Assembly: GCF_009936045.1 (NCBI RefSeq)
Contig: NZ_QWEQ01000011.1
Coordinates: 62,001 to 126,000, forward strand
Origin: Emergencia sp. 1XD21-10
Lineage (GTDB): Bacteria > Bacillota > Clostridia > Peptostreptococcales > Anaerovoracaceae
Reading direction: 5' to 3'
DNA: 64,000 nucleotides
The position numbers and the translations under genes were made by a program. Of the stretch, positions 1 through 64,000 are shown one piece after another. The stretch's first letter is position 1. Each line of letters opens with the position of its first letter. The notes beneath the pieces were generated by a model. It was not told the DNA's origin. It saw only the letters and a program-made list of their open reading frames with translations, and searched no databases.

Positions 1-1754
1 TTTTCTAAAAGACAATCTTCTAAGAACAGTTCCGAACTGTTCCCATAAACATTTACAATACATCCTTGCGGACTGTTGTTTTCAGAGAAAATACAGTTCT
101 TTAAGATATTCTTTAAACCTCCGACGAAAATACTTTCGGTATTTTCACCGGCATTCTTAGTAAAAGTGCAGGCTTTCAATACGATCGGCTTATCCCCACT
201 ACCACTGATGCCTCTGGAAGAAACCGCCGCCGCTTCTCTGGCGCTGTTTCCGGTAAACACAACATTTTCAATGATAGTATTTTCATCTGTGCTGATATGC
301 ATACCGCCACCAGAGGCCGCCTGATTTCCTGATACTTCCAGATCTCTTATCTCCGCGCCATCGCCAGTCAGATAAAGACCTCCTCCCCGGAGAACCGTCT
401 CGTTGCCTGCAAGTTTGCCCCCAGTCATGGTCACATTGCCGCCACCGTAACTACTACTGGAAAAAATACCACCACCATTGCTGTCAGCAGTATTTTCTGT
501 CAGGCTGCAGTTTTCCAGCACAATTGTTCCATAGCTACCAATCCCGCCGCCACTGCTGCCTGCACTGTTTTGTGAAAAGGTACTATCAGCAATTTCCGCG
601 CTGCTACTTCCGCCGCTGAGCATTATGCCGCCACCATTGCCGTTCGCATAGTTGCCGCTGAACGTAGTGCTTTTCAGGCTGAGCTTAATACCGTTTGCAA
701 AGATACCGCCGCCGTGACTATCTGATTTGTTTTCTGTTACTGTGCACTCTTTCAAAGTGACTGACGCGTTGGCGTAAATGCCGCCACCCTGATAGCTTGT
801 TTCATTACCTATTATAGAACAATTTTCCAATGTGACAGCGCCTTTTGCATAAATCGCGCCGCCCTGACAGGCTTTATTTTCGTTCAGATTGCAGTTCTTC
901 AGGTTCAGGGTACTGTCTTCATCATGAAGATAGATTCCGCCTCCAACCTGGGTGCTATAGACTTTTTCCCGAATCTCATTATTCTCAATCGTTGTCTTAT
1001 CCGCATTCAGACTGCTTCCAACCAGCGCAATGCCACCGCCGTAATAAGTATTGACATTATCACAAACTTCACAGTTGTTCATAGTAACACTGCTGTAAGC
1101 GGCATAAATACCGCCGCCCCATCCTCCGGTCGCTGTATTTCCTATCACATTTATATTTTCCAGCAAGACATCTGCTTTACTGATATAAATGCCTGCGCCA
1201 TTGGTTGCAGTCGTATCCTTAATCGTTCCGTTTATAATCTTTGCGTCCACACCATTGATATAGACCGCGCAGGAACCATTTCCTGAAATACTACGTCCCT
1301 GCAAATCCAATGTAATCGCCTTGCGTATTACGACAGATTTGTTTATATCTTTGTGCAGACAGACTGTATCCCCTTCTTTGGCCGCATTCAAAGCTTCCTG
1401 CAGCGTATCATACGCATTTTCGCCGATAGAAGCCTCTGCCGTTTCTGCTGCTTCTGATGTTTCCGTAGCCTCGCTCCTGTCCTGTACTGCAGTGTCCATA
1501 CCCGTTTCACTGTCTTCTTCTGCAAGCACTACGTTTTTTTCCTCTTCTGCGGAATTTTCTCCTTCAGAATTTTCTTCTGTCAAAGTTCCACTGCCGTCAG
1601 ACGTTTCTTCTGCTAGTAGAGCTGCATGTTCTGAATCCTCCGATTCAAAAGCAGCCGCCTGCATCGTAGGTACCGAAAGAAGCATTGCCACTGAGAGTCC
1701 AATTGCAATGATTCGTTTTCTATTCTGTGATTGTGGTTTTTGCCTTTTTCTCAC
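1..1754 (-). CDS. Secreted parallel beta-helix repeat protein (partial, 3' end outside window)
   Basis: The minus strand is open from 1754 to the left edge (about 584 codons). A GTG start at 1754 has a GGAGGGG ribosome site 6-7 nt upstream; an in-frame ATG at 1787 has none. The N-terminus is basic (RKRQKPQSQNRKR) followed by a hydrophobic stretch ending PTMQAAAF, a typical Sec signal peptide. Residues of about 35-115 are rich in Glu/Ser/Thr, a likely linker. From about residue 115 the chain shows repeats of roughly 24 residues with GGGIYA / GGGIF cores separated by LENC, NNC or LKEC-type turns, the pattern of right-handed beta-helix surface proteins (polymorphic outer-membrane/Listeria-Bacteroides type). 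Probable role: cell-surface adhesion or polysaccharide binding; the C-terminal anchor is not visible, so function is inference. Confidence 0.85.
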   Translation of the reverse strand, partial: MRKRQKPQSQNRKRIIAIGLSVAMLLSVPTMQAAAFESEDSEHAALLAEETSDGSGTLTEENSEGENSAEEEKNVVLAEEDSETGMDTAVQDRSEATETSEAAETAEASIGENAYDTLQEALNAAKEGDTVCLHKDINKSVVIRKAITLDLQGRSISGNGSCAVYINGVDAKIINGTIKDTTATNGAGIYISKADVLLENINVIGNTATGGWGGGIYAAYSSVTMNNCEVCDNVNTYYGGGIALVGSSLNADKTTIENNEIREKVYSTQVGGGIYLHDEDSTLNLKNCNLNENKACQGGAIYAKGAVTLENCSIIGNETSYQGGGIYANASVTLKECTVTENKSDSHGGGIFANGIKLSLKSTTFSGNYANGNGGGIMLSGGSSSAEIADSTFSQNSAGSSGGGIGSYGTIVLENCSLTENTADSNGGGIFSSSSYGGGNVTMTGGKLAGNETVLRGGGLYLTGDGAEIRDLEVSGNQAASGGGMHISTDENTIIENVVFTGNSAREAAAVSSRGISGSGDKPIVLKACTFTKNAGENTESIFVGGLKNILKNCIFSENNSPQGCIVNVYGNSSELFLEDCLLE

Positions 1755-1890
1755 AGGTTCCCCTCCTTCATTACTCTTTCTTCTCATTATTTCCAATATT
1801 ATTATATTCGCTTTTTCTATCGCTGTCAATCGTTGATTTTTCAACACTTTCGTTAGATTTTGGTTAGATTTTCCCCTTACAAAAACAGGA

Positions 1891-1938
1891 AAGCTGCCAT
1901 ACGGCTGAATCCTATTAGATTTAACCGTATGGCAGCTT
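1891..1938 (-). terminator. Long hairpin, likely terminator downstream of the MATE gene
   Basis: AAGCTGCCATACGG at 1891-1904 pairs with CCGTATGGCAGCTT at 1925-1938, and the pairing continues imperfectly inward. Both sides carry T-rich tails (TTTT on plus; CTGTTTTTG on minus), so it could end minus-strand transcription from the MATE gene before the beta-helix gene. Confidence 0.6.
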
Positions 1939-1960
1939 TTCAGACTACCCAAGCTTCGTT

Positions 1961-2184
1961 GTGAATATTTTCAGCGATTATGTCGATTATATGCACATCG
2001 GTATGCATATTTTTTAAAAAAAACATCTTTAATATGCACATTGGTACTGTTCACATTGAAAAAGCTGCCGAAAGAACAGTAAAATTCTTCATAAGCAGCT
2101 TTGTTTGTGCATATTTTAAGAATTTCCCAAGAAAATATGCACAACGTCGTGCATATTTTAGGACTTTTTCTTGAATATATGTAA
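1961..2184. repeat. Repeat module B-I: four 36-bp elements in two facing pairs
   Basis: Elements lie at 1961-1996, 2003-2038, 2107-2142 and 2149-2184. Each is about 36 bp with ends close to GTGCATATTTT and AAAATATGCAC and an unconserved middle; the second element fits 36-37 bp. Start-to-start distance inside each pair is exactly 42 bp. Judged by the better conserved end, the left pair reads forward and the right pair reverse. A separate hairpin (AAAGCTGC 2061-2068 with GCAGCTTT 2095-2102) sits in the centre. A second module of the same family is at 18866-19078. This fills the gap between the MATE gene and the beta-helix gene; no coding sequence is apparent. Confidence 0.8.
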
Positions 2185-2202
2185 TTCGCAGCACCCGCCT
2201 CA

Positions 2203-3576
2203 TTACAGCCGTCTCGCTACCGCCTTTTCGCGAAGCTTTTTACGCAGTACCAAGAAAGTAATCAAATGTGCTGTCGCTGTAACACCCCAAGTCACCGGAT
2301 AAGTGATGTAAAGCATCTCCAGCGTATGGAACTGCGGCATTTGAAACAGTGTCGTAATCCACAAAATTCTAAGACCGCAAACACCAACCAGCGAAACCAG
2401 CATTGGCATAACAGAATAGCCCATGCCGCGCAGTGCGCCTACCATAACATCCATAGCGCCACAAAGCGCATAGGTCGGCGCTATAATTCGCATCCTGCGC
2501 ATACCTGCTGCAACCACCGCGCCGCTGGAAGAGTATATCCCCAGAAGAAACGGTGCAAATGCCAGTTCCAAAAGGCCTGTAATCAAACCTATTCCGATGG
2601 CGCACATCTCGCCTCTTGTCAAAATCTTGTCGATTCTGCTGATTCTCCTTGCTCCCACATTCTGACTGGTAAAAGAAATCGTCGCCTGATAAAAAGCATT
2701 CATAGGGAAATAAATAAAATTCTCCACGTTGCTGGACGCCGAGTTTCCTGCCACGATAGTCGCGCCAAAAGAATTTATGGAGGACTGAATCATCACGTTG
2801 GTCAGGGAGAAAATCATCCCCTGTACGCCCGCAGGAAGTCCAATTTTTACAATAGCAATCAGCTTGTCTCCATGAATGCGCAGCTCCCGCAGAACTAATT
2901 TCATGGTGCCTTCTTCTTTTCTCATGCACTGGATAATCAAAATCGCCGAAACCCACTGAGAAATTGCGGTTGCAGCACCAACACCCGCCACATCCATCCG
3001 CAGCGGAATTACAAAAATCAAATTAAGCACCACATTAATAACACCGGAAAATCCCAGATAGTACATCGGTCTTTTGGTATCACCGACCGCTCTGAGAATA
3101 GATGCGCCAAAGTTATAGACCATAACTCCGGTCATGCCAAGAAAATATACGCGCAAATAAAGCGCTGCAAGATCCACAACCTCCTCCGGCGTTTTCATCC
3201 AGATTAGAATTTGTCTCGAACCCAAAATCCCCATAATCGTCAGCAGTACTCCACTGACAAAGCTAAGCGCAATGGCTGTATGTACGGTCTCTTTTAAGGC
3301 CTCACTGCGCCGCGCACCGTAGTATTTAGCTGCCATTACATTGGCGCCGATGGAAAGCCCGATAAAAAGATTTACTAAAAGATTAATCAGCGCCGTGGTA
3401 GAACCCACCGCCGCCAGCGAATGGTCCCCTGCAAAACGTCCCACCACAATAATATCTGCAGCATTAAACAGAATCTGCAAAATACTAGAAAACATTAAAG
3501 GAAGAGAGAACCTGAGCATCTTTTTTAGCACTGGTCCTCTCACCATATCCATTTCAAAATTTTTCTTCTCTGTCAT
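2203..3576 (-). CDS. MATE family efflux transporter
   Basis: A 457-residue polytopic membrane protein with about twelve hydrophobic segments in two similar halves, opening with RGPVLKKMLRFSLPLM and containing ADIIVVGRFAG, the usual MATE N-terminal signature; length is typical. MATE proteins export cationic drugs or metabolites in exchange for Na+ or H+; the substrate cannot be read from sequence. The ATG at 3576 follows AGGAGAAGAAGT. It is transcribed alone; the upstream gap of 78 bp to the next minus-strand gene is AT-rich. Downstream lie repeat module B-I and a hairpin. Confidence 0.93.
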   Translation of the reverse strand: MTEKKNFEMDMVRGPVLKKMLRFSLPLMFSSILQILFNAADIIVVGRFAGDHSLAAVGSTTALINLLVNLFIGLSIGANVMAAKYYGARRSEALKETVHTAIALSFVSGVLLTIMGILGSRQILIWMKTPEEVVDLAALYLRVYFLGMTGVMVYNFGASILRAVGDTKRPMYYLGFSGVINVVLNLIFVIPLRMDVAGVGAATAISQWVSAILIIQCMRKEEGTMKLVLRELRIHGDKLIAIVKIGLPAGVQGMIFSLTNVMIQSSINSFGATIVAGNSASSNVENFIYFPMNAFYQATISFTSQNVGARRISRIDKILTRGEMCAIGIGLITGLLELAFAPFLLGIYSSSGAVVAAGMRRMRIIAPTYALCGAMDVMVGALRGMGYSVMPMLVSLVGVCGLRILWITTLFQMPQFHTLEMLYITYPVTWGVTATAHLITFLVLRKKLREKAVARRL

Positions 3577-3654
3577 ACTTCTTCTCCTATCGCTAATATT
3601 AAATTATATGCCTTTCTGTATAAAAAGCAATAGAGAAGTTGCATTAAATTTGTT

Positions 3655-4422
3655 TTATTTTGTATTCAGAAAATACTGATTCTCCTTATGTACACCGCCA
3701 AATGCCGGTTCCAATTTTTGTCTTATCGCTGCAAGTCCCGGGTCGTCTACAATCCGCGCGCTGCGCATGCAGCGCTTTACACAGGCAAGACAGCCGATAC
3801 ATTTGGACTGGTCCGCTTCAAAGCCTGCTCCATCATGAATAGCACCTACCGGACATATACGCGCACAAAGACCACACTCACTGCACCGCTCTGCAGCAAC
3901 AGTGTTCATCGGATGCCGGCTGCCTTCTCTATACGGGCGGTTTCCCGGTACATCCAAAGGCTCAAACAAACTTGCCTGGGTAATCTTTTCGGCAAAGTCT
4001 TCCACTTTCGCCAGATCCTCCTGACTCGGACGCCCTCCCGCCAGCTTCGCAGAATAGGTGTGTTCCGCAAGCCATGCGGCCGCTGCAATTCCTACAAATC
4101 CGTTCGCCTCGCACATGTCCTTGGTTTCCAAAAGCGCATCATCAAACTCTCTGTTTCCGTAGGTCACCGTAAAAATCGCCGGCGTTCCATCACCTGTAAT
4201 GTTCCCATACAGTTTTTCCGGATAAAGGGGAAGCCTTCCGGCATACACCGGCGCCCCAAAGATGACCAAATCATCAGCGCCAAAGTGGTATTTGCCAGCG
4301 CGCGCCTTCGCACTAGTCAGGTCAATCACGGTAAAATCCGGATCCAGTGCCTTTGCCACCGCTTCCACATATTTCTTCGTGCCCCGGGTCGGGCTGAAAT
4401 AAATCGCTGTTACCTTTTTCAT
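3655..4422 (-). CDS. EFR1-type flavodoxin-ferredoxin fusion protein
   Basis: 255 residues from ATG 4422 (MKKVTAIYFSPTRGTKKY), which overlaps the stop of the preceding gene by ATGA, indicating translational coupling. Residues about 1-150 form a flavodoxin-like domain (phosphate loop SPTRGT, then FGAPVYAGRLP). Near residues 185-235 are two 4Fe-4S motifs, CSECGLCARICPVGA and CIGCLACVKRC. This is the EFRRO/EFR1 arrangement: an FMN electron carrier fused to a bis-4Fe-4S ferredoxin, soluble in the cytoplasm. The partner enzyme is unknown; the operon with a CbiT-like and a DUF1638-like protein suggests delivery of low-potential electrons to a corrinoid or metal-centre enzyme (inference). Confidence 0.9.
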   Translation of the reverse strand: MKKVTAIYFSPTRGTKKYVEAVAKALDPDFTVIDLTSAKARAGKYHFGADDLVIFGAPVYAGRLPLYPEKLYGNITGDGTPAIFTVTYGNREFDDALLETKDMCEANGFVGIAAAAWLAEHTYSAKLAGGRPSQEDLAKVEDFAEKITQASLFEPLDVPGNRPYREGSRHPMNTVAAERCSECGLCARICPVGAIHDGAGFEADQSKCIGCLACVKRCMRSARIVDDPGLAAIRQKLEPAFGGVHKENQYFLNTK

Positions 4423-4655
4423 CTTAAAAAATCTTCCTCTCGCAAAACTCTGCCTTTTTCGGCTATGATAAACTGATGGTCCCATCTGCCGCCCACCAGT
4501 TTTTCCAGCGTCTCAAAGAGCCTTGCACGCATATCCCTCGGCTCTGCGTGAAGTTTGCTGTCCAGTTCAATGACCGGATAGTCCGTTCCCTCTTTCTCCT
4601 GCGCTGCCCTCACATGATCGCTCATATTGCTGCAGGTGATTAATACAGTGCTCAT
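4419..4655 (-). CDS. Small DUF1638-like protein
   Basis: 78 residues beginning MSTVLITCSNMSDHV at ATG 4655, two bases after the stop of the CbiT-like gene, and ending in an ATGA overlap with the flavodoxin-ferredoxin gene. The stretch ELDSKLHAEPRDMRARL resembles the N-terminal part of DUF1638 proteins, which are usually near 190 residues, so this is either a short family member or a truncated one; no continuation is readable in the other frames after 4430. DUF1638 proteins are often found beside corrinoid methyltransferase genes; that link is family knowledge, not visible here. Confidence 0.5.
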   Translation of the reverse strand: MSTVLITCSNMSDHVRAAQEKEGTDYPVIELDSKLHAEPRDMRARLFETLEKLVGGRWDHQFIIAEKGRVLREEDFLR

Positions 4656-4657
4656 GA

Positions 4658-5563
4658 TTACGCTTCCGCTTTTCCCGTGATAATCCATGGAGCGGGCTGC
4701 ACTTCAAAAGCGTTCTTTGCGTTCAGTCTGGACACCGCTACTTGAATCACCTCTGCTTCCTTGATGCCGTTAGCCTCCAAAATGCCTCTCATAGCCCCTG
4801 CCACACTCAAATCCAAAGTATAGATTACTAGATTCATCTGTGGATTCATGGAGAGAAGAAACTTGATTTCCTGCTCCATGCTGGCAGAAGCGACCATAAA
4901 TGCCACCGAAGGAGTCGGGTAATTCTCAAAGGTTTCTTCATCCACATGATCTGTGATTTTCATATTGCGCAAATCAAAATATGCCATATTATCCATCATG
5001 GCATCTCTATTGCGATGATTGTATTCCACTGCAATAACAGTACCTTCATTTGCCATAAAAGCAGCCTCAATGGCAAGGCTTTCGCCTCCAATCACACAGA
5101 CCGTATCTTCTCTTCCGATTTCCATTTTGTTCAAAATAATGGAACGAACTTCGCTTCCCACGCCTCTTCCGGAATCTTTGCGGAAATTCAAATTGTCCAT
5201 GCCCATCTTATAGGTATTGCGAGAGCTCGGATTTACCACCAGCATACCCGCAGAAGCGTTAATGCCGCGGTTAATCATATCGCTGACTTTATCGTGCTTA
5301 ATCGGACCTTCCGGCGCGGAACCCTCGTTGTACCAGACCTCGCAGTCACCAAGCCCTGCATTCCACATATGATAAAAAATTTCAGCGTCTCCTGCTTCCA
5401 TAAAAGCAAGCACTGCCTTATGCGCCTCTACTGTCGGAATCAGATTCTTATTTCTCTTGGTGATATCCATCATCTTAATCTGTTCCAAGTCAATCGGTGT
5501 ATTATCTGCAAAATACTGCAGCCACGATAAAATAATTTCGTTGGTGAAAAGTTGTTTTTCCAT
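4658..5563 (-). CDS. CbiT/CobL-like SAM-binding-fold protein of unknown role
   Basis: 301 residues. From about residue 145 the pattern VCVIGGESLAIEAAFMANE, then VIAVEYNHRNRDAMMDN, matches the Rossmann core of precorrin-6/8 decarboxylating methyltransferases (CbiT), but the glycine loop reads IGGESL rather than GxGxG, so methyl transfer is uncertain. The N-terminal 140 residues are not recognised. No other cobalamin biosynthesis gene is nearby; instead it leads a tightly packed operon with a DUF1638-like protein and a flavodoxin-ferredoxin. A promoter lies at 5603-5631. It may be a paralogue recruited for another reaction. Confidence 0.55.
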   Translation of the reverse strand: MEKQLFTNEIILSWLQYFADNTPIDLEQIKMMDITKRNKNLIPTVEAHKAVLAFMEAGDAEIFYHMWNAGLGDCEVWYNEGSAPEGPIKHDKVSDMINRGINASAGMLVVNPSSRNTYKMGMDNLNFRKDSGRGVGSEVRSIILNKMEIGREDTVCVIGGESLAIEAAFMANEGTVIAVEYNHRNRDAMMDNMAYFDLRNMKITDHVDEETFENYPTPSVAFMVASASMEQEIKFLLSMNPQMNLVIYTLDLSVAGAMRGILEANGIKEAEVIQVAVSRLNAKNAFEVQPAPWIITGKAEA

Positions 5564-5602
5564 AGCTTTCCGTCCTTTCTGTCTGTCAGGCTTCTTTTTC
5601 TC

Positions 5603-5631
5603 ATTTTATCACGAATCCAGTGGGGTTTCAA
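5603..5631 (-). promoter_or_regulatory. Sigma-A-type promoter of the CbiT-like operon
   Basis: On the minus strand TTGAAA (5631-5626), 17 bp, then TAAAAT (5608-5603), about 40 bp upstream of ATG 5563. Confidence 0.6.
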
Positions 5632-5684
5632 GAAATCCCAGCTTACTTTCCGCCGCTGAAAACAATTTCTTCCCCACATGTCAA

Positions 5685-5710
5685 AAGACTCCATCATCCG
5701 ATGGAGTCTT
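5685..5710 (-). terminator. Terminator of the monooxygenase gene
   Basis: AAGACTCCATC (5685-5695) pairs perfectly with GATGGAGTCTT (5700-5710) around a 4-nt loop; on the minus strand TTTTGAC follows. The 155 bp between this hairpin and the monooxygenase stop show no gene. Confidence 0.7.
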
Positions 5711-5865
5711 CTGACTGCGATATCTAATTAAGAAAGAACGTTCAAAAAGAAATTATCTCGTGTAACCCTATCTCCTTTTGACAAGTTTAGTATAGCAAGG
5801 AAATGTGATGATTTTGTCAAGGAATCGTATCGCTTCCATGTCTTTTGCGTTACGAAATAGTAAAG

Positions 5866-6159
5866 TTAGACCTGAACATCTTCGATAAGAATTTCCGTTT
5901 CCATTGGATACTTTGCCTTAATCTCTCCCAGCTTCTTAAAATGCGGCTGCTTTGTATGGTTTTTCTGTGCCTGCCTGCTCTCCCACTGTTCCCACAGCAA
6001 AATCTGGTTCTCCGAATCTGCCGGATAATAATAGGCATACCTGATGCACCCATCCTCCGCCAACGATTTTTCTATCACGCCGCAGGTTTTCACTTCCCCG
6101 TAAAAAGCGTCTCGCGCCGCTTTATCCTTTAGTGTGTATGTTACATAGAAATTCGTCAT
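5866..6159 (-). CDS. Antibiotic-biosynthesis-monooxygenase-fold (ABM) protein
   Basis: 97 residues from ATG 6159 (MTNFYVTYTLKDKAARDAF), preceded by GAAAGGAACG. Length and pattern (small ferredoxin-like fold, later ILLWEQWESRQAQKNH) match the ABM / YgiN-type family, which includes quinol monooxygenases and haem-degrading enzymes but also many proteins of unknown activity. A single-gene unit ending at the hairpin at 5685-5710. The specific substrate cannot be inferred. Confidence 0.75.
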   Translation of the reverse strand: MTNFYVTYTLKDKAARDAFYGEVKTCGVIEKSLAEDGCIRYAYYYPADSENQILLWEQWESRQAQKNHTKQPHFKKLGEIKAKYPMETEILIEDVQV

Positions 6160-6287
6160 TTTTACATCGTTCCTTTCATGAACTTTTATAACAGTATAGC
6201 ATAATTTATATTTTCCTCGCAACCACATGATATTTAGGTATGACCATAACATGGTAATGGCAAAAATACAACCATAGAAATATCATT

Positions 6288-6316
6288 TTGTAAAATTTCT
6301 TGCCATAGGATATAAT
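6288..6316 (+). promoter_or_regulatory. Promoter of the amidase gene
   Basis: TTGTAA (6288-6293), 17 bp, TATAAT (6311-6316), 32 bp before ATG 6348. The rest of the 188-bp gap to the divergent monooxygenase gene shows nothing else recognisable. Confidence 0.65.
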
Positions 6317-6347
6317 GAAACTACATTAATCCCCGGAGGAATTTATC

Positions 6348-6911
6348 ATGGAAATTATAGAATCTTATCTAACAAAAAGTGCCTGCTTTTTAGAAGGCGA
6401 TACCATTGAGGTGAAAGGACTCATGCTGCACTCAGTAGGCTGCGCCTATCAGCAGCCTTTTTACTTTATGGAAAAGTGGAACAATCCCGACTGTCAGGAA
6501 GCCTGCGTTCACGCATTTATCGACGGCACAGACGGAAAAATTTATCAGACACTGCCGTGGAATCACCGTGCCTGGCACTGCGGCGGCACTTACAACAGCA
6601 CCCACATCGGCGTAGAAATGTGTGAACCCGCCTCCCTTTCCTATACCAGTCAATTTGGGTTTACCTGTGATAACAGGGAAGAAGCCCTCGCCTGTGCAAA
6701 GCTGACTTACGATACTGCGGTGGAACTTTTCGCATGGCTTTGCCATAAATACGGGTTAGATCCGCTGGCAGACGGCGTCATCGTTTCACACTACGAAGGT
6801 TATCTTCGTGGCACTGCCTCTGACCACGAAGATCCAGAGCATTTCTGGCAAGGACTTGGTACAGACTACACGATGGACGGATTCCGCCGAGATGTAAAGT
6901 CTGCAATGTAA
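6348..6911 (+). CDS. N-acetylmuramoyl-L-alanine amidase (Amidase_2 fold)
   Basis: 187 residues after the ribosome site GGAGGAATTTATC. The zinc-amidase (PGRP/Amidase_2) signatures are present in order: MLHSVGC (first His ligand), then HIGVEMCEP, then SHYEGYLRGTASDHEDPEHF near the C-terminus. No signal peptide is visible, so it may act in the cytoplasm, be a phage-type lysin, or use a non-classical route. It would cut the amide bond between muramic acid and L-alanine in peptidoglycan. Monocistronic, with its own promoter and terminator. Confidence 0.88.
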   Translation: MEIIESYLTKSACFLEGDTIEVKGLMLHSVGCAYQQPFYFMEKWNNPDCQEACVHAFIDGTDGKIYQTLPWNHRAWHCGGTYNSTHIGVEMCEPASLSYTSQFGFTCDNREEALACAKLTYDTAVELFAWLCHKYGLDPLADGVIVSHYEGYLRGTASDHEDPEHFWQGLGTDYTMDGFRRDVKSAM

Positions 6912-6948
6912 ATTTCATTTTCGCCTAGCCTTTATAATCTGTTAAACT

Positions 6949-6990
6949 GCCCCTTTTTCTACTTTTTTAGGAACAAAGGGGCGGATTTTC
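6949..6990 (+). terminator. Terminator of the amidase gene
   Basis: GCCCCTTT (6949-6956) pairs with AAAGGGGC (6975-6982) and is followed by GGATTTTC. Confidence 0.55.
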
Positions 6991-7012
6991 TGGCATTACT
7001 TTTTCAAAGCAA

Positions 7013-7040
7013 CACAAAACCCCACCTTGCGATGGGGTTT
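7013..7040 (-). terminator. Terminator of rplM-rpsI
   Basis: AAACCCCA (7017-7024) pairs with TGGGGTTT (7033-7040); on the minus strand the stem is followed by TTTTGTGTTG. It lies 38 bp beyond the rpsI stop. Confidence 0.75.
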
Positions 7041-7077
7041 GCTTGTTTCGATTTCGAAAGTCCAAATATAGTTCTGA

Positions 7078-7473
7078 TTAACGCTTGGAGAACTGAGAAG
7101 CTCTTCTTGCCTTTTTCAGACCGTACTTCTTTCTTTCCTTCATTCTTGGGTCTCTTGTTAAGAATCCAGCAGCTTTTAAAGGCGCTCTGTAGCTTTCCTT
7201 GTCAGCTTGGCAAAGTGCTCTTGAGATACCGTGTCTCAGCGCACCAGCCTGACCTGTAAATCCGCCGCCTGCTACTGTAGCAATTACATCGAATTTGCCT
7301 TCGCAGCCTGCAACTTCAAAAGGTCTTCTTACTTCTCTCTTAACGATTTCCATTCCGAAGTAATCTTCTAAATCTTTCTTGTTTACAGTGATTTTTCCAG
7401 TTCCAGGGATTAATCTAACTCTAGCAACTGAATGTTTTCTTCTACCAGTTCCCTGATATTGTAATTTTGCCAT
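7078..7473 (-). CDS. rpsI: 30S ribosomal protein S9
   Basis: 131 residues, with the family start region [14 protein letters not shown], the internal [19 protein letters not shown] and the conserved C-terminal [11 protein letters not shown] tail that reaches the ribosomal P site. Second gene of the rplM-rpsI operon, 19 bp after rplM. Length is usual and the frame is intact. Confidence 0.98.
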
Positions 7474-7492
7474 TGTCTATTCCTCCCTTTCC

Positions 7493-7921
7493 TTAGATTT
7501 CCAAAGTTTCCGGCTTCTGTGCAGCATGTGCATGCTCAGGACCTGCGTAAACTTTTAACTTCTTAAACATCTGTCTGCCCAGTTTTCCATCAGGAAGCAT
7601 GCCTTTCACTGCGTGCTTAATGATTTCTTCTGGTTTCTTTGCCTGTAACTTTTCGAAAGTGATTTCTCTCAGACCACCTGGATATCCAGTATGTCTCTTG
7701 TAAATCTTTTCTTTTCTCTTCTTGCCGGTTACTTCTACTTTCTCAGCGTTGATTACGATTACATAATCGCCACAGTCAACGTGCGGAGTGTAGATTGGCT
7801 TGTTCTTTCCTCTCAGAACAGAAGCAACTTCAGATGCCAGTCTGCCGAGAGTCTTACCTTCTGCATCAACAACGTACCATTTACGTTCTACTTCTGCAGG
7901 TTTTGCAATGTAAGATTTCAT
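7493..7921 (-). CDS. rplM: 50S ribosomal protein L13
   Basis: 142 residues from ATG 7921 ([19 protein letters not shown]), preceded by GGAAGAG; upstream in-frame codons belong to the leader. Motifs GKTLGRLAS and [15 protein letters not shown] are typical of L13. It is the first gene of the rplM-rpsI operon. A long leader (about 170 nt) precedes it. Confidence 0.98.
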
Positions 7922-8092
7922 TGTCTCTTCCTTTCTACCTACTAAGATACCTTCGCCGGTATCGTTTTCGGTTCTGCCTACTGAAATTCCACAAGGAATT
8001 TGTTTCGGCATGACTAAAACTAACTTTTAGCTTGCAGCGCTGCCGAACCCTGGCGGTTCTACGCATGCAAATCGCCTGTGAAAGCACAGTGC
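7922..8092 (-). promoter_or_regulatory. Structured leader of rplM
   Basis: The roughly 170-nt untranslated leader contains several hairpins on the minus strand: GAACC...GGGTTC near 8045-8062, the palindrome GCAGCGCTGC at 8035-8044, and GATACC...GGTATC near 7946-7964. Autoregulatory L13 leaders are known in Firmicutes; whether this is one needs a covariance-model match. Confidence 0.4.
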
Positions 8093-8098
8093 ACGACT

Positions 8099-8127
8099 AT
8101 TATATAGCAAAACCCTTGAGATTGCAA
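8099..8127 (-). promoter_or_regulatory. Promoter of rplM-rpsI
   Basis: On the minus strand TTGCAA (8127-8122), 17 bp, TATAAT (8104-8099), a near-consensus housekeeping promoter. Confidence 0.75.
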
Positions 8128-8215
8128 CATCTTTTTGCATGAAATCCTCAACAAATGCGGGAAATTTTATAACTGCAATCAAATCAGAGCGGTGTTCCTT
8201 ACCTTTAACACGAAC

Positions 8216-8482
8216 CTTAACCTAAATTTTGATTTTCTCCAAAAAGTGTATAAGAGTCATCCTCTGTATCGGCAATCTGTTTGGATTTTATGCCAGCTGA
8301 TAGATAAATTAACAAGAATATTGCATGAAGTCTCAGAAAACTGTATATGAATAGAAATTCAAGCGCCGCTACCTAAATAATGTCAACAGTTTTATACATT
8401 TTTTAAGCGGTTTCTTATTTTGGGTTAAGATTTGCTCTCTTCTCTTATACACTTTTTTAAAAATTTCTCGTTTTAGGTTAAA
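8216..8482. repeat. Repeat module A-I: one forward and two reverse 39-bp elements
   Basis: Elements at 8216-8254 (forward), 8391-8429 and 8444-8482 (reverse). Each is exactly 39 bp, starting CTTAACCYAAAT and ending AAAAARTGTATAAG with an unconserved middle. The two reverse copies start 53 bp apart. Together with module A-II it brackets the PD-(D/E)XK-like gene at 8615-9412. The stretch 8130-8560 holds no other recognisable gene. Confidence 0.85.
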
Positions 8483-8560
8483 TCCCTTCCCCGTTAAACT
8501 GTCATAATAACTATTTGCCTCTGCTCGCCCTGGTAAATTCGATTTTTTAGTTGCATTTTA

Positions 8561-8590
8561 TTTACATTTATTGTAAAATATTCCTATAAA
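8561..8590 (+). promoter_or_regulatory. Possible promoter of the PD-(D/E)XK-like gene
   Basis: TTTACA (8561-8566), 18 bp, TATAAA (8585-8590), 24 bp upstream of ATG 8615. Confidence 0.45.
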
Positions 8591-8614
8591 ATACATTCAT
8601 CGAAGGAGGTTATC

Positions 8615-9412
8615 ATGGGATACATCGAATTAACACAGCAAGATATCGCACTGCAAAAGAAACTTCTACATCAATATCACACAGCGCTTCAAAAATTGCC
8701 GCAGGGTAAACTCACTTATAAAACAATCAACGGCAGACTTTATTATTATTGGATTGACTCTGCCAAAAAGCAACATTACATTCATAGTAAAAATTCCGAC
8801 CTGATTTATGACTTAAAGTATCGAAGATTTTTAGAGGAGGCCACCTGCCAGATTGAACAAAATCTTCATATACAGGAAAAAGTTCTAACGCGTTATGGTC
8901 CCTACGATCCGTTCTCTATTCAAAAGCGTCTGCCGAAGGCCTATTCTGACCTCGTTCTCCCCTCTAACCTCAAGAGCAAATCTCCACATCATGACGGTGC
9001 AGAGCCGAGTTACCGTCCGGAAGGCTTAACCTACTCGACTTCTTTTGGTTTATATTTGCGTTCGAAATCCGAAGTCATTATTGCAGAGCTAATGCACGCT
9101 GCGAATATTGATTTTAGATATGAGCCAAAGGTTCGTCTGCAAACACCTGACGGGCACTGGATTACCTACAGACCAGATTTTGAGATCACACCACCTTTAT
9201 ATGAAGACATTTTCTGGGAGCATGCAGGACTTTTGCACAACGAAAGATACAGGGAAAGCTTTTTCAATAAAATTACTACATATCATCACAACAATATTGT
9301 AATGCCGAAGAATCTGATTGTCACAATGGACAACCCCGATGGCACACTGGATGTTGCTGCTATTGATCGAATCATCAAAGGACAACTTCTCCCTCTCTTT
9401 AGAAAAGCTTAA
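8615..9412 (+). CDS. PD-(D/E)XK-like nuclease-fold protein flanked by repeat modules
   Basis: 265 residues after AAGGAGGTTATC. The N-terminal 75 residues carry a motif GRLYYYWIDSAKKQHYI. The C-terminal half has the order SKSE (151-153), RPDFEI (186-191) and FWEHAG (200-205), i.e. E...D...E-x-H, a PD-(D/E)XK arrangement in which the usual lysine position is not Lys. Similar Clostridia proteins of this layout exist as uncharacterised families. Copies of a 39-bp repeat lie immediately on both sides, and the stop codon TAA (9410-9412) is itself inside the first repeat copy of module A-II. That physical link suggests the protein acts on, or travels with, the repeats (inference). No partner gene adjoins it. 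Confidence 0.6.
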   Translation: MGYIELTQQDIALQKKLLHQYHTALQKLPQGKLTYKTINGRLYYYWIDSAKKQHYIHSKNSDLIYDLKYRRFLEEATCQIEQNLHIQEKVLTRYGPYDPFSIQKRLPKAYSDLVLPSNLKSKSPHHDGAEPSYRPEGLTYSTSFGLYLRSKSEVIIAELMHAANIDFRYEPKVRLQTPDGHWITYRPDFEITPPLYEDIFWEHAGLLHNERYRESFFNKITTYHHNNIVMPKNLIVTMDNPDGTLDVAAIDRIIKGQLLPLFRKA

Positions 9413-9643
9413 CCTAAATCTAAAATTTTTGCAAAAAATGTATAAATATCATCGTCTAGGTTTAGACTGAATCGGAATTTACACGATAAAATAACCGAAA
9501 TCCCAGGATTTCTGCAATTTTGAAAGCGAGGCAGTTGACATTCATCATAAAACTTATACATTTCTTGATGTTTCTCTGGATTTCGGTTAAGTTTTTGTAA
9601 TTTCGTTATACACAAAATTCATTTTTTTGGATTTTAGGTTAAG
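9408..9643. repeat. Repeat module A-II: one forward and two reverse 39-bp elements
   Basis: Elements at 9408-9446 (forward), 9553-9591 and 9605-9643 (reverse, starts 52 bp apart). Same order and orientation as A-I, so the PD-(D/E)XK-like gene is bracketed by direct copies of the module. A further partial match (TCTAGGTTTAGACTG, about 9456-9470) lies inside, resembling GTCTAGGTCTG at the same place in the reversed module A-III. Confidence 0.85.
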
Positions 9644-9663
9644 AATACTGCTCTACTATCTCC

Positions 9664-10590
9664 CTACTCAAACAGCGGCGTAGAAAAATACCTCTCTGCA
9701 GTGTCAGGCAATATCGTTACGACGGTCTTGCCTTTTCCCAGTTTTTCTGCCAGCCTAAGCGCCGCTGCCACATTGGTACCGCTGGAGATACCGCACATGA
9801 GCCCTTCCTTGCGTGCCAAGTCCTTGGCCGTCTGCAGCGCCTCTTCATCGCTGACGATATAGATATCATCGTAAATCTGCTGATTCAAAACCTTTGGGAT
9901 AATACCATCTCCAATTCCCATCTGTATATGTGTTCCCACCGTACCTCCTGCTAAAATCGCAGCATTCTGCGGCTCCACTGCCCAGATTTCAATCTGCGGA
10001 TTCAAAGCTTTCAGCGTTTCTCCGATACCTGTAATGGTTCCGCCGGTGCCAATACCAGAACAAAATCCGTCAATAGGTCCTGCCACCTGTTCCAAAATCT
10101 CAAGCCCGGTATGGTGACGATGCACCATTGGATTTGCTTCATTTTCAAACTGCTGCGGTACAAAAACTTTCGGATTCTCGGCAGCCATGCGGTTCGCCAT
10201 CTGTACACACTCTTCGATACAGTCGCCAATATTGCCCTCGTCATGTACCAGCAGCACCTTTGCGCCGTAATGCTCCACAAGGAAACGACGTTCCTGACTG
10301 ACAGAATCCGGCATGATAATAACAGTCTCATAGCCTTTTACTGCGCCTACAAGGGCAAGCCCAATTCCCTGATTCCCGCTGGTCGGTTCAACAATCACAG
10401 AATCCGGCCGCAAAATTCCGTCTTCCTCCGCCTTTGTAATCATATTGTAAGCAGTTCTCGTCTTTACAGAACCGCCTACGTTAAGCCCCTCAAATTTTAC
10501 AAGCACCCTCGCACTTTCAGGACTAACCATTTTATTCAGCTGAATCATCGGCGTTTCACCCATGGCGTCTAACACATTTTTATATATCAT
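9664..10590 (-). CDS. cysK: Cysteine synthase (O-acetylserine sulfhydrylase)
   Basis: 308 residues, the usual CysK length. The PLP lysine motif GGSVKTRTA (about residues 39-47), the substrate loop TSGNQG (69-74) and the phosphate-binding loop GTGGT (about 175-179) are all present, as is the C-terminal GISSGTN. It makes L-cysteine from O-acetyl-L-serine and sulfide. No cysE lies beside it. It has its own promoter (10622-10650) and is divergent from the queuine-salvage operon. Confidence 0.95.
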   Translation of the reverse strand: MIYKNVLDAMGETPMIQLNKMVSPESARVLVKFEGLNVGGSVKTRTAYNMITKAEEDGILRPDSVIVEPTSGNQGIGLALVGAVKGYETVIIMPDSVSQERRFLVEHYGAKVLLVHDEGNIGDCIEECVQMANRMAAENPKVFVPQQFENEANPMVHRHHTGLEILEQVAGPIDGFCSGIGTGGTITGIGETLKALNPQIEIWAVEPQNAAILAGGTVGTHIQMGIGDGIIPKVLNQQIYDDIYIVSDEEALQTAKDLARKEGLMCGISSGTNVAAALRLAEKLGKGKTVVTILPDTAERYFSTPLFE

Positions 10591-10621
10591 CGTTTAACTC
10601 CTACTTAAAAACTATTTACTC

Positions 10622-10650
10622 AGTATATCATAAAGATTTTAATTTGTCAC
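10622..10650 (-). promoter_or_regulatory. Promoter of cysK
   Basis: On the minus strand GTGACA (10650-10645), 17 bp, TATACT (10627-10622), about 32 bp upstream of the ATG. No T-box or SAM leader fits between promoter and gene. Confidence 0.65.
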
Positions 10651-10656
10651 TTTTCT

Positions 10657-10685
10657 TTGACAACGCCGCTAATTTGTGCTATAGT
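10657..10685 (+). promoter_or_regulatory. Promoter of the queuine-salvage operon
   Basis: TTGACA (10657-10662), 17 bp, TATAGT (10680-10685); near-consensus, back-to-back with the cysK promoter. Confidence 0.75.
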
Positions 10686-10703
10686 ACTTACGAAAATAAA
10701 ATA

Positions 10704-10743
10704 AGACAGTTCGTGACCATCCTGTCTATAAACAAAACTACGG
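10704..10743 (+). promoter_or_regulatory. preQ1-I riboswitch aptamer
   Basis: AGACAG (10704-10709) pairs with CTGTCT (10722-10727); the loop holds GUUC...CC and the 3' strand reads ATAAACAAAACTA followed by CGG. This matches the compact H-type pseudoknot of preQ1-I (stem, GGUUC-type loop, A-rich tail ending ACUA-GG), except that Gs in the loop are partly replaced. The genes downstream (queuine salvage) fit the ligand. A terminator at 10781-10810 provides the expression platform. Confidence 0.8.
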
Positions 10744-10780
10744 AACTAAAGTCAACATTATTTTTGATTATTATTTTAAT

Positions 10781-10810
10781 GTGCCTGCAGATTCTGTAGG
10801 CGCATTTTTT
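10781..10810 (+). terminator. Riboswitch-controlled terminator
   Basis: GTGCCTGCAG (10781-10790) pairs with CTGTAGGCGCA (10793-10803) and runs into TTTTTT. It lies between the aptamer and the QueL-like start, the layout of a ligand-controlled attenuator. Confidence 0.75.
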
Positions 10811-10830
10811 GTTCCGGGAAAGGACAAAAA

Positions 10831-11544
10831 ATGGAACGTTATTCCATCATTTCTGACAAGAATCCGCGGGAGATCGTCCTCCTGCGCGGCAGCGGATGTA
10901 AATGGCGCAGATGCAGATTCTGCGATTATCATCTGGATTTTTCCAAAGACGAAACCGCAAACTTCAATCTAAACCGGGAAGTGCTTGGCAAAATTACAGG
11001 GCTTTACCACAAGCTGGAGGTAATCAATTCCGGCAGCATCTGTGATTTGGACAAGGCTACCATGGCACAGATTAAAACAGTCTGCAAGACGAAAAACATC
11101 AAGCAGGTTCACTTTGAATGTCACTGGACAGACAGAAGTTGTATCAGCCACCTCCGGGAAGAATTTGCTGCTGCCGGCATTCTTCTAAAATTTAAAATCG
11201 GAGTGGAAACCTTTGATTCTCTCTTTAGAGAATCCTATCTATTAAAGGGCATCGACGAAACAGACCCTGAGAAAATCGCTGAGGACTTCAACGAATGCTG
11301 TCTGCTCTTCGGTATTCCAGGACAAACGGCGGATTCTATGAGATCCGACATCGAAACAGGGCTGGCATACTTTGAGCGGGTTTGTGTCAATATTATGGTA
11401 GAAAACTCTACCCCGGTGCGGCCTGATCCCCGCGTTATCGAGCTTTTTAAAAACACCATCATGCCAAAATACCTGCATAATGAGCGGGTAGATATTTTAA
11501 TGAATAATACAGATTTCGGAGTAGGAGGTAAATCTAATGAGTAA
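10831..11544 (+). CDS. Radical SAM protein, probable queuosine lyase (QueL-like)
   Basis: 237 residues after the ribosome site GGAAAGGAC. Near residue 22 is the cysteine cluster GCKWRRCRFCDYH, a C-x4-C-x2-C spacing instead of the canonical C-x3-C-x2-C. The gene overlaps the queuosine-precursor transporter by 8 nt and both follow a preQ1-I riboswitch. In Clostridioides difficile a radical SAM enzyme (QueL) next to YhhQ releases queuine from salvaged queuosine compounds; by position and size this is the likely counterpart. Activity is inferred from context; other radical SAM families with WRRC-type clusters exist. Confidence 0.75.
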   Translation: MERYSIISDKNPREIVLLRGSGCKWRRCRFCDYHLDFSKDETANFNLNREVLGKITGLYHKLEVINSGSICDLDKATMAQIKTVCKTKNIKQVHFECHWTDRSCISHLREEFAAAGILLKFKIGVETFDSLFRESYLLKGIDETDPEKIAEDFNECCLLFGIPGQTADSMRSDIETGLAYFERVCVNIMVENSTPVRPDPRVIELFKNTIMPKYLHNERVDILMNNTDFGVGGKSNE

Positions 11545-12247
11545 TGAATTAGTTTTAATCGTGAGTCTAGTCTGCATTTATGCAGCAGTTGTTCTTTTTT
11601 ATAAATTTTTCGGTAAGACCGGTCTTTATATGTGGACTGTGGTCGCCACTATCGCAGCTAATATTGAAGCGCTGATTCTGGTAGATGCTTTCGGCATGGA
11701 ACAGACTTTGGGCAATATCCTGTTTGCCTCTACTTTCCTGGTCACTGACATTTTAAGTGAAACAGAAGGCAGAAAATACGCAAACACTGCTGTAAAAATC
11801 GGCATTTGTGTCAGCATAGCTTTCATTCTGATTTCCCAGTCCTGGTTCTTATACACGCCAAATGCAAACGACTGGGCAATGCCTTCCATTCAGTCGGTAT
11901 TTTCCAACACACCGCGGCTTATGCTGGTCAGCATTGCAGTCTATGGTATCGTACAGATGTTTGATGTCTGCGCTTACCATCTGATTTGGAAACGCACGGA
12001 AAAGGTACTCGGTGACAGCCAGAAAGGACTTTGGATCCGCAATAACGGCTCCACCTTGCTGTCTCAGCTTATGAATACCGTACTATTCACCTTCGGTGCT
12101 TTTGTAGGAGTACACAGTTTTTCTACACTGATTCACATCTGCATGTCCAGCTACGTCATCTTCATTTTCACCAGCGTTTTGGACACCCCTGCAGTGTATC
12201 TGGCTCGCAAACTGAAAAATAAAAATCAAATTTCAGAGCTGTCATAA
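11537..12247 (+). CDS. yhhQ: Queuosine precursor transporter (YhhQ/VUT family)
   Basis: 236 residues, six or so membrane segments, with the family core FASTFLVTDILSETEGRKYA and later IWKRTEKV and LWIRNNGSTLLSQ. YhhQ proteins import queuine, preQ0 or preQ1 for tRNA modification. It overlaps the QueL-like gene by 8 nt, has its own site GTAGGAGGTAAATCTA, and shares the preQ1 riboswitch, so uptake and processing are co-controlled. Confidence 0.92.
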   Translation: MSNELVLIVSLVCIYAAVVLFYKFFGKTGLYMWTVVATIAANIEALILVDAFGMEQTLGNILFASTFLVTDILSETEGRKYANTAVKIGICVSIAFILISQSWFLYTPNANDWAMPSIQSVFSNTPRLMLVSIAVYGIVQMFDVCAYHLIWKRTEKVLGDSQKGLWIRNNGSTLLSQLMNTVLFTFGAFVGVHSFSTLIHICMSSYVIFIFTSVLDTPAVYLARKLKNKNQISELS

Positions 12248-12374
12248 ACGCAGCCCTGACTCATACGCATAGATTACATGCAATATATTATTATAAATCG
12301 TGCATTTGCATTATGGACAAAAAAATATTCCCAAACCCCTTGACAAACCCGCAAAAAACGGTATTATATTTACA

Positions 12375-12494
12375 GCATGATTCACAGATTTGATGTGGAT
12401 AATATATTTTATACAATTCGCAAATACCTATAATAAATTATAATAAAGTCCTAATCCAAAGAAGAAACGACGAGAATTACCTCGCCGTTTTTTC
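12375..12494 (+). ncRNA. Candidate small RNA with its own promoter and terminator
   Basis: TTGACA at 12340-12345 is followed after 16-18 bp by TATTAT/TTATAT (12362-12369). About 120 nt downstream is a terminator: AACG (12466-12469) and CGAG (12471-12474) pair with CTCG (12481-12484) and CGTT (12486-12489), then a T-run. No ribosome site or convincing reading frame lies between; the longest is 18 codons from ATG 12377. The terminator also serves the converging Cys-rich gene. Identity unknown. Confidence 0.45.
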
Positions 12495-12500
12495 TTGTGT

Positions 12501-12821
12501 TCACACACCTTGAGATTCTGCCTCTATTTTTTCTGTAATAGTCTGCTCTGTCAATTCCGAAAGACCATATAATCTTTCATTCATCATATCGTGGAAACAA
12601 ACCGGAAGGTGGTCTCTATGCGCTTGATGCGCTGCTACGCATTCAACACAGTTTCCATGCATTCTACACGGTCTGGTGCAAGAGCAATAATCTTCCCCAC
12701 GGGCGACAGCCTCCCGCAGCTGTTTCGAAAATTCAATCCCCAGCCGAACGGATTCCTTTTCATCTCCGCGTTTATATGCTTCCATCGCTGCCATCTCGAT
12801 TTCATTATAATCGATCTGCAT
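12501..12821 (-). CDS. Small Cys/His-rich conserved hypothetical protein
   Basis: 106 residues. The centre has a metal-ligand-like array (YCSCTRPCRMHGNCVECVAAH, written here as CSC-x3-C-x4-C-x2-C) followed by HLPVC, resembling small zinc-binding proteins found across Clostridia whose function is unknown. The N-terminal third is predicted helical and acidic. The upstream neighbour, 27 bp away, is the tail of a broken peptidase gene. Confidence 0.65.
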   Translation of the reverse strand: MQIDYNEIEMAAMEAYKRGDEKESVRLGIEFSKQLREAVARGEDYCSCTRPCRMHGNCVECVAAHQAHRDHLPVCFHDMMNERLYGLSELTEQTITEKIEAESQGV

Positions 12822-12848
12822 CTTTCGTCCTCCTCTCTCAAGCCAGCG

Positions 12849-12995
12849 TTATTCTTCAATGAGACTTTTAAACATTTCCACAGCATTTTCCATGATACTG
12901 TCAGTGAAGTCATATCCCGATGTGTGAAACGAAGGAACATAAAGTCCACCGCCAATATAAAAGTAAAGTTGCAAGTAGCTATTAATAGCCGGCAT
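12849..12995 (-). pseudogene. C-terminal remnant of an M20-type amidohydrolase
   Basis: A 48-codon minus-strand frame ends GGGLYVPSFHTSGYDF..., then SIMENAVEMFKSLIEE and stop. The pattern G-x3-PSFH-x3-YDF-D resembles the extreme C-terminus of M20D/AbgB amidohydrolases, which are near 400 residues. An in-frame TGA lies directly upstream, so the rest is missing. Weak evidence, but the fragment reads like protein and the flanking DNA does not. Confidence 0.4.
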
Positions 12996-13103
12996 TCATT
13001 ATTCGATGTACTAGTAGTCAACTGATGGCTGAATTAGAGAATCAACCAATAGTTCCTTCCAAAAAAAATGCTTATTATGTATGATAAAACTAGGAGGTAA
13101 GAA

Positions 13104-13589
13104 ATGAATCAAGAAAAAATTGGAAAATTTATTGCTGAATGTCGTAAAGAAAAAAATCTTACTCAGCTACAGCTGGCAGAAAAGCTTAACATTAGTAATA
13201 GGGCGGTTTCAAAATGGGAAACAGGAAAAAGCTGTCCAGATGTAGCGATAATGATGGATCTATGTGACATTCTTGGCATAAATGTAAATGAATTGTTATC
13301 AGGAGAAAGGATTATAGTGGAAAATTATCAAAAAAAGGCAGAACAAAATTTGGTGGAATTACAGAAACAAAAAGCGCAAGCAAACAAGATGAAAAGAAAA
13401 TTGGAAATATTATGGGGAGTGATTACAATTATTCTATGTCCAGTTCATTTAGCTATAAATTATTTTTATCCTGAAAATCAAGGAACATATATTGGTTGGT
13501 TGATTTTGACAATAGGGGCTCTTTTGTTTGTACCATATTTTTTAAAATATTACAAAGTAGAAATTAAATTGAAAGAAGTAACTAATTGA
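13104..13589 (+). CDS. XRE-family regulator with C-terminal membrane segments
   Basis: 161 residues after AGGAGGTAAGA. Residues 5-60 are an HTH_3 domain (LTQLQLAEKLNISNRAVSKWETGKS). Residues about 75-100 look like a coiled coil (KKAEQNLVELQKQKAQANK), and two hydrophobic helices follow (about 105-150). Such membrane-tied XRE proteins are common in Clostridia, often sensing envelope stress or controlling a neighbouring exporter; no target gene adjoins it here. Base composition is more AT-rich than its neighbours, in line with the accessory nature of 12.8-16.2 kb. Confidence 0.85.
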   Translation: MNQEKIGKFIAECRKEKNLTQLQLAEKLNISNRAVSKWETGKSCPDVAIMMDLCDILGINVNELLSGERIIVENYQKKAEQNLVELQKQKAQANKMKRKLEILWGVITIILCPVHLAINYFYPENQGTYIGWLILTIGALLFVPYFLKYYKVEIKLKEVTN

Positions 13590-14328
13590 TATATTTATCG
13601 CTTCTGTTTCATTTCATAAGATTTTAAAGCAAACGCCCACCAAATAAAAAACGGTGTATGGTGGGGGGGGAGAGTTGCTACGCCCGAAAGACTTAACAGA
13701 TACTCTTCAAGCTTGTTTTAAAGTTTAGCAGTATTCTATCTGCTCATACAAAACAAGGTCAATTCATACATAGCATGTCATGAAGCGTTTTGTCAAATGC
13801 TTTTTTGCGTTATTGACGCAGGCCCTTGCTAGTGCGGCGTGAAACGGGACAAGATTGTTAAATCCTGTTCCCCGTTTTCAGCGGCGCAATGGCAACGGCA
13901 AAATTCCAGACGGTCAGGGGTTTAAGGGTGGAGATTTTTTCGCGCACTTTGTGGAAAAATACTACTCGCTCCTTGACGGTCTGGATAGTCGGAACGGACA
14001 TAGCGCGAGGATTGTTTCTCGTAATCGGGTATGGTATAATTCTCCCTAGTACAAACTGATACATCGTAATTAGAAACTCATAATTTTACAGGTGTTTATC
14101 ACACCTCATAGGGTTTTAATAAAATCCTCCGAAAGCCTTGAAAACAAAGGATTTATCGCAATCATCACCCCTTATTTCTTTATATGATTTCACACCATGT
14201 TACCCTTGTTCTGCACAATCATAAGGGCAAAATCAAGGGCAAGAAAATCTCATAACAAGTTATAACAGAGTGTGGTAATCGGAGAACTGTGATATATGTG
14301 CGAATATATTATAACGGAGGACTTTTTA
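13590..14328. other. Gene-poor stretch with probable mobile-element debris
   Basis: No intact gene. It holds an 8-G run near 13666-13673 beside a CCCACC/GGTGGG hairpin, a second hairpin (AAACGGGACAAGATT 13842-13856 with AATCCTGTTCCCCGTTTT 13861-13878), and short higher-GC segments (13840-14060) that read like fragments of coding DNA in more than one frame but that I cannot assign. Its position directly before tnpV suggests remnants of a conjugative or mobilisable element. Confidence 0.4.
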
Positions 14329-14708
14329 ATGGATAAGTATATTTATATGAAAGCAACGGTCTTTGGTATGAACTGCAAGGAGATTATTATATTCCTTGCC
14401 TTACTTTACCAGCCGAAAAAGGACACAAGCCTATCGGCTTATGGGGGCAGCGACACAAACACTATTTGCAGGAACATAAACGGGCAGTTTACACCACGCT
14501 TCTCACAAGCGGAAAATTGAACTGTTATCTTGCTGATATTGACGAACAAGCAACGAAGATGATGTTTCGATTGGTCGAACAAATGGCTGACAAGGAGGGC
14601 GTGACTGAACAACTAAAAGCAGAAAGCATGATATTGTGGATTGGAAGAATGAATGAAATACAAGCGAGGGCGAGAGAAATTGTATATAGCAAACTGATTT
14701 ATAACTAA
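14329..14708 (+). pseudogene. tnpV: Frameshifted tnpV (transposon-encoded TnpV)
   Basis: ATG 14329 (after ACGGAGGAC) starts MDKYIY; after about codon 6 the family sequence continues one base out of phase as ESNGLWYELQGDYYIPCLTL, later GLWGQRHKHYLQEHKRAVYT and LLTSGKLNCYLADIDEQA, ending REIVYSKLIYN. Restoring one base near 14347 gives a full-length TnpV of about 125 residues. TnpV accompanies serine-recombinase transposons of the Tn4451 type; no tnpX is present, so this is a leftover. Confidence 0.85.
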
Positions 14709-14713
14709 TGAGC

Positions 14714-14824
14714 GTAACGCTTATTGCCTTAAAATACAGTGGGTGGAGGATAATACTTCCCCTACTGTATTTTGGGCTTGCAGATAGTAACAAAACAAGG
14801 CTTCTCATTAGGCAATAGCGTTAC
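14714..14824. repeat. Nested inverted repeats downstream of tnpV
   Basis: GTAACGC...TATTGCCT (14714-14729) pairs with AGGCAATAGCGTTAC (14810-14824), and inside it AAAATACAGT (14730-14740) pairs with ACTGTATTTT (14764-14773). It may be a terminator or the folded end of the mobile element. Confidence 0.6.
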
Positions 14825-14929
14825 ATTGACACGCTACTGCTTATGCAAATGAACAACAGTATAGAAATCTTCACGCCTTCGTGATATACTTTTTATACAG
14901 GAACAAATTAGAAGTTGCGGAGGTGTCTT

Positions 14930-15304
14930 ATGAAACGAGAATTAGGAATTGCCAGATGTGGTCTTGCGTGTTGCTTATGCACAGAAAATGCTGATTGTAA
15001 TGGATGTGGCTCAAACGGTTGTCCAGATAATGATGTTTGTGAGAATAAAAAATGTTCGATTGCAAAAGGACTGACACATTGTTATAAGTGCGAAGAAAAT
15101 TGCAAGAAAGGATTATTAGGTAAAATCAAACCCTACACATTTACTTTATTTGCTAAAAAATATGGAGAAGAAAAACTTTTGGACTGTTTAGAGAGAAATG
15201 AGAAAAATGGAGTTGTGTATCATCGAAATGGCATAAACGGAGATTATGATGATTTTGATGATGTAGAGCAGTTAATGAATTTTATCTTGACGGGAGTGAG
15301 ATAA
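14930..15304 (+). CDS. DUF3795 protein
   Basis: 124 residues from ATG 14930 after GCGGAGGTGTCTT. The N-terminal half is cysteine-rich (CGLACCLCTENADCNGC, CPDNDVC, CYKCEENC), the signature of DUF3795 proteins, thought to bind zinc or iron-sulfur; function unknown. The rest (YTFTLFAKKYGEEKLLDCL) matches the family. It lies between two tnpV copies, so it may be cargo of the decayed element. Confidence 0.8.
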   Translation: MKRELGIARCGLACCLCTENADCNGCGSNGCPDNDVCENKKCSIAKGLTHCYKCEENCKKGLLGKIKPYTFTLFAKKYGEEKLLDCLERNEKNGVVYHRNGINGDYDDFDDVEQLMNFILTGVR

Positions 15305-15332
15305 CTCCCAGTTTATATATCAAATCCTCTGA

Positions 15333-15488
15333 CATCTGATTTTCAGTGAAAGGACACTGCTACCCGAAATCAAGATTGCCGCACGAAGTGTATTTTTTGA
15401 CGAGACAGGCAAACGAGTACGCACCAAAAATGAAATCATGGGCGAGGACGGTAAAATCCGTAATGGTTGTACCGTTATCAAATTGTAA
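15333..15488 (+). pseudogene. C-terminal coding fragment, unassigned
   Basis: A 51-codon open stretch without start, containing EIKIAARSVFFDETGKRVR and ending KIRNGCTVIKL, then stop. It reads like the end of a real protein, probably from a mobile element, truncated at its left side. I cannot name the family. Confidence 0.3.
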
Positions 15489-15564
15489 CGACCCTGTTTA
15501 AGCTTTTGCCTATAAAAAACTAAGAGGGACAAGGTAGGGTTGCTACTTTGTCCCTTATTTTGCA

Positions 15565-15750
15565 TTACCGCCAACTCAATGCGTAAATCAATTCCGCATT
15601 GATAACTTCCTCCACTGTATTTCGGATATTGTTCATTTTCTGCACCCACTCAAGTGGCTTATCCGCCTTTAGCTGTTCCGTAATACCCTGTGCCTGCTTC
15701 ATGCCCTCTATGAGCCGTTCAAAGCATTCCTGCGCCCGCCTTCTAATATC
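15565..15750 (-). pseudogene. tnpV: C-terminal half of a second tnpV
   Basis: The frame contains GITEQLKADKPLEWVQKMNN and ends VINAELIYALSWR, the conserved C-terminal half of TnpV, aligning from the ADID/EDI point with the copy at 14329-14708 but on the opposite strand. Its left end is fused in frame to a regulator fragment, so it has lost its own start. Confidence 0.75.
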
Positions 15751-16215
15751 CTCTTTCAACTTCTTTGACAACGGATCCTGCGCCATGATATTGTCCAGCG
15801 TATATTTAGTCCGATGGATAGACCGCATCCGATTCTCCAGTCGCCGAATTTTGTTTCGTATTTATTTATCGTATTAGACAACGTCCTCACGTCTTCAATA
15901 TTGCTGACGATAGAAATACCGCCTACAATTTTTTGATTTTCTATGAGCGGTGACATATTTACCGTGTAGTCTATTCCCTGTTCGCTTCTAAGCGCTCCAA
16001 CGATGGGTTTACCTGAATTGACTACTTCCAAAAGACGTGCGCCGGGGGCAGATATCTTTCAGCGGCTTTCCGACAATGTCTTCCGCCGTAATCCCTGTAA
16101 TCCGGGTGTAAGCGGGATTGATGTACTGAACCACATACTCTGCATCGACCATCAGTACGCCATCATATAGATTCTCAAAAAAAGTCTTTCCTACATTCCT
16201 TATTTCAGCTTTCAC
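15751..16215 (-). pseudogene. Remnant of a PAS-domain sigma-54 activator
   Basis: The frame from ATG 16215 encodes a PAS domain (ENLYDGVLMVDAEYVVQYIN, then ITAEDIVGKPLKDICP). A one-base expansion in the G-run at 16044-16048 shifts it; the next frame continues LLEVVNSGKPIVGALRSEQG and SNIEDVRTL. A further one-base loss at the T-run 15849-15852 precedes RRLENRMRSIHRTKYTLDNI, the linker found just before the AAA+ domain of these activators. There the gene is cut and joined to a tnpV fragment; the AAA+ and DNA-binding domains are gone. Three separate lesions show a dead gene. Confidence 0.75.
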
Positions 16216-16270
16216 TTTTCATTTGCTCCTATACTACATGTGATCCACATCCTGCCGTGTCCGGTAATGG

Positions 16271-18652
16271 TTACTGCCAGCTGATTTTTATCTTTTTTCT
16301 GTGCTTCTTTTCCTTTGTCTTGCGGCTTTTTCCGCCGCGATCGAGAATCCGTCCGCACAGGCTGGTAAACTTGTACACATAGCGGAACAGCCCTTCCGTA
16401 GCAATGAGGAATACCACCAGAAGCATCATAGCCTGCGTGGAAATCTGATTGATGCCAAAGAAGCTCTTCTGGAAAAAGAAGCAATACGCCATGCCCAGTA
16501 GCATGACTGCAATCAGCCCTACATGGAAGCTATTAGTCGGTTTTGCCACTTTTCCCAGAATCATAAAGCCAACCAGTCCAACTAAAATCGTGCAGGCTGT
16601 AGAAATACAATCTGGATCAACGTCAAAGACTTTTCCGAATATGACCAGAGAGCTGACGCTGACAAAAGTAGTAAGCCCTGCAGGGGTTGCCATTTTAAAG
16701 ACCTTTCCGAAGAAGGTTCCCGTAATTTTATCGTGATTCGGCTCCAGCGACAGCACAAAGGACGGCGCGCCGATGGTGAACATGGTAATCAGGGTAAGCT
16801 GTGACGGCGTCAGCGGGTATGACAGCACGTTGACGATGGAAAAGAGCGCCAGCAGCAACGAAAAAATATTCTTTGTCAAAAACAGGCTCGCTGTCTTCTC
16901 GATGTTGTTTACGACTCTGCGGCCTTCCGCCACCACCGACGGCATCTTTGAAAAATCGGAGTCCATCAGCACCAGCTGCGCCGCATTGGACGCTGCCTCG
17001 CTTCCCGACGCCATGGCGATGGAGCAGTCCGCATCCCGAAGAGCCAGAATATCATTGACCCCGTCTCCTGTCATGCCCACAATCTTGCCCTGCTTTTTCA
17101 GCGCCTTCACAAACATGCGCTTCTGCTCCGGCGTCACTCTGCCAAACACAGTATACCGCTCTACCGCTTCATAAACGGCTCGCTCTGTCACAAGCTGCCT
17201 TGCGTCGATATATCTGTCCGCGTTCTCAATGCCTGCTTCCATGGCGACATTGGAAACCGTCACCGGATTATCCCCGGAGATAACCTTGACCTCTACGCCG
17301 TTTTCAGCAAAATACGCAAATGTCTCTCTTGCCGATTTTCGAATCGGATTCGTCAGATAGACAAGTCCTAAAAGACGGGTTCGCCCTGTAAGCGGCTGTC
17401 CGTCCGGCACGTCTTCTGTCCGGGCAAAGGCCAGCACGCGGTATCCCTGTTCACTGACTTTTGTAATTTCTTCTTCATACTGAGAAAAGGCTTCCCGCAG
17501 CACAAACTCCGGCGCGCCCAGCACAAAATTACCATCCTCGTAGCTTGCGCCGCAATATTTATATTTCGAAGAAAAACCGCACACGCTGAGGGTGGCTCTT
17601 CCCGACCTTTCTGTAAAGTACGCCTGCATCGCCGCCATGGTGATATTGTCCGGATTCTGGGCAAATGCCAAATCACCGATTAAGCGGGACAGTTCATCGT
17701 CTGTCAGCCCATCGTAAATCCGCTGCATCTGCGCGACTTTCATCTCGTTTTCTGTAATCGTGCCGGTTTTGTCCACGCAAAGCACGTTGACCCTCGCCAA
17801 GGTCTCGATGCATCGCATATTCTGAACCAGCACGTCCTGTCTGGCAAGGCGCATGGCGCTGACCACCATAGCGATACTTGCCGTCATATAAAGCCCTTCA
17901 GGAATCATACCCAAAATCGCTGCAACCATAGAGGTCACGCTATGTCTAAATCCATCTTCTAAAATGAAGTACTGCTGTGTCAGAAGAATCAGTCCTACCG
18001 GAATGATAATAATACCGACCACCTTGACCAATTTATCCAGCGATTTAATCATCTCCGACTGCTCGCCATGCTTGTCCTTGGTCGCTTCAATGGTCAACTT
18101 AGAAATGTAAGAATTTCTGCCTACCGCCGTCAGTTTCGCTGCACACGTGCCGGATACCACAAAGCTGCCGGACAAAAGCTGAGAATCCGCCGTCTTAGTA
18201 ATCTCATCAGACTCACCGGTAATCAGCGCCTCGTTGACCTGTACGCTGCCATCAACCACTATGGCATCCGCCGGTATCTGGCTTCCCGCCCGAAGAACAA
18301 TCACATCGTCCAGCACCAGCTCTTCCACCGGCCGCTCGACTTCCTTTCCATCTCGAAAAACATGAGCCTTTGGCATTTTCAAAAGTTTCAGGTTGTCCAA
18401 AGTTTTCTTCGATTTGATTTCCTGGGCAATACCGATTGCTGTATTAGCAAATACCACAAGCATAAAAGTCAAGTCCTTAAAAGAACCTACTACAATCAAA
18501 AGCACCGCAAGTACCGTAAAAATCAAGTTAAAATAAGTGAATACGTTGCTCTTTATAATTTCTTCTACTGTTCGCGTCGAGGAGTCCACCTGCTCGTTGG
18601 AAAGCCCCTGCGCCGCTCTCTCTTCTGCTTCTCTTGCTGTTAATCCCAACAT
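16271..18652 (-). CDS. Cation-transporting P-type ATPase
   Basis: 793 residues, start ATG 18652 after AAGGAGAGCAAGAAGAC. Motifs in order: ITGES (actuator), GMIPEGL in membrane helix 4, the phosphorylated DKTGT (near residue 293), then MTGDGVNDILALRDAD and SIAMASGSEAA in the hinge. The IPEGL helix and overall spacing are closest to the Ca2+-pump CtpE-like group rather than to heavy-metal (CPx) pumps, but the ion is not certain. About ten membrane segments. Monocistronic; it lies between a decayed regulator and a repeat module. Confidence 0.9.
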   Translation of the reverse strand: MLGLTAREAEERAAQGLSNEQVDSSTRTVEEIIKSNVFTYFNLIFTVLAVLLIVVGSFKDLTFMLVVFANTAIGIAQEIKSKKTLDNLKLLKMPKAHVFRDGKEVERPVEELVLDDVIVLRAGSQIPADAIVVDGSVQVNEALITGESDEITKTADSQLLSGSFVVSGTCAAKLTAVGRNSYISKLTIEATKDKHGEQSEMIKSLDKLVKVVGIIIIPVGLILLTQQYFILEDGFRHSVTSMVAAILGMIPEGLYMTASIAMVVSAMRLARQDVLVQNMRCIETLARVNVLCVDKTGTITENEMKVAQMQRIYDGLTDDELSRLIGDLAFAQNPDNITMAAMQAYFTERSGRATLSVCGFSSKYKYCGASYEDGNFVLGAPEFVLREAFSQYEEEITKVSEQGYRVLAFARTEDVPDGQPLTGRTRLLGLVYLTNPIRKSARETFAYFAENGVEVKVISGDNPVTVSNVAMEAGIENADRYIDARQLVTERAVYEAVERYTVFGRVTPEQKRMFVKALKKQGKIVGMTGDGVNDILALRDADCSIAMASGSEAASNAAQLVLMDSDFSKMPSVVAEGRRVVNNIEKTASLFLTKNIFSLLLALFSIVNVLSYPLTPSQLTLITMFTIGAPSFVLSLEPNHDKITGTFFGKVFKMATPAGLTTFVSVSSLVIFGKVFDVDPDCISTACTILVGLVGFMILGKVAKPTNSFHVGLIAVMLLGMAYCFFFQKSFFGINQISTQAMMLLVVFLIATEGLFRYVYKFTSLCGRILDRGGKSRKTKEKKHRKKIKISWQ

Positions 18653-18865
18653 GTCTTCTTGCTCTCCTTTTTTACATACATTTTATTGTAACACAAAAAG
18701 GCGCAGGAGAAAATAACCTTCACAAAAACTTCAAACGCCAGCTGAAAATCCAAGACAATCGCGAAACCGCAACGCCAAACAGATCCTCACAGCTACTCTT
18801 GACGGCTCACGCTGTCTGCTGCCGCCGCGCAATCCTTTCGATTTATAAGCTCCACAAAACCATCA

Positions 18866-19078
18866 GTGCAGAAATTCTAAAAAAATCCCCAAAATATGCA
18901 CACCTCCGTACGTAAGTTCGCAAAAAATCATTAAAATATGCACAAAAACATCGAACTTAGTCTAGAAAATCGTTCTACGTGATATAAATTTTACGTATTT
19001 TCGCCGATTTCTTTAAAAATATGCACAGCTTTCCATGAAAACGTACATATTTTGAAGAAAAATTTAAATTATATGCAC
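18866..19078. repeat. Repeat module B-II: four 36-bp elements
   Basis: Elements at 18866-18901, 18908-18943, 18991-19026 and 19043-19078, each exactly 36 bp, with right end near AAAATATGCAC and left end near GTACRTATTTTC. The first pair starts 42 bp apart, the second 52 bp. By the better conserved end all four read forward. Same family as B-I. It lies 280 bp past the stop of the Rpn nuclease gene. The remainder of the 18653-19356 gap holds only a weak 40-codon frame at 19171-19293 and a terminator. Confidence 0.8.
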
Positions 19079-19170
19079 ATCACCCAGTCTGTGCTCTGAG
19101 ACACAGTAGTCATGCCCTCGCCGCGCGCGAAATTCAATGTATGATTTTCATTATATCTATATATAATGTA

Positions 19171-19293
19171 ATGATTATTTCAAAACATAAAATTCACATT
19201 TCGGTTCCTCGGTCTGAAATCGATGCTGAAGTTGCCGTCCATACTGTCACTCAAGCTGTTGAATTACCTGGTAAAATTTTATACGACTCCTAA
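19171..19293 (+). CDS. Possible 40-residue peptide
   Basis: ATG 19171 to TAA 19293 encodes MIISKHKIHISVPRSEID... ending LPGKILYDS. The sequence looks protein-like and there is no ribosome site, so it may be chance or the remnant of a longer gene. It sits between repeat module B-II and the terminator of the Rpn gene. Confidence 0.2.
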   Translation: MIISKHKIHISVPRSEIDAEVAVHTVTQAVELPGKILYDS

Positions 19294-19301
19294 AAGCAAA
19301 A

Positions 19302-19339
19302 AGAGCCGCACTGCGAAAATCTCCGCCGCACGGTTCTCT
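19302..19339 (-). terminator. Terminator of the Rpn gene
   Basis: On the minus strand AGAGAACCG...CGGCTCT forms a stem with a GC-rich inner part, then TTTTTGCTTTT. Confidence 0.65.
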
Positions 19340-19356
19340 ATAGTTTAATTTTCCAT

Positions 19357-20223
19357 TTATAGTTTTTCAATTTCTTCCACGGACAAATCCGTCATTTCGA
19401 CAATCTGCTGAATCTCCATGCCGCTTTCTTTCAATTTTAAGGCAATGGATTTCTGCATTTCTTCCTTTTCCCGGCGTCCTTCCTGCAGTCCAATCTCAAT
19501 ACCCTCTTCCAGGCTTCTCTGCTTCTCCATGCGATATTCTTCTTCCAAAGTCATGACTTGCTTCAGCTCCTCTCTCTGATTTAGCTCCGCAACTTCTCCA
19601 TGTATTTTCTGGATGAAAGTGTCTTTCTCGTCTGCCTCACCGCTTTTCAAATACGCGTATAGTGTTTTCAGCTGCTTTGGCACTTTCTCTTCTTCATACA
19701 TGATGTTTAATATCAGTGTATACGATTCATCTCCTAATGGCAAGCTGGTTTTCACATTATACATCTCGAATTCATACACGGGTTCTCCCAGTCCGAAAAA
19801 GTCAAAGAAACAGATAAAAATGACATAGACCGACTTTAACCTTTCGTAATTCTCCCCTGCCGGTAAAATATGTAAATCCGTGCTGGCATGGTAATACCTG
19901 CTTCTCTTCGGCAGATGTTTTTCTCTCTGCACCTGCAGTTCTATGTCCGCCCATCCGATTTCATGGCTGAAAAGCACATCCAGCCGAATGCTCTTGGCAG
20001 AAATCCCGTTGAGAATCGTCTTCTCCACCTGCACGCCATTATCGCTGGTTTCCGCTTCCGTCTCCTCCTGAAATTTGATTTGTAAGATTTCTTTGTTCGA
20101 GAAAATGCGCCGAAGCAGTTCTTTGCACAGGGTCTCCTGCTGCATGATGATGGCGAATACCAGTCTGTTACTGAAGGGATACTGAATCCGTTTTGTTTGA
20201 TTTGTCCTGATTTCCGATTGCAC
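19357..20223 (-). CDS. Rpn family recombination-promoting nuclease / putative transposase
   Basis: 288 residues from a GTG start after AAGGAAGGTATC. It has the PDDEXK_2 layout: IQYPFSNRLVFAIIMQ, later SIRLDVLFS (catalytic Asp), then ADIELQVQRE (Glu and Gln in the E-x-Q variant), RSRYYHASTDL, and a charged tail (EEGIEIGLQEGRREKEEM). Rpn proteins in Escherichia coli are DNA endonucleases that promote RecA-independent recombination. Many clostridial genomes hold several copies. Repeat module B-II lies downstream. Single-gene unit. Confidence 0.88.
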   Translation of the reverse strand: MQSEIRTNQTKRIQYPFSNRLVFAIIMQQETLCKELLRRIFSNKEILQIKFQEETEAETSDNGVQVEKTILNGISAKSIRLDVLFSHEIGWADIELQVQREKHLPKRSRYYHASTDLHILPAGENYERLKSVYVIFICFFDFFGLGEPVYEFEMYNVKTSLPLGDESYTLILNIMYEEEKVPKQLKTLYAYLKSGEADEKDTFIQKIHGEVAELNQREELKQVMTLEEEYRMEKQRSLEEGIEIGLQEGRREKEEMQKSIALKLKESGMEIQQIVEMTDLSVEEIEKL

Positions 20224-20379
20224 GATACCTTCCTTTCATTTTCGTGATTTTTGTAATTTATTCCCAGTAAATACAGATTCAGTATATATCATGCACCCAC
20301 AAAAACAAGTCCCTATTAAGGGCAACTTCTAGAAAATTATCCGCACACGATTTTTTTCACAGTCTCCTTCAAAACACTG

Positions 20380-21555
20380 TTATTCGCTATCCTTTCCTAT
20401 CTGATCAAACATAGCTTTCACCGCCGGTGCGTTTTTCGTCAGTTTCTTAATCGTCAAATCCTCCGCTTTATCGTTTGCCAGGCGGAGATTTCTTTCTGAT
20501 GAGGTTAATGCTTTCTTTATTTTTTCCAGATGGTCGATTGACTTGTCAATCTCCTCAATTGCCGTCTGGAATTTGTCGCTGGCAAGTCTGTAATTTCTGG
20601 AAAAGCCTTCTTTAAAAGCGTTCATATTTTCTTCAAAATTCATGATATCGACTTGCTGATTCCGAACGATTGCCAGTTCTTTCTGATATTGCAAAGAGTT
20701 CCTTGCTGCATTTCGAAGCAAAGTAATCATCGGAATAAAATACTGCGGTCTGATGACATACATTTTGGGATAGCGGTAAGAAACGTCCACAATGCCCTGA
20801 TTATAAAGATCGCTATCACTTTCCAGCATTGACACAAGCACTGCATATTCACAATGTTTCTCCCTGCGGTCCTTGTCCAATTCTTTGAAAAAATCTTCAT
20901 TCTTGTGCTTCGTTGCAGTTTCATCAGCCTCATTTTTCATCTCAAACATAATCGAAATATATTCGATGCTGTCCTCATCAGCTTCCCTAAAGATAAAGTC
21001 TCCCTTGCTTCCGGATTTCGCATCGTTATCCTTTTCAAAGTAAGCATTTGGAAACGCTGTCATTCTGATGGAATTAAACTGCGTTAAGCAGTGCTGTTCC
21101 AGGCTTTCTCCAATCATTTTGGTTGATTGGCGCGCTTTGAAATCTTTATAGTACTCAATCTGTTCTTCTTTTTCCTTCAGTTTAAACTCGTACTGTTCCT
21201 TTAAATTCTTTTCTTTCAGCTCGCTTTCGTTTTCTACATTGGAAAGCTTTCCTTCCAGCACGGTAATCTGATTTACCTTTTCAGACAGTTCCTTTTCTTT
21301 CTCCTGCAAGGCCTCAGCCACTGCAAGTTTCTTTTCCGTCTCTGCGCCAGAAATCTGCGCCTTCAATGCAGAAATCAGCTGTTCCTTTTCTGCTAATCGG
21401 TTATTCATCTCATTTAAAGCCTGATCGCTTTCTTTTTCTTTTTTCTGAATAGCCTCACTGATGGCAAGACTCTTCTCCGTCTCGCTCTTCTCCGACAATT
21501 CTCTTTCCCTGCGATGCAGTTCAGCATTGAATTCTGAATCCCTCACCTGCTGCAC
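20380..21555 (-). pseudogene. DUF2130 protein lacking its N-terminus (5'-truncated)
   Basis: The frame shows a long coiled coil (about residues 1-140, with repeats of KEKE and NEMNNRLAEKEQL) followed by the conserved DUF2130 domain (MIGESLEQHC, FRADED-type, YISIMFEMKNEAD, HKNEDFFKELDKDR, YAVLVSMLE, YNQGIVDVSYRYPKMYV). Family homology starts upstream of the GTG at 21555, at GYAQIVQQV, without the normal start region (about 40 residues missing), and the preceding bases are cas6 sequence. DUF2130 proteins are of unknown function. It may still be translated from the internal GTG, but without a clear ribosome site. Confidence 0.7.
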
Positions 21556-22275
21556 AATTTGCGCATATCCCCATAGCGGCCTTAATCCCTATTCCAGAAT
21601 ACTCACCAAAAGAAACCAGCATATGTAACAAATTTCTAAAAAGCAGCGGTCCATAACTATGCATGGATAACGTTCCAAAAAAAGAAGGTATTTTTGCTCC
21701 TTCTAAATGAACTCGTGTACTCCTCAAGTCATAACGACTAATCTCTACATATTTTGATATATCCTCCATTATTTTTTCAGAAAAAATTGGAGGTTCTCCT
21801 GATACTGCATCATATTTCTGAATCAAGCTGTAGAAAATATTCTGCACTGTCGGAAAGAATTGGTATCTTCCATTTCTTTAAATGCTGTTGGAGTACGAAA
21901 TGCAAGGTTAATATATGGCTTACATACAGAAAAATAGGTTTCCTACATCAGCTGGTTATAGGACTTCGACGAATATCTCTTCTCGATAATCTTTAAATTC
22001 AAGTCTTTATAGCGCAGATATATTTCATCTTTATTATCACTCAAAAGTGGCTGCAAAATTTCTCGGTCTGCTTCTTCACTAATCGCTGCAACTGTCCATT
22101 TGAAAGAATCTCTTTCCGCAATGCAGTGCTGCGCATAAGGTTTAATTCCTTGACAGTGCAGCTTCTCTGCATAGTCAGGCTTTACTTGTTCCATTAAGAT
22201 GCTCTGAAAAATGGATCCCATATTAAAGTTCAAGTCGTTCGTTCTTTTAAACGAAATTTCAAGTTTTGACAGCAT
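21521..22275 (-). pseudogene. cas6: Decayed CRISPR endoribonuclease Cas6
   Basis: From ATG 22275 (after TAGGAGACTCGTTTAC) the frame encodes MGSIFQSILMEQVKPDYAEK, LHCQGIKPYAQHCI and WTVAAISEEADREIL, the start of clostridial Cas6 proteins. A TAG at 21943-21945 interrupts it after YNQLM; the frame then continues ETYFSVCKPYINLAFRTPTA, shifts by one base near 21871-21882, and resumes GRYQFFPTVQNIFYSLIQKY through to FGEYSGIGIKAAMG, the Gly-rich loop that normally lies near the C-terminus. Immediately after, it joins the DUF2130 frame. No CRISPR array or other cas gene is in the window. Confidence 0.8.
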
Positions 22276-22416
22276 GTAAACGAGTCTCCTATATTTGTCC
22301 TTTTTTACAATTCTTCATACTTAAAATATACCACGTTTGTCCCCGAACAACAACATATGTATTCATATCCATCGCCCAAATTATGTAAACTCTTTGGTAA
22401 AGGAGGAATCATACAT

Positions 22417-22653
22417 ATGCTAGATCCAATTATTGTCGGGAAAACCATCCAAAGAGTTCGTGAAGAAAAGCAATTATCGCAGGAAGTTGTCAGCGGTTTT
22501 GCGGATATCGGAAGAACGCATCTATCCGCAATTGAAAGAGGTATCAGAAAACCTACGTTGGAAACACTTTTTCGCATTGCGGAAGCGTTAAAAGTTTCGC
22601 CCAGCGCGTTGGTAGCAGAAATCGAAGAAGCTGTCAAAAAGGCCGCGAACTAA
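22417..22653 (+). CDS. XRE-family HTH regulator
   Basis: 78 residues from ATG 22417 after AAAGGAGGAATC. Almost the whole chain is one HTH_3 domain: GKTIQRVREEKQLSQEVVSG, then RTHLSAIERGIRKPTLETLF. Small single-domain regulators of this kind resemble phage or restriction-modification controllers (C proteins). It faces away from the cas6 remnant; no partner gene is adjacent. Confidence 0.85.
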   Translation: MLDPIIVGKTIQRVREEKQLSQEVVSGFADIGRTHLSAIERGIRKPTLETLFRIAEALKVSPSALVAEIEEAVKKAAN

Positions 22654-22705
22654 GCCATCCATACTTTTCCATCCATCTTAAGTAACAGCACCCATGAAAC
22701 ACAAG

Positions 22706-22749
22706 GAGCCGCCCGCATAAACGAATCCTTTCGTTCACGCAGGCGGCTC
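22706..22749 (-). terminator. Hairpin after tyrS
   Basis: GAGCCGCC (22706-22713) pairs with GGCGGCTC (22742-22749), with an inner AACGAA/TTCGTT stem. The T-tail on the minus strand is poor (CTTGTGTTTC). Confidence 0.55.
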
Positions 22750-22768
22750 ACCGCACATCATCCTCTAT

Positions 22769-24097
22769 TTATTTAATTACAACCTTATGGAATTTCTTCT
22801 TGCCCTTCTGAATCAGCAGTTCGCCGTCCTTAAACAGATCAGCCGTTACGTTCATCTTTGGATTGGTTACTTTTTCACCGTTTACGGAAAGTCCACCCTG
22901 TTCGATGGTTCTGAAGCCTTCACCATTGCTCGGCACAAGACCCAGCTCTTTAATCAGAGAAACCAGACCTTTACCATCACCGTCAAAATCAGCAGCAGCC
23001 ATTTCTGTGGTCGGGATGTTAGCAGCATCACCGCCGCCTCCAAAGGCAGCTCTAGCGCCTTCCTGGGCTTTTCTGGCTTCCTCTTCGCCGTGTACCAGCT
23101 TGGTAACCTCGTAAGCCAGCACTTCCTTCGCCTTGTTGATTTCCGCGCCTTCCAAAGCTGACAGCCTGTTTACCTCTTCCATCGGCAGGAAGGTCAGGAA
23201 ACGCAGACACTTGTTCACATCAGCATCGCCGACATTTCTCCAGTACTGATAGAACTCATATGGGGAAGTTCTCTCCGGTGACAGCCACAGCGCACCTTTC
23301 TGGGTTTTGCCCATTTTCTTACCCTCACTGTTAGTCAGCAGTGCAAATACCATACCTTCTACATCAACACCGCACCATTTTCTGGACAAGTCCTTACCTG
23401 CCAGAATGTTTGACCACTGGTCGTTGCCGCCGAACTGCATTTTCAGTCCGAAGTCTCTTGCCATAACGGTAAAGTCATAAGCCTGCATGAGCATGTAGTT
23501 CAGTTCAAAGAAAGTCAAACCGTCGCCGATTCTCTGCTTATAACAGTCTGCTCGTAGCATATTATTCACATTAAAGTGTGTTCCTACTTCTCTTACGAAC
23601 TCAACATAGTTGAGCGGTCTCAGCCAATCTGCATTGTTAATGCTGATTGCCTTGCCCGGAAGCGGTTCTCTGTTCTGATGACCCGGCGCATATACACCGT
23701 TGTTGCCCTCGTATTTCCATTCATCGTCAAAATCAAGGAACTGATCAAACAGCTTTTTAAAAGCTGCGCAGTTATCATCAATAGTATTTACAGTCATCAT
23801 CTGACGCATGTCCTGTCTGCCCGACGGGTCGCCTACCATACCAGTCCCGCCGCCCAGCAGTACAACCGGTGTATGTCCATATTTCTGCATGTACATCAAA
23901 ATGATAACCTGCATAAAGTGTCCGATATGCAGACAGTCTGCAGTCGGGTCAAAACCGATATAGAATTTGATCTTTTCTTTGCCCAGTAACTCTCTAACTG
24001 CCTCTTCATCGGTTACCTGCTCAATGAAGCCTCTTTCTTTCAGTACATCGTAAACATTATCAAACTTGCTTACGGAATCAGGAATAAAATTTTTCAT
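22769..24097 (-). CDS. tyrS: Tyrosyl-tRNA synthetase
   Basis: 442 residues. Class I motifs: HIGH (CLHIGHFMQV, about residue 60) and KMGKT in place of KMSKS (EGKKMGKTQKG). Residues about 365-442 form the S4 RNA-binding domain (GLSVNGEKVTNPKMNV). It charges tRNA-Tyr. Last gene of the minus-strand run prfA-sua5-rpiB-upp-tyrS; 56 bp from upp, too short for a T-box. Confidence 0.96.
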   Translation of the reverse strand: MKNFIPDSVSKFDNVYDVLKERGFIEQVTDEEAVRELLGKEKIKFYIGFDPTADCLHIGHFMQVIILMYMQKYGHTPVVLLGGGTGMVGDPSGRQDMRQMMTVNTIDDNCAAFKKLFDQFLDFDDEWKYEGNNGVYAPGHQNREPLPGKAISINNADWLRPLNYVEFVREVGTHFNVNNMLRADCYKQRIGDGLTFFELNYMLMQAYDFTVMARDFGLKMQFGGNDQWSNILAGKDLSRKWCGVDVEGMVFALLTNSEGKKMGKTQKGALWLSPERTSPYEFYQYWRNVGDADVNKCLRFLTFLPMEEVNRLSALEGAEINKAKEVLAYEVTKLVHGEEEARKAQEGARAAFGGGGDAANIPTTEMAAADFDGDGKGLVSLIKELGLVPSNGEGFRTIEQGGLSVNGEKVTNPKMNVTADLFKDGELLIQKGKKKFHKVVIK

Positions 24098-24153
24098 GGT
24101 AAATATCCTCTCTTCTTAGAATTTTGCCCTGGAATTTCATTAATAATCGCCCT

Positions 24154-24783
24154 TTATTTTGTGCCGAACAGTCTGTCGCCTGCATCCCCTAGCCCCGGAA
24201 TAATGTAAGCGTGTTCGTTGAGTCTCTCGTCTTTCGCTGCGATGTAGATATCCACATCCGGATGTGCCTTTTGCAGTACCTCAATGCCCTCCGGTGCTGC
24301 GATCAAACACATGAATGTGATATTCTTCCCGCCTCTCTGCTTGATAAAATCAATGGCTGCTGACGCACTTCCACCAGTTGCCAGCATAGGGTCTACGACA
24401 AAAATCTGCCTTTTATCGATGTCTGTCGGCAACTTGCAATAGTATTCCACCGGCTCATGGGTATCAGGATCACGATAAAGACCCACATGTCCAACTTTCG
24501 CATTTGGAACAAGTGCCAGCATACCGTCTACAAAGCCAAGACCTGCGCGAAGGATCGGTACGATAGCAATATCTTCCCCTTCCAGCATATTTACCTTAGT
24601 GCTGCAAAGCGGTGTTTCTATTTCTACTTCTTTTAGCGGCAAATTTCTGGTCGCCTCAAAACCCATCAGCATGGCGATTTCCTTTGCCAATTCTCTGAAA
24701 TCTTTGGTGCTGGTATCTGTCTTTCTCATCAGCGCAACCTTGTGCTGAATCAATGGGTGATCAAAAATGTATACTTTGCTCAT
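24154..24783 (-). CDS. upp: Uracil phosphoribosyltransferase
   Basis: 209 residues. The uracil/PRPP site motifs are clear: [15 protein letters not shown], then [20 protein letters not shown], and the C-terminal [17 protein letters not shown]. It converts uracil and PRPP to UMP in pyrimidine salvage. It lies 30 bp after rpiB, a pairing frequent in Clostridia and Bacilli. Confidence 0.97.
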
Positions 24784-24813
24784 TCTCTTACCTCTCTTTC
24801 TGCTGCTTTGCGG

Positions 24814-25245
24814 CTACATCTCGTCCAGCATCGCTGTTCTTCTCTCGTGACGACCGCCTTCAAATTCAGTATCCATCCATGCGTCAACAATCTCAACAGC
24901 AAGCTCCGGTGCAGTGGTTCTTCCGCCCAGCGCAAGGATGTTGGCATTGTTGTGCTGTCTGGTCAGCTTTGCCATCTCTACAGAAGTGCAAAGCCCGCAG
25001 CGAATGCCCTTCACTTTATTGGCAGCGATGGAAATGCCTATGCCTGTCCCGCAAACAACAATTCCAAGGTCCGCCTTTCCGGAAGCCACCGCTTCCCCAC
25101 ATGCCTTTCCATACACAGGATAATCCACGGACGCTTCGGAATCAGTTCCGAGGTCCACTACTTTATATCCCCTTTCTAATAAATGTTTCTTTACAATATC
25201 TTTCAACGCGAACCCGCCATGGTCGCTGGCAACTGCAATAATCAT
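24814..25245 (-). CDS. rpiB: Ribose-5-phosphate isomerase B
   Basis: 143 residues, usual for RpiB. IIAVASDHGGFALK begins the chain (catalytic region), with the active-site CGTGIG (IVVCGTGIGISIAANK) and the downstream HNNANILALGGR. It interconverts ribose-5-phosphate and ribulose-5-phosphate, feeding PRPP used by the neighbouring upp. Starts 5 bp after sua5. Confidence 0.95.
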   Translation of the reverse strand: MIIAVASDHGGFALKDIVKKHLLERGYKVVDLGTDSEASVDYPVYGKACGEAVASGKADLGIVVCGTGIGISIAANKVKGIRCGLCTSVEMAKLTRQHNNANILALGGRTTAPELAVEIVDAWMDTEFEGGRHERRTAMLDEM

Positions 25246-25250
25246 ATGTA

Positions 25251-26258
25251 TTAAACCTTTCTGATATTATATCCTGCGGACTTCAGCATTCTATTCATGA
25301 CAGAAAAGCCAATGCCCTCTTCCGGCAGCGCCGATGCCAAAATCATATCAGCGCCTTCTCTGTCCGCTTCTCTTAGCCGTGCAAAAAACTGGTGCGCCGC
25401 AGCTTTCTGGTCTTTTTCGTCAAAGGAAATGACGCAGACCTTCTTGCCCTCCGCTCTGTATTTTGCAGCCTCCCTGCAAATGACCTCCTGCACAGCCTGC
25501 GGGCTTCCTTCAAAGACCGTCATCTGTGCTTTCGGAGCATAGTGCTTATATTTCATGCCCGGTGCTCTGGGCTTAAAATCTTCATTATTAAATACATCCG
25601 GTCGCTGATTCAAAGTTGGATCAAGTGCTACCGGCTTTTTCAGCGCCTCTTCAAAATCCTCTCTGGTAATAATGCCAGGTCTTAGAATCATAGGCTGTTC
25701 ACCCATCATATCGATGACAGTGGATTCAATTCCCACCTGGCAGTCGGTGCTTTCTATAATCGCATCCACTCTTCCATAGAGATCCTCTTTGACATCTTTT
25801 GCCGTCGTTGGACTGGGCTTTCCGGAGAGATTTGCGCTGGGCGCTGCAACAGGACACTGCGCTGCGCTAATCAAAGAAAGCGCCACGGGATGATCCGGCA
25901 TACGAACCCCTACCGTATCAAGCCCGCCTGTAGTCGTATCAGGTATCAGGGAAAGCCTTGGCACAATCATGGTCATGGGACCCGGCCAGAAATGCTCCAT
26001 CAAAAGCTGCATATCAGCGGTGACTTCAGGGGTCAGTGCAAGCAAATCGTCCTTTGACGATATGTGGACAATCATAGGATTGTCAGAAGGTCTACCCTTT
26101 GCCGCATACACCTTACCCACAGCTTCTGCATCGAGGGCATTGGCACCCAGTCCATAGACCGTTTCTGTAGGAAATGCAACCAGCCCTCCCGCTGCCAAAA
26201 TATCCGCTGCCGCTGCAATATCTTCAGTTGTATCTTTTAGTAATTTTGTATTCATCAT
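25251..26258 (-). CDS. tsaC: Threonylcarbamoyl-AMP synthase (Sua5 type)
   Basis: 335 residues: an N-terminal YrdC/TsaC domain (GGLVAFPTETVYGLGANA, KGRPSDNPMIVH, PVAAPSANLSGKPSPT) and a C-terminal Sua5 domain after the linker PRAPGMKYKHYAP. It makes threonylcarbamoyl-AMP for the t6A modification of ANN-decoding tRNAs. It follows prfA by 52 bp; a hairpin GCCCGCA/TGCGGGC (26267-26293) sits just before the start and may modulate its translation. No prmC lies between prfA and this gene. Confidence 0.95.
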   Translation of the reverse strand: MMNTKLLKDTTEDIAAAADILAAGGLVAFPTETVYGLGANALDAEAVGKVYAAKGRPSDNPMIVHISSKDDLLALTPEVTADMQLLMEHFWPGPMTMIVPRLSLIPDTTTGGLDTVGVRMPDHPVALSLISAAQCPVAAPSANLSGKPSPTTAKDVKEDLYGRVDAIIESTDCQVGIESTVIDMMGEQPMILRPGIITREDFEEALKKPVALDPTLNQRPDVFNNEDFKPRAPGMKYKHYAPKAQMTVFEGSPQAVQEVICREAAKYRAEGKKVCVISFDEKDQKAAAHQFFARLREADREGADMILASALPEEGIGFSVMNRMLKSAGYNIRKV

Positions 26259-26310
26259 AGTTTCATGCCCGCATAGCTGACAACGCTGCGGGCGGATTTA
26301 GCAAGTCTGA

Positions 26311-27375
26311 TTAGAAGTTCTTCATTTTCTCTGCCTGATCACTAGTAATCAAGCCATCGATGATTTCATCTAAATCACCATCTAAAATTGCATCCAGTCT
26401 GTACAGAGTCAAACCAATTCTATGCTCGGATACTCTGCCCTGCTGGAAGTTAAAGGTTCTGATTCGCTCACTTCTGTCGCCGGAACCAACCTGGCTCTTT
26501 CTGGCCTCAGAAATCTCTTTGTTCTGTTCCTGTAGTTTCAGGTCATAGAGTCTTGCTTTCAAAACCTTGAAGGCTTTTTCTTTGTTCTTAATCTGGGACT
26601 TTTCATCCTGACAGGTTACTACAAGTCCAGTCGGCTCATGGGTCAGTCTGACTGCAGAATCTGTGGTATTTACGCACTGACCGCCGTTACCGGAAGCGCG
26701 GTACACATCCACTCTGACATCGTTTGGATTCAGATCCACTTCCACATCGTCGACTTCAGGCAGAACAGCTACCGTTGCTGCAGAAGTATGAACACGACCT
26801 GCAGACTCCGTTTCTGGCACGCGCTGCACTCTGTGTACGCCGCTCTCGTATTTCAGTCTGGAATATGCACCCTTACCCTTAATCAGAACTACGGCTTCCT
26901 TAATACCGCCGATTCCAGTGTCGTTGACATCCATCAGTTCTGTCTTCCATCTGTGGCGTTCTGCATATCGCATATACATTCTAAGAAGATCCTGTGCAAA
27001 TAATGCGGCTTCGTCACCGCCAGTGCCTGCCCTGACTTCCAGAATTACGTTCTTTTCGTCGTTAGGGTCTTTTGGCAGCAACAGAACTTTCAGTTCTTCT
27101 TCGTCCTTTTCAATCTGTTCCTCTAAATCGTTGATTTCCATCTTTGCCAAATCACGCATCTCTTCATCTGTCTCGTTTTCAACGAGATCCTTGGCATCGC
27201 GGAGACCTTCTTTTGCTTTCTTGTACTCTTCGTACTTCTTAACAATCGGCTCCATCTCGCCCATTTCCTTGATGTATTTCTGCCAGACCGGCTGATCATT
27301 TATGACCTCCGGATCAGAAACCTTCAGGGACAATTCCTGATATTTCTCAACAATAAAGTCTAACTTATCAAACAT
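26311..27375 (-). CDS. prfA: Peptide chain release factor 1
   Basis: 354 residues from ATG 27375 ([20 protein letters not shown]); the open frame extends further upstream but only here does the family start. The catalytic GGQ lies in [19 protein letters not shown], and [20 protein letters not shown] follows. It reads UAA/UAG stop codons. First gene of the run to tyrS. In many relatives rpmE and prmC adjoin prfA; here a divergent amidohydrolase gene separates prfA and rpmE. Confidence 0.96.
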
Positions 27376-27589
27376 ATCTATCTCCTCAAAATAAAAATTT
27401 CCATATCTATCTAAACATATATTGTACCACAAACTGCAATTTCCTACAATTGAAAAATACCCAAAGCTGCCAATTATTTCTGTGCAGCCTTTGTCGATGT
27501 CTTTGCCATGATGCAAGCTATTTCCCCATTGACTTGCCACCGTTATAAGCGTAAAATATTTTATCGTAAAATAGGAGGTTTGACTTTTT

Positions 27590-28945
27590 ATGAAACGAAC
27601 ACTAATAAAAAACGGAACGGTGGTCGACCCTGCGCAAGCAATCGAAAAAATCACCAATATATATATCGAAGATGGAAAAATCGTCGAACTTACAGATGAA
27701 TCGCCAAATGCCGATTTAGTCATCGACGCTGCTGGTAAAATCGTCTGCCCCGGGTTTATCGACATTCATATGCACGAAGACGACTACGATCCAAAGACAG
27801 ACACCACTGCCGTAAGCATGGCAGAATCAGCACTTCATATGGGAGTAACACTGGATATCGGTGGCAACTGCGGCAACAACGCCTGCGATCCGGACCACTA
27901 TCTGGATATTACCGATCGAGACGGTGCGCCGGTAAATCTCGGTCTTTTAGCCGGTCATACTTATTTAAGGGGACGCAGCGGAAAGCAGGATAAGTACCGC
28001 CCCATTGACGAAACCATCTTAAAGGAAATGACTGCTGTATGCGAGGATTTTCTGGATAAAGGCTGCCTCGGTATTTCTTTCGGAGTAAAATACGTGCCAG
28101 GTACAACACCAGAAGAAATCGCTGCTCTTGCAAAACTCTGCCGCAAGGGAGATAAAATCGCAGCTTCCCATGTTCGTCAAGACGTCAACGAAGTATTTGC
28201 TGCAGCAGATGAGCTAGCTGCCATAGGCGAAAGCTGCGGGATTCGCGTACAATTTTCTCACATAGGCAGTATGGGTGGCTACGGGCAAATGCCGCAGCTT
28301 CTTGAAAATATCAGAAATTACCGTGCAAAGGGAATCGACATGCTTTGCGACTGTTACCCTTACAGCGCTTTTAGTACTGGAATCGGCGAAACTACCTATG
28401 ACGACGGATTTCTGGAACGTTACCACGCTGACTACGACAGTATTCTCATTGCCAGCGGAAAATATGCAGGCAAGCGCTGTACCAAAGAAATCTTTGATGA
28501 GCTGAGGGCAACTGCACCGGACACAGCTACAGTCGGCTATTTTATGCGAGAAGAAGATATCGAAATGGCGCTGACTTCACCGCTGATTATGCTGGGCAGC
28601 GACGGAATCAGAACCGACGGCATGGGACATCCTCGCGCTTCCGGCTCCTTCGCACGTTTCATTGCAAATTACATCCGTCCGGGAAAAATCAGTCTTTCTG
28701 AGGGAATCAGCAAAATGACCACTATGGCAGCAAATCGTCTGCATCTGCCGAACAAGGGGAATTTCTTGCCGGGCAGCGATGCTGATATTACCATTTTTGA
28801 CCTGGAAAAGGTGCAGGACTGCGCTACTTACGAAAACGGACAAATCCCATCCAAAGGATTCAGCTATGTCCTCATCGGCGGCGAAATTGCTCTGCAGAAT
28901 GATAAAATCGTAAATAACCGATTAGGAAAAGCTGTAAGAAAATAA
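27590..28945 (+). CDS. D-aminoacylase-like amidohydrolase
   Basis: 451 residues after AGGAGGTTTGACTTTTT. The amidohydrolase core is complete: [18 protein letters not shown] (HxH metal site), [10 protein letters not shown] (region of the carboxylated Lys/Glu), [17 protein letters not shown], and [10 protein letters not shown] (catalytic Asp), then [12 protein letters not shown]. Best fit is N-acyl-D-amino-acid deacylase / D-hydantoinase-like enzymes, which hydrolyse N-acyl-D-amino acids in the cytoplasm; the exact substrate is open. Single gene between two oppositely oriented translation genes. Confidence 0.8.
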
Positions 28946-29043
28946 AGCCGGAACGAGGTCCTGCTGAATGTGCTGTTCTATATAGGAACCAAACGAAACC
29001 CAAATCCGCTTTGCAGAAAAAAGCAAAAAATCTCCCCAAAAAA

Positions 29044-29077
29044 GCACTCCAAGCGTTTTGACGAACGCCTGTAGTGC
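29044..29077 (+). terminator. Hairpin downstream of the amidohydrolase
   Basis: GCACTCCAAGCGTT (29044-29057) pairs imperfectly with AACGCCTGTAGTGC (29064-29077), followed by CAGTACCTTTTGTTTTT. The 29080-29300 stretch is AT-rich and shows no gene. Confidence 0.5.
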
Positions 29078-29301
29078 AGTACCTTTTGTTTTTGGAGCAA
29101 AAATACGACTTAAAACGGATAATATGCAAAGAGAAGTTTAAGATTTAGGTGAAATGTTCCTCTTGTTGGCTTGTCACATGCCTTGCCGCCTGAAAGTTTT
29201 CCTTTTTTTGAAAGAAGAAAGGGTATAGTTCTGCAATGAAGAAATTCTTTTTATGTGTTCTATTTGATGCTAACACAGACATTCTAATGCATAAAACTAA
29301 A

Positions 29302-29325
29302 AAGCCGGAGACAAATCTCCGGCTT
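29302..29325 (-). terminator. Terminator of rpmE
   Basis: AAGCCGGAGA (29302-29311) pairs perfectly with TCTCCGGCTT (29316-29325); on the minus strand TTTTTAGTTTT follows. Confidence 0.85.
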
Positions 29326-29344
29326 CTGGTTTTTCTGATTATAT

Positions 29345-29542
29345 TTACAGGTTGTACTTGTTCTTGAACTTTTCAACACGTCCACCACGGTTGATGAACT
29401 TCTGCTGTCCTGTAAAGAACGGATGACATGCTGAGCAAACGTCAAGTCTCATTTCTTCTTTTACGGATTTCGTAACAAAAGAATTACCACATGCGCAAGT
29501 TACTTTACATTCCTTATAATCAGGATGGATTCCTTCCTTCAT
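29345..29542 (-). CDS. rpmE: 50S ribosomal protein L31, zinc-binding type
   Basis: 65 residues from ATG 29542 ([19 protein letters not shown]). It carries the zinc-ligand cysteines of the C+ form: CKVTCAC near residue 12-18 and CSACHPF near 37. This form predominates under zinc sufficiency; a Cys-free paralogue is not visible here. Single-gene unit with a strong terminator. Confidence 0.95.
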
Positions 29543-29675
29543 GCTTCTTACCTCTTTCCTGCTCAGGCAATGCCCGTGCATAATTTATCTGTATCTACTA
29601 CAGCTTTTATACTATATCACACTTGTTTGCAGGATACAAGTAATTTTTGCAGAAAATTTCTCAGGAAATCGCAGA

Positions 29676-31130
29676 TTATTTTATTGTCTTACAAAGCTCA
29701 AGCAAAGCATTTGCATAGATTTCCGTAATTCTCTCGTAATCAGCAACACTGTAGTGCTCATTGGCTTCGTGAGCAAGCTCCTCCTGATCCGGAAACACCG
29801 GTCCAAAAGCAATGGCGTTAGGAATTGCCCGCGCATAGGTTGCTCCGCCCAGAGAAATCGGCTGAGACTGCATATCTCCGGTCGCGTCCTGATATACCTT
29901 CATGAGCGTTTTTACAATCTCGCTGTCCTTTTCAAAATAGATTGGATCCATGCAGACGCCATATTCCAATTTTCCGTTCAACGCTCTGGTAAGCGGCTTC
30001 AGTTTCGCATCAACATCTTCAAAGGTTTTGGTTACCGGATAACGGATGTTCATCGTCAACGTCAACGCATCTTTTTCCATTTTCATCAAACCTACATTGA
30101 CAGTCATCAAGCCGGAAGCCTCATCTTCCCACCCAATTCCCATCTTTTCTCCGTTATAGTCAAGACCTATATAAGTATGATACTTCTCAATCAAATTCTG
30201 CTGCACAAAAATGTAACGCTCTCCCTCACTCAGAAGATACAAAATTTCCATCAAAGCAGAAATCGCATTGACACCCTTTTCCGGTGTCATCGCATGGGCA
30301 GCTCTGCCCTTTACTTCAACAAAAACTTCGCCCTCTTTCGTCAAACAAACACCGGTTTCCGCCCCAAGCTTTTCTGCATGTGCGCTGATTTCTTCTATCA
30401 ATTTTTCTGCCCGGATGCTCTCATCTGTCCATGAGATTTTACATCTTGCGCCAGTAGGCACTACGTTTGCACGTTCACCGCCGCAGAGCTCCTGCAGAGA
30501 AAGCAAGGCTTTAGCCGCACCGCCTTCATTTATAACCGGGTAAGATAAATCCGCATTGATCAGCCCTTTCTCACAGAAAATCACAGGAAAGTTAGCATCC
30601 GGAACAATGGATATTTCCGGCAGCTCCGGTTTCCCTTCCAGATATCTGGCGATGCTGTTCCACTCTACTTCCTCATCTGTACCAATTACCATTTTCAGTC
30701 TGAAATCAGGCGGAAGCAAATTGTTCTCCTTGATATACTTCATTGCGTACATACAGCAAACCATTGGGCCTTTGTCGTCAATGGAGCCTCGTCCGTACAT
30801 TTCTCCATCCTTGATGATTCCCTTAAAAGGCTCAGTTTCCCAGCCTTCACCGGCGTCCACTACATCGGCATGACAGAGAATTCCAATCAAATGATTCCCC
30901 TCTCCCAGCGTAATCTCCCCGATATAGTTGCCGATATTTTCAGTGTGAAGTCCCATTTCTTCACCACGCTGCAAAATCTTTGCAAGGCAATCTGCAACAT
31001 CTTTTCCAAAAGGTGCACTGCAATCATCACTTTGGGTTGCAATGCTGGGAATCTCTATAAGTGCAGAAATATCTCCAAGCAAAGCCCCTCTATTTTCTTC
31101 GTAAAATTTTTCAAATTCTCGTTTCATCAC
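29676..31130 (-). CDS. M20 family dipeptidase (PepV/Sapep type)
   Basis: 484 residues. M20 metal motifs: LIGILCHADVVDAGEGW (first His/Asp), YGRGSIDDKGPMV (bridging Asp), IGTDEEVEW (catalytic Glu and ligand) and near the C-terminus a Leu/His end HEANEHYSV. The length and GSIDDKGP loop match the PepV/Sapep group of di-metal dipeptidases that cut small peptides in the cytoplasm. Its neighbour, a nucleobase-cation symporter, starts 13 bp upstream, so the two may be cotranscribed. Confidence 0.9.
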   Translation of the reverse strand: MMKREFEKFYEENRGALLGDISALIEIPSIATQSDDCSAPFGKDVADCLAKILQRGEEMGLHTENIGNYIGEITLGEGNHLIGILCHADVVDAGEGWETEPFKGIIKDGEMYGRGSIDDKGPMVCCMYAMKYIKENNLLPPDFRLKMVIGTDEEVEWNSIARYLEGKPELPEISIVPDANFPVIFCEKGLINADLSYPVINEGGAAKALLSLQELCGGERANVVPTGARCKISWTDESIRAEKLIEEISAHAEKLGAETGVCLTKEGEVFVEVKGRAAHAMTPEKGVNAISALMEILYLLSEGERYIFVQQNLIEKYHTYIGLDYNGEKMGIGWEDEASGLMTVNVGLMKMEKDALTLTMNIRYPVTKTFEDVDAKLKPLTRALNGKLEYGVCMDPIYFEKDSEIVKTLMKVYQDATGDMQSQPISLGGATYARAIPNAIAFGPVFPDQEELAHEANEHYSVADYERITEIYANALLELCKTIK

Positions 31131-31143
31131 AGCCTCCTGTTTC

Positions 31144-32424
31144 TTAGCTCAGCAGAGAAGCGTCTTTTTTAAGGGCTTTACAAAGAACATAGTACAGTAA
31201 TCCGGATAAAGCGATGCTCTGTACCAGAACCAGTCCGTCTGTTACGAAAATGTTCATCACAAATCCTGCTAACCAGGAAATAATTCCATACCATACAAAG
31301 CCTTCGACCGGCTCCCATTTTGAAGCAGTACCTTTTCTCAGCAGCCAGTAGTCTGACAACATTACGCCGCCCATCGGAGCAAACGCAGCACCCAGCCATG
31401 TAATGAATCCCTCAAACTGGTTCATAATTCCAAGAACTGCTAAAATAGTTCCGATTGCACCGGCAATCAGCGTAACCATAGCTCTCTTTTCATCTTTCAG
31501 TTTCAAAATATTTACAAGGTTGATACCTGCAAGGTAAGCATTGCTTGTATTTGTAGTCCATGCCGCTAAAATCAGTACAACCATACCTAAAATCGGAAGA
31601 CCTACATCGCATAAAACCTGACTGACATCATACTGACCCACAGCCTTAGCCATCAGAATTCCGATTACCAGCATGAGAATTCCCGCAGGAAGTACGCCAA
31701 ATACGGTTGATTTCAGTGTATCTCCACGGTTTTTCTGATAACGGGAGAAGTCTGCAACTGTCATAGTCTGCATACTCATAAATCCTGTCGTCAATGTAAT
31801 TCCTTGTACTAAAGTCATCGTCGTTTCTGTCTGCGCATTGAGATTTGCAGTACCGTTATTGCGCAGCGCCAAATAACAGCCTACTACACAAACAATCAAC
31901 AGTGCCGGTACAGCCAGTGTGTTGATTTTTCCAATGGCGTTAATGCCGTATACTGCTGTAACCAGCATGATTGTTCCCCAGATTAAAATGGATACAACCT
32001 CCGGAACGTGAATTCCAAAAGAGTTTGCCATCAGATTTGTAAATGCACTGCCGCAAACTGCGGTATTAACGCCAAACCATCCGAGCATTGAAATGGTAAA
32101 GAAGAGGCTGTTTAAATATCTTGAGCCCGCTTTACCATAGCTGGACTGTAGTATCACACATGCCGGTACGCTGAGGTCGCTTCCCTCCATACCTCCCAAG
32201 CAAGTAAAAACAATAACTAAAGCATATCCGATGCAGCCTGCCAAAAGAGCCTGTGTCAGCGGCATTGCAGAAGCAAGTAATCCTCCAATCAGCATGCTCG
32301 GAACGCTAATCATAACGCCGGCATGTAAAAAAGCCATTTCAATCCAGCCCTTTTTCTCTTCCGGTGCAACTTGAGTTAGTGTGGTGGTTTCAACGCCACT
32401 ACGTTTCTTTTCGTTTTCGTTCAT
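31144..32424 (-). CDS. NCS1 family permease (cytosine permease-like)
   Basis: 426 residues, about twelve membrane helices. Signature stretches GVMISVPSMLIGGLLASAM, LGGMEGSDLSVPACVILQSS and ILAAWTTNTSNAYLAGINLV match CodB-type nucleobase:cation symporters. It probably imports a purine or pyrimidine-like compound; substrate not determined. It lies between a PepV-type peptidase and a divergent M29/NicX-like gene; a PucR regulator further down suggests control by a nitrogen compound (inference). Confidence 0.85.
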   Translation of the reverse strand: MNENEKKRSGVETTTLTQVAPEEKKGWIEMAFLHAGVMISVPSMLIGGLLASAMPLTQALLAGCIGYALVIVFTCLGGMEGSDLSVPACVILQSSYGKAGSRYLNSLFFTISMLGWFGVNTAVCGSAFTNLMANSFGIHVPEVVSILIWGTIMLVTAVYGINAIGKINTLAVPALLIVCVVGCYLALRNNGTANLNAQTETTMTLVQGITLTTGFMSMQTMTVADFSRYQKNRGDTLKSTVFGVLPAGILMLVIGILMAKAVGQYDVSQVLCDVGLPILGMVVLILAAWTTNTSNAYLAGINLVNILKLKDEKRAMVTLIAGAIGTILAVLGIMNQFEGFITWLGAAFAPMGGVMLSDYWLLRKGTASKWEPVEGFVWYGIISWLAGFVMNIFVTDGLVLVQSIALSGLLYYVLCKALKKDASLLS

Positions 32425-32635
32425 AACTCATCCTCTTTTCTCGATAACAAATATACTTTAATGAATACCTTCCGCAATTCCGCCCCGCCCCTTGGCGACT
32501 GATTAGATTTCAAAGAATGCACCTTTTAGCAGCGAAATGCGTGCACCTGTTACGGTGCTTTCATTTTATATAATATCTGTCTTTTCCGCATTAAAATATT
32601 TTGAATGAAAACTTAAAAATATTCAAATATTCTCA

Positions 32636-32664
32636 ATGACAATTTTTCCTCTGTCCACTATACT
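32636..32664 (+). promoter_or_regulatory. Promoter of the M29/NicX-like gene
   Basis: ATGACA (32636-32641), 17 bp, TATACT (32659-32664). A direct repeat AAGAATGCAC occurs at 32513-32522 and again at 32673-32682, the second right at the expected transcription start, so these may be operator sites of the divergent pair, possibly for PucR. Confidence 0.5.
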
Positions 32665-32715
32665 TTTCCTCGAAGAATGCACTAAAACACTCACTGTAAA
32701 CAAGGAGGTTATAAA

Positions 32716-33747
32716 ATGTACGATTACGAATTACAAAAAGCTGCGGACACTTTAATTGGCGATCTTTTTAAGGTAAAGCCGGGCGAAACTGTTGTTATCA
32801 CTTGCGATTCCCTTTCATGTATGAATGTGGTAAACGCTGTTATGTCCAGCGCTCACGCTGCAGGAGCTCTTCCTATGATGATTAAGTTTCCTGCACCGGA
32901 CGGCATTGGACAGGCCGCAGACCCAAAACTGCCAATTGAGCCGTTAACTGCCGCCGTATCCAACTGCGACGTATGGATTGAATTCAACCAGAAATGGCTG
33001 CTCTATTCTACCCCATACCTGCGTGCAATTGAAGCAAACAAAAAAATGCGCTACATGTGCTTGGTAGAATATACCGAAGATGTTTTGATCCGTACTTTAA
33101 AAGATCTTAACAGCGAAAAGCTGGCAGCATTTATGAATAAGGTTGCTGATTTAAACAGAGCTGCAAAGGTGACTCGCATGACGACCCCTGCAGGGACTGA
33201 CGTTACCTTTGAAACCAATCCGGAACACACAATTTTAGTAGATGCAGGTCTTGCTTCAAAGAGCGGTATCTACATGATGGCAGGTCAGCTCAACGTAGTA
33301 CCTAAGTTTGGTTCTGTAAACGGAACCATCGTCTTCGACGGCACCGTTACTCCTCCTTTTGGAAGAAATCCTGATGTTCCTATCAGATTAACTGTAAAGA
33401 ACAGCGAAATCGTAAAAGTTGAAGGCGGCGCAGACGCAAAAGCATACGAAAAATGGTTAAAGAGCTTTGACGATCCGGGCATGCTGAAGATGGCTCATGT
33501 CGCATACGGCTTCAATCCTGGCGCGCAGCTTTCAGGTAACGTTGTTGAAGACGAAAGAGTTTGGGGCGTTACGGAGTGGGGAATCGGTTATGTAAGCCCG
33601 ATTATTGCTCCACCTGATGGTCAGCAGGCGATTTCTCATACTGACGGTATTTGTATCGATACTTCCGTATGGATTGACGGCGTTCAGATTATGGATAAGG
33701 GTAAAATGGTTGACCCTGAGCTGGAAGCAATGTATCCACACAACTAA
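32716..33747 (+). CDS. M29-aminopeptidase/NicX-like metalloprotein
   Basis: 343 residues after AAGGAGGTTATAAA. The C-terminal half has the metal-site pattern of the leucyl aminopeptidase M29 / 2,5-dihydroxypyridine 5,6-dioxygenase (NicX) fold: MAHVAYGFNPGAQLSGNV, then AISHTDGICIDTSVWIDG (H-x-D). Early parts are VKPGETVVITCD and HAAGALPMM. The protein could be an Fe2+ ring-cleavage dioxygenase in nicotinate-type degradation or a peptidase; an anaerobe makes oxygen-dependent ring cleavage unlikely, so a hydrolase is favoured. Divergent to the NCS1 permease and convergent with PucR. Confidence 0.7.
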   Translation: MYDYELQKAADTLIGDLFKVKPGETVVITCDSLSCMNVVNAVMSSAHAAGALPMMIKFPAPDGIGQAADPKLPIEPLTAAVSNCDVWIEFNQKWLLYSTPYLRAIEANKKMRYMCLVEYTEDVLIRTLKDLNSEKLAAFMNKVADLNRAAKVTRMTTPAGTDVTFETNPEHTILVDAGLASKSGIYMMAGQLNVVPKFGSVNGTIVFDGTVTPPFGRNPDVPIRLTVKNSEIVKVEGGADAKAYEKWLKSFDDPGMLKMAHVAYGFNPGAQLSGNVVEDERVWGVTEWGIGYVSPIIAPPDGQQAISHTDGICIDTSVWIDGVQIMDKGKMVDPELEAMYPHN

Positions 33748-33790
33748 GAAACCCATACCTTGCATAGTATCCTTTTGTATGATACTTCTG

Positions 33791-33828
33791 CCAAAAGGGC
33801 TTCGGATAATCCTCCGAAGCCCTTTTGG
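33791..33828. terminator. Bidirectional terminator between the M29-like gene and PucR
   Basis: CCAAAAGGGCTTCGGA (33791-33806) pairs perfectly with TCCGAAGCCCTTTTGG (33813-33828), a 16-bp stem with a 6-nt loop serving both converging genes. Confidence 0.85.
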
Positions 33829-33838
33829 GATAAAGCTA

Positions 33839-34972
33839 TTATAACATTCGATCTATCATCGTAAGCATGGTAATACAGGTATGAAACTGGACAATATCAT
33901 CTTCAAATCCTAAAATCTGGCGCAATTTGTTAATACGATACCGAATTGTTGCTTCACTCTGCCCCATAAGATTCGCCGTCTCACGGTAAGAGCCTTTGCA
34001 TTGTACAAACATTTTGCATGTATTAAACAAGGTCGAGTCATTTTCACTTCGATAGATAGAAATCAAAGATTTCAGGCTGTCATAGTAACTGTATAATTCA
34101 CTGCTATCCTTCAACTTCATAATCAACGTCAAAATGGATTTGTTGTCATAGACAATTCTCTTTTCCTGGAGATAATAGGCGGTATCCAGGGCAAGAAGTC
34201 CCTCATCGAGGCAAAGATTCACTTCCTTCTTGGGGTGTACTGCACTGACCCCTGCCGTATAATTGGAAAAATACTGTTCCAAATAGTTACAAAAAATTGT
34301 TTGGATTTGATTAAGCTCCTCTTCACTGTCATGACTGATTAAAAAATAATGCAGATTATCGTGGAAAATATAGACGTCCTTCTGCCTTTTTAAAAAATAC
34401 GCCATCAAATCATTCTCCATCATAGGTGAATGTAGATTTCCGCGAACAATAACTATTTGCAACAGTTTTTTAAATTTAGGATTAATACTCTCTAACACCC
34501 GTTTTTTCTCTGCATCGTTAAGCTTTCCTGTATGAATTTCATTTAATTTATTCCCATTAAAAATATGGTAATACTTCTGAATGATTATATTATTAATTGT
34601 CTCCATAATAGACGCATAAGAAACTGTCCAGCTCACCATAATCAATGGCAGCTTTCCTCTATTACACTGCTCTTTTATTTCTTCGGTAATCAGGTGCGCA
34701 TTCTCATCTGTGATAATCAGCGCACTGCATTGAAAATTAACCAAGACCTGAATAAATTTCGTAAACTCCTGCGGCTGTGTTGCAAATTGATCGAGACCGG
34801 AGATATACAAATCTCCCTTTTTCACAATACTTTTGTCAAAGATGCCGGATTTCACCGAACAGTCATAGACAGAGGTTCGATTGACTACATTATCAAGATA
34901 CTTTTTTCCTGCAAGAACCTTCGCATTTTCAAATAACGGCTGCTTTAAAATCAGTTCTATTGTGCACAACAT
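33839..34972 (-). CDS. PucR family transcriptional regulator
   Basis: 377 residues from ATG 34972 (MLCTIELILKQPLFENAKVL), which matches the usual PucR N-terminus and follows AGGAAGG; an ATG at 34999 lacks a ribosome site. The PucR sensor domain covers the first ~125 residues (AGKKYLDNVVNR, KKGDLYISGLD), and the C-terminal HTH_30 domain is clear: FVQCKGSYRETANLMGQSEA and IRYRINKLRQILG. Such regulators often activate purine, proline or amine catabolism. Likely target: the neighbouring permease/M29-like genes (inference). Confidence 0.85.
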   Translation of the reverse strand: MLCTIELILKQPLFENAKVLAGKKYLDNVVNRTSVYDCSVKSGIFDKSIVKKGDLYISGLDQFATQPQEFTKFIQVLVNFQCSALIITDENAHLITEEIKEQCNRGKLPLIMVSWTVSYASIMETINNIIIQKYYHIFNGNKLNEIHTGKLNDAEKKRVLESINPKFKKLLQIVIVRGNLHSPMMENDLMAYFLKRQKDVYIFHDNLHYFLISHDSEEELNQIQTIFCNYLEQYFSNYTAGVSAVHPKKEVNLCLDEGLLALDTAYYLQEKRIVYDNKSILTLIMKLKDSSELYSYYDSLKSLISIYRSENDSTLFNTCKMFVQCKGSYRETANLMGQSEATIRYRINKLRQILGFEDDIVQFHTCITMLTMIDRML

Positions 34973-35100
34973 AACCTTCCTGCCTACCTTTCTTTCCATT
35001 TTTCACAGTATACCACAGAAATCTCTGCGGTAGAAGTATCAAAAATTAACATAAGGGCTCCGCTCAATTCCTCAAATCATTGTAGCAGAACCCCCCTCTT

Positions 35101-35877
35101 TTACCATTTCCGAGAAGGAAACTCCGGTTTTCTCTTGTCATAAAATGCAGCAAGGCCTTCTTTTGCGTCTTCACTGGTGAAAGCTTTGTATCCAAGCAGT
35201 GCTTCCGTCTCAAAAGCCTGCTCCAGCGGGATTTCCCGCAGCTTCAGTACTGATTCTTTCGCAGTCTGCACTGCCGTCGTACTTAGAGTGCAAAATTTCT
35301 TTGCAATTTCCATTGCCTTATCCATCACGTCCTTCGGTGCAACAACATGGTTCAGCACCCCGTAGTCAAGAGCTGTTTTGGCGCTGATTTTCTCACCCAT
35401 CAAAATCAGTTCCATCGCTCTGATGTAAGGAATCTGTCTTGCCAATCTCGCCAGAGTTCCTCCTGCCGGTACAATGCCTAAAGAAACCTCCGGAAGAGCA
35501 AATGTGGCTTCGCTGGACGCTACTCGGATGTCTGACGCCAGCATAATTTCAAAGCCTCCGCCCATACAGTGTCCATTGACTGCACAAATTACAGGTTTAT
35601 ACATATCCACATGCTTGAGATGGGCTGGATCCCATTCGTCAATATAATGACCCTGTCCTAAATAAGGAATGGATTCTGTCAAATCCGCACCAACACAAAA
35701 GGCTTTCTCTCCTGCGCCGGTTAAAATACACGCCGCAACTTGATTATCTGCCTGCGCCTTTTTAAAGGCTTCTCCTAAATCCTCATACATCTGCAGGGTG
35801 AGAGAGTTCAATTTCTCCGGTCTGTTAAATTTTATAACGGCAATCCCGTCTTTCACTTCATAAGAGATATTTTTCAT
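35101..35877 (-). CDS. Enoyl-CoA hydratase/isomerase family protein
   Basis: 258 residues, typical crotonase length. Oxyanion-hole segments ACILTGAGEKAFCVGADL and AVNGHCMGGGFEIMLASDIR, and ATFALPEVSLGIVPAGGT with a catalytic Glu, are present. It overlaps the CaiB stop by one base (TAATG), so the two are translated together. In this cluster it could hydrate 3-methylglutaconyl-CoA to HMG-CoA or act on another branched acyl-CoA (inference). Last gene of the run. Confidence 0.88.
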   Translation of the reverse strand: MKNISYEVKDGIAVIKFNRPEKLNSLTLQMYEDLGEAFKKAQADNQVAACILTGAGEKAFCVGADLTESIPYLGQGHYIDEWDPAHLKHVDMYKPVICAVNGHCMGGGFEIMLASDIRVASSEATFALPEVSLGIVPAGGTLARLARQIPYIRAMELILMGEKISAKTALDYGVLNHVVAPKDVMDKAMEIAKKFCTLSTTAVQTAKESVLKLREIPLEQAFETEALLGYKAFTSEDAKEGLAAFYDKRKPEFPSRKW

Positions 35878-37073
35878 TACAGAACTCCTTTCTCACGCAA
35901 TCTCTCAATCTCCGATCCAGAAAGCCCAAGGAATTCTTTATAAACCTCCTGATTGTGCTGTCCGATTTCCGGTGCTTTTCCCGATGTATCGCACGGCGTT
36001 TTGCTCAGTTTAATCGGCGTTCCGAATAATTTCCCCTGCGCACTGCCGTATGTATAATCGATAAACATCTCTCTGGCATTGAGCTGCGGATCCTCCAGCA
36101 CCTGATCAATTGCATGAATTGCTGTAAGTGGTAACTTGTCGGCAAGGGCGTCCTGCAGCTCCTGACATGTATAATTAGAAAACCATTCATTTATTTTAGG
36201 CAAAACTCTTCTCTCGTACACCTCTTCGTCAAAACGTTTCGGCATGGTGTCAATTTCAGGGTCGGATAAAAGCTCCGGCTCGCCGAAGAATTCGCAGGTA
36301 GTTTTCCAAAATCTGTCTGTATAGCCACCGAAGAAAACTTCCCCGTCCTTGGCTTTAAATTTTCCGTAAGGTCTGCAAAGGGGATGATCATTGCCGAGAG
36401 GCGTCTGCACCTTGCCTCCAACAGTATAATTGGACACTGCATTTTCCGTCAGCGCCAAAGAGGAGTCCAGCTGGGCTACATCGACAAGCTGCCCCTCTCC
36501 GGTTTTTTGGGCATGAATATACGCTGACAGTGTTCCAATGGCGCCGAAAAAGGTGGCTGCCAAATCGCCGATGATCGTTCCAATTCTAGTCGGTTCCCCT
36601 GGCATACCGTTCATAGACCAAAGACCGCTGAGAGCCTGACCGCTGTTATCATAAGCAGGCCATGAGGAGTACGGTCCCGTCTGTCCAAATCCTGAAATCG
36701 CAGTATATACAATTTTAGGGTTATATTTCTTTAAATCTTCATAGCCGACGCCCAGTTTATCCATCACGCCTGCTCGATAATTTTCAATGACAATATCTGC
36801 CTTTTCAACCAGCTCTCTAAAAAGCTCCTTCCCCTTCTCCTCTTTGAGATTTAAGGTAATGGCCTGCTTATTTCGATTATACTGTGCAAAAAAGGCGCTC
36901 TGTTTTTTCTCGCCGTCTACAAGATACGGCTCAAAGTCGCGGGTATAATCCGGGTCCTTCGGATTCTCGATTTTAATGACCCGTGCGCCTAAATCTGATA
37001 AAATCATAGTCGCATAAGGGCCTGCTACTACTCTTGTTAAATCCAGTACTGTTACACCTTCTAATGGTTTCAT
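35877..37073 (-). CDS. CaiB/BaiF family CoA-transferase
   Basis: 398 residues from ATG 37073 (MKPLEGVTVLDLTRVVAGPY) after GGAGGAAATAGGT; the longer open frame upstream lacks family homology. Family III CoA-transferase features: DLTRVVAGPYATMILSDLGA, IENPKDPDYTRDF, and the catalytic Asp region PAYDNSGQALSGL. It moves CoA between an acyl-CoA donor and a carboxylic acid. A human family member (SUGCT) uses glutarate and 3-hydroxy-3-methylglutarate as acceptors, so with the HMG-CoA enzymes in this cluster HMG is a plausible acid; alternatives are open. Confidence 0.9.
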   Translation of the reverse strand: MKPLEGVTVLDLTRVVAGPYATMILSDLGARVIKIENPKDPDYTRDFEPYLVDGEKKQSAFFAQYNRNKQAITLNLKEEKGKELFRELVEKADIVIENYRAGVMDKLGVGYEDLKKYNPKIVYTAISGFGQTGPYSSWPAYDNSGQALSGLWSMNGMPGEPTRIGTIIGDLAATFFGAIGTLSAYIHAQKTGEGQLVDVAQLDSSLALTENAVSNYTVGGKVQTPLGNDHPLCRPYGKFKAKDGEVFFGGYTDRFWKTTCEFFGEPELLSDPEIDTMPKRFDEEVYERRVLPKINEWFSNYTCQELQDALADKLPLTAIHAIDQVLEDPQLNAREMFIDYTYGSAQGKLFGTPIKLSKTPCDTSGKAPEIGQHNQEVYKEFLGLSGSEIERLREKGVL

Positions 37074-37190
37074 ACCTATTTCCTCCATGAATTCGTACCG
37101 AAAAACCGTAATTTCTTCGATTTTCCGGTACCTACCCAAAATAAGATTCATTACTTTACAGAATATATTTTTTGTTTAACAACATACTTT

Positions 37191-38590
37191 CTATTTCTTC
37201 GCTCTCTTTTCTTCCATGTCGGCAAGATAGTATTTGCCCGGTGTATGGAAGAATTCATCCTGCAGCTTAACAACCTGCGGCACCAGCCAGATAACAGCAA
37301 CCATATTCGGTATGATAAACAACGCATTAAAGAAGTCATTGAGCTGATATACCACGGTCAATTCCATACCGAAGGTTACAATAATCATCGTTGCAATTGC
37401 AATAAATCTCCATGCAACACCGGCTTTTGGTGTTTTAAACAGGAACTCTGCCTGTCTTTCATCGTAGAAAATAACCACAGTAATCGTCGTAATTACAAAC
37501 AGTAACACGCAAATCGCTACAAAGTAATCTCCAGCCACACCAAAGACAGTGTGAAATGCCGCCTGTCCTAAAGCGCCGGCATCAATACCGGGCATCTTCC
37601 AAACGCCTGTAGTCAGCACTGCAAGCGCTGTAGCCGTACAAACTAAAATCGTATCTACGCCTACTTCAAAAACACCCCACATTGCCTGTCTAATCGGGTG
37701 ATCAACATCTGCAGCCGCATGAGCTGACGGAGCTGAACCAAATCCCGCTTCATTGGAGTACACACCCCTTGCAGAACCCCAACGCAGCGCCAGCGCTACA
37801 GTGGATCCTGCAAAGCCGCCAACGGCCGCATGCGGTGCAAAAGCATACACAAAGATGCTTCCCAGTGATGGAAGAATTTCACCAGCATTAAGTACCAGAA
37901 TGATAATTACACCTAACAGGTACAACGCTGCCATAATCGGCACTGCTTTTTCCATAACCTTGGCAATTCTTTTAATTCCGCCGAAAACAATAACTGCAAC
38001 AATTACTGCAACGATAATACCGAATACTGTTCCGTTAATACCAAAAACAGAAACCTGCGCACTGGCAGACAAAGTCTGAGACGCTACAGACGGAATACCT
38101 GCAATCATGGTGAAAAATGCACAGAAAATAGCGATTGCATGTCCTGCCTTTTTCCCTCCGCATAACTCCTTTACATAGCTGAAAGCGCCGCCGACCCATT
38201 CACCTTTTTCGTTTTTAGTCCTGTACTTCATACAAAGCGCAATTTCAACATACTTTGTACAGCCGCCTACAATCGCAATAATCCACATCCAGAAAATCGC
38301 TCCGGGACCGCCTAAAGCGATGGCTACCGGCACACCTACAATGTTGGAGGCTCCGATGGAGGAAGCCAAAGCAAAGCAGAGCATGCTGCTGCAAAAGAAG
38401 AAATTTTATCATCTTCCCCTTTGGCAAACATCTTTCCAAAAGTCTGTGAACAGATGTAACGGAGTTTTGTAATCTGAGGAAAACCTAAGCGAAAACTCAT
38501 ATACAGTCCACCGCCAACGATTAAAATCAAAATGGGGAGCCCCCAAAACCAGTTCGCACATGCGACACAAAAATTTATAATACCTTGCAT
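37191..38590 (-). pseudogene. Na+/alanine symporter (AGCS family), frameshifted
   Basis: From ATG 38590 the frame encodes FWGLPILILIVGGGLYMSFR and KISSFAAACSAL, then drops out of phase; the next frame continues FALASSIGASNIVGVPVAIA, LGGPGAIFWMWI, SNEAGFGSAPSAHAAA and to the end at 37191 (about 465 residues in total). The cause is a tandem duplication of CAAAG at 38367-38376: removing one copy restores the frame. AGCS proteins cotransport alanine or glycine with Na+. Either inactive, subject to slippage between 5-bp units, or a sequence error. Confidence 0.85.
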
Positions 38591-38651
38591 AGTAAATCCT
38601 TTCTATGTATCAAAAAATATATCCTGTAAATTTAAATCTCGATCCTTATAT

Positions 38652-40256
38652 CTATTGTTTTTTCATTTTATCATATACACAATCACCGTCTAAATAGGTT
38701 TTTTCTACAACGATTTCATCGATGCGTTGTGGATCTATTGTAAAAATATCCTCAGATATAACTGCAAAGCTGGCACGATAGCCGGCGGTCAGCTGTCCCA
38801 GATTTCTAAAACCTGCAATCTCCGCACCCTCTTTGGTATACATGCGAAGAGCAGTTTCTACATCTATGCAGTTTTCTCTGCCGCAGTCCGTTCCGTCATA
38901 GGCAGTTCTTGTTACTGCACATTTTATGTTTGGAAACGGATTTGACGGTTCTGCCCAGGATGTGGCCGGTGCGTCTGTGGACAAGGCTACTTTAACCCCA
39001 CGGGCAAGCAAATGCTTAATCGGATAAATTTCCTTTATCCACTCCATTCCCAGATTGTTCCGATAGCTTTCAATCTCCGCATACATGAAAATACTTTGGG
39101 TGGAAAATGCGATGTTTTCCCTCGCCGCCCTGTCGATGGCCTGCTCTGACGGATCAGTGATATGTTCCAGCCTTATAGACGGCTTATCTGAAAGCCACTG
39201 ACCCTCTCTGCATGTAATTTCAGTCATACGGTCGATGGCACGTTTTCCCATCGTGTGTACCGAAAGCTGGCAATGATTCTTCTTACAAAAGGCTATCGCA
39301 CTTTCTACTTCCTCATCGCTGCAGACTGAAATGCCGTACTCCGTATCGCTGCCCAAATAAGGTCTATCCATCCAGGCAGTCCTGCCGCCTACGCTTCCAT
39401 CACCGATCAATTTGATTCCGGCTTTGCGGATTTGCCGCTTTGGCTCTGCAATTTCCTCGCTCCATTTAAACTCAGGATTTTTACGAATTAAATCCCAAAT
39501 ATAATACATGGCTACATCTTGCTTAAAGCCTCTCTTTGCGGCTTCCTCATAGTACTCAAAATAGTCCACAGAGTCCAGATTTCCCATATCCGTCACAGCT
39601 ACAATGCCCTGTGAAAGCAGTAGTTCTCCCAAAGAAACAAGACTTTCGATGACCTGCTCTTTGGATTTTTCCGGCAAAATCTCCCCAACCAGATGTCTTG
39701 CATTTTCTTTTAAAATGCCTGTAGGCTCGCCGTTTTCATCTCTGTCGATTTCCCCGCCCGGCGGGTCAGGTGTATCCTTTGTAATTCCGGCAAGTTCCAG
39801 CGCTTTACTGTTCACACTGCGAATATGGGAGCAGGAACGAAGCAGCTCCACAGGATATTCTGTCGTCGCTTTGTCCAAATCCCATCTGTTTGGGCTGCGG
39901 TGCTCTGCAAATTTTTCTTCGTCATAGCCCCAGCCCTGAATCCATTGATTTGGTTTGCTATCGCTGCTTTTCTCTCTGATAACCTCCGTAAGTTCTTCTA
40001 TAGAATGTACCTTTGGAGGCAGACAGGAAATTTTAGCGGCACAGTCCGCCAAAATGACGGGGTGCATATGGCTGTCCACTAGGCCCGGTATCACCCGCTT
40101 CCCGCCTAAATCCGTAACGGGATATCCTGTTTCCGGCAAGTCCTCCTGTTTTCCAATCCATGAAATAACGCCGTCCTCTACCACAAAGCATTCTTCAAAA
40201 GGCTCCTTTGTATCTGCGGTAAATACCTTACCGTTTATGAAAACTTGATTACTCAC
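38652..40256 (-). CDS. YtcJ-like amidohydrolase
   Basis: 534 residues. Amidohydrolase_3 features: KRVIPGLVDSHMHPVILADC (HxH), GWGYDEEKF, IGDGSVGGRTAWM (ligand region), SVHTMGKRAID, RLEHITDPS, and ALSTDAPATSWAEPSNPF (Asp). Such proteins hydrolyse amide-like bonds of small molecules; no substrate is known for most. It lies 18 bp after HMG-CoA reductase and 61 bp before the symporter, apparently one transcript. Confidence 0.88.
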   Translation of the reverse strand: MSNQVFINGKVFTADTKEPFEECFVVEDGVISWIGKQEDLPETGYPVTDLGGKRVIPGLVDSHMHPVILADCAAKISCLPPKVHSIEELTEVIREKSSDSKPNQWIQGWGYDEEKFAEHRSPNRWDLDKATTEYPVELLRSCSHIRSVNSKALELAGITKDTPDPPGGEIDRDENGEPTGILKENARHLVGEILPEKSKEQVIESLVSLGELLLSQGIVAVTDMGNLDSVDYFEYYEEAAKRGFKQDVAMYYIWDLIRKNPEFKWSEEIAEPKRQIRKAGIKLIGDGSVGGRTAWMDRPYLGSDTEYGISVCSDEEVESAIAFCKKNHCQLSVHTMGKRAIDRMTEITCREGQWLSDKPSIRLEHITDPSEQAIDRAARENIAFSTQSIFMYAEIESYRNNLGMEWIKEIYPIKHLLARGVKVALSTDAPATSWAEPSNPFPNIKCAVTRTAYDGTDCGRENCIDVETALRMYTKEGAEIAGFRNLGQLTAGYRASFAVISEDIFTIDPQRIDEIVVEKTYLDGDCVYDKMKKQ

Positions 40257-40274
40257 TTTGTTCGCTCCTTTTTA

Positions 40275-41538
40275 TTATGCCTTTTGATAGCGGTCAAATA
40301 ATTCCTGTGCGTACTCTAATCTGACGTTTTTCTCCGTCACCATTTTCGCTACGATCTTCTCTAAGATCTCGCCCTTTGCGCCTACTGTATTTGCCAGATT
40401 TCTAGCGTGCAGAGACATATGGCCTCTCTGAATACCTTCTGTTGCCAGAGCCTTCATCGCAGCCAGATTATTTGCAAGACCTGCTGAGGCGATAATCTGT
40501 CCCAGCTCTGCCGCTGTCTTAACGCCCAAGATTTTTACAGCTGTCTGTGCCGCAGGGTGAATCTTTGTCGCTCCGCCTACAAGACCTACTGCCATTGGCA
40601 TTTCAATACAACCAACCAAATCACCGTTTTCATTTTTCTCCCATGTGGTCAAAGAAGTGTATTTTCCATTTCTTGCTGCATAGGAATGGGCACCTGATTC
40701 GATGGCTCTAGTATCGTTTCCTGTTGCCATTACTACCGGAATAATGCCGTTCATGATGCCTTTGTTGTGGGTAGCCGCTCTATATGGGTCTGCCGCGGCA
40801 AAGGCATATGCGTTGATAATCTTATCTGCAACTTCCTCACCGCCGATAGCTTCTTTCTTCCATACTGCTCTGGATCTGACGATTCTGTGGTCAGCCAGGT
40901 TGGATAAAATTCGCAGCTCTGCAACGCCGCCTGTTAATTTTTCAATATATGGAGATACCGCTTCAGCCATGGTATTTACGGCATTTGCACCCATTGCATC
41001 TAAAGTGTCAACTAAAAGGTGTACAATGACCATCGGTCCTACGATTGAGTCGATGACTCTAACCTCTACATCCTTTGCGCCGCCGAACTTAACTAAAACC
41101 GGATCCTTTTCATTACAGATTTTGATAATCTCTTCCTTGTTTTCCAAAATAGCGCTCTTTGCAGCAAAAGGGCGTCGCCATGTCAAGGATTTGAATCTGC
41201 GCAATCATAATATTTCCAGAAGTGCTTGCAACAAAGCCGCCTGCGCCTCTTGCCATTTTTGCGGCATTACTGCAGGCTGCAATAACAGAGGGCTCTTCTG
41301 TAACCATAGGAATCACCACATCCTTACCGTTGATGACAAAGTTGATTCCAACGCCCATAGGCAAAGCAAATTTTCCGATTACATTTTCCACCATATGATC
41401 TGCTTTATCCATATCTAAAGCGTCTGCATTCTTAAGAATCTCCTGCTCCTTGGCGGAAAGCGCTGCGAACTCCGCAACTTCTTTCATTCTTTCTTCTACG
41501 GATAATTTGAAAAATCCTGAATAACTGCTTGTTTTCAT
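40275..41538 (-). pseudogene. HMG-CoA reductase, class II, frameshifted
   Basis: About 420 residues when the frame is repaired. The first part (from ATG 41538) has DHMVENVIGKFALPMGVGIN and MVTEEPSVIAACSNAA; after MATPF a one-base expansion of the A-run at 41166-41169 shifts it, and the next frame resumes AAKSAILENKEEI. Then come the catalytic Lys (ATHNKGIMNG), the Asp (ATGNDTRAIE), the nucleotide motif DAMGANAVN and the catalytic His (GHMSLHARNLA). Class II enzymes, as in Pseudomonas mevalonii, work in mevalonate breakdown. Located 4 bp after HMG-CoA lyase. Broken as sequenced. Confidence 0.88.
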
Positions 41539-41542
41539 TTCT

Positions 41543-42523
41543 TTACTCTCCTAACTCTTTCATTGAGGCGGTAAAGGAGTCCAGGGTTCTTCCCAGAATT
41601 CTTTCCACCATCTGCTCAATTTGGTAACACTTCTTTTCATCAATCCCTGTTTCAATACCCATTGTATTTAACATAGATACGAAGTCGCATGTTTCCACAA
41701 GGCCTGTACGCTTTGTATCAAAGTAATATGAGCCAATCCCTTTCACCGGCACACGGTCTACAATATTTGCTACCTGACCGCCGATTCCGCCCAGGGTGCA
41801 GTCAAAGGTTTCAACGCCTGCTTCCATCGCCGCATAGTAGGACGCCATTCCCATTCCTCTCACATCGTGCACATGGAAAGAATGCATGGACGTATCCGGA
41901 TAGGCTTTCATCACATGTGAAAAGTAGTTATAAACCCTCTCCGGATCTGCAATGCCGTCAGGATCGGAGTGTTCAATCTCGTCAAATCCGATATCAAAGG
42001 CTCTGTCTACAAATTCATATGCCCTTTCTATAGGGACTTCTCCCTGAATCGGACAGCCGAAAATGGTTCCGATATTCGCAAAGACTTTTTTAATTCCCAG
42101 GGAATGGAGAAATTTTACGTTCTTCTCCGCCTCAAGGAAAAGCTCTTCATGGGTTCTGTTCATATTCTTTCTGGCATAAGCCTCGCTGGTCGCCAGCTGT
42201 CCGCAGAGAACTCTATCTATCTGAACACCTTCTTCAAGAGCCTGCGCAACTCGCTCGCAAGCCTTTGTATTCAGCGCAAGAACCGTGTACTCCACATCCT
42301 CACGGTGAGGAAGACATTTCAGAACTTCTAAAATGTCTTTGAATTGGGGCACGTACTTAATATGACTGAACGTGCCGATTTCAATCCGCTTAAAGCCGGC
42401 ATTCATCAGTCTTTCCGCAATCCAAAGCTTCGCCTCAGTTGGCACAAACAGCTCTTCATGCTGAAATCCGTCTCGAAGAGTTACATCAATTACATCAATC
42501 TGTTTTGGTAAATTCTTCTTCAC
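41543..42523 (-). CDS. HMG-CoA lyase family protein
   Basis: 326 residues: a DRE-TIM metallolyase of the HMG-CoA lyase/ homocitrate synthase superfamily. Motifs: IDVIDVTLRDGFQHEE (DVTLRDG), IEIGTFSHIKY, ANIGTIFGCPIQG, MHSFHVHDVRGMGM (H-x-H metal site) and FDCTLGGIGG. Splitting HMG-CoA into acetyl-CoA and acetoacetate is the best guess given the neighbouring class II HMG-CoA reductase. Directly downstream of a -24/-12 promoter. Confidence 0.88.
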   Translation of the reverse strand: MKKNLPKQIDVIDVTLRDGFQHEELFVPTEAKLWIAERLMNAGFKRIEIGTFSHIKYVPQFKDILEVLKCLPHREDVEYTVLALNTKACERVAQALEEGVQIDRVLCGQLATSEAYARKNMNRTHEELFLEAEKNVKFLHSLGIKKVFANIGTIFGCPIQGEVPIERAYEFVDRAFDIGFDEIEHSDPDGIADPERVYNYFSHVMKAYPDTSMHSFHVHDVRGMGMASYYAAMEAGVETFDCTLGGIGGQVANIVDRVPVKGIGSYYFDTKRTGLVETCDFVSMLNTMGIETGIDEKKCYQIEQMVERILGRTLDSFTASMKELGE

Positions 42524-42561
42524 ACTTTCATCTCCTTCAATTCCTTTTTACGATTACCTAT

Positions 42562-42577
42562 CGCAAAGGGTATGCCA
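42562..42577 (-). promoter_or_regulatory. Sigma-54 (-24/-12) promoter of the catabolic operon
   Basis: On the minus strand TGGCAT-ACCC-TTTGCG (42577 to 42562) has GG and GC exactly 12 bp apart, close to the consensus TGGCACG-N4-TTGCW, ending about 39 bp upstream of the HMG-CoA lyase start. The gene immediately upstream encodes a sigma-54 activator. Confidence 0.75.
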
Positions 42578-42606
42578 ACCGAGAATTCTAAAAAAAGCAC
42601 AACAAA

Positions 42607-42629
42607 AAACGCTTGAATTTCAAGCGTTT
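42607..42629 (-). terminator. Palindrome: terminator of the activator gene or activator binding site
   Basis: AAACGCTTGAA (42607-42617) pairs with TTCAAGCGTTT (42619-42629); on the minus strand TTTTTTG follows. It sits 30 bp upstream of the -24 element, so it could also be an activator site. Confidence 0.6.
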
Positions 42630-42680
42630 CATTGATTTTACATATTTATTGCAGCTTGGTTCCATCCTGGAATATCTGTA

Positions 42681-42726
42681 AAAAAATATTTATTTATAAA
42701 AATATTTTTATAAATAAATATTTTTT
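42681..42726. repeat. 46-bp perfect palindrome made only of A and T
   Basis: AAAAAATATTTATTTATAAAA is mirrored base for base to 42726 (46 bp, no mismatch). It covers the last codons of the sigma-54 activator (YLFIKIFL, stop at 42694-42696) and about 14 bp past it. Confidence 0.9.
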
Positions 42727-44132
42727 ATGGGATATGCCCAGCTTTTTTAAGCGATACTGCAGCTTTTGCGGCGAGATATCAAGGCGTGCTGCCACATCAC
42801 TCAGTTTTTCTTCCTGCTCCATTATCATCTCTATAATTTCTTTCTCATAGGCTTTAAGCATATCCTCTAAGCTGTGCTGACTGCCCGGCTCTATTTTTTG
42901 AATTCCCAGCGGTGCAGGTTTATGCTCCGGTATTTTTACCTTCTGTTCATCACTGATTGTTTTTACAAGCTGCATTCTTCGAAACAAAGGATTTACACTT
43001 TCCAAACTAATTTGCGCCTTCTTCTCAAGATTAAATGCGCTTTCGATGATGTTTTTCAGTTCCCGCACATTACCCGGCCAATCCCATTGAACAAAAACCT
43101 GCTCAGTTAAAGAACTGATACCCTTAATGCTCCGATTCATCTTTTCATTATAATAAGCGATAAAATGCTCCGCCAAAAGAAGAATATCCTCTGGTCGCTG
43201 TCGCAAAGGCGGAATTTCAATCTGGAGAACGCAAATGCGATAATACAAGTCCTCACGAATCCGCTTTTCTCTCAAAAGTTTTTCCAAAGGCTCGTTGGTA
43301 GCACAAATCAGCCTCACATTAAACGGAATATCTTTGCTGCCCCCGATTCGTCTCACTTTTTGTTCTTCAATTGCTTTCAAAAGTTTTGCCTGCATCCCTA
43401 AGTCGAGGGAATTGATTTCATCAAGAAACAGTGTGCCGCCGCTTGCCATTTCAAAAAGCCCTTCTCTGGACTCTGCCCCGGTAAAGCCGCCCTTTTCCGT
43501 TCCGAAAAACATACTTTCCAAAAGATGTGGGGGAATCGCTGCACAGTTTTGTGCAATGAAATTCTTGGCTCTTCTCTTTCCCTCTGAATGGATTGATTCA
43601 GCAATCATCTCTTTCCCGGTGCCTGTTTCCCCGTAAATCATCACCGGAGAATCGCTGTTGCTGACTTCTAAAATCAACGCCTTGATTTCTTCCATTTTTT
43701 TATTCTGCGTAATAATATCGTCTGTTACATACAGCTTCTGCTTAATATACTCCGAAGTCTTTAAATTCTGCAAATAGAGAAGCTGCGCCACATTAGCAGC
43801 GCCTACAATCAAGCCATTTTCCACAATCGGATAGGTACTGCCTCGAAGTACCATCAATGCTTCCACGTTAAGACCTGAGGCTCGTCTATGGACATTTTTC
43901 CCGTCTTAAGAGTCTGCAATACAGTGCTTGTCTCTTCAGATAATTCTTCATAAAAATCCGTCAGGTGTTCGCCTATAATCGACCTCTCCCACTCCGGAAT
44001 GACAGAATTAGACATTCTTCCAAACCATGTGCTGTATTCCACAATCCCATTCTTATTGACAATTAGAATACCATCATATTTGGTGTTATCAATCTGCATA
44101 ATTTGATTCAGTTTGTTAATAAGTCCGCCCAT
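42694..44132 (-). pseudogene. PAS-domain sigma-54-dependent activator, frameshifted
   Basis: From ATG 44132 the frame holds a PAS domain (YDGILIVNKNGIVEYSTW, TDFYEELSEETSTVL). One base is missing near 43866-43872; the next frame continues NVEALMVLRGSTYPI, then the AAA+ domain: GETGTGKEMIAESIH (Walker A), GGFTGAESREGLFEM in place of the usual GAFTGA loop, GTLFLDEINSL (Walker B), RLICATNEPLE, and RQRPEDILLLAEHF. The C-terminus is a Fis-type HTH (SDVAARLDISPQKLQYRLKK). About 479 residues if repaired. It should act from upstream sites on the sigma-54 promoter beside it. Confidence 0.85.
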
Positions 44133-44228
44133 GAAGAAATCTTCTTTTTCAGCGATTTACGTACCTAACGTTGATATTAGTATACCATGAGTAGAAGCCT
44201 ATTTCCAATAAGGAATTTTGCTGGATAC

Positions 44229-44425
44229 TTATTCTTCCATCTCTAAATTCAGGCGCTGTAAAATATCTCTAATAATGCCTTCGTCCTGAATAAAATTGAT
44301 ATCAAAACATTTTGCTGTAGCTCCACGTTGCTAATTTCCTCAAATAAATAAGCATTGCTTGTAATAAATCGCCGCATTTCTACAAAGCACGTATAATACC
44401 AATGCTTGCCAGCATCGCCTCACAA
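44229..44425 (-). pseudogene. Degenerate ORF6N/RhuM-like remnant
   Basis: One minus-strand frame reads KHWYYTCFVEMRRFITSNAY then LFEEISNVELQQ, and another gives FDINFIQDEGIIRDILQRLN ending with a stop at 44229. The pattern V-x-MRRF-x-NA-x-F is like ORF6N/RhuM-type accessory proteins. No start and no single open frame. The rest of the 44133-44678 gap is AT-rich, with only the promoter at 44610-44638. Confidence 0.3.
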
Positions 44426-44609
44426 CGATTTTGCCTTTTAAATTACAATCATACGATTAGCACATCTTGACGAAGTTTCCAGTAGTTTTGGTTATATTTT
44501 CTCAAAAAAATTTTACATTTTTTTATAAAAACCAATTTGACCCATTATTTTTCAACGATAACTATTTCATATTTCCATAAAATTTCTAACCGTTTTTATC
44601 TTCTCCTAC

Positions 44610-44638
44610 TGGACAAACCGCCCTGTCTATGGTAAAAT
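44610..44638 (+). promoter_or_regulatory. Promoter of the FnIII-domain gene
   Basis: TGGACA (44610-44615), 17 bp, TAAAAT (44633-44638), 41 bp before the ATG. Confidence 0.65.
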
Positions 44639-44678
44639 TTAGAAAATCATGTAAAATTAAAGAAAGGACAAGATTGCA

Positions 44679-45359
44679 ATGAAAAAGAAAGTATTTCGTT
44701 TAATTGGACTGCTTTTAATCGTTATGATGGCAACCACATCACTGTCCTTTGCCGCCACGTCCAAGCAGACTCCAATCACCAAGCCTACCGTCACCGTAAA
44801 GAACATAGACGACAATTACCTGAAAGTTTCATGGAGCAAACGCACCAAGGCAGTCAAATACAATGTTTACCGCGCCACGTCCAAGAGCGGCACTTATAAA
44901 AAAATCGCTACTACTACCAGAACCTACTACAACGACAAAACCGTTGATAATAACAAGACCTACTACTATAAGGTTAAAGCACTCGGTAAGTCTTCCAAAT
45001 ATAACAGCAAAATGAGCATCCCTAAGTCCGGCAAAATCAGTTTCGCTGGAGAAATCCGGGTATCGAAAGAATACTTTAACCTGACGCCGGAAAATCCGTC
45101 CTTTAAGATTTATGTCAAAGGAATTAATACTGAGGACGATTTAACCTTAGCTTATGACGATTACTATATCGAACTAGAAATTGAGGATGCCAATGACACA
45201 GGCTGGTATCCGATCACCGTAACCTGTCTGCTTGCGCCAGAGGATTATTATTCCGGAGAGGAAACAGAAATCGAACTCTACTTTGAAAAGCACGAACGTC
45301 TTTATAAGAAAATCGTTACTGTTTACTTCTTCGAAAATGAAGGCGAACTCGCCGCATAA
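44679..45359 (+). CDS. Secreted protein with an FnIII-like domain
   Basis: 226 residues after AAGAAAGGACAAG. A signal peptide (MKKKVFRLIGLLLIVMMATT, cleavage near SFAAT) is followed by a fibronectin-III-like domain (about residues 36-110: NYLKVSWSKRTKAVKYNVYR, then TYYYKVKALGKSS). The C-terminal 115 residues are acidic, probably a second beta domain that I do not recognise. No anchor is visible, so it may be released or bind the wall non-covalently. Exported FnIII modules often mediate adhesion. Confidence 0.78.
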   Translation: MKKKVFRLIGLLLIVMMATTSLSFAATSKQTPITKPTVTVKNIDDNYLKVSWSKRTKAVKYNVYRATSKSGTYKKIATTTRTYYNDKTVDNNKTYYYKVKALGKSSKYNSKMSIPKSGKISFAGEIRVSKEYFNLTPENPSFKIYVKGINTEDDLTLAYDDYYIELEIEDANDTGWYPITVTCLLAPEDYYSGEETEIELYFEKHERLYKKIVTVYFFENEGELAA

Positions 45360-45379
45360 ACATATGAATGACAACATTA

Positions 45380-45412
45380 AAAGGGACCGGCTCAAGATGA
45401 GTCAGTCCCTTT
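45380..45412 (+). terminator. Terminator between the FnIII and Fic genes
   Basis: AAAGGGAC (45380-45387) pairs with GTCCCTTT (45405-45412) with an extra CTC/GAG inner stem. It can serve both converging genes. Confidence 0.65.
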
Positions 45413-45420
45413 CTATTACT

Positions 45421-46647
45421 TTAGCTGCGCAGAAATTCTAAAAGTGACGCAGGTTCTAATTTATAAACCAGCTTGCGTCCCTCTTTTTCGATAGCGATAG
45501 GTACACCAGAGTTGATCAAATCCATAACATATGAGTGCGCAGCAGATACCCCAACCCGCAAAAGTCCGGCAAGCTGGCTTTTACCTAAAGGCTCGTTGGA
45601 AAAGATTGCATTCTGTATCAAAAACCATAAAACATCAATGGTTCTTCTGCGCTCGTTTTCATTACATCCGTCATATTTTATTTTCAGCGCTTTCCTATAT
45701 GCATTCAGCATATCTCTTCCCTCTTCCAGCTTCTCTATGAGCGAATCAATTGACCTTTCTACAACTTCAGAAAAATAGATGAGAAAATAGGTCAGTTCTC
45801 CTCTGTTCAGCCCATTGTTACAAATATCAAAAGCTTTATAATACTCGCTTTTGTTCTCCTTAATAGTGTAGGCAAGGCGAAGAGCAGTCAGCGTGTTGAA
45901 CTCTTTTTTCAAAAGATAACTGCTCAGGAATCTGCTCAATCTTCCGTTTCCGTCATAAAATGGATGCACGTAGCCAATCATGTAATGCAAAATAGCAACC
46001 TTATGAAGGTTCAGAATGTCCTGCCGCTTAAAAAGCGCCAGCGTCTGATCTATATATTCGATGATTTTCTGTTCTGGATAGACGCCTTTGTGTTTTACCT
46101 GCTGCGTACCAGAGATAACTTCCGCCAAATCTTTTCTGAAAATCTCTCCGTCCGGCCAGTTTGGCTTCTCAATCTCAGCAAGAACAATTTCGTCATACAG
46201 ATTCCGAACATCCTGACTCGTCTCCAGGGCAATTTCATAAGGTGCACTCCCATTCTCCAGGAACATGTATTTTTCAACGAGTCCGGCGAACCGTCCTTTC
46301 TTGGGTGCATGCTCATCTGTCTCCATGACGCTGATAATTTCTTTGCGCGTACTTCTTATTCCTTCGATATCGTTAGTAATGATAATTTCATCGATCAGGC
46401 AGTTTCTCTCGTAAAACTTATATGCGACCCCAGGAAGCACAGCGCAGAGCTTTTCAAGCTGCGCAAATTTTTTATAAAGGCGTGCCATCTGCAACGCAAA
46501 TTCCGGGTGATTCACATAAAAGGCCTCATAGTCACCAATCTGAAAACCCAGAGAAATCGTATCCGCTCGATTTTTTCGTGCAGCAAATTCAGTCTCAAAA
46601 ATATCTTTATTTTTATAATAAATCTTACTCAGAAGTTCATAACCCAT
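45421..46647 (-). CDS. Fic family protein (AMPylase/phosphotransferase)
   Basis: 408 residues from ATG 46647 (MGYELLSKIYYKNKDIFETE). The Fic core motif HPFYDGNGRLSR is complete. Near residue 105 the string TNDIEG matches the (S/T)xxxE(G/N) inhibitory motif of class II Fic proteins, so activity is probably self-restrained. The C-terminus has a winged-helix-like segment (SQLAGLLRVGVSAAHSYV), suggesting DNA binding. Fic proteins transfer AMP to target hydroxyls; the target here is unknown. No Doc/antitoxin partner is adjacent. Confidence 0.88.
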   Translation of the reverse strand: MGYELLSKIYYKNKDIFETEFAARKNRADTISLGFQIGDYEAFYVNHPEFALQMARLYKKFAQLEKLCAVLPGVAYKFYERNCLIDEIIITNDIEGIRSTRKEIISVMETDEHAPKKGRFAGLVEKYMFLENGSAPYEIALETSQDVRNLYDEIVLAEIEKPNWPDGEIFRKDLAEVISGTQQVKHKGVYPEQKIIEYIDQTLALFKRQDILNLHKVAILHYMIGYVHPFYDGNGRLSRFLSSYLLKKEFNTLTALRLAYTIKENKSEYYKAFDICNNGLNRGELTYFLIYFSEVVERSIDSLIEKLEEGRDMLNAYRKALKIKYDGCNENERRRTIDVLWFLIQNAIFSNEPLGKSQLAGLLRVGVSAAHSYVMDLINSGVPIAIEKEGRKLVYKLEPASLLEFLRS

Positions 46648-46777
46648 AAAAATACGTCCTTTCAGATAGTTTTTACTATATTTTATCATCTAACTATCAA
46701 AAAATCAATATTTTCGAGAGTTAATTTTATTATATGCGATTTTCCTGAAACATATTCTTCTTTTTGAGACTTTTCGC

Positions 46778-47674
46778 TTACGCTTTCCGCACTCTCCCCA
46801 GCACCACATATACGCCAATGAGAATCACCACAGCGCCGCCAAGCACCAGATACATCGCAGGCTCTGTGACCTCGTGTCCGCAAAATTCAAGATTACTGTC
46901 AAAAGCGCCGCGCAAACCGTCCACCGCCTGAGAGGGCAGCACCTCCTCCATGGCTTCATATGTGCCGCGCATCAGGTGGCTGTGCAAAAGCGCAGTGCCA
47001 TAAGTGCCGGGCAGAAATGAAATAAATTTTTGAATGCCTTCTGAAAACTGAGAAACCGGCATATAGGCGCCACAAATAAATCCGTATCCTGCACTGACGA
47101 TTGTGCCGACCGCAGACATCTGACCCTGCGTTGAAAGAAAGTGGTTAATCACTGACGAAAGCGCCGTGCCAAACATGGTCAACAGCACCACATCCAGACA
47201 AGTCAAAAGCACATCTTCCCCTGACAAATACCATCCCAAACTCCTCAGATAAACAAGGCACGCGCCCAGCGCCACAACGCATATGATCAGCGTAGAGATT
47301 GCCGTGGAAATATAATATCCCATAGCAAGAGTGCCGTGACCAACCGGCGCCATGGTCAAATCGATCCTTGCACCCGTCACCTTATCCTGTACCATCAGCA
47401 TGTTAGCACAAAAAGCCACAGTCACACAGCAAACCGCTAGAAGGGAGGAAAAAAGCCAGCCGCCAACAAATCCCTCGACCAAACTGCTATCCAGCTCTGT
47501 AACTCCAGGAATATCAGCAACAGTCGCATCCAGACTATCCCGGTACACATTGCCCAAAAACGTTACAAATAGCACCAGCAAAATCAGCGGTGTAATCAGC
47601 GATGTGAAGAACATTCCCTTATCCTTAAAAAACAACTTTGTGTTTCGCCACACTAGCGCATTTAATCCCTTCAT
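46778..47674 (-). CDS. ABC-2 type transporter permease
   Basis: 298 residues with six membrane helices and the ABC-2 pattern: ALVWRNTKLFFKDKGMFFTS at the start, later RIDLTMAPVGHGTLAMGY and YGFICGAYMPVSQF, and a final helix. It overlaps the ATPase gene by 4 nt (ATGA), so the two form one exporter. Together with a LytTR regulator and a DUF3021 protein this resembles bacteriocin- or antibiotic-defence export operons of Firmicutes. Confidence 0.88.
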   Translation of the reverse strand: MKGLNALVWRNTKLFFKDKGMFFTSLITPLILLVLFVTFLGNVYRDSLDATVADIPGVTELDSSLVEGFVGGWLFSSLLAVCCVTVAFCANMLMVQDKVTGARIDLTMAPVGHGTLAMGYYISTAISTLIICVVALGACLVYLRSLGWYLSGEDVLLTCLDVVLLTMFGTALSSVINHFLSTQGQMSAVGTIVSAGYGFICGAYMPVSQFSEGIQKFISFLPGTYGTALLHSHLMRGTYEAMEEVLPSQAVDGLRGAFDSNLEFCGHEVTEPAMYLVLGGAVVILIGVYVVLGRVRKA

Positions 47675-48585
47675 TTTTCTTCCCCTCCTTGTAGAGCCTT
47701 GCCCGTTACCGCAAGAAATACATCATCCATTTTTCCCTTCGTAATCTCATAATCCGTAAAAAGCTTCGGCTTCGCTACAATAAAACTCGTTGCCGCCGCT
47801 GTATCCGCAACCGTCAGCCGGTAGCCACCAGGTACTTTTTCATACGGCACACCAAAACCTGCTGCTTGCTCCTCTGAGATACCATACATGATAATAAAGT
47901 CACCTGTATAAGCGTTCTTCAGTGCAAGTGGCGTTCCCTCCGCAGCAATTTTTCCGCTGTCCAAAATCACCACATAATCCGCCTCTGCCGCTTCCTCCAT
48001 GTAGTGGGTTGTCAGAAATACCGTCATGTTCTCTTTGCGGCGAAGTTCGCGCACCACATCCCAAAGAAGCCTTCTCGTCTGTGGATCAAGACCCGTCGTC
48101 GGCTCATCCAGCACCAGAATGCCAGGCTTATGTAAAAGCGCCCTGGCGATATCAATGCGCCGTCTCTGACCACCCGAAAGCTTTCCCACGGTTCTCTTCA
48201 GCAGATCGCCGAAATCCAGCAGCTCTGCAAGCTCTGCGAGTCTTTCCTCAAAGGCTTTTCCGCAAATACCGTAAAGCGCTGCTCTGCTTTTCAGATTGTC
48301 GCGCACAGAAAGCGCTTTATCCAGCACCGAATTCTGAAACACTACGCCCAGCTCCCGCTTTACAGCACTCATACTTTCATCGGTATTTTTGCCATCGACA
48401 AGTACCGTTCCGGCGTCTTTCGAAAGCTGACCGCAAATAATGGAAATCGTCGTGCTCTTGCCTGCACCGTTGACACCCAGAAAAGCGAACAACTCTCCCT
48501 CTTTCACGTGAAAGCTCAAATCCTGTACCGCCTTCACATCACCAAAGCTTTTGCTCAGATGTTCGATCTCAATGATATGCTTCAT
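47671..48585 (-). CDS. ABC transporter ATP-binding protein
   Basis: 304 residues. Walker A GVNGAGKSTTISII, signature LSGGQRRRIDIARALLH, Walker B GILVLDEPTTGLD and the switch His (TTHYMEEA) are all present; the C-terminal 70 residues resemble the tail of drug-export (DrrA-type) ATPases. It overlaps the upstream DUF3021 gene by 17 nt and the permease by 4 nt. It powers the neighbouring permease, probably exporting a drug, lipid or peptide. Confidence 0.92.
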   Translation of the reverse strand: MKHIIEIEHLSKSFGDVKAVQDLSFHVKEGELFAFLGVNGAGKSTTISIICGQLSKDAGTVLVDGKNTDESMSAVKRELGVVFQNSVLDKALSVRDNLKSRAALYGICGKAFEERLAELAELLDFGDLLKRTVGKLSGGQRRRIDIARALLHKPGILVLDEPTTGLDPQTRRLLWDVVRELRRKENMTVFLTTHYMEEAAEADYVVILDSGKIAAEGTPLALKNAYTGDFIIMYGISEEQAAGFGVPYEKVPGGYRLTVADTAAATSFIVAKPKLFTDYEITKGKMDDVFLAVTGKALQGGEEK

Positions 48586-49015
48586 CTCTTTCCCTCGTTT
48601 CCTTTAATTCTTTATTGATTGTATCTGCAATTTTTTGATCGCCCAAATAGGTCAGCCACCGTACCAAACCATCAATAACTAACACTGTGATAAAAAAGAG
48701 AACCCCTCCAATCAAATCCTCATACATATTAATGATTCTGCCCGCCGTCATCAAAACCGCTAAAAGCAAAATCGTATGTGCAATAGTGCGATTCTTCCAT
48801 TGTTTCGTGCTCAGTTCTTCTCCGCTGTAGTAAACAGCGCCCGGCAAAATTGCAAAAATGGAAAAAATTCCACAATGCCAAAGATAATCAATTTCCAGCA
48901 TCATAATCGGCGGCGTATTAACAAATTTACAGAAAAATAAGGTCGCCGCCATGGTGCATGTATAACATATGAAAAATTGCAGCAGCATCATTCGCACTAA
49001 TTCTCGCATATTCAT
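48569..49015 (-). CDS. DUF3021 membrane protein
   Basis: 148 residues with four hydrophobic helices (MLLQFFICYTCTMAATLFFC, then FSIFAILPGAVYYSG, TILLLAVLMTAGRI, VLFFITVLVIDG), the usual DUF3021 layout. These proteins are almost always paired with a LytTR regulator and are thought to restrain it in the membrane (family knowledge). Here the LytTR gene starts 13 bp upstream. Confidence 0.82.
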   Translation of the reverse strand: MNMRELVRMMLLQFFICYTCTMAATLFFCKFVNTPPIMMLEIDYLWHCGIFSIFAILPGAVYYSGEELSTKQWKNRTIAHTILLLAVLMTAGRIINMYEDLIGGVLFFITVLVIDGLVRWLTYLGDQKIADTINKELKETRERDEAYH

Positions 49016-49028
49016 ATCTATCGTCCTC

Positions 49029-49466
49029 CTATAGTCCCATTTTCTTTTTCAAAGCATTGACATACTGCCTTGAAACGATAACCTTTTCGCCGTTCAGCAG
49101 TGTCACTTCAAACCGTCCCGAAAGGGACGGCTTAATAAAGTCAATTTTATCCCCATTGAGTACCATGGATTTGGATGTTCTCAAAAATTTAGTTTCAGCG
49201 CTCAGCCTTTCGAACTCATAAAGCCTTAATTTACTTTCAAAGACGCAGTCTTTACAATATAGAAAGGACTTTCCGTCCACAACTTCAAAATAGTATACCT
49301 CATCAAAAGAAAGGCGATGAATTTCCCCATTGCGATAAGCTGTAAGACCGGACTGTAAATTTTCTATCTGATGCACCAGTCTCTGCAAATCATCGCTGAC
49401 CTCATAACATCGGAGGATAATTTCTTCTTCCTGCCCTTTTGCTATTTGTTCTACCCTGATTCTCAC
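49029..49466 (-). CDS. LytTR-domain transcriptional regulator
   Basis: 145 residues from a GTG start (AGGAGGTGGAAT upstream). The C-terminal ~95 residues are a LytTR DNA-binding domain: IHRLSFDEVYYFEVVDGKSF and FLRTSKSMVLNGDKIDF, then GRFEVTLLNGEKVIVSRQYV. There is no receiver domain; with the DUF3021 partner it forms a membrane-controlled regulator pair. First gene of the ABC exporter operon. Confidence 0.88.
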   Translation of the reverse strand: MRIRVEQIAKGQEEEIILRCYEVSDDLQRLVHQIENLQSGLTAYRNGEIHRLSFDEVYYFEVVDGKSFLYCKDCVFESKLRLYEFERLSAETKFLRTSKSMVLNGDKIDFIKPSLSGRFEVTLLNGEKVIVSRQYVNALKKKMGL

Positions 49467-49554
49467 ATTCCACCTCCTGCACCAATCCTATCACATCCCT
49501 AAAAAGAAGTAAACAACGCAGCAATAAGCTGTAGAAAATCCGCCTTAAGTGGTA

Positions 49555-49650
49555 ATACGCTCATAAAAATGCGAAAAATGTCGAAAATACGCTCATGAAA
49601 ATGTGATTTTCATAAAAAATACGCTCATGAAAGTGTTGTTCTTTTCTTAA
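49555..49650. repeat. Repeat C: three tandem 32-bp units
   Basis: ATACGCTCAT begins at 49555, 49587 and 49619, an exact 32-bp period (about three helical turns). Units continue with RAAARTG and an unconserved tail; the middle unit contains the inverted pair ATGAAAAT/ATTTTCAT. The third unit overlaps the promoter of the AAA/DUF4143 gene. Confidence 0.85.
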
Positions 49651-49664
49651 CATCGTGTTACACT
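49636..49664 (+). promoter_or_regulatory. Promoter of the AAA/DUF4143 gene inside repeat C
   Basis: TTGTTC (49636-49641), 17 bp, TACACT (49659-49664). The -35 box lies within the third 32-bp unit, so a protein bound to the repeats would control this promoter. Confidence 0.45.
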
Positions 49665-49685
49665 ATACCTGAAAGGAAAATTATC

Positions 49686-51032
49686 ATGAAATACTTAGAA
49701 CGAAAAGCTGACAAATATCTGCTTTCCTGGAAAGCTCAGCCAAGCCGCCTTCCCCTTATCATAAAAGGTGCAAGGCAAATTGGAAAAACAGAAACAATTC
49801 GCAAATTTGCTTTTGAAAACTACGATCATGTTGTAGAAATCAATTTTGTTACAGAACCAAAGTATAAAACCATCATCGAAAATGGATTTTCTGCTGATGA
49901 AATTGTCAAACTTATTACCCTAATTGATCCAAGCAAGAAATTTTATGCCGGAAAAACCCTTCTCTTTTTTGATGAAATTCAAGATTTTCCTGAAATAGCA
50001 ACATCTTTAAAATTTTTCAAAGAAGATGGTCGATTCGATGTTATCTGCTCTGGCTCTCTTTTAGGCATCCAATACAAGCACATTGCCAGTATCAGTGTCG
50101 GCTATAAAATGGATTATCAGATGCACTCTTTGGATTTTGAGGAGTTCCTCTGGGCAAAGGGATATTGCTCTGATACCACAGATGACATCCTTTCCCACAT
50201 GCTGAATGGAAAAGCCTTTTCATCATTAGAATACGATATCTACTCAAAACTATTTTTGGAATTTTGTATTCTCGGCGGCATGCCCAATATTGTATCAAAA
50301 TACATTGAGCAAAATCATTTTCAGGACTCCCTCGCCCTGCAGAGGCAGCTGCTGATTGACTATGAAAGCGATGTCAGAAAATATGCAGAGGGCCTTGACC
50401 AAACTAAAATCATTAACGTCTATCGCTCTATCCCTGCGCAGCTTGCAAAAGAAAACAAGAAATTTCAGTATTCCAAAGTGGTAAAAGGCGCCCGGTCAAA
50501 GGAATACATAGGGTGTATCGACTGGCTCAGCGACGCAGGGCTCATTAACATTTGCTACTGCATGAGTTTTCCAGAACTTCCTTTAAAAGGAAACATTGAT
50601 GAAAATAAATTCAAAGTATATGTTTCCGATACAGGGCTTCTCGTTGCCTCCCTTGACGATGAAGCACAAGAAGATTTGCGTGCCAATAGAAACCTCGGTG
50701 TTTACAAAGGTGCATTATATGAGAACTTTGCTGCGGAAGCTTTGATCAAGCAGGGATACAGTCTGTATTACTATAAGAAGGAAAACTCGACATTAGAAGA
50801 AGATTTCTTTATTCGTTCAGCAAACGAACTGATTCCCGTCGAAATCAAATCAAATCACAACCGCTCTAAATCTTTGCAGCAGTTGATTACAAGCGAACAC
50901 TATCCCGATATTTGCCATGGAATCAAATTTACAGCTGGAAATATCGGTCATAACGATCCAATTTACACCTTTCCGTACTTCTGTCTGTTTATGCTAAAAC
51001 GCTTTATGAGCGAGCAGCAGTTTTTTCAATAA
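49686..51032 (+). CDS. AAA ATPase with DUF4143 domain
   Basis: 448 residues after AAAGGAAAATTATC. The AAA_14 domain has IKGARQIGKTETIRKF (Walker A) and TLLFFDEIQDF (Walker B), then FDVICSGSLLGI. The DUF4143 part ends with a nuclease-like motif, EDFFIRSANELIPVEIKSN (D...E-x-K), i.e. a PD-(D/E)XK fold. These proteins are widespread, multi-copy and of unknown function. The tandem repeat C overlaps its promoter. Terminator at 51035-51086. Confidence 0.85.
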   Translation: MKYLERKADKYLLSWKAQPSRLPLIIKGARQIGKTETIRKFAFENYDHVVEINFVTEPKYKTIIENGFSADEIVKLITLIDPSKKFYAGKTLLFFDEIQDFPEIATSLKFFKEDGRFDVICSGSLLGIQYKHIASISVGYKMDYQMHSLDFEEFLWAKGYCSDTTDDILSHMLNGKAFSSLEYDIYSKLFLEFCILGGMPNIVSKYIEQNHFQDSLALQRQLLIDYESDVRKYAEGLDQTKIINVYRSIPAQLAKENKKFQYSKVVKGARSKEYIGCIDWLSDAGLINICYCMSFPELPLKGNIDENKFKVYVSDTGLLVASLDDEAQEDLRANRNLGVYKGALYENFAAEALIKQGYSLYYYKKENSTLEEDFFIRSANELIPVEIKSNHNRSKSLQQLITSEHYPDICHGIKFTAGNIGHNDPIYTFPYFCLFMLKRFMSEQQFFQ

Positions 51033-51034
51033 TT

Positions 51035-51086
51035 AAAACCCCTGACGGTACAGCATTATCATCATTGCCGCTGCCCCAGGGGTTTT
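51035..51086. terminator. Bidirectional terminator after the DUF4143 gene
   Basis: AAAACCCCTG (51035-51044) pairs with CAGGGGTTTT (51077-51086), with a further GC-rich inner stem. T-rich tails on both strands. Confidence 0.75.
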
Positions 51087-51108
51087 ACTATTTCACAATT
51101 CAAACTGC

Positions 51109-51192
51109 CTATGCTGTTTCTGCAAACCTTTTCACAAAGCGCAAAATCAGTTCTACACACTTCTCCATTTCCTGTACATTGGCAAACTCTGT
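51109..51192 (-). pseudogene. C-terminal remnant resembling peptidase T (M20)
   Basis: The frame reads TEFANVQEMEKCVELILRFV then KRFAETA and stop, similar to the M20B peptidase T C-terminus. The remainder of the gene is missing; a different gene fragment lies upstream. Confidence 0.4.
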
Positions 51193-51227
51193 GACTGCTC
51201 AGTATCACAGCAAATACATAAGCCAGC

Positions 51228-51334
51228 ACGTAGTTACCCTCACCCCAGCAATTGCAAGCCATTGCCCCATGATAGGGAATCAAAAACAGAATAAGGCTGC
51301 TTCTCAGGTTGTCGATATAGCGTATTCTCTCCAT
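51228..51334 (-). pseudogene. N-terminal remnant of an acyltransferase-3 membrane protein
   Basis: From ATG 51334 the frame reads MERIRYIDNLRSSLILFLIP then YHGAMACNCWGEGNYV, the characteristic start of OafA/acyltransferase-3 proteins (normally 350 or more residues). Homology stops after about 36 residues, where the sequence joins the peptidase-T-like fragment. A deletion scar. Confidence 0.6.
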
Positions 51335-51356
51335 AAAACCTCACCGGTACGCAAAA

Positions 51357-52925
51357 CTACATCTTAATCTTCCTACAAATATTATCCAGCTTCTCCTCTA
51401 CTTTCTGCACATCTCCCTGGGAACACAGCAAAATCAGCTTATCGCCGCCCCGCAGCACGGTACTGCCGCTGGGCACGATTTCCCTACTCTCTCGTTCCAC
51501 AGAGACTACCAGACAGCCCGGCGGCAGCAGCATTTTTTCGATCTTTTCACCGTCCATACGGCTGCCGATATAAACCTGCGCTTCCATCAGCACCTTGTGT
51601 CCGCGGGTTTCCTCTGTAGTCCCGTAAGCTGTCTGCTTTGAAAGCATGCGAGAAAGAAGCTGATCGTAAATAGGCTTTCCATGGAGCAGGTCCGCTGTAA
51701 TATAAGCAGCCAGCGCCACTGTCGCAACAGAAAGGAAATTTTTAAAGTCACCTGACATCTCCGTAATCAGAATGATACCGGTAACCGGCGCACGCACAAT
51801 TGCAGAAAACAGTCCCGCCATGCCCAGGATTACAAAATTGGCAAGGTAAATATCCTCGAATCCGAAAATATTTCCGGCTCCCACTGTAAAGAGCCCGCCA
51901 CTGATTGCGCCCAGTACCAAAAGAGGCAGAAATATACCGCCCGGCACGCCGGAGCCGAAGCTCATCATGGAAAAACAGAATTTCAGTATCAAAAGCACCG
52001 CCAGCATAGACAGTCCAAAGTTTCCGGCAGCAACTTCCGTTACCAGCCCATGACCGCTGCCAAGGGCGTAAGGAAAAAATGCCGCCAGTCCTATAACGCA
52101 GACGAAAGGCACTGCAATGCGCATAGAGCGCCGCGGCAATCTGTCATAAGCATCCTGCACCTTTGCAGTGACCCAGTTATAAAATACGCCGAAGACGCCC
52201 AGCGCAATCCCCAGAAGAATAATCATCCAGTACCGGGACAGCGGCAGTTTTCCCTCTACAGACAAGCCGAATACCGGGCTAAGCCCAAAGATATAGGAAG
52301 AAACAAAATCGCTGGCAATGGACGCCGCCATGGTGGACAGCAGTATTTCCGTGGAAAAATTTTTATGCAGTTCTTCCAGAGAAAAGACCACGCCGGCAAG
52401 AGGTGCACCGAAAGCGCCGGCAAGACCTGCACCAGCGCCGCAGGTCATGAGCATTTTCTCCTCAGTGCGAAGTCTGCCCGACAGACGTGAAAAGCCCTTT
52501 CCAACCATAGCCCCCAGCTGAATGCTCGGGCCTTCACGACCGAGAGAAAGTCCTGCGCCGATTGCACAGACGCCGCCGATAAACTTGGCACAGATGACTT
52601 GCCACCAGTTTTGTTCCATCTGTCCCAGCAGCTCCCCTTTGACCTGGGGAATGCCGGAACCGGTGCACAGAGGCACCCTGCGGCTTGCGTACCAGACCAC
52701 TATATAAGCGCAGATCAGCGCTGCCAATGCGCAAATAAGGCTGCTCACCCCACCAGTTTTCACTGCAAGAAGAACAGAGCCTCTGAGAGACTCTGCCTGT
52801 TCAAGACCCATGCGGAAAGAAGATACCAATAGCCCGGTCAAAAGACCGACCCCAATCCCCTCTACAATGAGCCTGTATTTTGAAGTTTCAAATCGTTCTA
52901 ACGTAATTTTCGTCTTGTTCTTCAT
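51357..52925 (-). CDS. CLC-type chloride channel/antiporter with a TrkA-C domain
   Basis: 522 residues. CLC filter motifs: GSGIPQVKG, GREGPSIQLGAMVG and GSGVPGGIFLPLLVLGA. The gating Glu (GREGP) is present, and EELHKNF supplies a Glu at the internal proton-transfer position, so a Cl-/H+ antiporter is favoured over a channel. Residues about 445-522 form a TrkA-C/RCK_C domain (GDKLILLCSQGDVQKVEE), probably ligand-binding. It starts 1 bp after DUF1846 in the ddl-hslO run and is membrane-located. Confidence 0.92.
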   Translation of the reverse strand: MKNKTKITLERFETSKYRLIVEGIGVGLLTGLLVSSFRMGLEQAESLRGSVLLAVKTGGVSSLICALAALICAYIVVWYASRRVPLCTGSGIPQVKGELLGQMEQNWWQVICAKFIGGVCAIGAGLSLGREGPSIQLGAMVGKGFSRLSGRLRTEEKMLMTCGAGAGLAGAFGAPLAGVVFSLEELHKNFSTEILLSTMAASIASDFVSSYIFGLSPVFGLSVEGKLPLSRYWMIILLGIALGVFGVFYNWVTAKVQDAYDRLPRRSMRIAVPFVCVIGLAAFFPYALGSGHGLVTEVAAGNFGLSMLAVLLILKFCFSMMSFGSGVPGGIFLPLLVLGAISGGLFTVGAGNIFGFEDIYLANFVILGMAGLFSAIVRAPVTGIILITEMSGDFKNFLSVATVALAAYITADLLHGKPIYDQLLSRMLSKQTAYGTTEETRGHKVLMEAQVYIGSRMDGEKIEKMLLPPGCLVVSVERESREIVPSGSTVLRGGDKLILLCSQGDVQKVEEKLDNICRKIKM

Positions 52926-52926
52926 C

Positions 52927-54441
52927 TTAATTCGTATATAAGTTAGTGGTAACGTATTCCGGGTCGCAGGTTACATCAATGCCCAGAGCGCGCAGTGTCT
53001 GCTCGTCACGGTCACTCAAAATCGCAGTGCAGTGGGCACGGCAGCCTTTCAAAAGCGGCAGCTTGCTGACTGCAACGGATGCAAATGGATTCTGTGTGCC
53101 GGATACGGTCAATGCCATGAGAACCTCTTCGCAGTTCAGGCTTGTCCTATCATAGTCCAGAATATCTGTCTTCAGCTTCTGGGTAGTTTCTAACACCTGC
53201 GGTGTGATAATCAGCATGTCATCGGCAAGACCGGATAATTTCTTAATCGCGTTGAGGATTGCCGCTGCTGCCGCAACCATACGGCGGGAGCTTCTTCCTG
53301 TTACAATAGAACCGTCCGGCATCTCGATTGCCATAACGACCACATTTTCGTAGCGCTTGTCGCAGTTTCTCTTTTTCTCAGCGTAATCTCTGGCAGGCTG
53401 CACCACCTTACGGTCGGACACATCTTTGCCCACTTCTTTCATCAAAAGCTTCGCCCGTTCCAGACAGCCCTCAGAAATAATCCCTTTCTTGTAATCAACC
53501 TCTGCCAAAAGATATCTTCTGATGATCTCCTGACAAGCGGCTTCACGACAGACTTCATCATCATTGATGACAAAACCGATTCTATTTACACCCATATCGG
53601 TCGGAGATTTATACTCGGCTTCCTCGCCTGTAATCTTTTCGATGATTCGCTTTACAACCGGAAAGACCTCTAGATCGCGGTTATAGTTGACTGCCGTTTC
53701 CCCATAGGCTTCCAAATGGAAAGAGTCGATCATGTTAACGTCCTTTAAATCCACTGTTGCTGCCTCGTAAGCAATATTTAGAGGATGCTTCAGCGGCAGA
53801 TTCCAAATCGGAAAGGTTTCAAACTTAGCATATCTCGCCTTAGTTCCTCTGATAAAATCATGATAAAGCTGGGAAAGACTGGTCGCCAGCTTACCGCTGC
53901 CGCCTCCAGGTCCTGTAATCACAACCAGCGGTTTAGAAACCTCAATATATGGATTTGCACCGTAGCCCTCCGGGCTTACGATGGTGTCCACATCGGTCGG
54001 ATATCCTTTTGTGAATCTGTGTTTGTAGGTTTTGATATTGCGGCGTTCCAGTTTGTTAATGAACGTATTGACAGCCGGCGCATCCTCGTATCTGGTTACA
54101 ACGACGCTGTTGATGGCAAGATCGTACTTTCTGAAGGTGTCGATGAGACGCAGAACCTCCAGGTCATATGTAATACCGAAATCCTGACGAGTCTTGCTGG
54201 TCATAATATCGCCTGCATAAATGCAGATAATAATCTCCGCCTGATCTTTCATATGCTGCAGAAGCTTAATCTTCGCATTTTCATCAAATCCCGGCAGCAC
54301 GCGCATCGCATGCTTATCGTGAACCAGCTTGCCGCCGAACTCCAAATAAAGCCTTTCTGCATTACCGTGATTAATTCGCTCTAAAATATACTTCGACTGC
54401 TCTTCAATGTACTTTTCTGGATCAAAACCTTTTTTTAACAT
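52927..54441 (-). CDS. DUF1846 protein
   Basis: 504 residues, the family size, with signature stretches [59 protein letters not shown] (phosphate-loop-like) and [12 protein letters not shown]. The family is conserved in Clostridia and streptococci and has a nucleotide-binding-like fold, but no established function. It lies in a cell-envelope and stress neighbourhood (ddl, hslO) and is followed at once by the CLC gene. Confidence 0.9.
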
Positions 54442-54485
54442 GAATTCCTCCGTTCTTTATCTATTTGTGTTACTTTATGAAAATT

Positions 54486-54587
54486 TTATATTGACAACTG
54501 CACTGCCCAAAGCACGGTTGTAACTATCATCGCAGCGATGATGAGCACCACCAGCACCTGTGCGATTCGTCTTCTTTTCTTATCCAT
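54486..54587 (-). CDS. 33-residue single-span membrane protein (DUF4044-like)
   Basis: ATG 54587 (after AAAGGGGATTTACAAG) to TAA at 54486. The peptide starts MDKKRRRIAQVLVVLIIAAM and ends VLWAVQLSI: a basic N-terminus and one hydrophobic helix. Small DUF4044-type proteins of this shape are common and unstudied. It sits 25 bp after DUF1934 and before DUF1846, in the same direction, so it is probably a real gene of this operon. Confidence 0.72.
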   Translation of the reverse strand: MDKKRRRIAQVLVVLIIAAMIVTTVLWAVQLSI

Positions 54588-54612
54588 CTTGTAAATCCCC
54601 TTTCCTGCTGTT

Positions 54613-55038
54613 TCACTGAGTTACTTCGATTTTCAGTTTGTTGCGCCCTTCCGCAATACCTCCAAGATTCACCTGATAGTCAATGCAGATATCTCCGAAT
54701 CCGTCTTCCGACAGGTTATTTTCAACCTCATTGGTCAAAAGCTCCATCTCCAAATTTCCATAGGGCGTGTGATAGCTGCTGCTAAAACGCTTTCCTTTTT
54801 CAAATACCAGTTCCGTGCCAGCCCCTGCGCCGCTGCCAATTCTGCGCATACGAATGCAGTCATCGGTCAGCTTCAGGGTCGTCTTGCAGCCCGGAAAGCC
54901 GGAAAATTCGCTCTCGTCATACATCAAATATCTTGCGCCGTCGCGCTCGTACAGTTTCCCCTCAGTAATGAACTCCATGCGGTCTTCGTCATTCTCAGAG
55001 AACTGTCTGCCTGTTATTTTTAGCATAATATCTCTCAT
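54613..55038 (-). CDS. DUF1934 protein
   Basis: 141 residues from ATG 55038 ([20 protein letters not shown]), which follows TGGAGTTTGGTT inside the end of ddl (44-nt overlap). DUF1934 is a small beta-barrel (lipocalin-like) family with SSYHTPYGNLEMELLTNEVE-type strands; function unknown. Its overlap with ddl indicates coupling in cell-wall synthesis. Confidence 0.78.
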   Translation of the reverse strand: MRDIMLKITGRQFSENDEDRMEFITEGKLYERDGARYLMYDESEFSGFPGCKTTLKLTDDCIRMRRIGSGAGAGTELVFEKGKRFSSSYHTPYGNLEMELLTNEVENNLSEDGFGDICIDYQVNLGGIAEGRNKLKIEVTQ

Positions 55039-56038
55039 AACCAAACTCCACAATCCTTTCAATCAATTCTGTAAATCCGACGCCCATTTCTTCCCACATC
55101 TTCGGAAACATGCTGTATTTGGTAAAGCCGGGTATCGTGTTAATCTCGTTTATGTAAACTTCTCCAGTTTTTTTATCTACAAAGAAATCAATTCTGGAAA
55201 ATCCGCTGCAGTCACAAGCCCTATAAGCTTCTTTCGCCAGAGTGCGAATTCTTTCATAGGTCAGTTTAGGAAGCTGCGCCGGAATGGAAATCTCCGTACC
55301 CGAATCGTCGGTGTACTTGGCGGCATAATCGTAGAAATCAAGCTTTGCAACGATTTCTCCCACTGCGGCAACCTGCGGCTTGTGATTTCCGATAACACCG
55401 GTTTCTACCTCTCTGCAGTCGATCCCCTCTTCAATAATAATACGCCTGTCATATTTTGCAGCAAGGAGAAGCGCCTGCCTCAGCTCATCTGCATTTCTTA
55501 CCTTGGAAATGCCCACGCTGGAACCCATATTGGAAGGCTTGACAAACATGACATACGGCAATTCTGCTTCAATGTCCGCTATGATTTCCTCCATGTGTTC
55601 TGCAAGGTCTTCGCTGTACACCAGCTTGTATCTGCTGGTCGGAAGCCCCGCCTCTTCAAAGATTTTCTTTGCGGAAACTTTATCCATACACAGCGCCGAT
55701 GCCAGCACCCCGCAGCCGGCATAAGGCATATCCAGCATTTCAAAAAGTCCCTGAATCGTGCCGTCCTCGCCATAAGGTCCGTGAAGCACCGGAAAGATAA
55801 AATCTGCAAGGTCCTTTAGCTGAGATACTGTAATGTCCTCAGCTGTTTCCTCCCATGCTCCGGAAGGAATCTCCGAAAGCTCGCCCAGGTACAGCTTCCA
55901 CTGACCTTCTCTCGTAATTCCAATCATGACCACCTGATACTTATTTCTGTCGATGGCTTCGATGACTGAAGCTGCGGACAGCAGTGATACCTCGTGCTCG
56001 CCTGAACGGCCGCCAAAGATTACTCCTATTCTTTTCAT
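54995..56038 (-). CDS. ddl: D-alanine-D-alanine ligase
   Basis: 347 residues, ATP-grasp: [20 protein letters not shown] at the start, [50 protein letters not shown] and [20 protein letters not shown] with the Mg ligands. It joins two D-alanines for the peptidoglycan stem. It follows hslO by 15 bp and overlaps DUF1934. Confidence 0.97.
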
Positions 56039-56053
56039 AATAATCCCCCTACC

Positions 56054-56968
56054 TTACATTTGCTCATAAATACGCTCAAGATGCGCTTTGTCAAAGAAAT
56101 ATTTCTTCTCGCAGAACTGGCACACAAGCTCAGCCTGCCCGTCTTCATCGATAATCTCACGCAAATCCTTTCTGCCGATGGTCATAAGGATCTGTTCCAG
56201 CCTTTCTTCACTGCAGTCACACTCCCACCTGATTTCTCTGGTTTCTGTCTTGTCCGGCATAAATTCTTCCGGCATATCTTTAAAAATCTCCTCCAGCAAG
56301 TCAAGTACAATACCTTCTTCGGTTTTTCCGGCGGAGCGAACCATGACTTTCTCAATGCTGGTTGTCATCGGCGGCATTTTACCAATCATGTCTTCCAGCG
56401 CTGTCACCGATTCCTCCAAAGCACCCGGCAGCATCTTGATAATCATACCGCCAGCGCAGAGCACCTTTCGCTCTCTGGAAATTTTAACCCCCAGCGCTAC
56501 GGAAGCGTTCTGCTGTTCGGAAATATAGTGGTAGGCAGTCAGGTCATCTGCGATTTCACCGGAAACCAAAGCGATCGTTCCTACATATGGCTCCTTCATG
56601 CCCAAGTCTTTAATCACTGTCAGATCTCCAACACCAAGGCTTGCGCCTACATCCAGATGTCCGTCTGCGCGAAGAGGCAGCTCTACATCGGGATTAGAGA
56701 TATACCCCTTAACTCTGCCGTCTCCATAGGCAGTTGCCAAAATCTGTCTGGCAGGTCCGTCTCCTTTAAACTGTACAGTCAGCTTATTTTCTTCGCTCTT
56801 AAGATCCAGGCTCATCAGTCCCGCACCGGTAAGAACTCTACCCAGCGCCGCTGTAGCAAGGGGCGTGGTATTATGGATTTTTCGGGCTTCTTCTACCATG
56901 TCGGTGGTGATAGTCAGGCTGACACTGTAAGAGCCGCTTTTGTCGATTGCTGTAATTACTTTGCTCAT
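56054..56968 (-). CDS. hslO: Hsp33 redox-regulated chaperone
   Basis: 304 residues, with the N-terminal chaperone domain ([58 protein letters not shown]) and the C-terminal zinc switch: [20 protein letters not shown] and [12 protein letters not shown] provide four cysteines (CxC and CxxC). Oxidation releases zinc and activates the holdase. First gene of the hslO-ddl run, divergent from htrA. Confidence 0.96.
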
Positions 56969-57124
56969 ATTCTATGTTTAACCTCTCGTTTATTAATTCA
57001 CACATTCAATCATATATTTTATCATACTCTTGACAATTTTAACACAAAAAAACCACATTTTTCAGCTATAATTTGGGTATATTAAGAGAAAAAGATTTTT
57101 TACATCAGAAAGGCAGGAATTCAA

Positions 57125-58432
57125 ATGGATAACTGGGATAACAATAATGAACATAGAGAACCAAATTTCGTCATGGTAGGCGACTGTTCACCTAAGACTG
57201 AAACTGAATATTCGCCTGATCCAGAACCTGTACAGAAGCCCCTGTACGATCAGCCGCAGAGCGAGTATGCGGGACAGACGGGTTATACTTACTATCAGCA
57301 AACACCGCCTGCCCCTCCGAAAAAGAAAAAAAAGGATCCAAAATACATTACCCGCAGGGCTTTTGTCATCACGCTAATCTGCTGTATGCTGGCAACCTCA
57401 GGGCTGACCATTGGCGGCTATACACTGCTGGCTGACTCCGGACTGGTAAGCGGCGGCGGAAAAACCGTTTCTGCAACCAACTACACTCTGGCAAAAGCTA
57501 CTGGAAGTGAGAAGTCCGTACAGGAAATCATTGCCCAGAACGAAAACGCAGTAGTTGAAATCAGAACAGAATCCGTCGCTATGGATAACTGGCTGCAAAA
57601 CTACGTAACCCAAGGTGCAGGCAGTGGCGTCATCGTAGATACCAAAGGCTACATCCTAACCTGCAACCACGTTATCGACGGCGCTTCCAAAATTACGGTC
57701 ACATTGAAAGACGGTACAGAACTGGATGCAAAAGTAGTCGGTAGCGATGCACAGAACGATATCGCAGTGTTGAAAGTCAATGCAAAGAATCTGACCGCTG
57801 CTTCTTACGGAGACAGTTCCCAGCTGTCGGTAGGTGATATGGTTGTGGCTATCGGAAATCCTCTGGGTCAGCTGGGAGGAAGCGCTTCCAGCGGTATCAT
57901 CAGTGCACTGGACAGAACGATCACCGTAGAGGGCAGAGAAATGACCCTGCTGCAGACCGATACTTCCATCAATCCGGGCAACTCCGGCGGCGGACTCTTC
58001 GACCAGTATGGCAACTTAATCGGTATTGTCGTAGCTAAATCTTCCGGCTCCGATGTAGAAGGTCTGGGCTTTGCCATCCCAATCGCAAAAGCTGCTGAAA
58101 TCGCCAAAGACCTCATCGAAAACGGTCACGTTACCAATCGTGCAGCAATCGGCATCTCCGTTCTGGATGCTTCCAGTGCAGAAGTTGCAATGCAGTATGG
58201 TCTGCGCATGACAGGTGTTTACATTCAGGAAGTCACCGGCAGCGAAGCACAGAAGGCCGGATTTAAAGCAGGCGACATGATTTACTACGTAGAGGACACC
58301 AAGATTGAAAATCAGGCAAGTTTGGTCAGCGCACTGAACAAACACAAGCCTGGCGATAAAATCAAGGTCACCGTCATTCGTGACAACCAGACCGTTGAAA
58401 TCACTACTACCCTGATAGAAGCAACCGAATAA
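57125..58432 (+). CDS. HtrA/DegP-type serine protease with one PDZ domain
   Basis: 435 residues after AGGCAGGAATTCAA. A Pro-rich cytoplasmic N-terminus (about 1-75) precedes one membrane helix (FVITLICCMLATSGLTIGGY). The trypsin-like triad is clear: His in ILTCNHVIDGA, Asp in NDIAVLKVN, Ser in NPGNSGGGLFDQYG. Residues about 340-430 are a PDZ domain (GVYIQEVTGSEAQKAGFKAG). It faces outward for envelope protein quality control, fitting the divergent hslO. Terminator follows. Confidence 0.95.
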   Translation: MDNWDNNNEHREPNFVMVGDCSPKTETEYSPDPEPVQKPLYDQPQSEYAGQTGYTYYQQTPPAPPKKKKKDPKYITRRAFVITLICCMLATSGLTIGGYTLLADSGLVSGGGKTVSATNYTLAKATGSEKSVQEIIAQNENAVVEIRTESVAMDNWLQNYVTQGAGSGVIVDTKGYILTCNHVIDGASKITVTLKDGTELDAKVVGSDAQNDIAVLKVNAKNLTAASYGDSSQLSVGDMVVAIGNPLGQLGGSASSGIISALDRTITVEGREMTLLQTDTSINPGNSGGGLFDQYGNLIGIVVAKSSGSDVEGLGFAIPIAKAAEIAKDLIENGHVTNRAAIGISVLDASSAEVAMQYGLRMTGVYIQEVTGSEAQKAGFKAGDMIYYVEDTKIENQASLVSALNKHKPGDKIKVTVIRDNQTVEITTTLIEATE

Positions 58433-58451
58433 ACGTTTCATCTATATTGAT

Positions 58452-58486
58452 GCACCGCTGTCAAAATTGTCAGCGGTGCTTTTTTG
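58452..58486 (+). terminator. Terminator of the htrA-type gene
   Basis: GCACCGCTG (58452-58460) pairs with CAGCGGTGC (58471-58479), then TTTTTT. Strong. Confidence 0.9.
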
Positions 58487-58510
58487 TTGCAGTCATGGTT
58501 GCGGCTGCAG

Positions 58511-58831
58511 CTTAACCCAAATAAGGTTTTTTTCAAAAAAATGTATAAGCAACTCTCTAAATCTTAACCGAAAATCAACAAATCGACAAAAAATGTATAA
58601 GAACATCGAACTGAGATCGGGCTGCAGCCTTCCCAATTAATCCACTCTACCCATCTGCAGCCGACTGGCAGACCAATTTAAGTATAAAACTTGCATTTTA
58701 CGTATTTTTTTAGAGTTTTTGCTGACATCTTGCACAATATGCAAGCCAAAACAGATTGCTGACCAGACCTTAGGCAGACCTAGACCAAATAGGTTATACA
58801 TTTTTTTGAAAAAATCCCCATTTAGGTTAAG
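58511..58831. repeat. Repeat module A-III: two forward and one reverse 39-bp elements
   Basis: Elements at 58511-58549 and 58563-58601 (forward, starts 52 bp apart) and 58793-58831 (reverse). Reversed, the order is one forward then two reverse, as in A-I and A-II. In reversed view the interior has GCAATCTGTTTTGG, similar to GCAATCTGTTTGG in A-I, so the modules share ancestry. No nuclease gene adjoins it. Confidence 0.82.
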
Positions 58832-58886
58832 TTCCACTCCGTTTTCAACATTCCTTTTTCGCCGCATATACGCTCGCTGTATGCCC

Positions 58887-58938
58887 TTGACAAACATACC
58901 GTTGGTATGTTATCTTTATATACATACCAACGGTATGT
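58887..58938 (+). promoter_or_regulatory. TetR-operon promoter with two palindromic operators
   Basis: TTGACA (58887-58892) is followed after about 18 bp by TATCTT (58911-58916). Two 17-bp palindromes, ACATACC-GTT-GGTATGT (58894-58910) and ACATACC-AAC-GGTATGT (58922-58938), lie between and just past the boxes, centres 28 bp apart. Binding by the TetR product would block RNA polymerase. Confidence 0.85.
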
Positions 58939-58982
58939 TTCATTTTCATACACGTACACCATACAAAAAGGAGGCTGCTATC

Positions 58983-59642
58983 ATGAGCAGAAATAAACAC
59001 CCTGAGGAAACAGTTCAAAAAATCCTGGACGCATCCACTCGGCTATTTATGGAAAGAGGATACGAAAACACCTCGATTCAGGATATCATCAATGAACTGA
59101 AAGGGCTCAGCAAGGGCGCTATCTATCACCACTTTGCATCAAAGGAGGATATTCTGGTTGCAGCGATTGACCGCCTAACATATGACTCCAACAAAATGCT
59201 GGATGAAATCCGTGACCGCACAGATCTCAGCGGCAAAGATAAACTGAAAACTATTTTTAAATCGTCCATCTGCCGTCCGGTACAAAGCGATATTTTTAGA
59301 ATCGCGCCGGATTTTAAGAAAAATCATAAACTCCTGTTTCTGCTAATCGATGATACAATTAACACGGTTGCACCCGATTACATTCTGCCCATTATCCAGC
59401 AGGGGATTTCTGACGGCACCATCAAGACGAGCCACCCTGCCCAGCTTGCTGAGCTGATCATTCTTGCTGCCAACGTTTGGACGAATCCAATGATATTTAA
59501 CAACACTCCAGAGGAAACATGCAGCAAATTTATGATTCTCAATCAAATGCTGCAGGGCTTCGGACTGGATATTCTGGACGACGACATGCTGCAGCGGCTC
59601 CATGAACTAGCTACAATTTATAACGACAGCAAGAAAGGATAA
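58983..59642 (+). CDS. TetR family regulator
   Basis: 219 residues from ATG 58983 (MSRNKHPEETVQKILDASTR) after AAAGGAGGCTGCTATC. The N-terminal HTH contains LFMERGYENTSIQDIINELK and SKGAIYHHFASKEDIL, typical of the family; the C-terminal ~150 residues are the ligand domain. It precedes an MFS exporter by 6 bp and has two palindromic operators at its promoter, so it probably represses itself and the exporter until a drug-like ligand binds. Confidence 0.93.
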   Translation: MSRNKHPEETVQKILDASTRLFMERGYENTSIQDIINELKGLSKGAIYHHFASKEDILVAAIDRLTYDSNKMLDEIRDRTDLSGKDKLKTIFKSSICRPVQSDIFRIAPDFKKNHKLLFLLIDDTINTVAPDYILPIIQQGISDGTIKTSHPAQLAELIILAANVWTNPMIFNNTPEETCSKFMILNQMLQGFGLDILDDDMLQRLHELATIYNDSKKG

Positions 59643-59648
59643 ATTCAC

Positions 59649-60899
59649 ATGAGCAATACACTATTTACCAGGGATTTTACGCTGGTTGTAACTGGACAGA
59701 TTATTTCACTATTCGGTAACGCTATTATTAGATTTGCGCTGCCTTTATACCTTCTGAATCAGACCGGATCTTCTGCGCTGTTTGGAACAGTAACAGCTCT
59801 TGCTTTTATTCCGTCCATTCTGCTTTCTCCTGTTGGAGGTATCATTGCTGACAGAATCAATAAGCGTACCATTATGGTAGTGCTGGACTTTTTCACGGCA
59901 TTGATTATCGCAGCATTTGCGCTGCTTCTTAGTTCTGTGGATTTTGTCACACTGATTACAGTCACTTTAATGCTGCTGTACGGCATTGCCAGTGCATATC
60001 AGCCATCGGTATCCGCAAGCATTCCTGCGCTGGTAAAGCCGGATTACTATGTGCAGGCTAACTCTGTCATCAACACGATCAATTCCTTTTCTTCCCTAAT
60101 CGGACCGATACTTGGCGGCATTCTCTACAGCTTTTACGGACTAATGCCGCTGCTTTGGATTTCCACTGCGTGTTTCTTCCTGTCAGCAGTAATGGAAATC
60201 TTTATTCACATACCTCATGCCAAACAGTCTGCTGGCGGCAGCATATGGCATATCGTAAAATGTGACTTTGGTGAAAGCTTTCACTTCATTCGCAGGGATA
60301 AGCCGATTATTATAAAAGTTCTGTTGGTAATCTGCGGAATCAACCTATTTTTGTCCGCTATGATTGTAGTTGCCACGCCATATCTGATTACGGAGGTGCT
60401 GGACTTTGAACCGGCGCTGGGCAACAGACTCTTCGGTTTTTCAGAAGGCGCTTTTGCGCTGGGCGGACTTGCAGGAGGTATCAGCGCAGGACTTTTTGCC
60501 AAAAAGCTTACACTGTCCAAAGCAGGCAATTTCCTGATTGCTTCTTCCCTTATGATTTATCCTATGGCATTTGGACTTATGCTAATCTCCTCACCATGGA
60601 TTAATTACTTCATCATCACTGGCTGCTTCTTCTGCCTCATGATTTTTTCGACCCTGTTTTCCGTGCAGATGCTCGCCTTTGTGCAAGAGGAAACTCCACA
60701 ACATTTAATCGGCAAAGTGCTTTCTGTCATTATGACCCTCTGCACCTGCGCACAGCCTTTGGGCACTTCCCTTTATGGACTGTTCTTTGACTTCTGCAGC
60801 GGTCGGGAGTACATTGTCATATTCTTTGCCGCCACGGTGTCTCTGCTGATTGCAATTTCTACAAGAAAAATCTTCAAAGGGCTCAGCAAAGACGCCTGA
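59649..60899 (+). CDS. MFS transporter (MFS_3, drug-export type)
   Basis: 416 residues, about twelve helices, beginning RDFTLVVTGQIISLFGNAII. The loop motif VGGIIADRINKRTIMVVLDF between helices 2 and 3 and SLIGPILGGILYSFYGL in helix 5 are typical of MFS_3 macrolide/tetracycline-type exporters. Directly follows tetR in one transcript. Substrate unknown. Confidence 0.92.
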   Translation: MSNTLFTRDFTLVVTGQIISLFGNAIIRFALPLYLLNQTGSSALFGTVTALAFIPSILLSPVGGIIADRINKRTIMVVLDFFTALIIAAFALLLSSVDFVTLITVTLMLLYGIASAYQPSVSASIPALVKPDYYVQANSVINTINSFSSLIGPILGGILYSFYGLMPLLWISTACFFLSAVMEIFIHIPHAKQSAGGSIWHIVKCDFGESFHFIRRDKPIIIKVLLVICGINLFLSAMIVVATPYLITEVLDFEPALGNRLFGFSEGAFALGGLAGGISAGLFAKKLTLSKAGNFLIASSLMIYPMAFGLMLISSPWINYFIITGCFFCLMIFSTLFSVQMLAFVQEETPQHLIGKVLSVIMTLCTCAQPLGTSLYGLFFDFCSGREYIVIFFAATVSLLIAISTRKIFKGLSKDA

Positions 60900-60924
60900 A
60901 CTGTTGCCTGTAAGCCAGTTTTGA

Positions 60925-60977
60925 TTTACTTACCGGCAAAGGCGTGTTATAATTACTTTGGTTATACCAATACCAAA
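60925..60977 (+). promoter_or_regulatory. Promoter and possible operator of the GntR gene
   Basis: TTTACT (60925-60930), 17 bp, TATAAT (60948-60953). Right after the -10 box is the palindrome TTGGT-TAT-ACCAA (60958-60970), with ATACCAAA following, consistent with a GntR/FadR autoregulation site. Confidence 0.6.
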
Positions 60978-61020
60978 TCAAATTGAAATGACACACGCAA
61001 TTTCCAATCAGGAGACCTTT

Positions 61021-61728
61021 ATGGAATTTAAAAAAATCGCATCACCTTCGTTAAAGGAACTTTTCATAGAACAGCTGGAGCACATGATTCTTTCCGGTAG
61101 TCTTTCCATTGGAGAGAAACTTCCTTCCGAGCGTCAGCTTGCAGAAACCATGCAGGTGAGCCGCGGCGTAGTCAACAGCGGTCTTGCCGAACTGGAAAAG
61201 AAGGGTTTTCTGGAAGTTCACCCTCGAAGCGGCACTTATGTCTCTGACTATCGCAACAAAGGTACGCTGGAAACTCTAATCTCCATCATGAACTATAACG
61301 GCGGAAAACTGCGTCGTGATGAAGTCCGCTCTATTCTGGAAGTCCGCATCGCGCTGGATACGTTGGCTGTTAACCTGTGCATCGACCGAATCACCGAGGA
61401 AGAAATTCTGCAGCTTCACAATCACGTAGAAAAAATTCGTACCGCCTCCTCCATAGAAGAAGCAGTGAATGGCGCTTATGCCTTTCAGAATGCCCTTGCG
61501 TTTTTCTCAGGGAACACCTTGATTCCGTTGATATTTCATTCCTTTCGGGCACCGGTTTCCACCATGTGGGAGCGTTTTTGCATGCTCTACGGTATCCATG
61601 CCCTTTATGAAAACAACTTCGGTCTTTGGGAACACATCAAGAATCGCGACAAAGAAGGCGCTGTCGCCTGGATTAATACTTCCATCGGCGAAAGCATCCA
61701 CGGAAGTAGAGAAATTTACTTTGAATAA
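61021..61728 (+). CDS. GntR/FadR family regulator
   Basis: 235 residues from ATG 61021 (MEFKKIASPSLKELFIEQLE) after CAGGAGACCTTT; codons upstream lack a ribosome site. The winged-helix part has GEKLPSERQLAETMQVSRGV and GFLEVHPRSGTYVSDY. The C-terminal ~150 residues are an FCD-type effector domain. No adjacent operon is evident; its regulon is unknown. Confidence 0.9.
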   Translation: MEFKKIASPSLKELFIEQLEHMILSGSLSIGEKLPSERQLAETMQVSRGVVNSGLAELEKKGFLEVHPRSGTYVSDYRNKGTLETLISIMNYNGGKLRRDEVRSILEVRIALDTLAVNLCIDRITEEEILQLHNHVEKIRTASSIEEAVNGAYAFQNALAFFSGNTLIPLIFHSFRAPVSTMWERFCMLYGIHALYENNFGLWEHIKNRDKEGAVAWINTSIGESIHGSREIYFE

Positions 61729-61737
61729 CTGCAATAG

Positions 61738-61772
61738 AGCTGTCTCAAAATGAAATGAGACAGCTTTTTTTC
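61738..61772 (+). terminator. Terminator of the GntR gene
   Basis: AGCTGTCTCA (61738-61747) pairs perfectly with TGAGACAGCT (61756-61765), followed by TTTTTTT. Confidence 0.9.
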
Positions 61773-61880
61773 GACTTTCGACCAACGCGCCCGCTTGAAA
61801 CAGTTAGTCTGGCAGGTTCGTGTACGGGAGTAAGATTAACAGCAAGAGAATGAAGACATGCCGTACCTGTGATTTGCCCC

Positions 61881-62194
61881 GTGCCACGTTTGGGATTGAT
61901 TTCTGTATACATGGCGGAGACCTGTGAAAAAGCGCCACATATAAAAGTGTTTTAAGAAAAAATGGCGGCTGCAGAAAGAAATACCGACAGAAAGTCGGAG
62001 AAACTTTAGCATCCTACAGTAAAATATCAAAAAAGTGGGTATCAGGCAGCAGGCGCGCGCCAGCTTTTTAGAAAATGAATCCAAATATGGCGTTTGGCAG
62101 ATGGCTGGCGCCATGTATACAAAAAAACGCTTTGAATATGGCGTTTTCCAGGAGGTGAGCGCCAGATATCCAAAAAAATCTTGAGATTATGGCG
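61881..62194. repeat. Repeat module D: five 36-bp elements in two facing groups
   Basis: Elements at 61881-61916, 61932-61967, 62057-62092, 62108-62143 and 62159-62194, each exactly 36 bp, with ends near GCGCCATAT and ATATGGCG and an unconserved AT-rich middle. Neighbouring starts are 51 bp apart (three times); the two groups are 125 bp apart. The left pair appears inverted to the right triplet. A short hairpin (CCGAC/GTCGG, about 61984-61998) lies in the centre. The window 61773-62256 shows no gene. Confidence 0.85.
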
Positions 62195-62256
62195 CGCCGT
62201 TTTCTCAGCAGCATAAGCTGCCGCATACCTATCATAAAATCAAATAGAATGTCAAA

Positions 62257-62299
62257 AAAACTGCTATGCAATCAGATGAACTTTTTGCATAGCAGTTTT
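62257..62299 (-). terminator. Terminator of hypB
   Basis: AAAACTGCTATGCAA (62257-62271) pairs with TTGCATAGCAGTTTT (62285-62299); on the minus strand TTTTTTTG follows. Confidence 0.85.
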
Positions 62300-62309
62300 C
62301 CTTATGAGC

Positions 62310-62981
62310 TTACGCCTGTTTCCACGTCGCTACTTCATCTCGCAGCCACTGACACCATGTTTCCACGCCTTCCCCTGTCTTTGCAGAAACCGGGAAGATT
62401 TTCAAATCAGGGTTTCTCATGTGCGCATACTCCTCCACCTTCTCCATGTCGAAGTCAAAGTACGGCAGCACATCTGTTTTATTGATGATGAGCACGTCAC
62501 AGACCCGAAAAATCAGCGGATACTTCAGCGGCTTATCGTGACCCTCAGGAACAGAGAGAATCATAGCGTTCTTTACCGCTCCGGTGTCAAATTCTGCAGG
62601 GCATACCAGATTTCCTACATTTTCCAGAATCACCAGATCAAGTTCGCCCGTTTCCAGCTCACGCAGTCCCTGCCGAGTCATATCTGCGTCCAAATGGCAC
62701 ATGCCTCCTGTGTGCAGCTGAATAGACTTTACACCGGTCTCTGCAATGGCAGCAGCATCCACATCAGAATCAATGTCGGCTTCCATGACGCCTATCGCCA
62801 TCCCACTTTGCAGTGCTTTGACAGTCTGCTTCAGCAGGGTAGTCTTTCCTGCTCCCGGCGAAGACATCAGGTTCAGCAGAAAAGTCCCCTGCGCCTTCAG
62901 TTCCTCTCGCAGCGTCTTAGCATCAGCATCATTACTGGCAAAAACACTTTCCTTTACTTCTATCACCTTATACTTATCCAT
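62310..62981 (-). CDS. hypB: Hydrogenase/urease nickel-incorporation GTPase HypB
   Basis: 223 residues. GTPase motifs: LLNLMSSPGAGKTTLLKQTV (G1), MEADIDSDVDA, VIEN-type (LVILENVGNLVCPAEF) and LIINKTDVLPYFD (G4), plus the metal-site string TGGMCHLDADM. It has no His-rich nickel-storage N-terminus. HypB drives nickel insertion into [NiFe] hydrogenase; hypA and hydrogenase genes are not in the window, and the neighbour is a DUF5692 membrane protein 8 bp upstream. Confidence 0.92.
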   Translation of the reverse strand: MDKYKVIEVKESVFASNDADAKTLREELKAQGTFLLNLMSSPGAGKTTLLKQTVKALQSGMAIGVMEADIDSDVDAAAIAETGVKSIQLHTGGMCHLDADMTRQGLRELETGELDLVILENVGNLVCPAEFDTGAVKNAMILSVPEGHDKPLKYPLIFRVCDVLIINKTDVLPYFDFDMEKVEEYAHMRNPDLKIFPVSAKTGEGVETWCQWLRDEVATWKQA

Positions 62982-62989
62982 ATTTTCAC

Positions 62990-64000
62990 CTATTTGATCA
63001 CAGCTCTTGCAGCCGCATCCTTGTAATATTTAAAGTCAGTGAAGACTTCGCCCTTATACGGATTGGTCTTTGTCCTCATGGATTTTCTCACGATGTAAAG
63101 CAGTGCAATAATATTGGTAATCAATGCCAGCGCACTGACAACGGTCATTGCTGTCGGGTCTGCATTGACTGCATTTCCTGCCATGATACCGTTCATCGTT
63201 CCGTCAGCATACTGGGTTGAGATGGTCGCCCACGCAAATCTGCTGCTTCCGTCTGCAAAAGTCTCCTGGAACAATGGGAATACCTGTGCAAACATGCACC
63301 AAATACAGAGAGTATTTGCACGGTTCATAATCCAGCCGCCTTTGTTCCACAGAAGCGCTGCGATGGTCGGTGCCAGCAGCAGTGCCACGCCGCAGAACCA
63401 GGAATGGGTCGGCAAACAGTTGTAGGTATAAGCAAAATTCCAGATATCGTACACGATGATATACACCCAAATCATATCAGGCCAAATCATATCCTTTCCA
63501 TCTTTGGAAGAATAAACTGCCCACCAGCCGGTCATACAGAAGATGTTCAGAATACCTGCAATACCGTTCATCACATTGTGCCAGCCTCCATAAAGCCATA
63601 CGCCCTCAGAAGACAACCACCAGGAGCCCCATCCGTTGATAGCGGACTCAAAATCGCTGGCCACGGCGATCAGAATATTGATGGCTACGATGGCAAATGG
63701 AAAAGCCTTGAACCAGTGCTTTTTACCAATTCCCCATTCATATTTAATCATCATAAATCCGATACAGCCTGCCAAAGATGCGTATAACTTCGCGTAGTGG
63801 AACCAGCCGTTCATATACAGATAAGTCTGGTTATTCAGCGCCCACTCAGCACCTGAACCCGCTGCTACAGCGATAACTACAAAGTATACCGTCAGCGCTG
63901 CTGGTAATACGCCGAACATCAGAAGACCTCCAGTCTTGGTTCTTCTGGCAAATTCATTGAGCAAAATCAGTCCAACAAGAACCGCAAGCATTGCAATCCA
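62990..64000 (-). CDS. DUF5692 membrane protein (partial, 5' end outside window)
   Basis: The minus-strand frame is open to the right edge; an internal ATG at 63991 is preceded by in-frame codons (WIA), so the true start may lie outside. 333+ residues with about nine hydrophobic helices and Trp-rich loops (AINGWGSWWLSSEGVWLYGG, VYDIWNFAYTYN). The family is of unknown function. The 8-bp spacing to hypB implies cotranscription, so a role in nickel or hydrogenase physiology is possible (inference). Confidence 0.78.
   Translation of the reverse strand, partial: WIAMLAVLVGLILLNEFARRTKTGGLLMFGVLPAALTVYFVVIAVAAGSGAEWALNNQTYLYMNGWFHYAKLYASLAGCIGFMMIKYEWGIGKKHWFKAFPFAIVAINILIAVASDFESAINGWGSWWLSSEGVWLYGGWHNVMNGIAGILNIFCMTGWWAVYSSKDGKDMIWPDMIWVYIIVYDIWNFAYTYNCLPTHSWFCGVALLLAPTIAALLWNKGGWIMNRANTLCIWCMFAQVFPLFQETFADGSSRFAWATISTQYADGTMNGIMAGNAVNADPTAMTVVSALALITNIIALLYIVRKSMRTKTNPYKGEVFTDFKYYKDAAARAVIK

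Follow-up and report, generated by a model that had tools for sequence, protein, structure and literature searches.

The locus analysed here lies in a 64,000-nucleotide stretch of Emergencia sp. 1XD21-10 (hereafter the window), in which all the genes named in the initial annotation were recovered, from reading frames and profile matches, with unchanged ends on the minus strand between positions 35101 and 44132. The upstream-most gene, encoding a sigma-54-dependent activator, is in two pieces: an N-terminal one (43854–44132; 85% identity to an intact paralogue over 92 codons), at which the frame breaks and which has no Pfam match of its own, and one with the AAA+ and Fis-type HTH domains (42694–43866; PF00158, 1.5e-63, and PF02954; 79% identity to the paralogue). 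An inverted repeat followed by a T run (42609–42628), largely retained in the paralogue, is the likely terminator of this gene. The structural genes follow a -24/-12 (sigma-54) promoter (42563–42577, TGGCATACCCTTTGC) located 54 bases 5′ of the lyase start codon. They encode an HMG-CoA-lyase-like enzyme from a clade that lacks the catalytic Cys (41543–42523; PF00682, 1e-38); a class II HMG-CoA reductase (HMGR) split into an N-terminal piece (41113–41538), with the frameshift close to its end, and a C-terminal piece (40275–41204; TIGR00532 ‘degradative’, 327 bits for a cut-off of 260); an amidohydrolase (Amidohydro_3, 38652–40256; PF07969, 2.6e-93; 72% identity to the paralogue); an AGCS sodium:amino-acid symporter, frameshifted between an N-terminal piece (38336–38590; 85% identity over 73 residues to the gene of genome G010) and a main piece (37191–38384; TIGR00835 over cut-off; 95% identity to the paralogue); a CaiB/BaiF (family III) CoA-transferase (35877–37073; PF02515, 1e-118), whose start was set by the paralogue within a frame open to 37151; and an enoyl-CoA hydratase (35101–35877; PF00378, E = 5e-65). 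Since its core recurs in many genomes, this arrangement is beyond chance.

The promoter site of the window is the best -24/-12 match in the 15 kb scanned (31001–46000), and the paralogue carries a full-consensus site at the same place. Over all loci, 21 of the 23 transcription units carry such a site no more than 350 bases upstream, for a chance expectation of ~0.003 per unit; note that these units are not wholly independent, L033/L036 and L016/L022 being closely related, and that the AtuA start of L114 was placed downstream of the first start codon of its frame because this frame overlaps the promoter. An activator is found at 19 of the 22 HMGR loci. The window thus displays both hallmarks of a sigma-54-dependent operon, a -24/-12 promoter and an AAA+ activator with an HTH, the activator gene being frameshifted. 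The promoter and adjoining activator initially annotated are therefore both present, and sigma-54 control is well supported by conservation.

In the window, frameshifts interrupt three genes out of seven, those for the activator, HMGR and symporter, a feature merely hinted at in the initial annotation by its advice to look for an ‘intact version in relatives’. Such a version exists: the same assembly contains, on a different contig, a second copy in which all seven genes are intact, and the core recurs in other genomes. Compared with the intact paralogue, the length at the breaks differs by a net 1, 4 and 5 bases, a pattern that does not fit homopolymer slips, which we rejected as the cause. 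The dN/dS ratio between the two copies, obtained for CaiB, the amidohydrolase and the symporter only (dS is saturated for the hydratase, lyase, HMGR and activator), is low, and remains so past the symporter break (0.02). Any loss of the window copy would thus be recent and, as the ratio is low even past this break, the frameshifts could be assembly errors. The second copy may also stem from a co-binned contig (assembly contamination, 3.72%). We consider the window copy a probable duplicate of the intact one that was disabled recently.

We then considered the HMG-CoA-lyase-like enzyme. Its AlphaFold model (pLDDT 88) adopts the TIM-barrel fold of this family, with the B. subtilis HMG-CoA lyase 1ydo at Z 39.4 (rmsd 1.9 Å over 297 residues) and homocitrate synthase as the next fold at Z 29.9; HMG-CoA lyases occupy Foldseek ranks 1–14. 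Note that the VIA and Foldseek matches listed comprise superfamily barrels only, so that the lack of other folds among them is uninformative. The active site was compared in a 32-row motif table, also used for the tree, from which L019 and L022 (partial) and L036 (a near-copy of L033) had been removed. Five of the lyase residues listed in PMC6941031, Arg41, Asp42, Glu72, His233 and His235, correspond to R17, D18, E48, H217 and H219 and are conserved in the window enzyme and throughout the 32 rows, apart from the truncated start of L031. By contrast, the catalytic Cys266 of the GGCP motif has become Gln (Gln250) in the window enzyme, Gln in 14 of the 15 rows from HMGR operons, and Ser in L099; it is present in six of the 32 rows, none of them from an HMGR operon. 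The metal ligand Asn275 is also absent, being Leu in the window enzyme, and an Asn located three residues past the Gln (Asn253) occurs in exactly the 20 rows that lack Asn275; we infer that it takes over the metal-ligand role. An apparent additional change at Tyr167 was discarded, as this alignment column is unreliable and Ala or Ser also occur there in Cys-bearing rows. The annotation as an HMG-CoA lyase gene thus stands for the superfamily, the barrel and the five residues; a canonical HMG-CoA lyase, as a family assignment, was rejected on the absence of Cys266 and Asn275, residues reported as critical to this enzyme, and on a score of 194 bits against the NCBIfam model NF004283 (cut-off 246), and we retain this name only as ‘works like’.

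The direction of the pathway was addressed from HMGR and its hosts. The intact copy scores 456 bits with TIGR00532, a model that is not specific since the HMGRs of L102 (346 bits) and L103 (330 bits), in biosynthetic surroundings, also exceed the cut-off. These two share 44% and 43% identity with the paralogue, their neighbours resemble mevalonate-pathway genes (by eye), and no sigma-54 activator was found in the 15–16 kb read around them. L101 (G1142; HMGR 45% identical), with unclear neighbours, was excluded from both catabolic and biosynthetic counts, and the biosynthetic reading of L100 (G940) is based on its neighbours by eye, the HMGR frame itself not being among those picked. Among solved class II enzymes, the paralogue scores highest with 6p7k, 1qax and 6dio (469–475 bits; 471 for 1qax), then with 9v7y (422 bits) and with the others at 323 bits at most; we take 1qax to be the Pseudomonas mevalonii HMGR and the 323-bit group to be biosynthetic enzymes. 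DXS is detected over cut-off in nine of ten cluster genomes, and mevalonate kinase, the sole later mevalonate-pathway step searched, in none of them, with weak kinase-family matches in four (best, 88 bits for a cut-off of 163); the exception, G611, has neither over cut-off. On these grounds we rejected a role of HMGR in isoprenoid biosynthesis; together with its resemblance to catabolic enzymes, they indicate that HMGR very probably acts in the direction mevalonate → HMG-CoA → C2 + C4. The proposal of mevalonate breakdown is therefore well supported by the conservation of the HMGR and lyase core, the promoters and the DXS and kinase distributions.

Lyases of the HMG-CoA lyase kind are in principle reversible, and with HMGR working reductively the cluster could build mevalonate out of acetyl-CoA and acetoacetate, either to dispose of electrons or for secretion. 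A potential for mevalonolactone production is indeed reported for the gut species Ruminococcus torques (PMC12214271). However, importer-type genes and sigma-54 promoters are present at nearly all loci, kinase over cut-off is missing from the ten genomes and HMGR scores best with the 1qax group, which makes this production very unlikely.

Across the 22 HMGR loci, the usual core consists of HMGR, a C–C lyase (21 loci), the activator and an importer. The lyase is a Cys-less HMGL at 16 loci, the Ser variant at one, AtuA at three and a BKACE enzyme at one, with none nearby at the last. In G139, the HMGR (51% identity) is accompanied by the BKACE enzyme; in G001, from the genus of the window, HMGR and an importer are present and no lyase or activator was recognised in 19.5 kb. 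Both loci speak against the proposed pathway. Using the lyase as query, HMGR adjoins it at all 14 loci with at least 59% identity, and L035 and L037, at 43% identity or less, have no adjoining HMGR. At its three loci, AtuA with a small partner stands in lieu of the HMGL-like gene, once inside one genus and once amid an otherwise unchanged gene set. AtuA carries an annotation as acetate-releasing lyase elsewhere. With AtuA at three loci and a lyase devoid of Cys266 and Asn275, the products initially annotated, acetyl-CoA and acetoacetate, are not secured. Nine genomes (the ten without G010) were tested for further functions: a two-gene CoA-transferase pair is present in eight and 3-hydroxyacyl-CoA dehydrogenase domains in all nine. 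Relatives of the Cys-less lyase in other Firmicutes lie in clusters with a carboxyltransferase, a hydratase and a Cys-bearing lyase, as would suit a pathway for a leucine-derived acid (isovalerate, 3-methylcrotonate); yet inspection of the HMGR operons by eye, among the annotated part of their genes, brought up neither a carboxylase nor an acyl-CoA dehydrogenase, and to our knowledge leucine breakdown does not involve HMGR, so that we find this substrate class extremely unlikely.

The variant with amidohydrolase, AGCS symporter, CaiB and hydratase is found at three full loci in two genera and at one interrupted by a contig end. Among solved proteins, CaiB scores best with SUGCT, the succinate–hydroxymethylglutarate CoA-transferase (9br6, 223 bits), compared to 102 bits for the carnitine CaiB. 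Free HMG and/or 3-methylglutaconate could thus be the substrate: CaiB would activate the diacid, the hydratase, of a compatible family, would convert 3-methylglutaconyl-CoA to HMG-CoA for cleavage by the lyase, and HMGR would only drain or supply mevalonate. The most frequent type of importer among the loci is TctA-like; this family comprises carriers of di- and tricarboxylates and would suit HMG better than mevalonate. But CaiB and the hydratase accompany lyase and HMGR in the three full loci only, against HMGR at 14 of 14 close-lyase loci, and two sister operons, described below, contain no CoA-activating gene other than HMGR among the genes read. This makes a free-diacid pathway unlikely; of the two substrates initially annotated, mevalonate is upheld and free HMG is less likely to be the main one, as HMGR would then be superfluous.

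The two sister operons, distinct from the window, add large and small subunit genes of an AcnX dehydratase. This enzyme retains its Fe-S cysteines as well as the carboxylate and C3-OH residues, and its 5-phosphate side chains are altered (Asn53 to Ser, Asn79 to Asp, and a Gly-Val-Ser loop to Leu-His-Ala). The lack of these side chains hints that CaiB and the hydratase of the window hydrate anhydromevalonate. The hydratase scores 118 bits with the SidH mevalonyl-CoA hydratase (7oeq), which ranks 45 of 220 solved relatives; with 44 solved sequences outscoring it, this likeness is not decisive for anhydromevalonate. An amide-linked precursor, as initially suggested, is possible.

Taken together, the genes probably represent a sigma-54-controlled mevalonate-catabolic operon of anaerobic Firmicutes, of which the window holds a probably disabled duplicate. 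Mevalonate, from which cholesterol and terpenes are built, or a compound releasing it, would be taken up and oxidised by HMGR with free CoA to HMG-CoA, yielding two NADH; HMG-CoA would then be split into C2 and C4 units leading to acetate and butyrate. Such a fermentation would be redox-neutral, as the formula of mevalonic acid, C6H12O4, is the sum of those of acetic and butyric acid. In the window variant, we infer that the symporter imports an amide-bound precursor, the amidohydrolase frees its acyl part, and CaiB with the hydratase converts anhydromevalonate to mevalonate via CoA cycling. A more specific version, in which the Cys-less HMGL and AtuA with its small partner are unrelated solutions for cleaving HMG-CoA to acetate and acetoacetyl-CoA, and in which the operons degrade anhydromevalonate (for example as the acyl group held in amide linkage in fungal siderophores such as fusarinines), released by the amidohydrolase and hydrated by CaiB and the hydratase in one lineage and by a 5-phosphate-independent AcnX in another, is speculative and rather doubtful as a whole.

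Among the literature matches listed for mevalonate breakdown, for mvaAB/mvaR and for Emergencia together with mevalonate, a set covering few subscription journals, none describes the cluster. Should the proposal be correct, mevalonate or mevalonolactone, the product of the statin-blocked enzyme, is a fermentation substrate for some gut anaerobes; the proposal would also provide a genetic argument for AtuA as a 3-hydroxy-3-alkylglutaryl-CoA lyase, mark the Cys-less clade as members of the HMG-CoA lyase family with a rebuilt catalytic centre, and predict a new AcnX specificity.

The mevalonate-catabolic operon of P. mevalonii comprises mvaA (HMGR) and mvaB (HMG-CoA lyase). Like it, the clusters have a class II HMGR, which falls into the same group by sequence, next to a gene of the HMG-CoA lyase superfamily; they differ in pairing HMGR not with a canonical lyase but with one devoid of Cys266 and Asn275 or with AtuA, and in their sigma-54 activator, importers, extra hydratase and hydrolase modules and anaerobic Firmicutes hosts. 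CaiB and CaiD act by CoA cycling on crotonobetaine; the window likewise has a CoA-transferase III adjoining an enoyl-CoA hydratase, which could hydrate an enoate in this manner, although its CaiB is nearer to SUGCT (223 versus 102 bits). The archaeal type II aconitase X is a mevalonate 5-phosphate dehydratase (PMC8184944); compared with the enzyme as described there, the sister operons have the two subunit genes, the Fe-S cysteines and the carboxylate and C3-OH residues in common, whereas their 5-phosphate residues are changed and they are bacterial sigma-54 operons at sister loci rather than in the window. Finally, AtuA systems are termed ‘characterized or tentatively identified’, with a predicted action on 3-hydroxy-3-alkylglutaryl-CoA, in PMC4847356. 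As in the systems presented there, an AtuA family protein (PF07287) and an AtuA ferredoxin-like domain (PF23544) occur together here, but on separate genes that adjoin HMGR and replace the HMGL-like gene.

The initial annotation named seven genes (a sigma-54 activator, an HMG-CoA-lyase-like (HMGL) protein, HMG-CoA reductase (HMGR), an amidohydrolase, an AGCS symporter, CaiB and an enoyl-CoA hydratase), and all were found on the minus strand at 35101-44132 of the window (contig 104, 62001-126000, of a 3.39-Mb assembly in 116 contigs; completeness 98.7%, contamination 3.7%). In this copy the activator, HMGR and the AGCS symporter are each split over two frames. A second locus, L016 on contig 45 of the same assembly, carries all seven genes intact and in the same order, with proteins 72-95% identical to those of the window, relative to which the window breaks are length differences of 1, 4 and 5 bases. 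Among the genes for which dN/dS between the two copies was computable, the ratio is 0.05 for CaiB, 0.11 for the amidohydrolase and 0.02 for the symporter downstream of its break, and these genes are thus strongly constrained. Given the frame breaks, the intact L016 and this constraint, the window operon is either a recently disabled duplicate or mis-assembled. The annotated outline, mevalonate catabolism under sigma-54, is probably right, but the lyase role it assigned is only putative and the broken genes were incompletely covered. After the hydratase, L016 carries a second, distant amidohydrolase (L016:2096-3670; 27% identical to the first), at the place of which the window has a PucR-type regulator. 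Downstream of the operon, window positions 31144-34999 hold an NCS1 permease, a gene that matches M29 only weakly and below the cut-off, and a PucR-type regulator; the M29-like gene has a relative, 35% identical, close to the HMGR cluster of L082.

We compared 22 HMGR loci whose surroundings look catabolic, two contigs of genome G010 (L019/L022) being counted as one. The first 14 (window, L016, L017, L018, L019/L022, L023, L024, L025, L026, L029, L031, L033, L034 and L036) were retrieved by a lyase query at at least 59% identity, and HMGR adjoins the lyase in 14/14; the others (L051, L052, L082, L099, L114, L115, L116 and L117) were retrieved by an HMGR query, except L082, by a lyase profile. 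The cluster is sparsely distributed, with HMGR over the cut-off in 11/257 genomes of the family, 3/391 of the class and 7/398 of the phylum; in three of the seven phylum genomes the genes around HMGR look biosynthetic. In 19 of the 22 loci a sigma-54 activator is adjacent to the core; none was found in L116, and L029 and L031 end at contig ends. The lyase slot is filled by an HMGL lacking the catalytic Cys266 (Cys-less) in 16 loci, by a Ser variant in L099, by AtuA, an unrelated predicted lyase, with a small ferredoxin-like partner in L052, L114 and L115, and by a beta-keto acid cleavage enzyme (BKACE) in L117. Importers are TctA-like in 12 loci (called by Pfam for L033 and L051, by BLAST for L082, L099, L115 and L116, and by eye for L017, L025, L026, L031, L036 and L052), AGCS in four, dipeptide-type ABC in two and GntP in one; in L024 a Mem_trans gene lies farther along, L029 is truncated, and in L117 an SSF symporter is encoded on the opposite strand. 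Extra modules comprise amidohydrolase, CaiB and hydratase (window, L016, L023, and L019 until its contig ends within the symporter), aconitase X (AcnX) large and small subunits (L018, L114) and an SGL-type lactonase (L024). At L117:7698-9791 (genome G139), an HMGR 51% identical adjoins BKACE and a sigma-54 activator, a second BKACE and the SSF symporter being close by; this may represent another variant in substrate or lyase. At L116:7767-10894 (G001, of the window's genus), HMGR lies with TctB/TctA-like genes, and the neighbourhood showed neither a recognised lyase nor an activator nor a -24/-12 site.

Scanning up to 350 bases upstream of first genes on the correct strand with a strict -24/-12 pattern, we observed a site for 21/23; the distance is 37-90 bases for 20 of these and 132 for the other. 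The remainder of the same 412 kb holds seven sites, giving an expectation of ~0.003 per unit. No strict-pattern site was found for L082, which has a weaker one 319 bases upstream, or for L116. Across ten cluster genomes, DXS exceeds the cut-off in nine and mevalonate kinase in none (G611 has neither), with weak kinase-family matches in four. The intact-copy HMGR scores 471 bits against 1qax, which we take to be the P. mevalonii enzyme, and 422 bits against 9v7y; besides 6p7k and 6dio, the remaining solved class II entries reach at most 323 bits. Together, DXS without a mevalonate kinase over the cut-off, these matches, the importers and the inducible-type promoters point to mevalonate oxidation. 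The window comes from an Emergencia-like organism, and Emergencia-like bacteria are gut anaerobes. Mevalonolactone is reported from human faecal metabolomes (PMC12214271).

The Cys-less clade retains the Arg, Asp, Glu, His and His of HMG-CoA lyase (residue roles from PMC6941031), with Cys266 replaced by Gln and Asn275 by Leu, and the window lyase is predicted to adopt the HMGL fold. An Asn three residues past the Gln is present in exactly 20 of 32 rows, those without Asn275; as these form a single branch (94/89, not starred), one switch suffices. Mapped on the tree, occurrence in an HMGR operon has to change state three times, as well-supported branches dictate, and one of the changes depends on the long row L099; three gains would explain this, as would a single gain with two losses. 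All six Cys-bearing lyases in the tree come from outside HMGR operons. In carboxyltransferase and enoyl-CoA hydratase clusters of four other Firmicutes, Cys-less and Cys-bearing HMGLs lie side by side (L081:7244-9198, L083:7616-9698, L084:7750-9796, L089:6681-8686), and the partners of each pair may associate in a complex or act on different substrates. This co-occurrence speaks against the Cys-less enzyme being simply an HMG-CoA lyase, and suggests that it may perform a different cleavage.

Within one genus, AtuA occupies the lyase slot of G174 (L115), whereas G083 (L026) has the HMGL form. In G188, AtuA sits in an operon otherwise matching that of Emergencia timonensis in gene content (HMGR, AcnX L and S, SBP, two permeases, two ATPases and a DUF917 protein), AcnX lying before HMGR in one and after it in the other. 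In the two AcnX operons, the DUF917 (S-Me-THD) gene comes after the dipeptide-type ABC importer (L018:16724-17839, L114:518-1729). A two-gene CoA-transferase pair, present in 8/8 other genomes, was not found in G611, the sole AtuA genome tested, a single case that is expected if acetoacetyl-CoA is formed directly.

The closest match of E. timonensis AcnX is the archaeal mevalonate-5-phosphate dehydratase (245 bits; proline type, 232). Residues for the Fe-S cluster, carboxylate and C3-OH are retained (Cys110, Glu129, Ser130 and Ser131 by script; Cys283, Cys342, Lys361 and Tyr365 read by eye). The phosphate contacts Gly48, Val49, Ser50, Asn53 and Asn79 are changed to Leu, His, Ala, Ser and Asp, identically in G188; the first three are weaker evidence, being main-chain contacts. 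The simplest reading of these residues is that AcnX hydrates anhydromevalonate to mevalonate, which would then enter HMGR without separate CoA activation. By analogy, CaiB and the hydratase would hydrate anhydromevalonate in the window's variant. An amide of anhydromevalonate, such as occurs in fungal fusarinines, would be a candidate substrate in keeping with the amidohydrolase and the amino-acid symporter.
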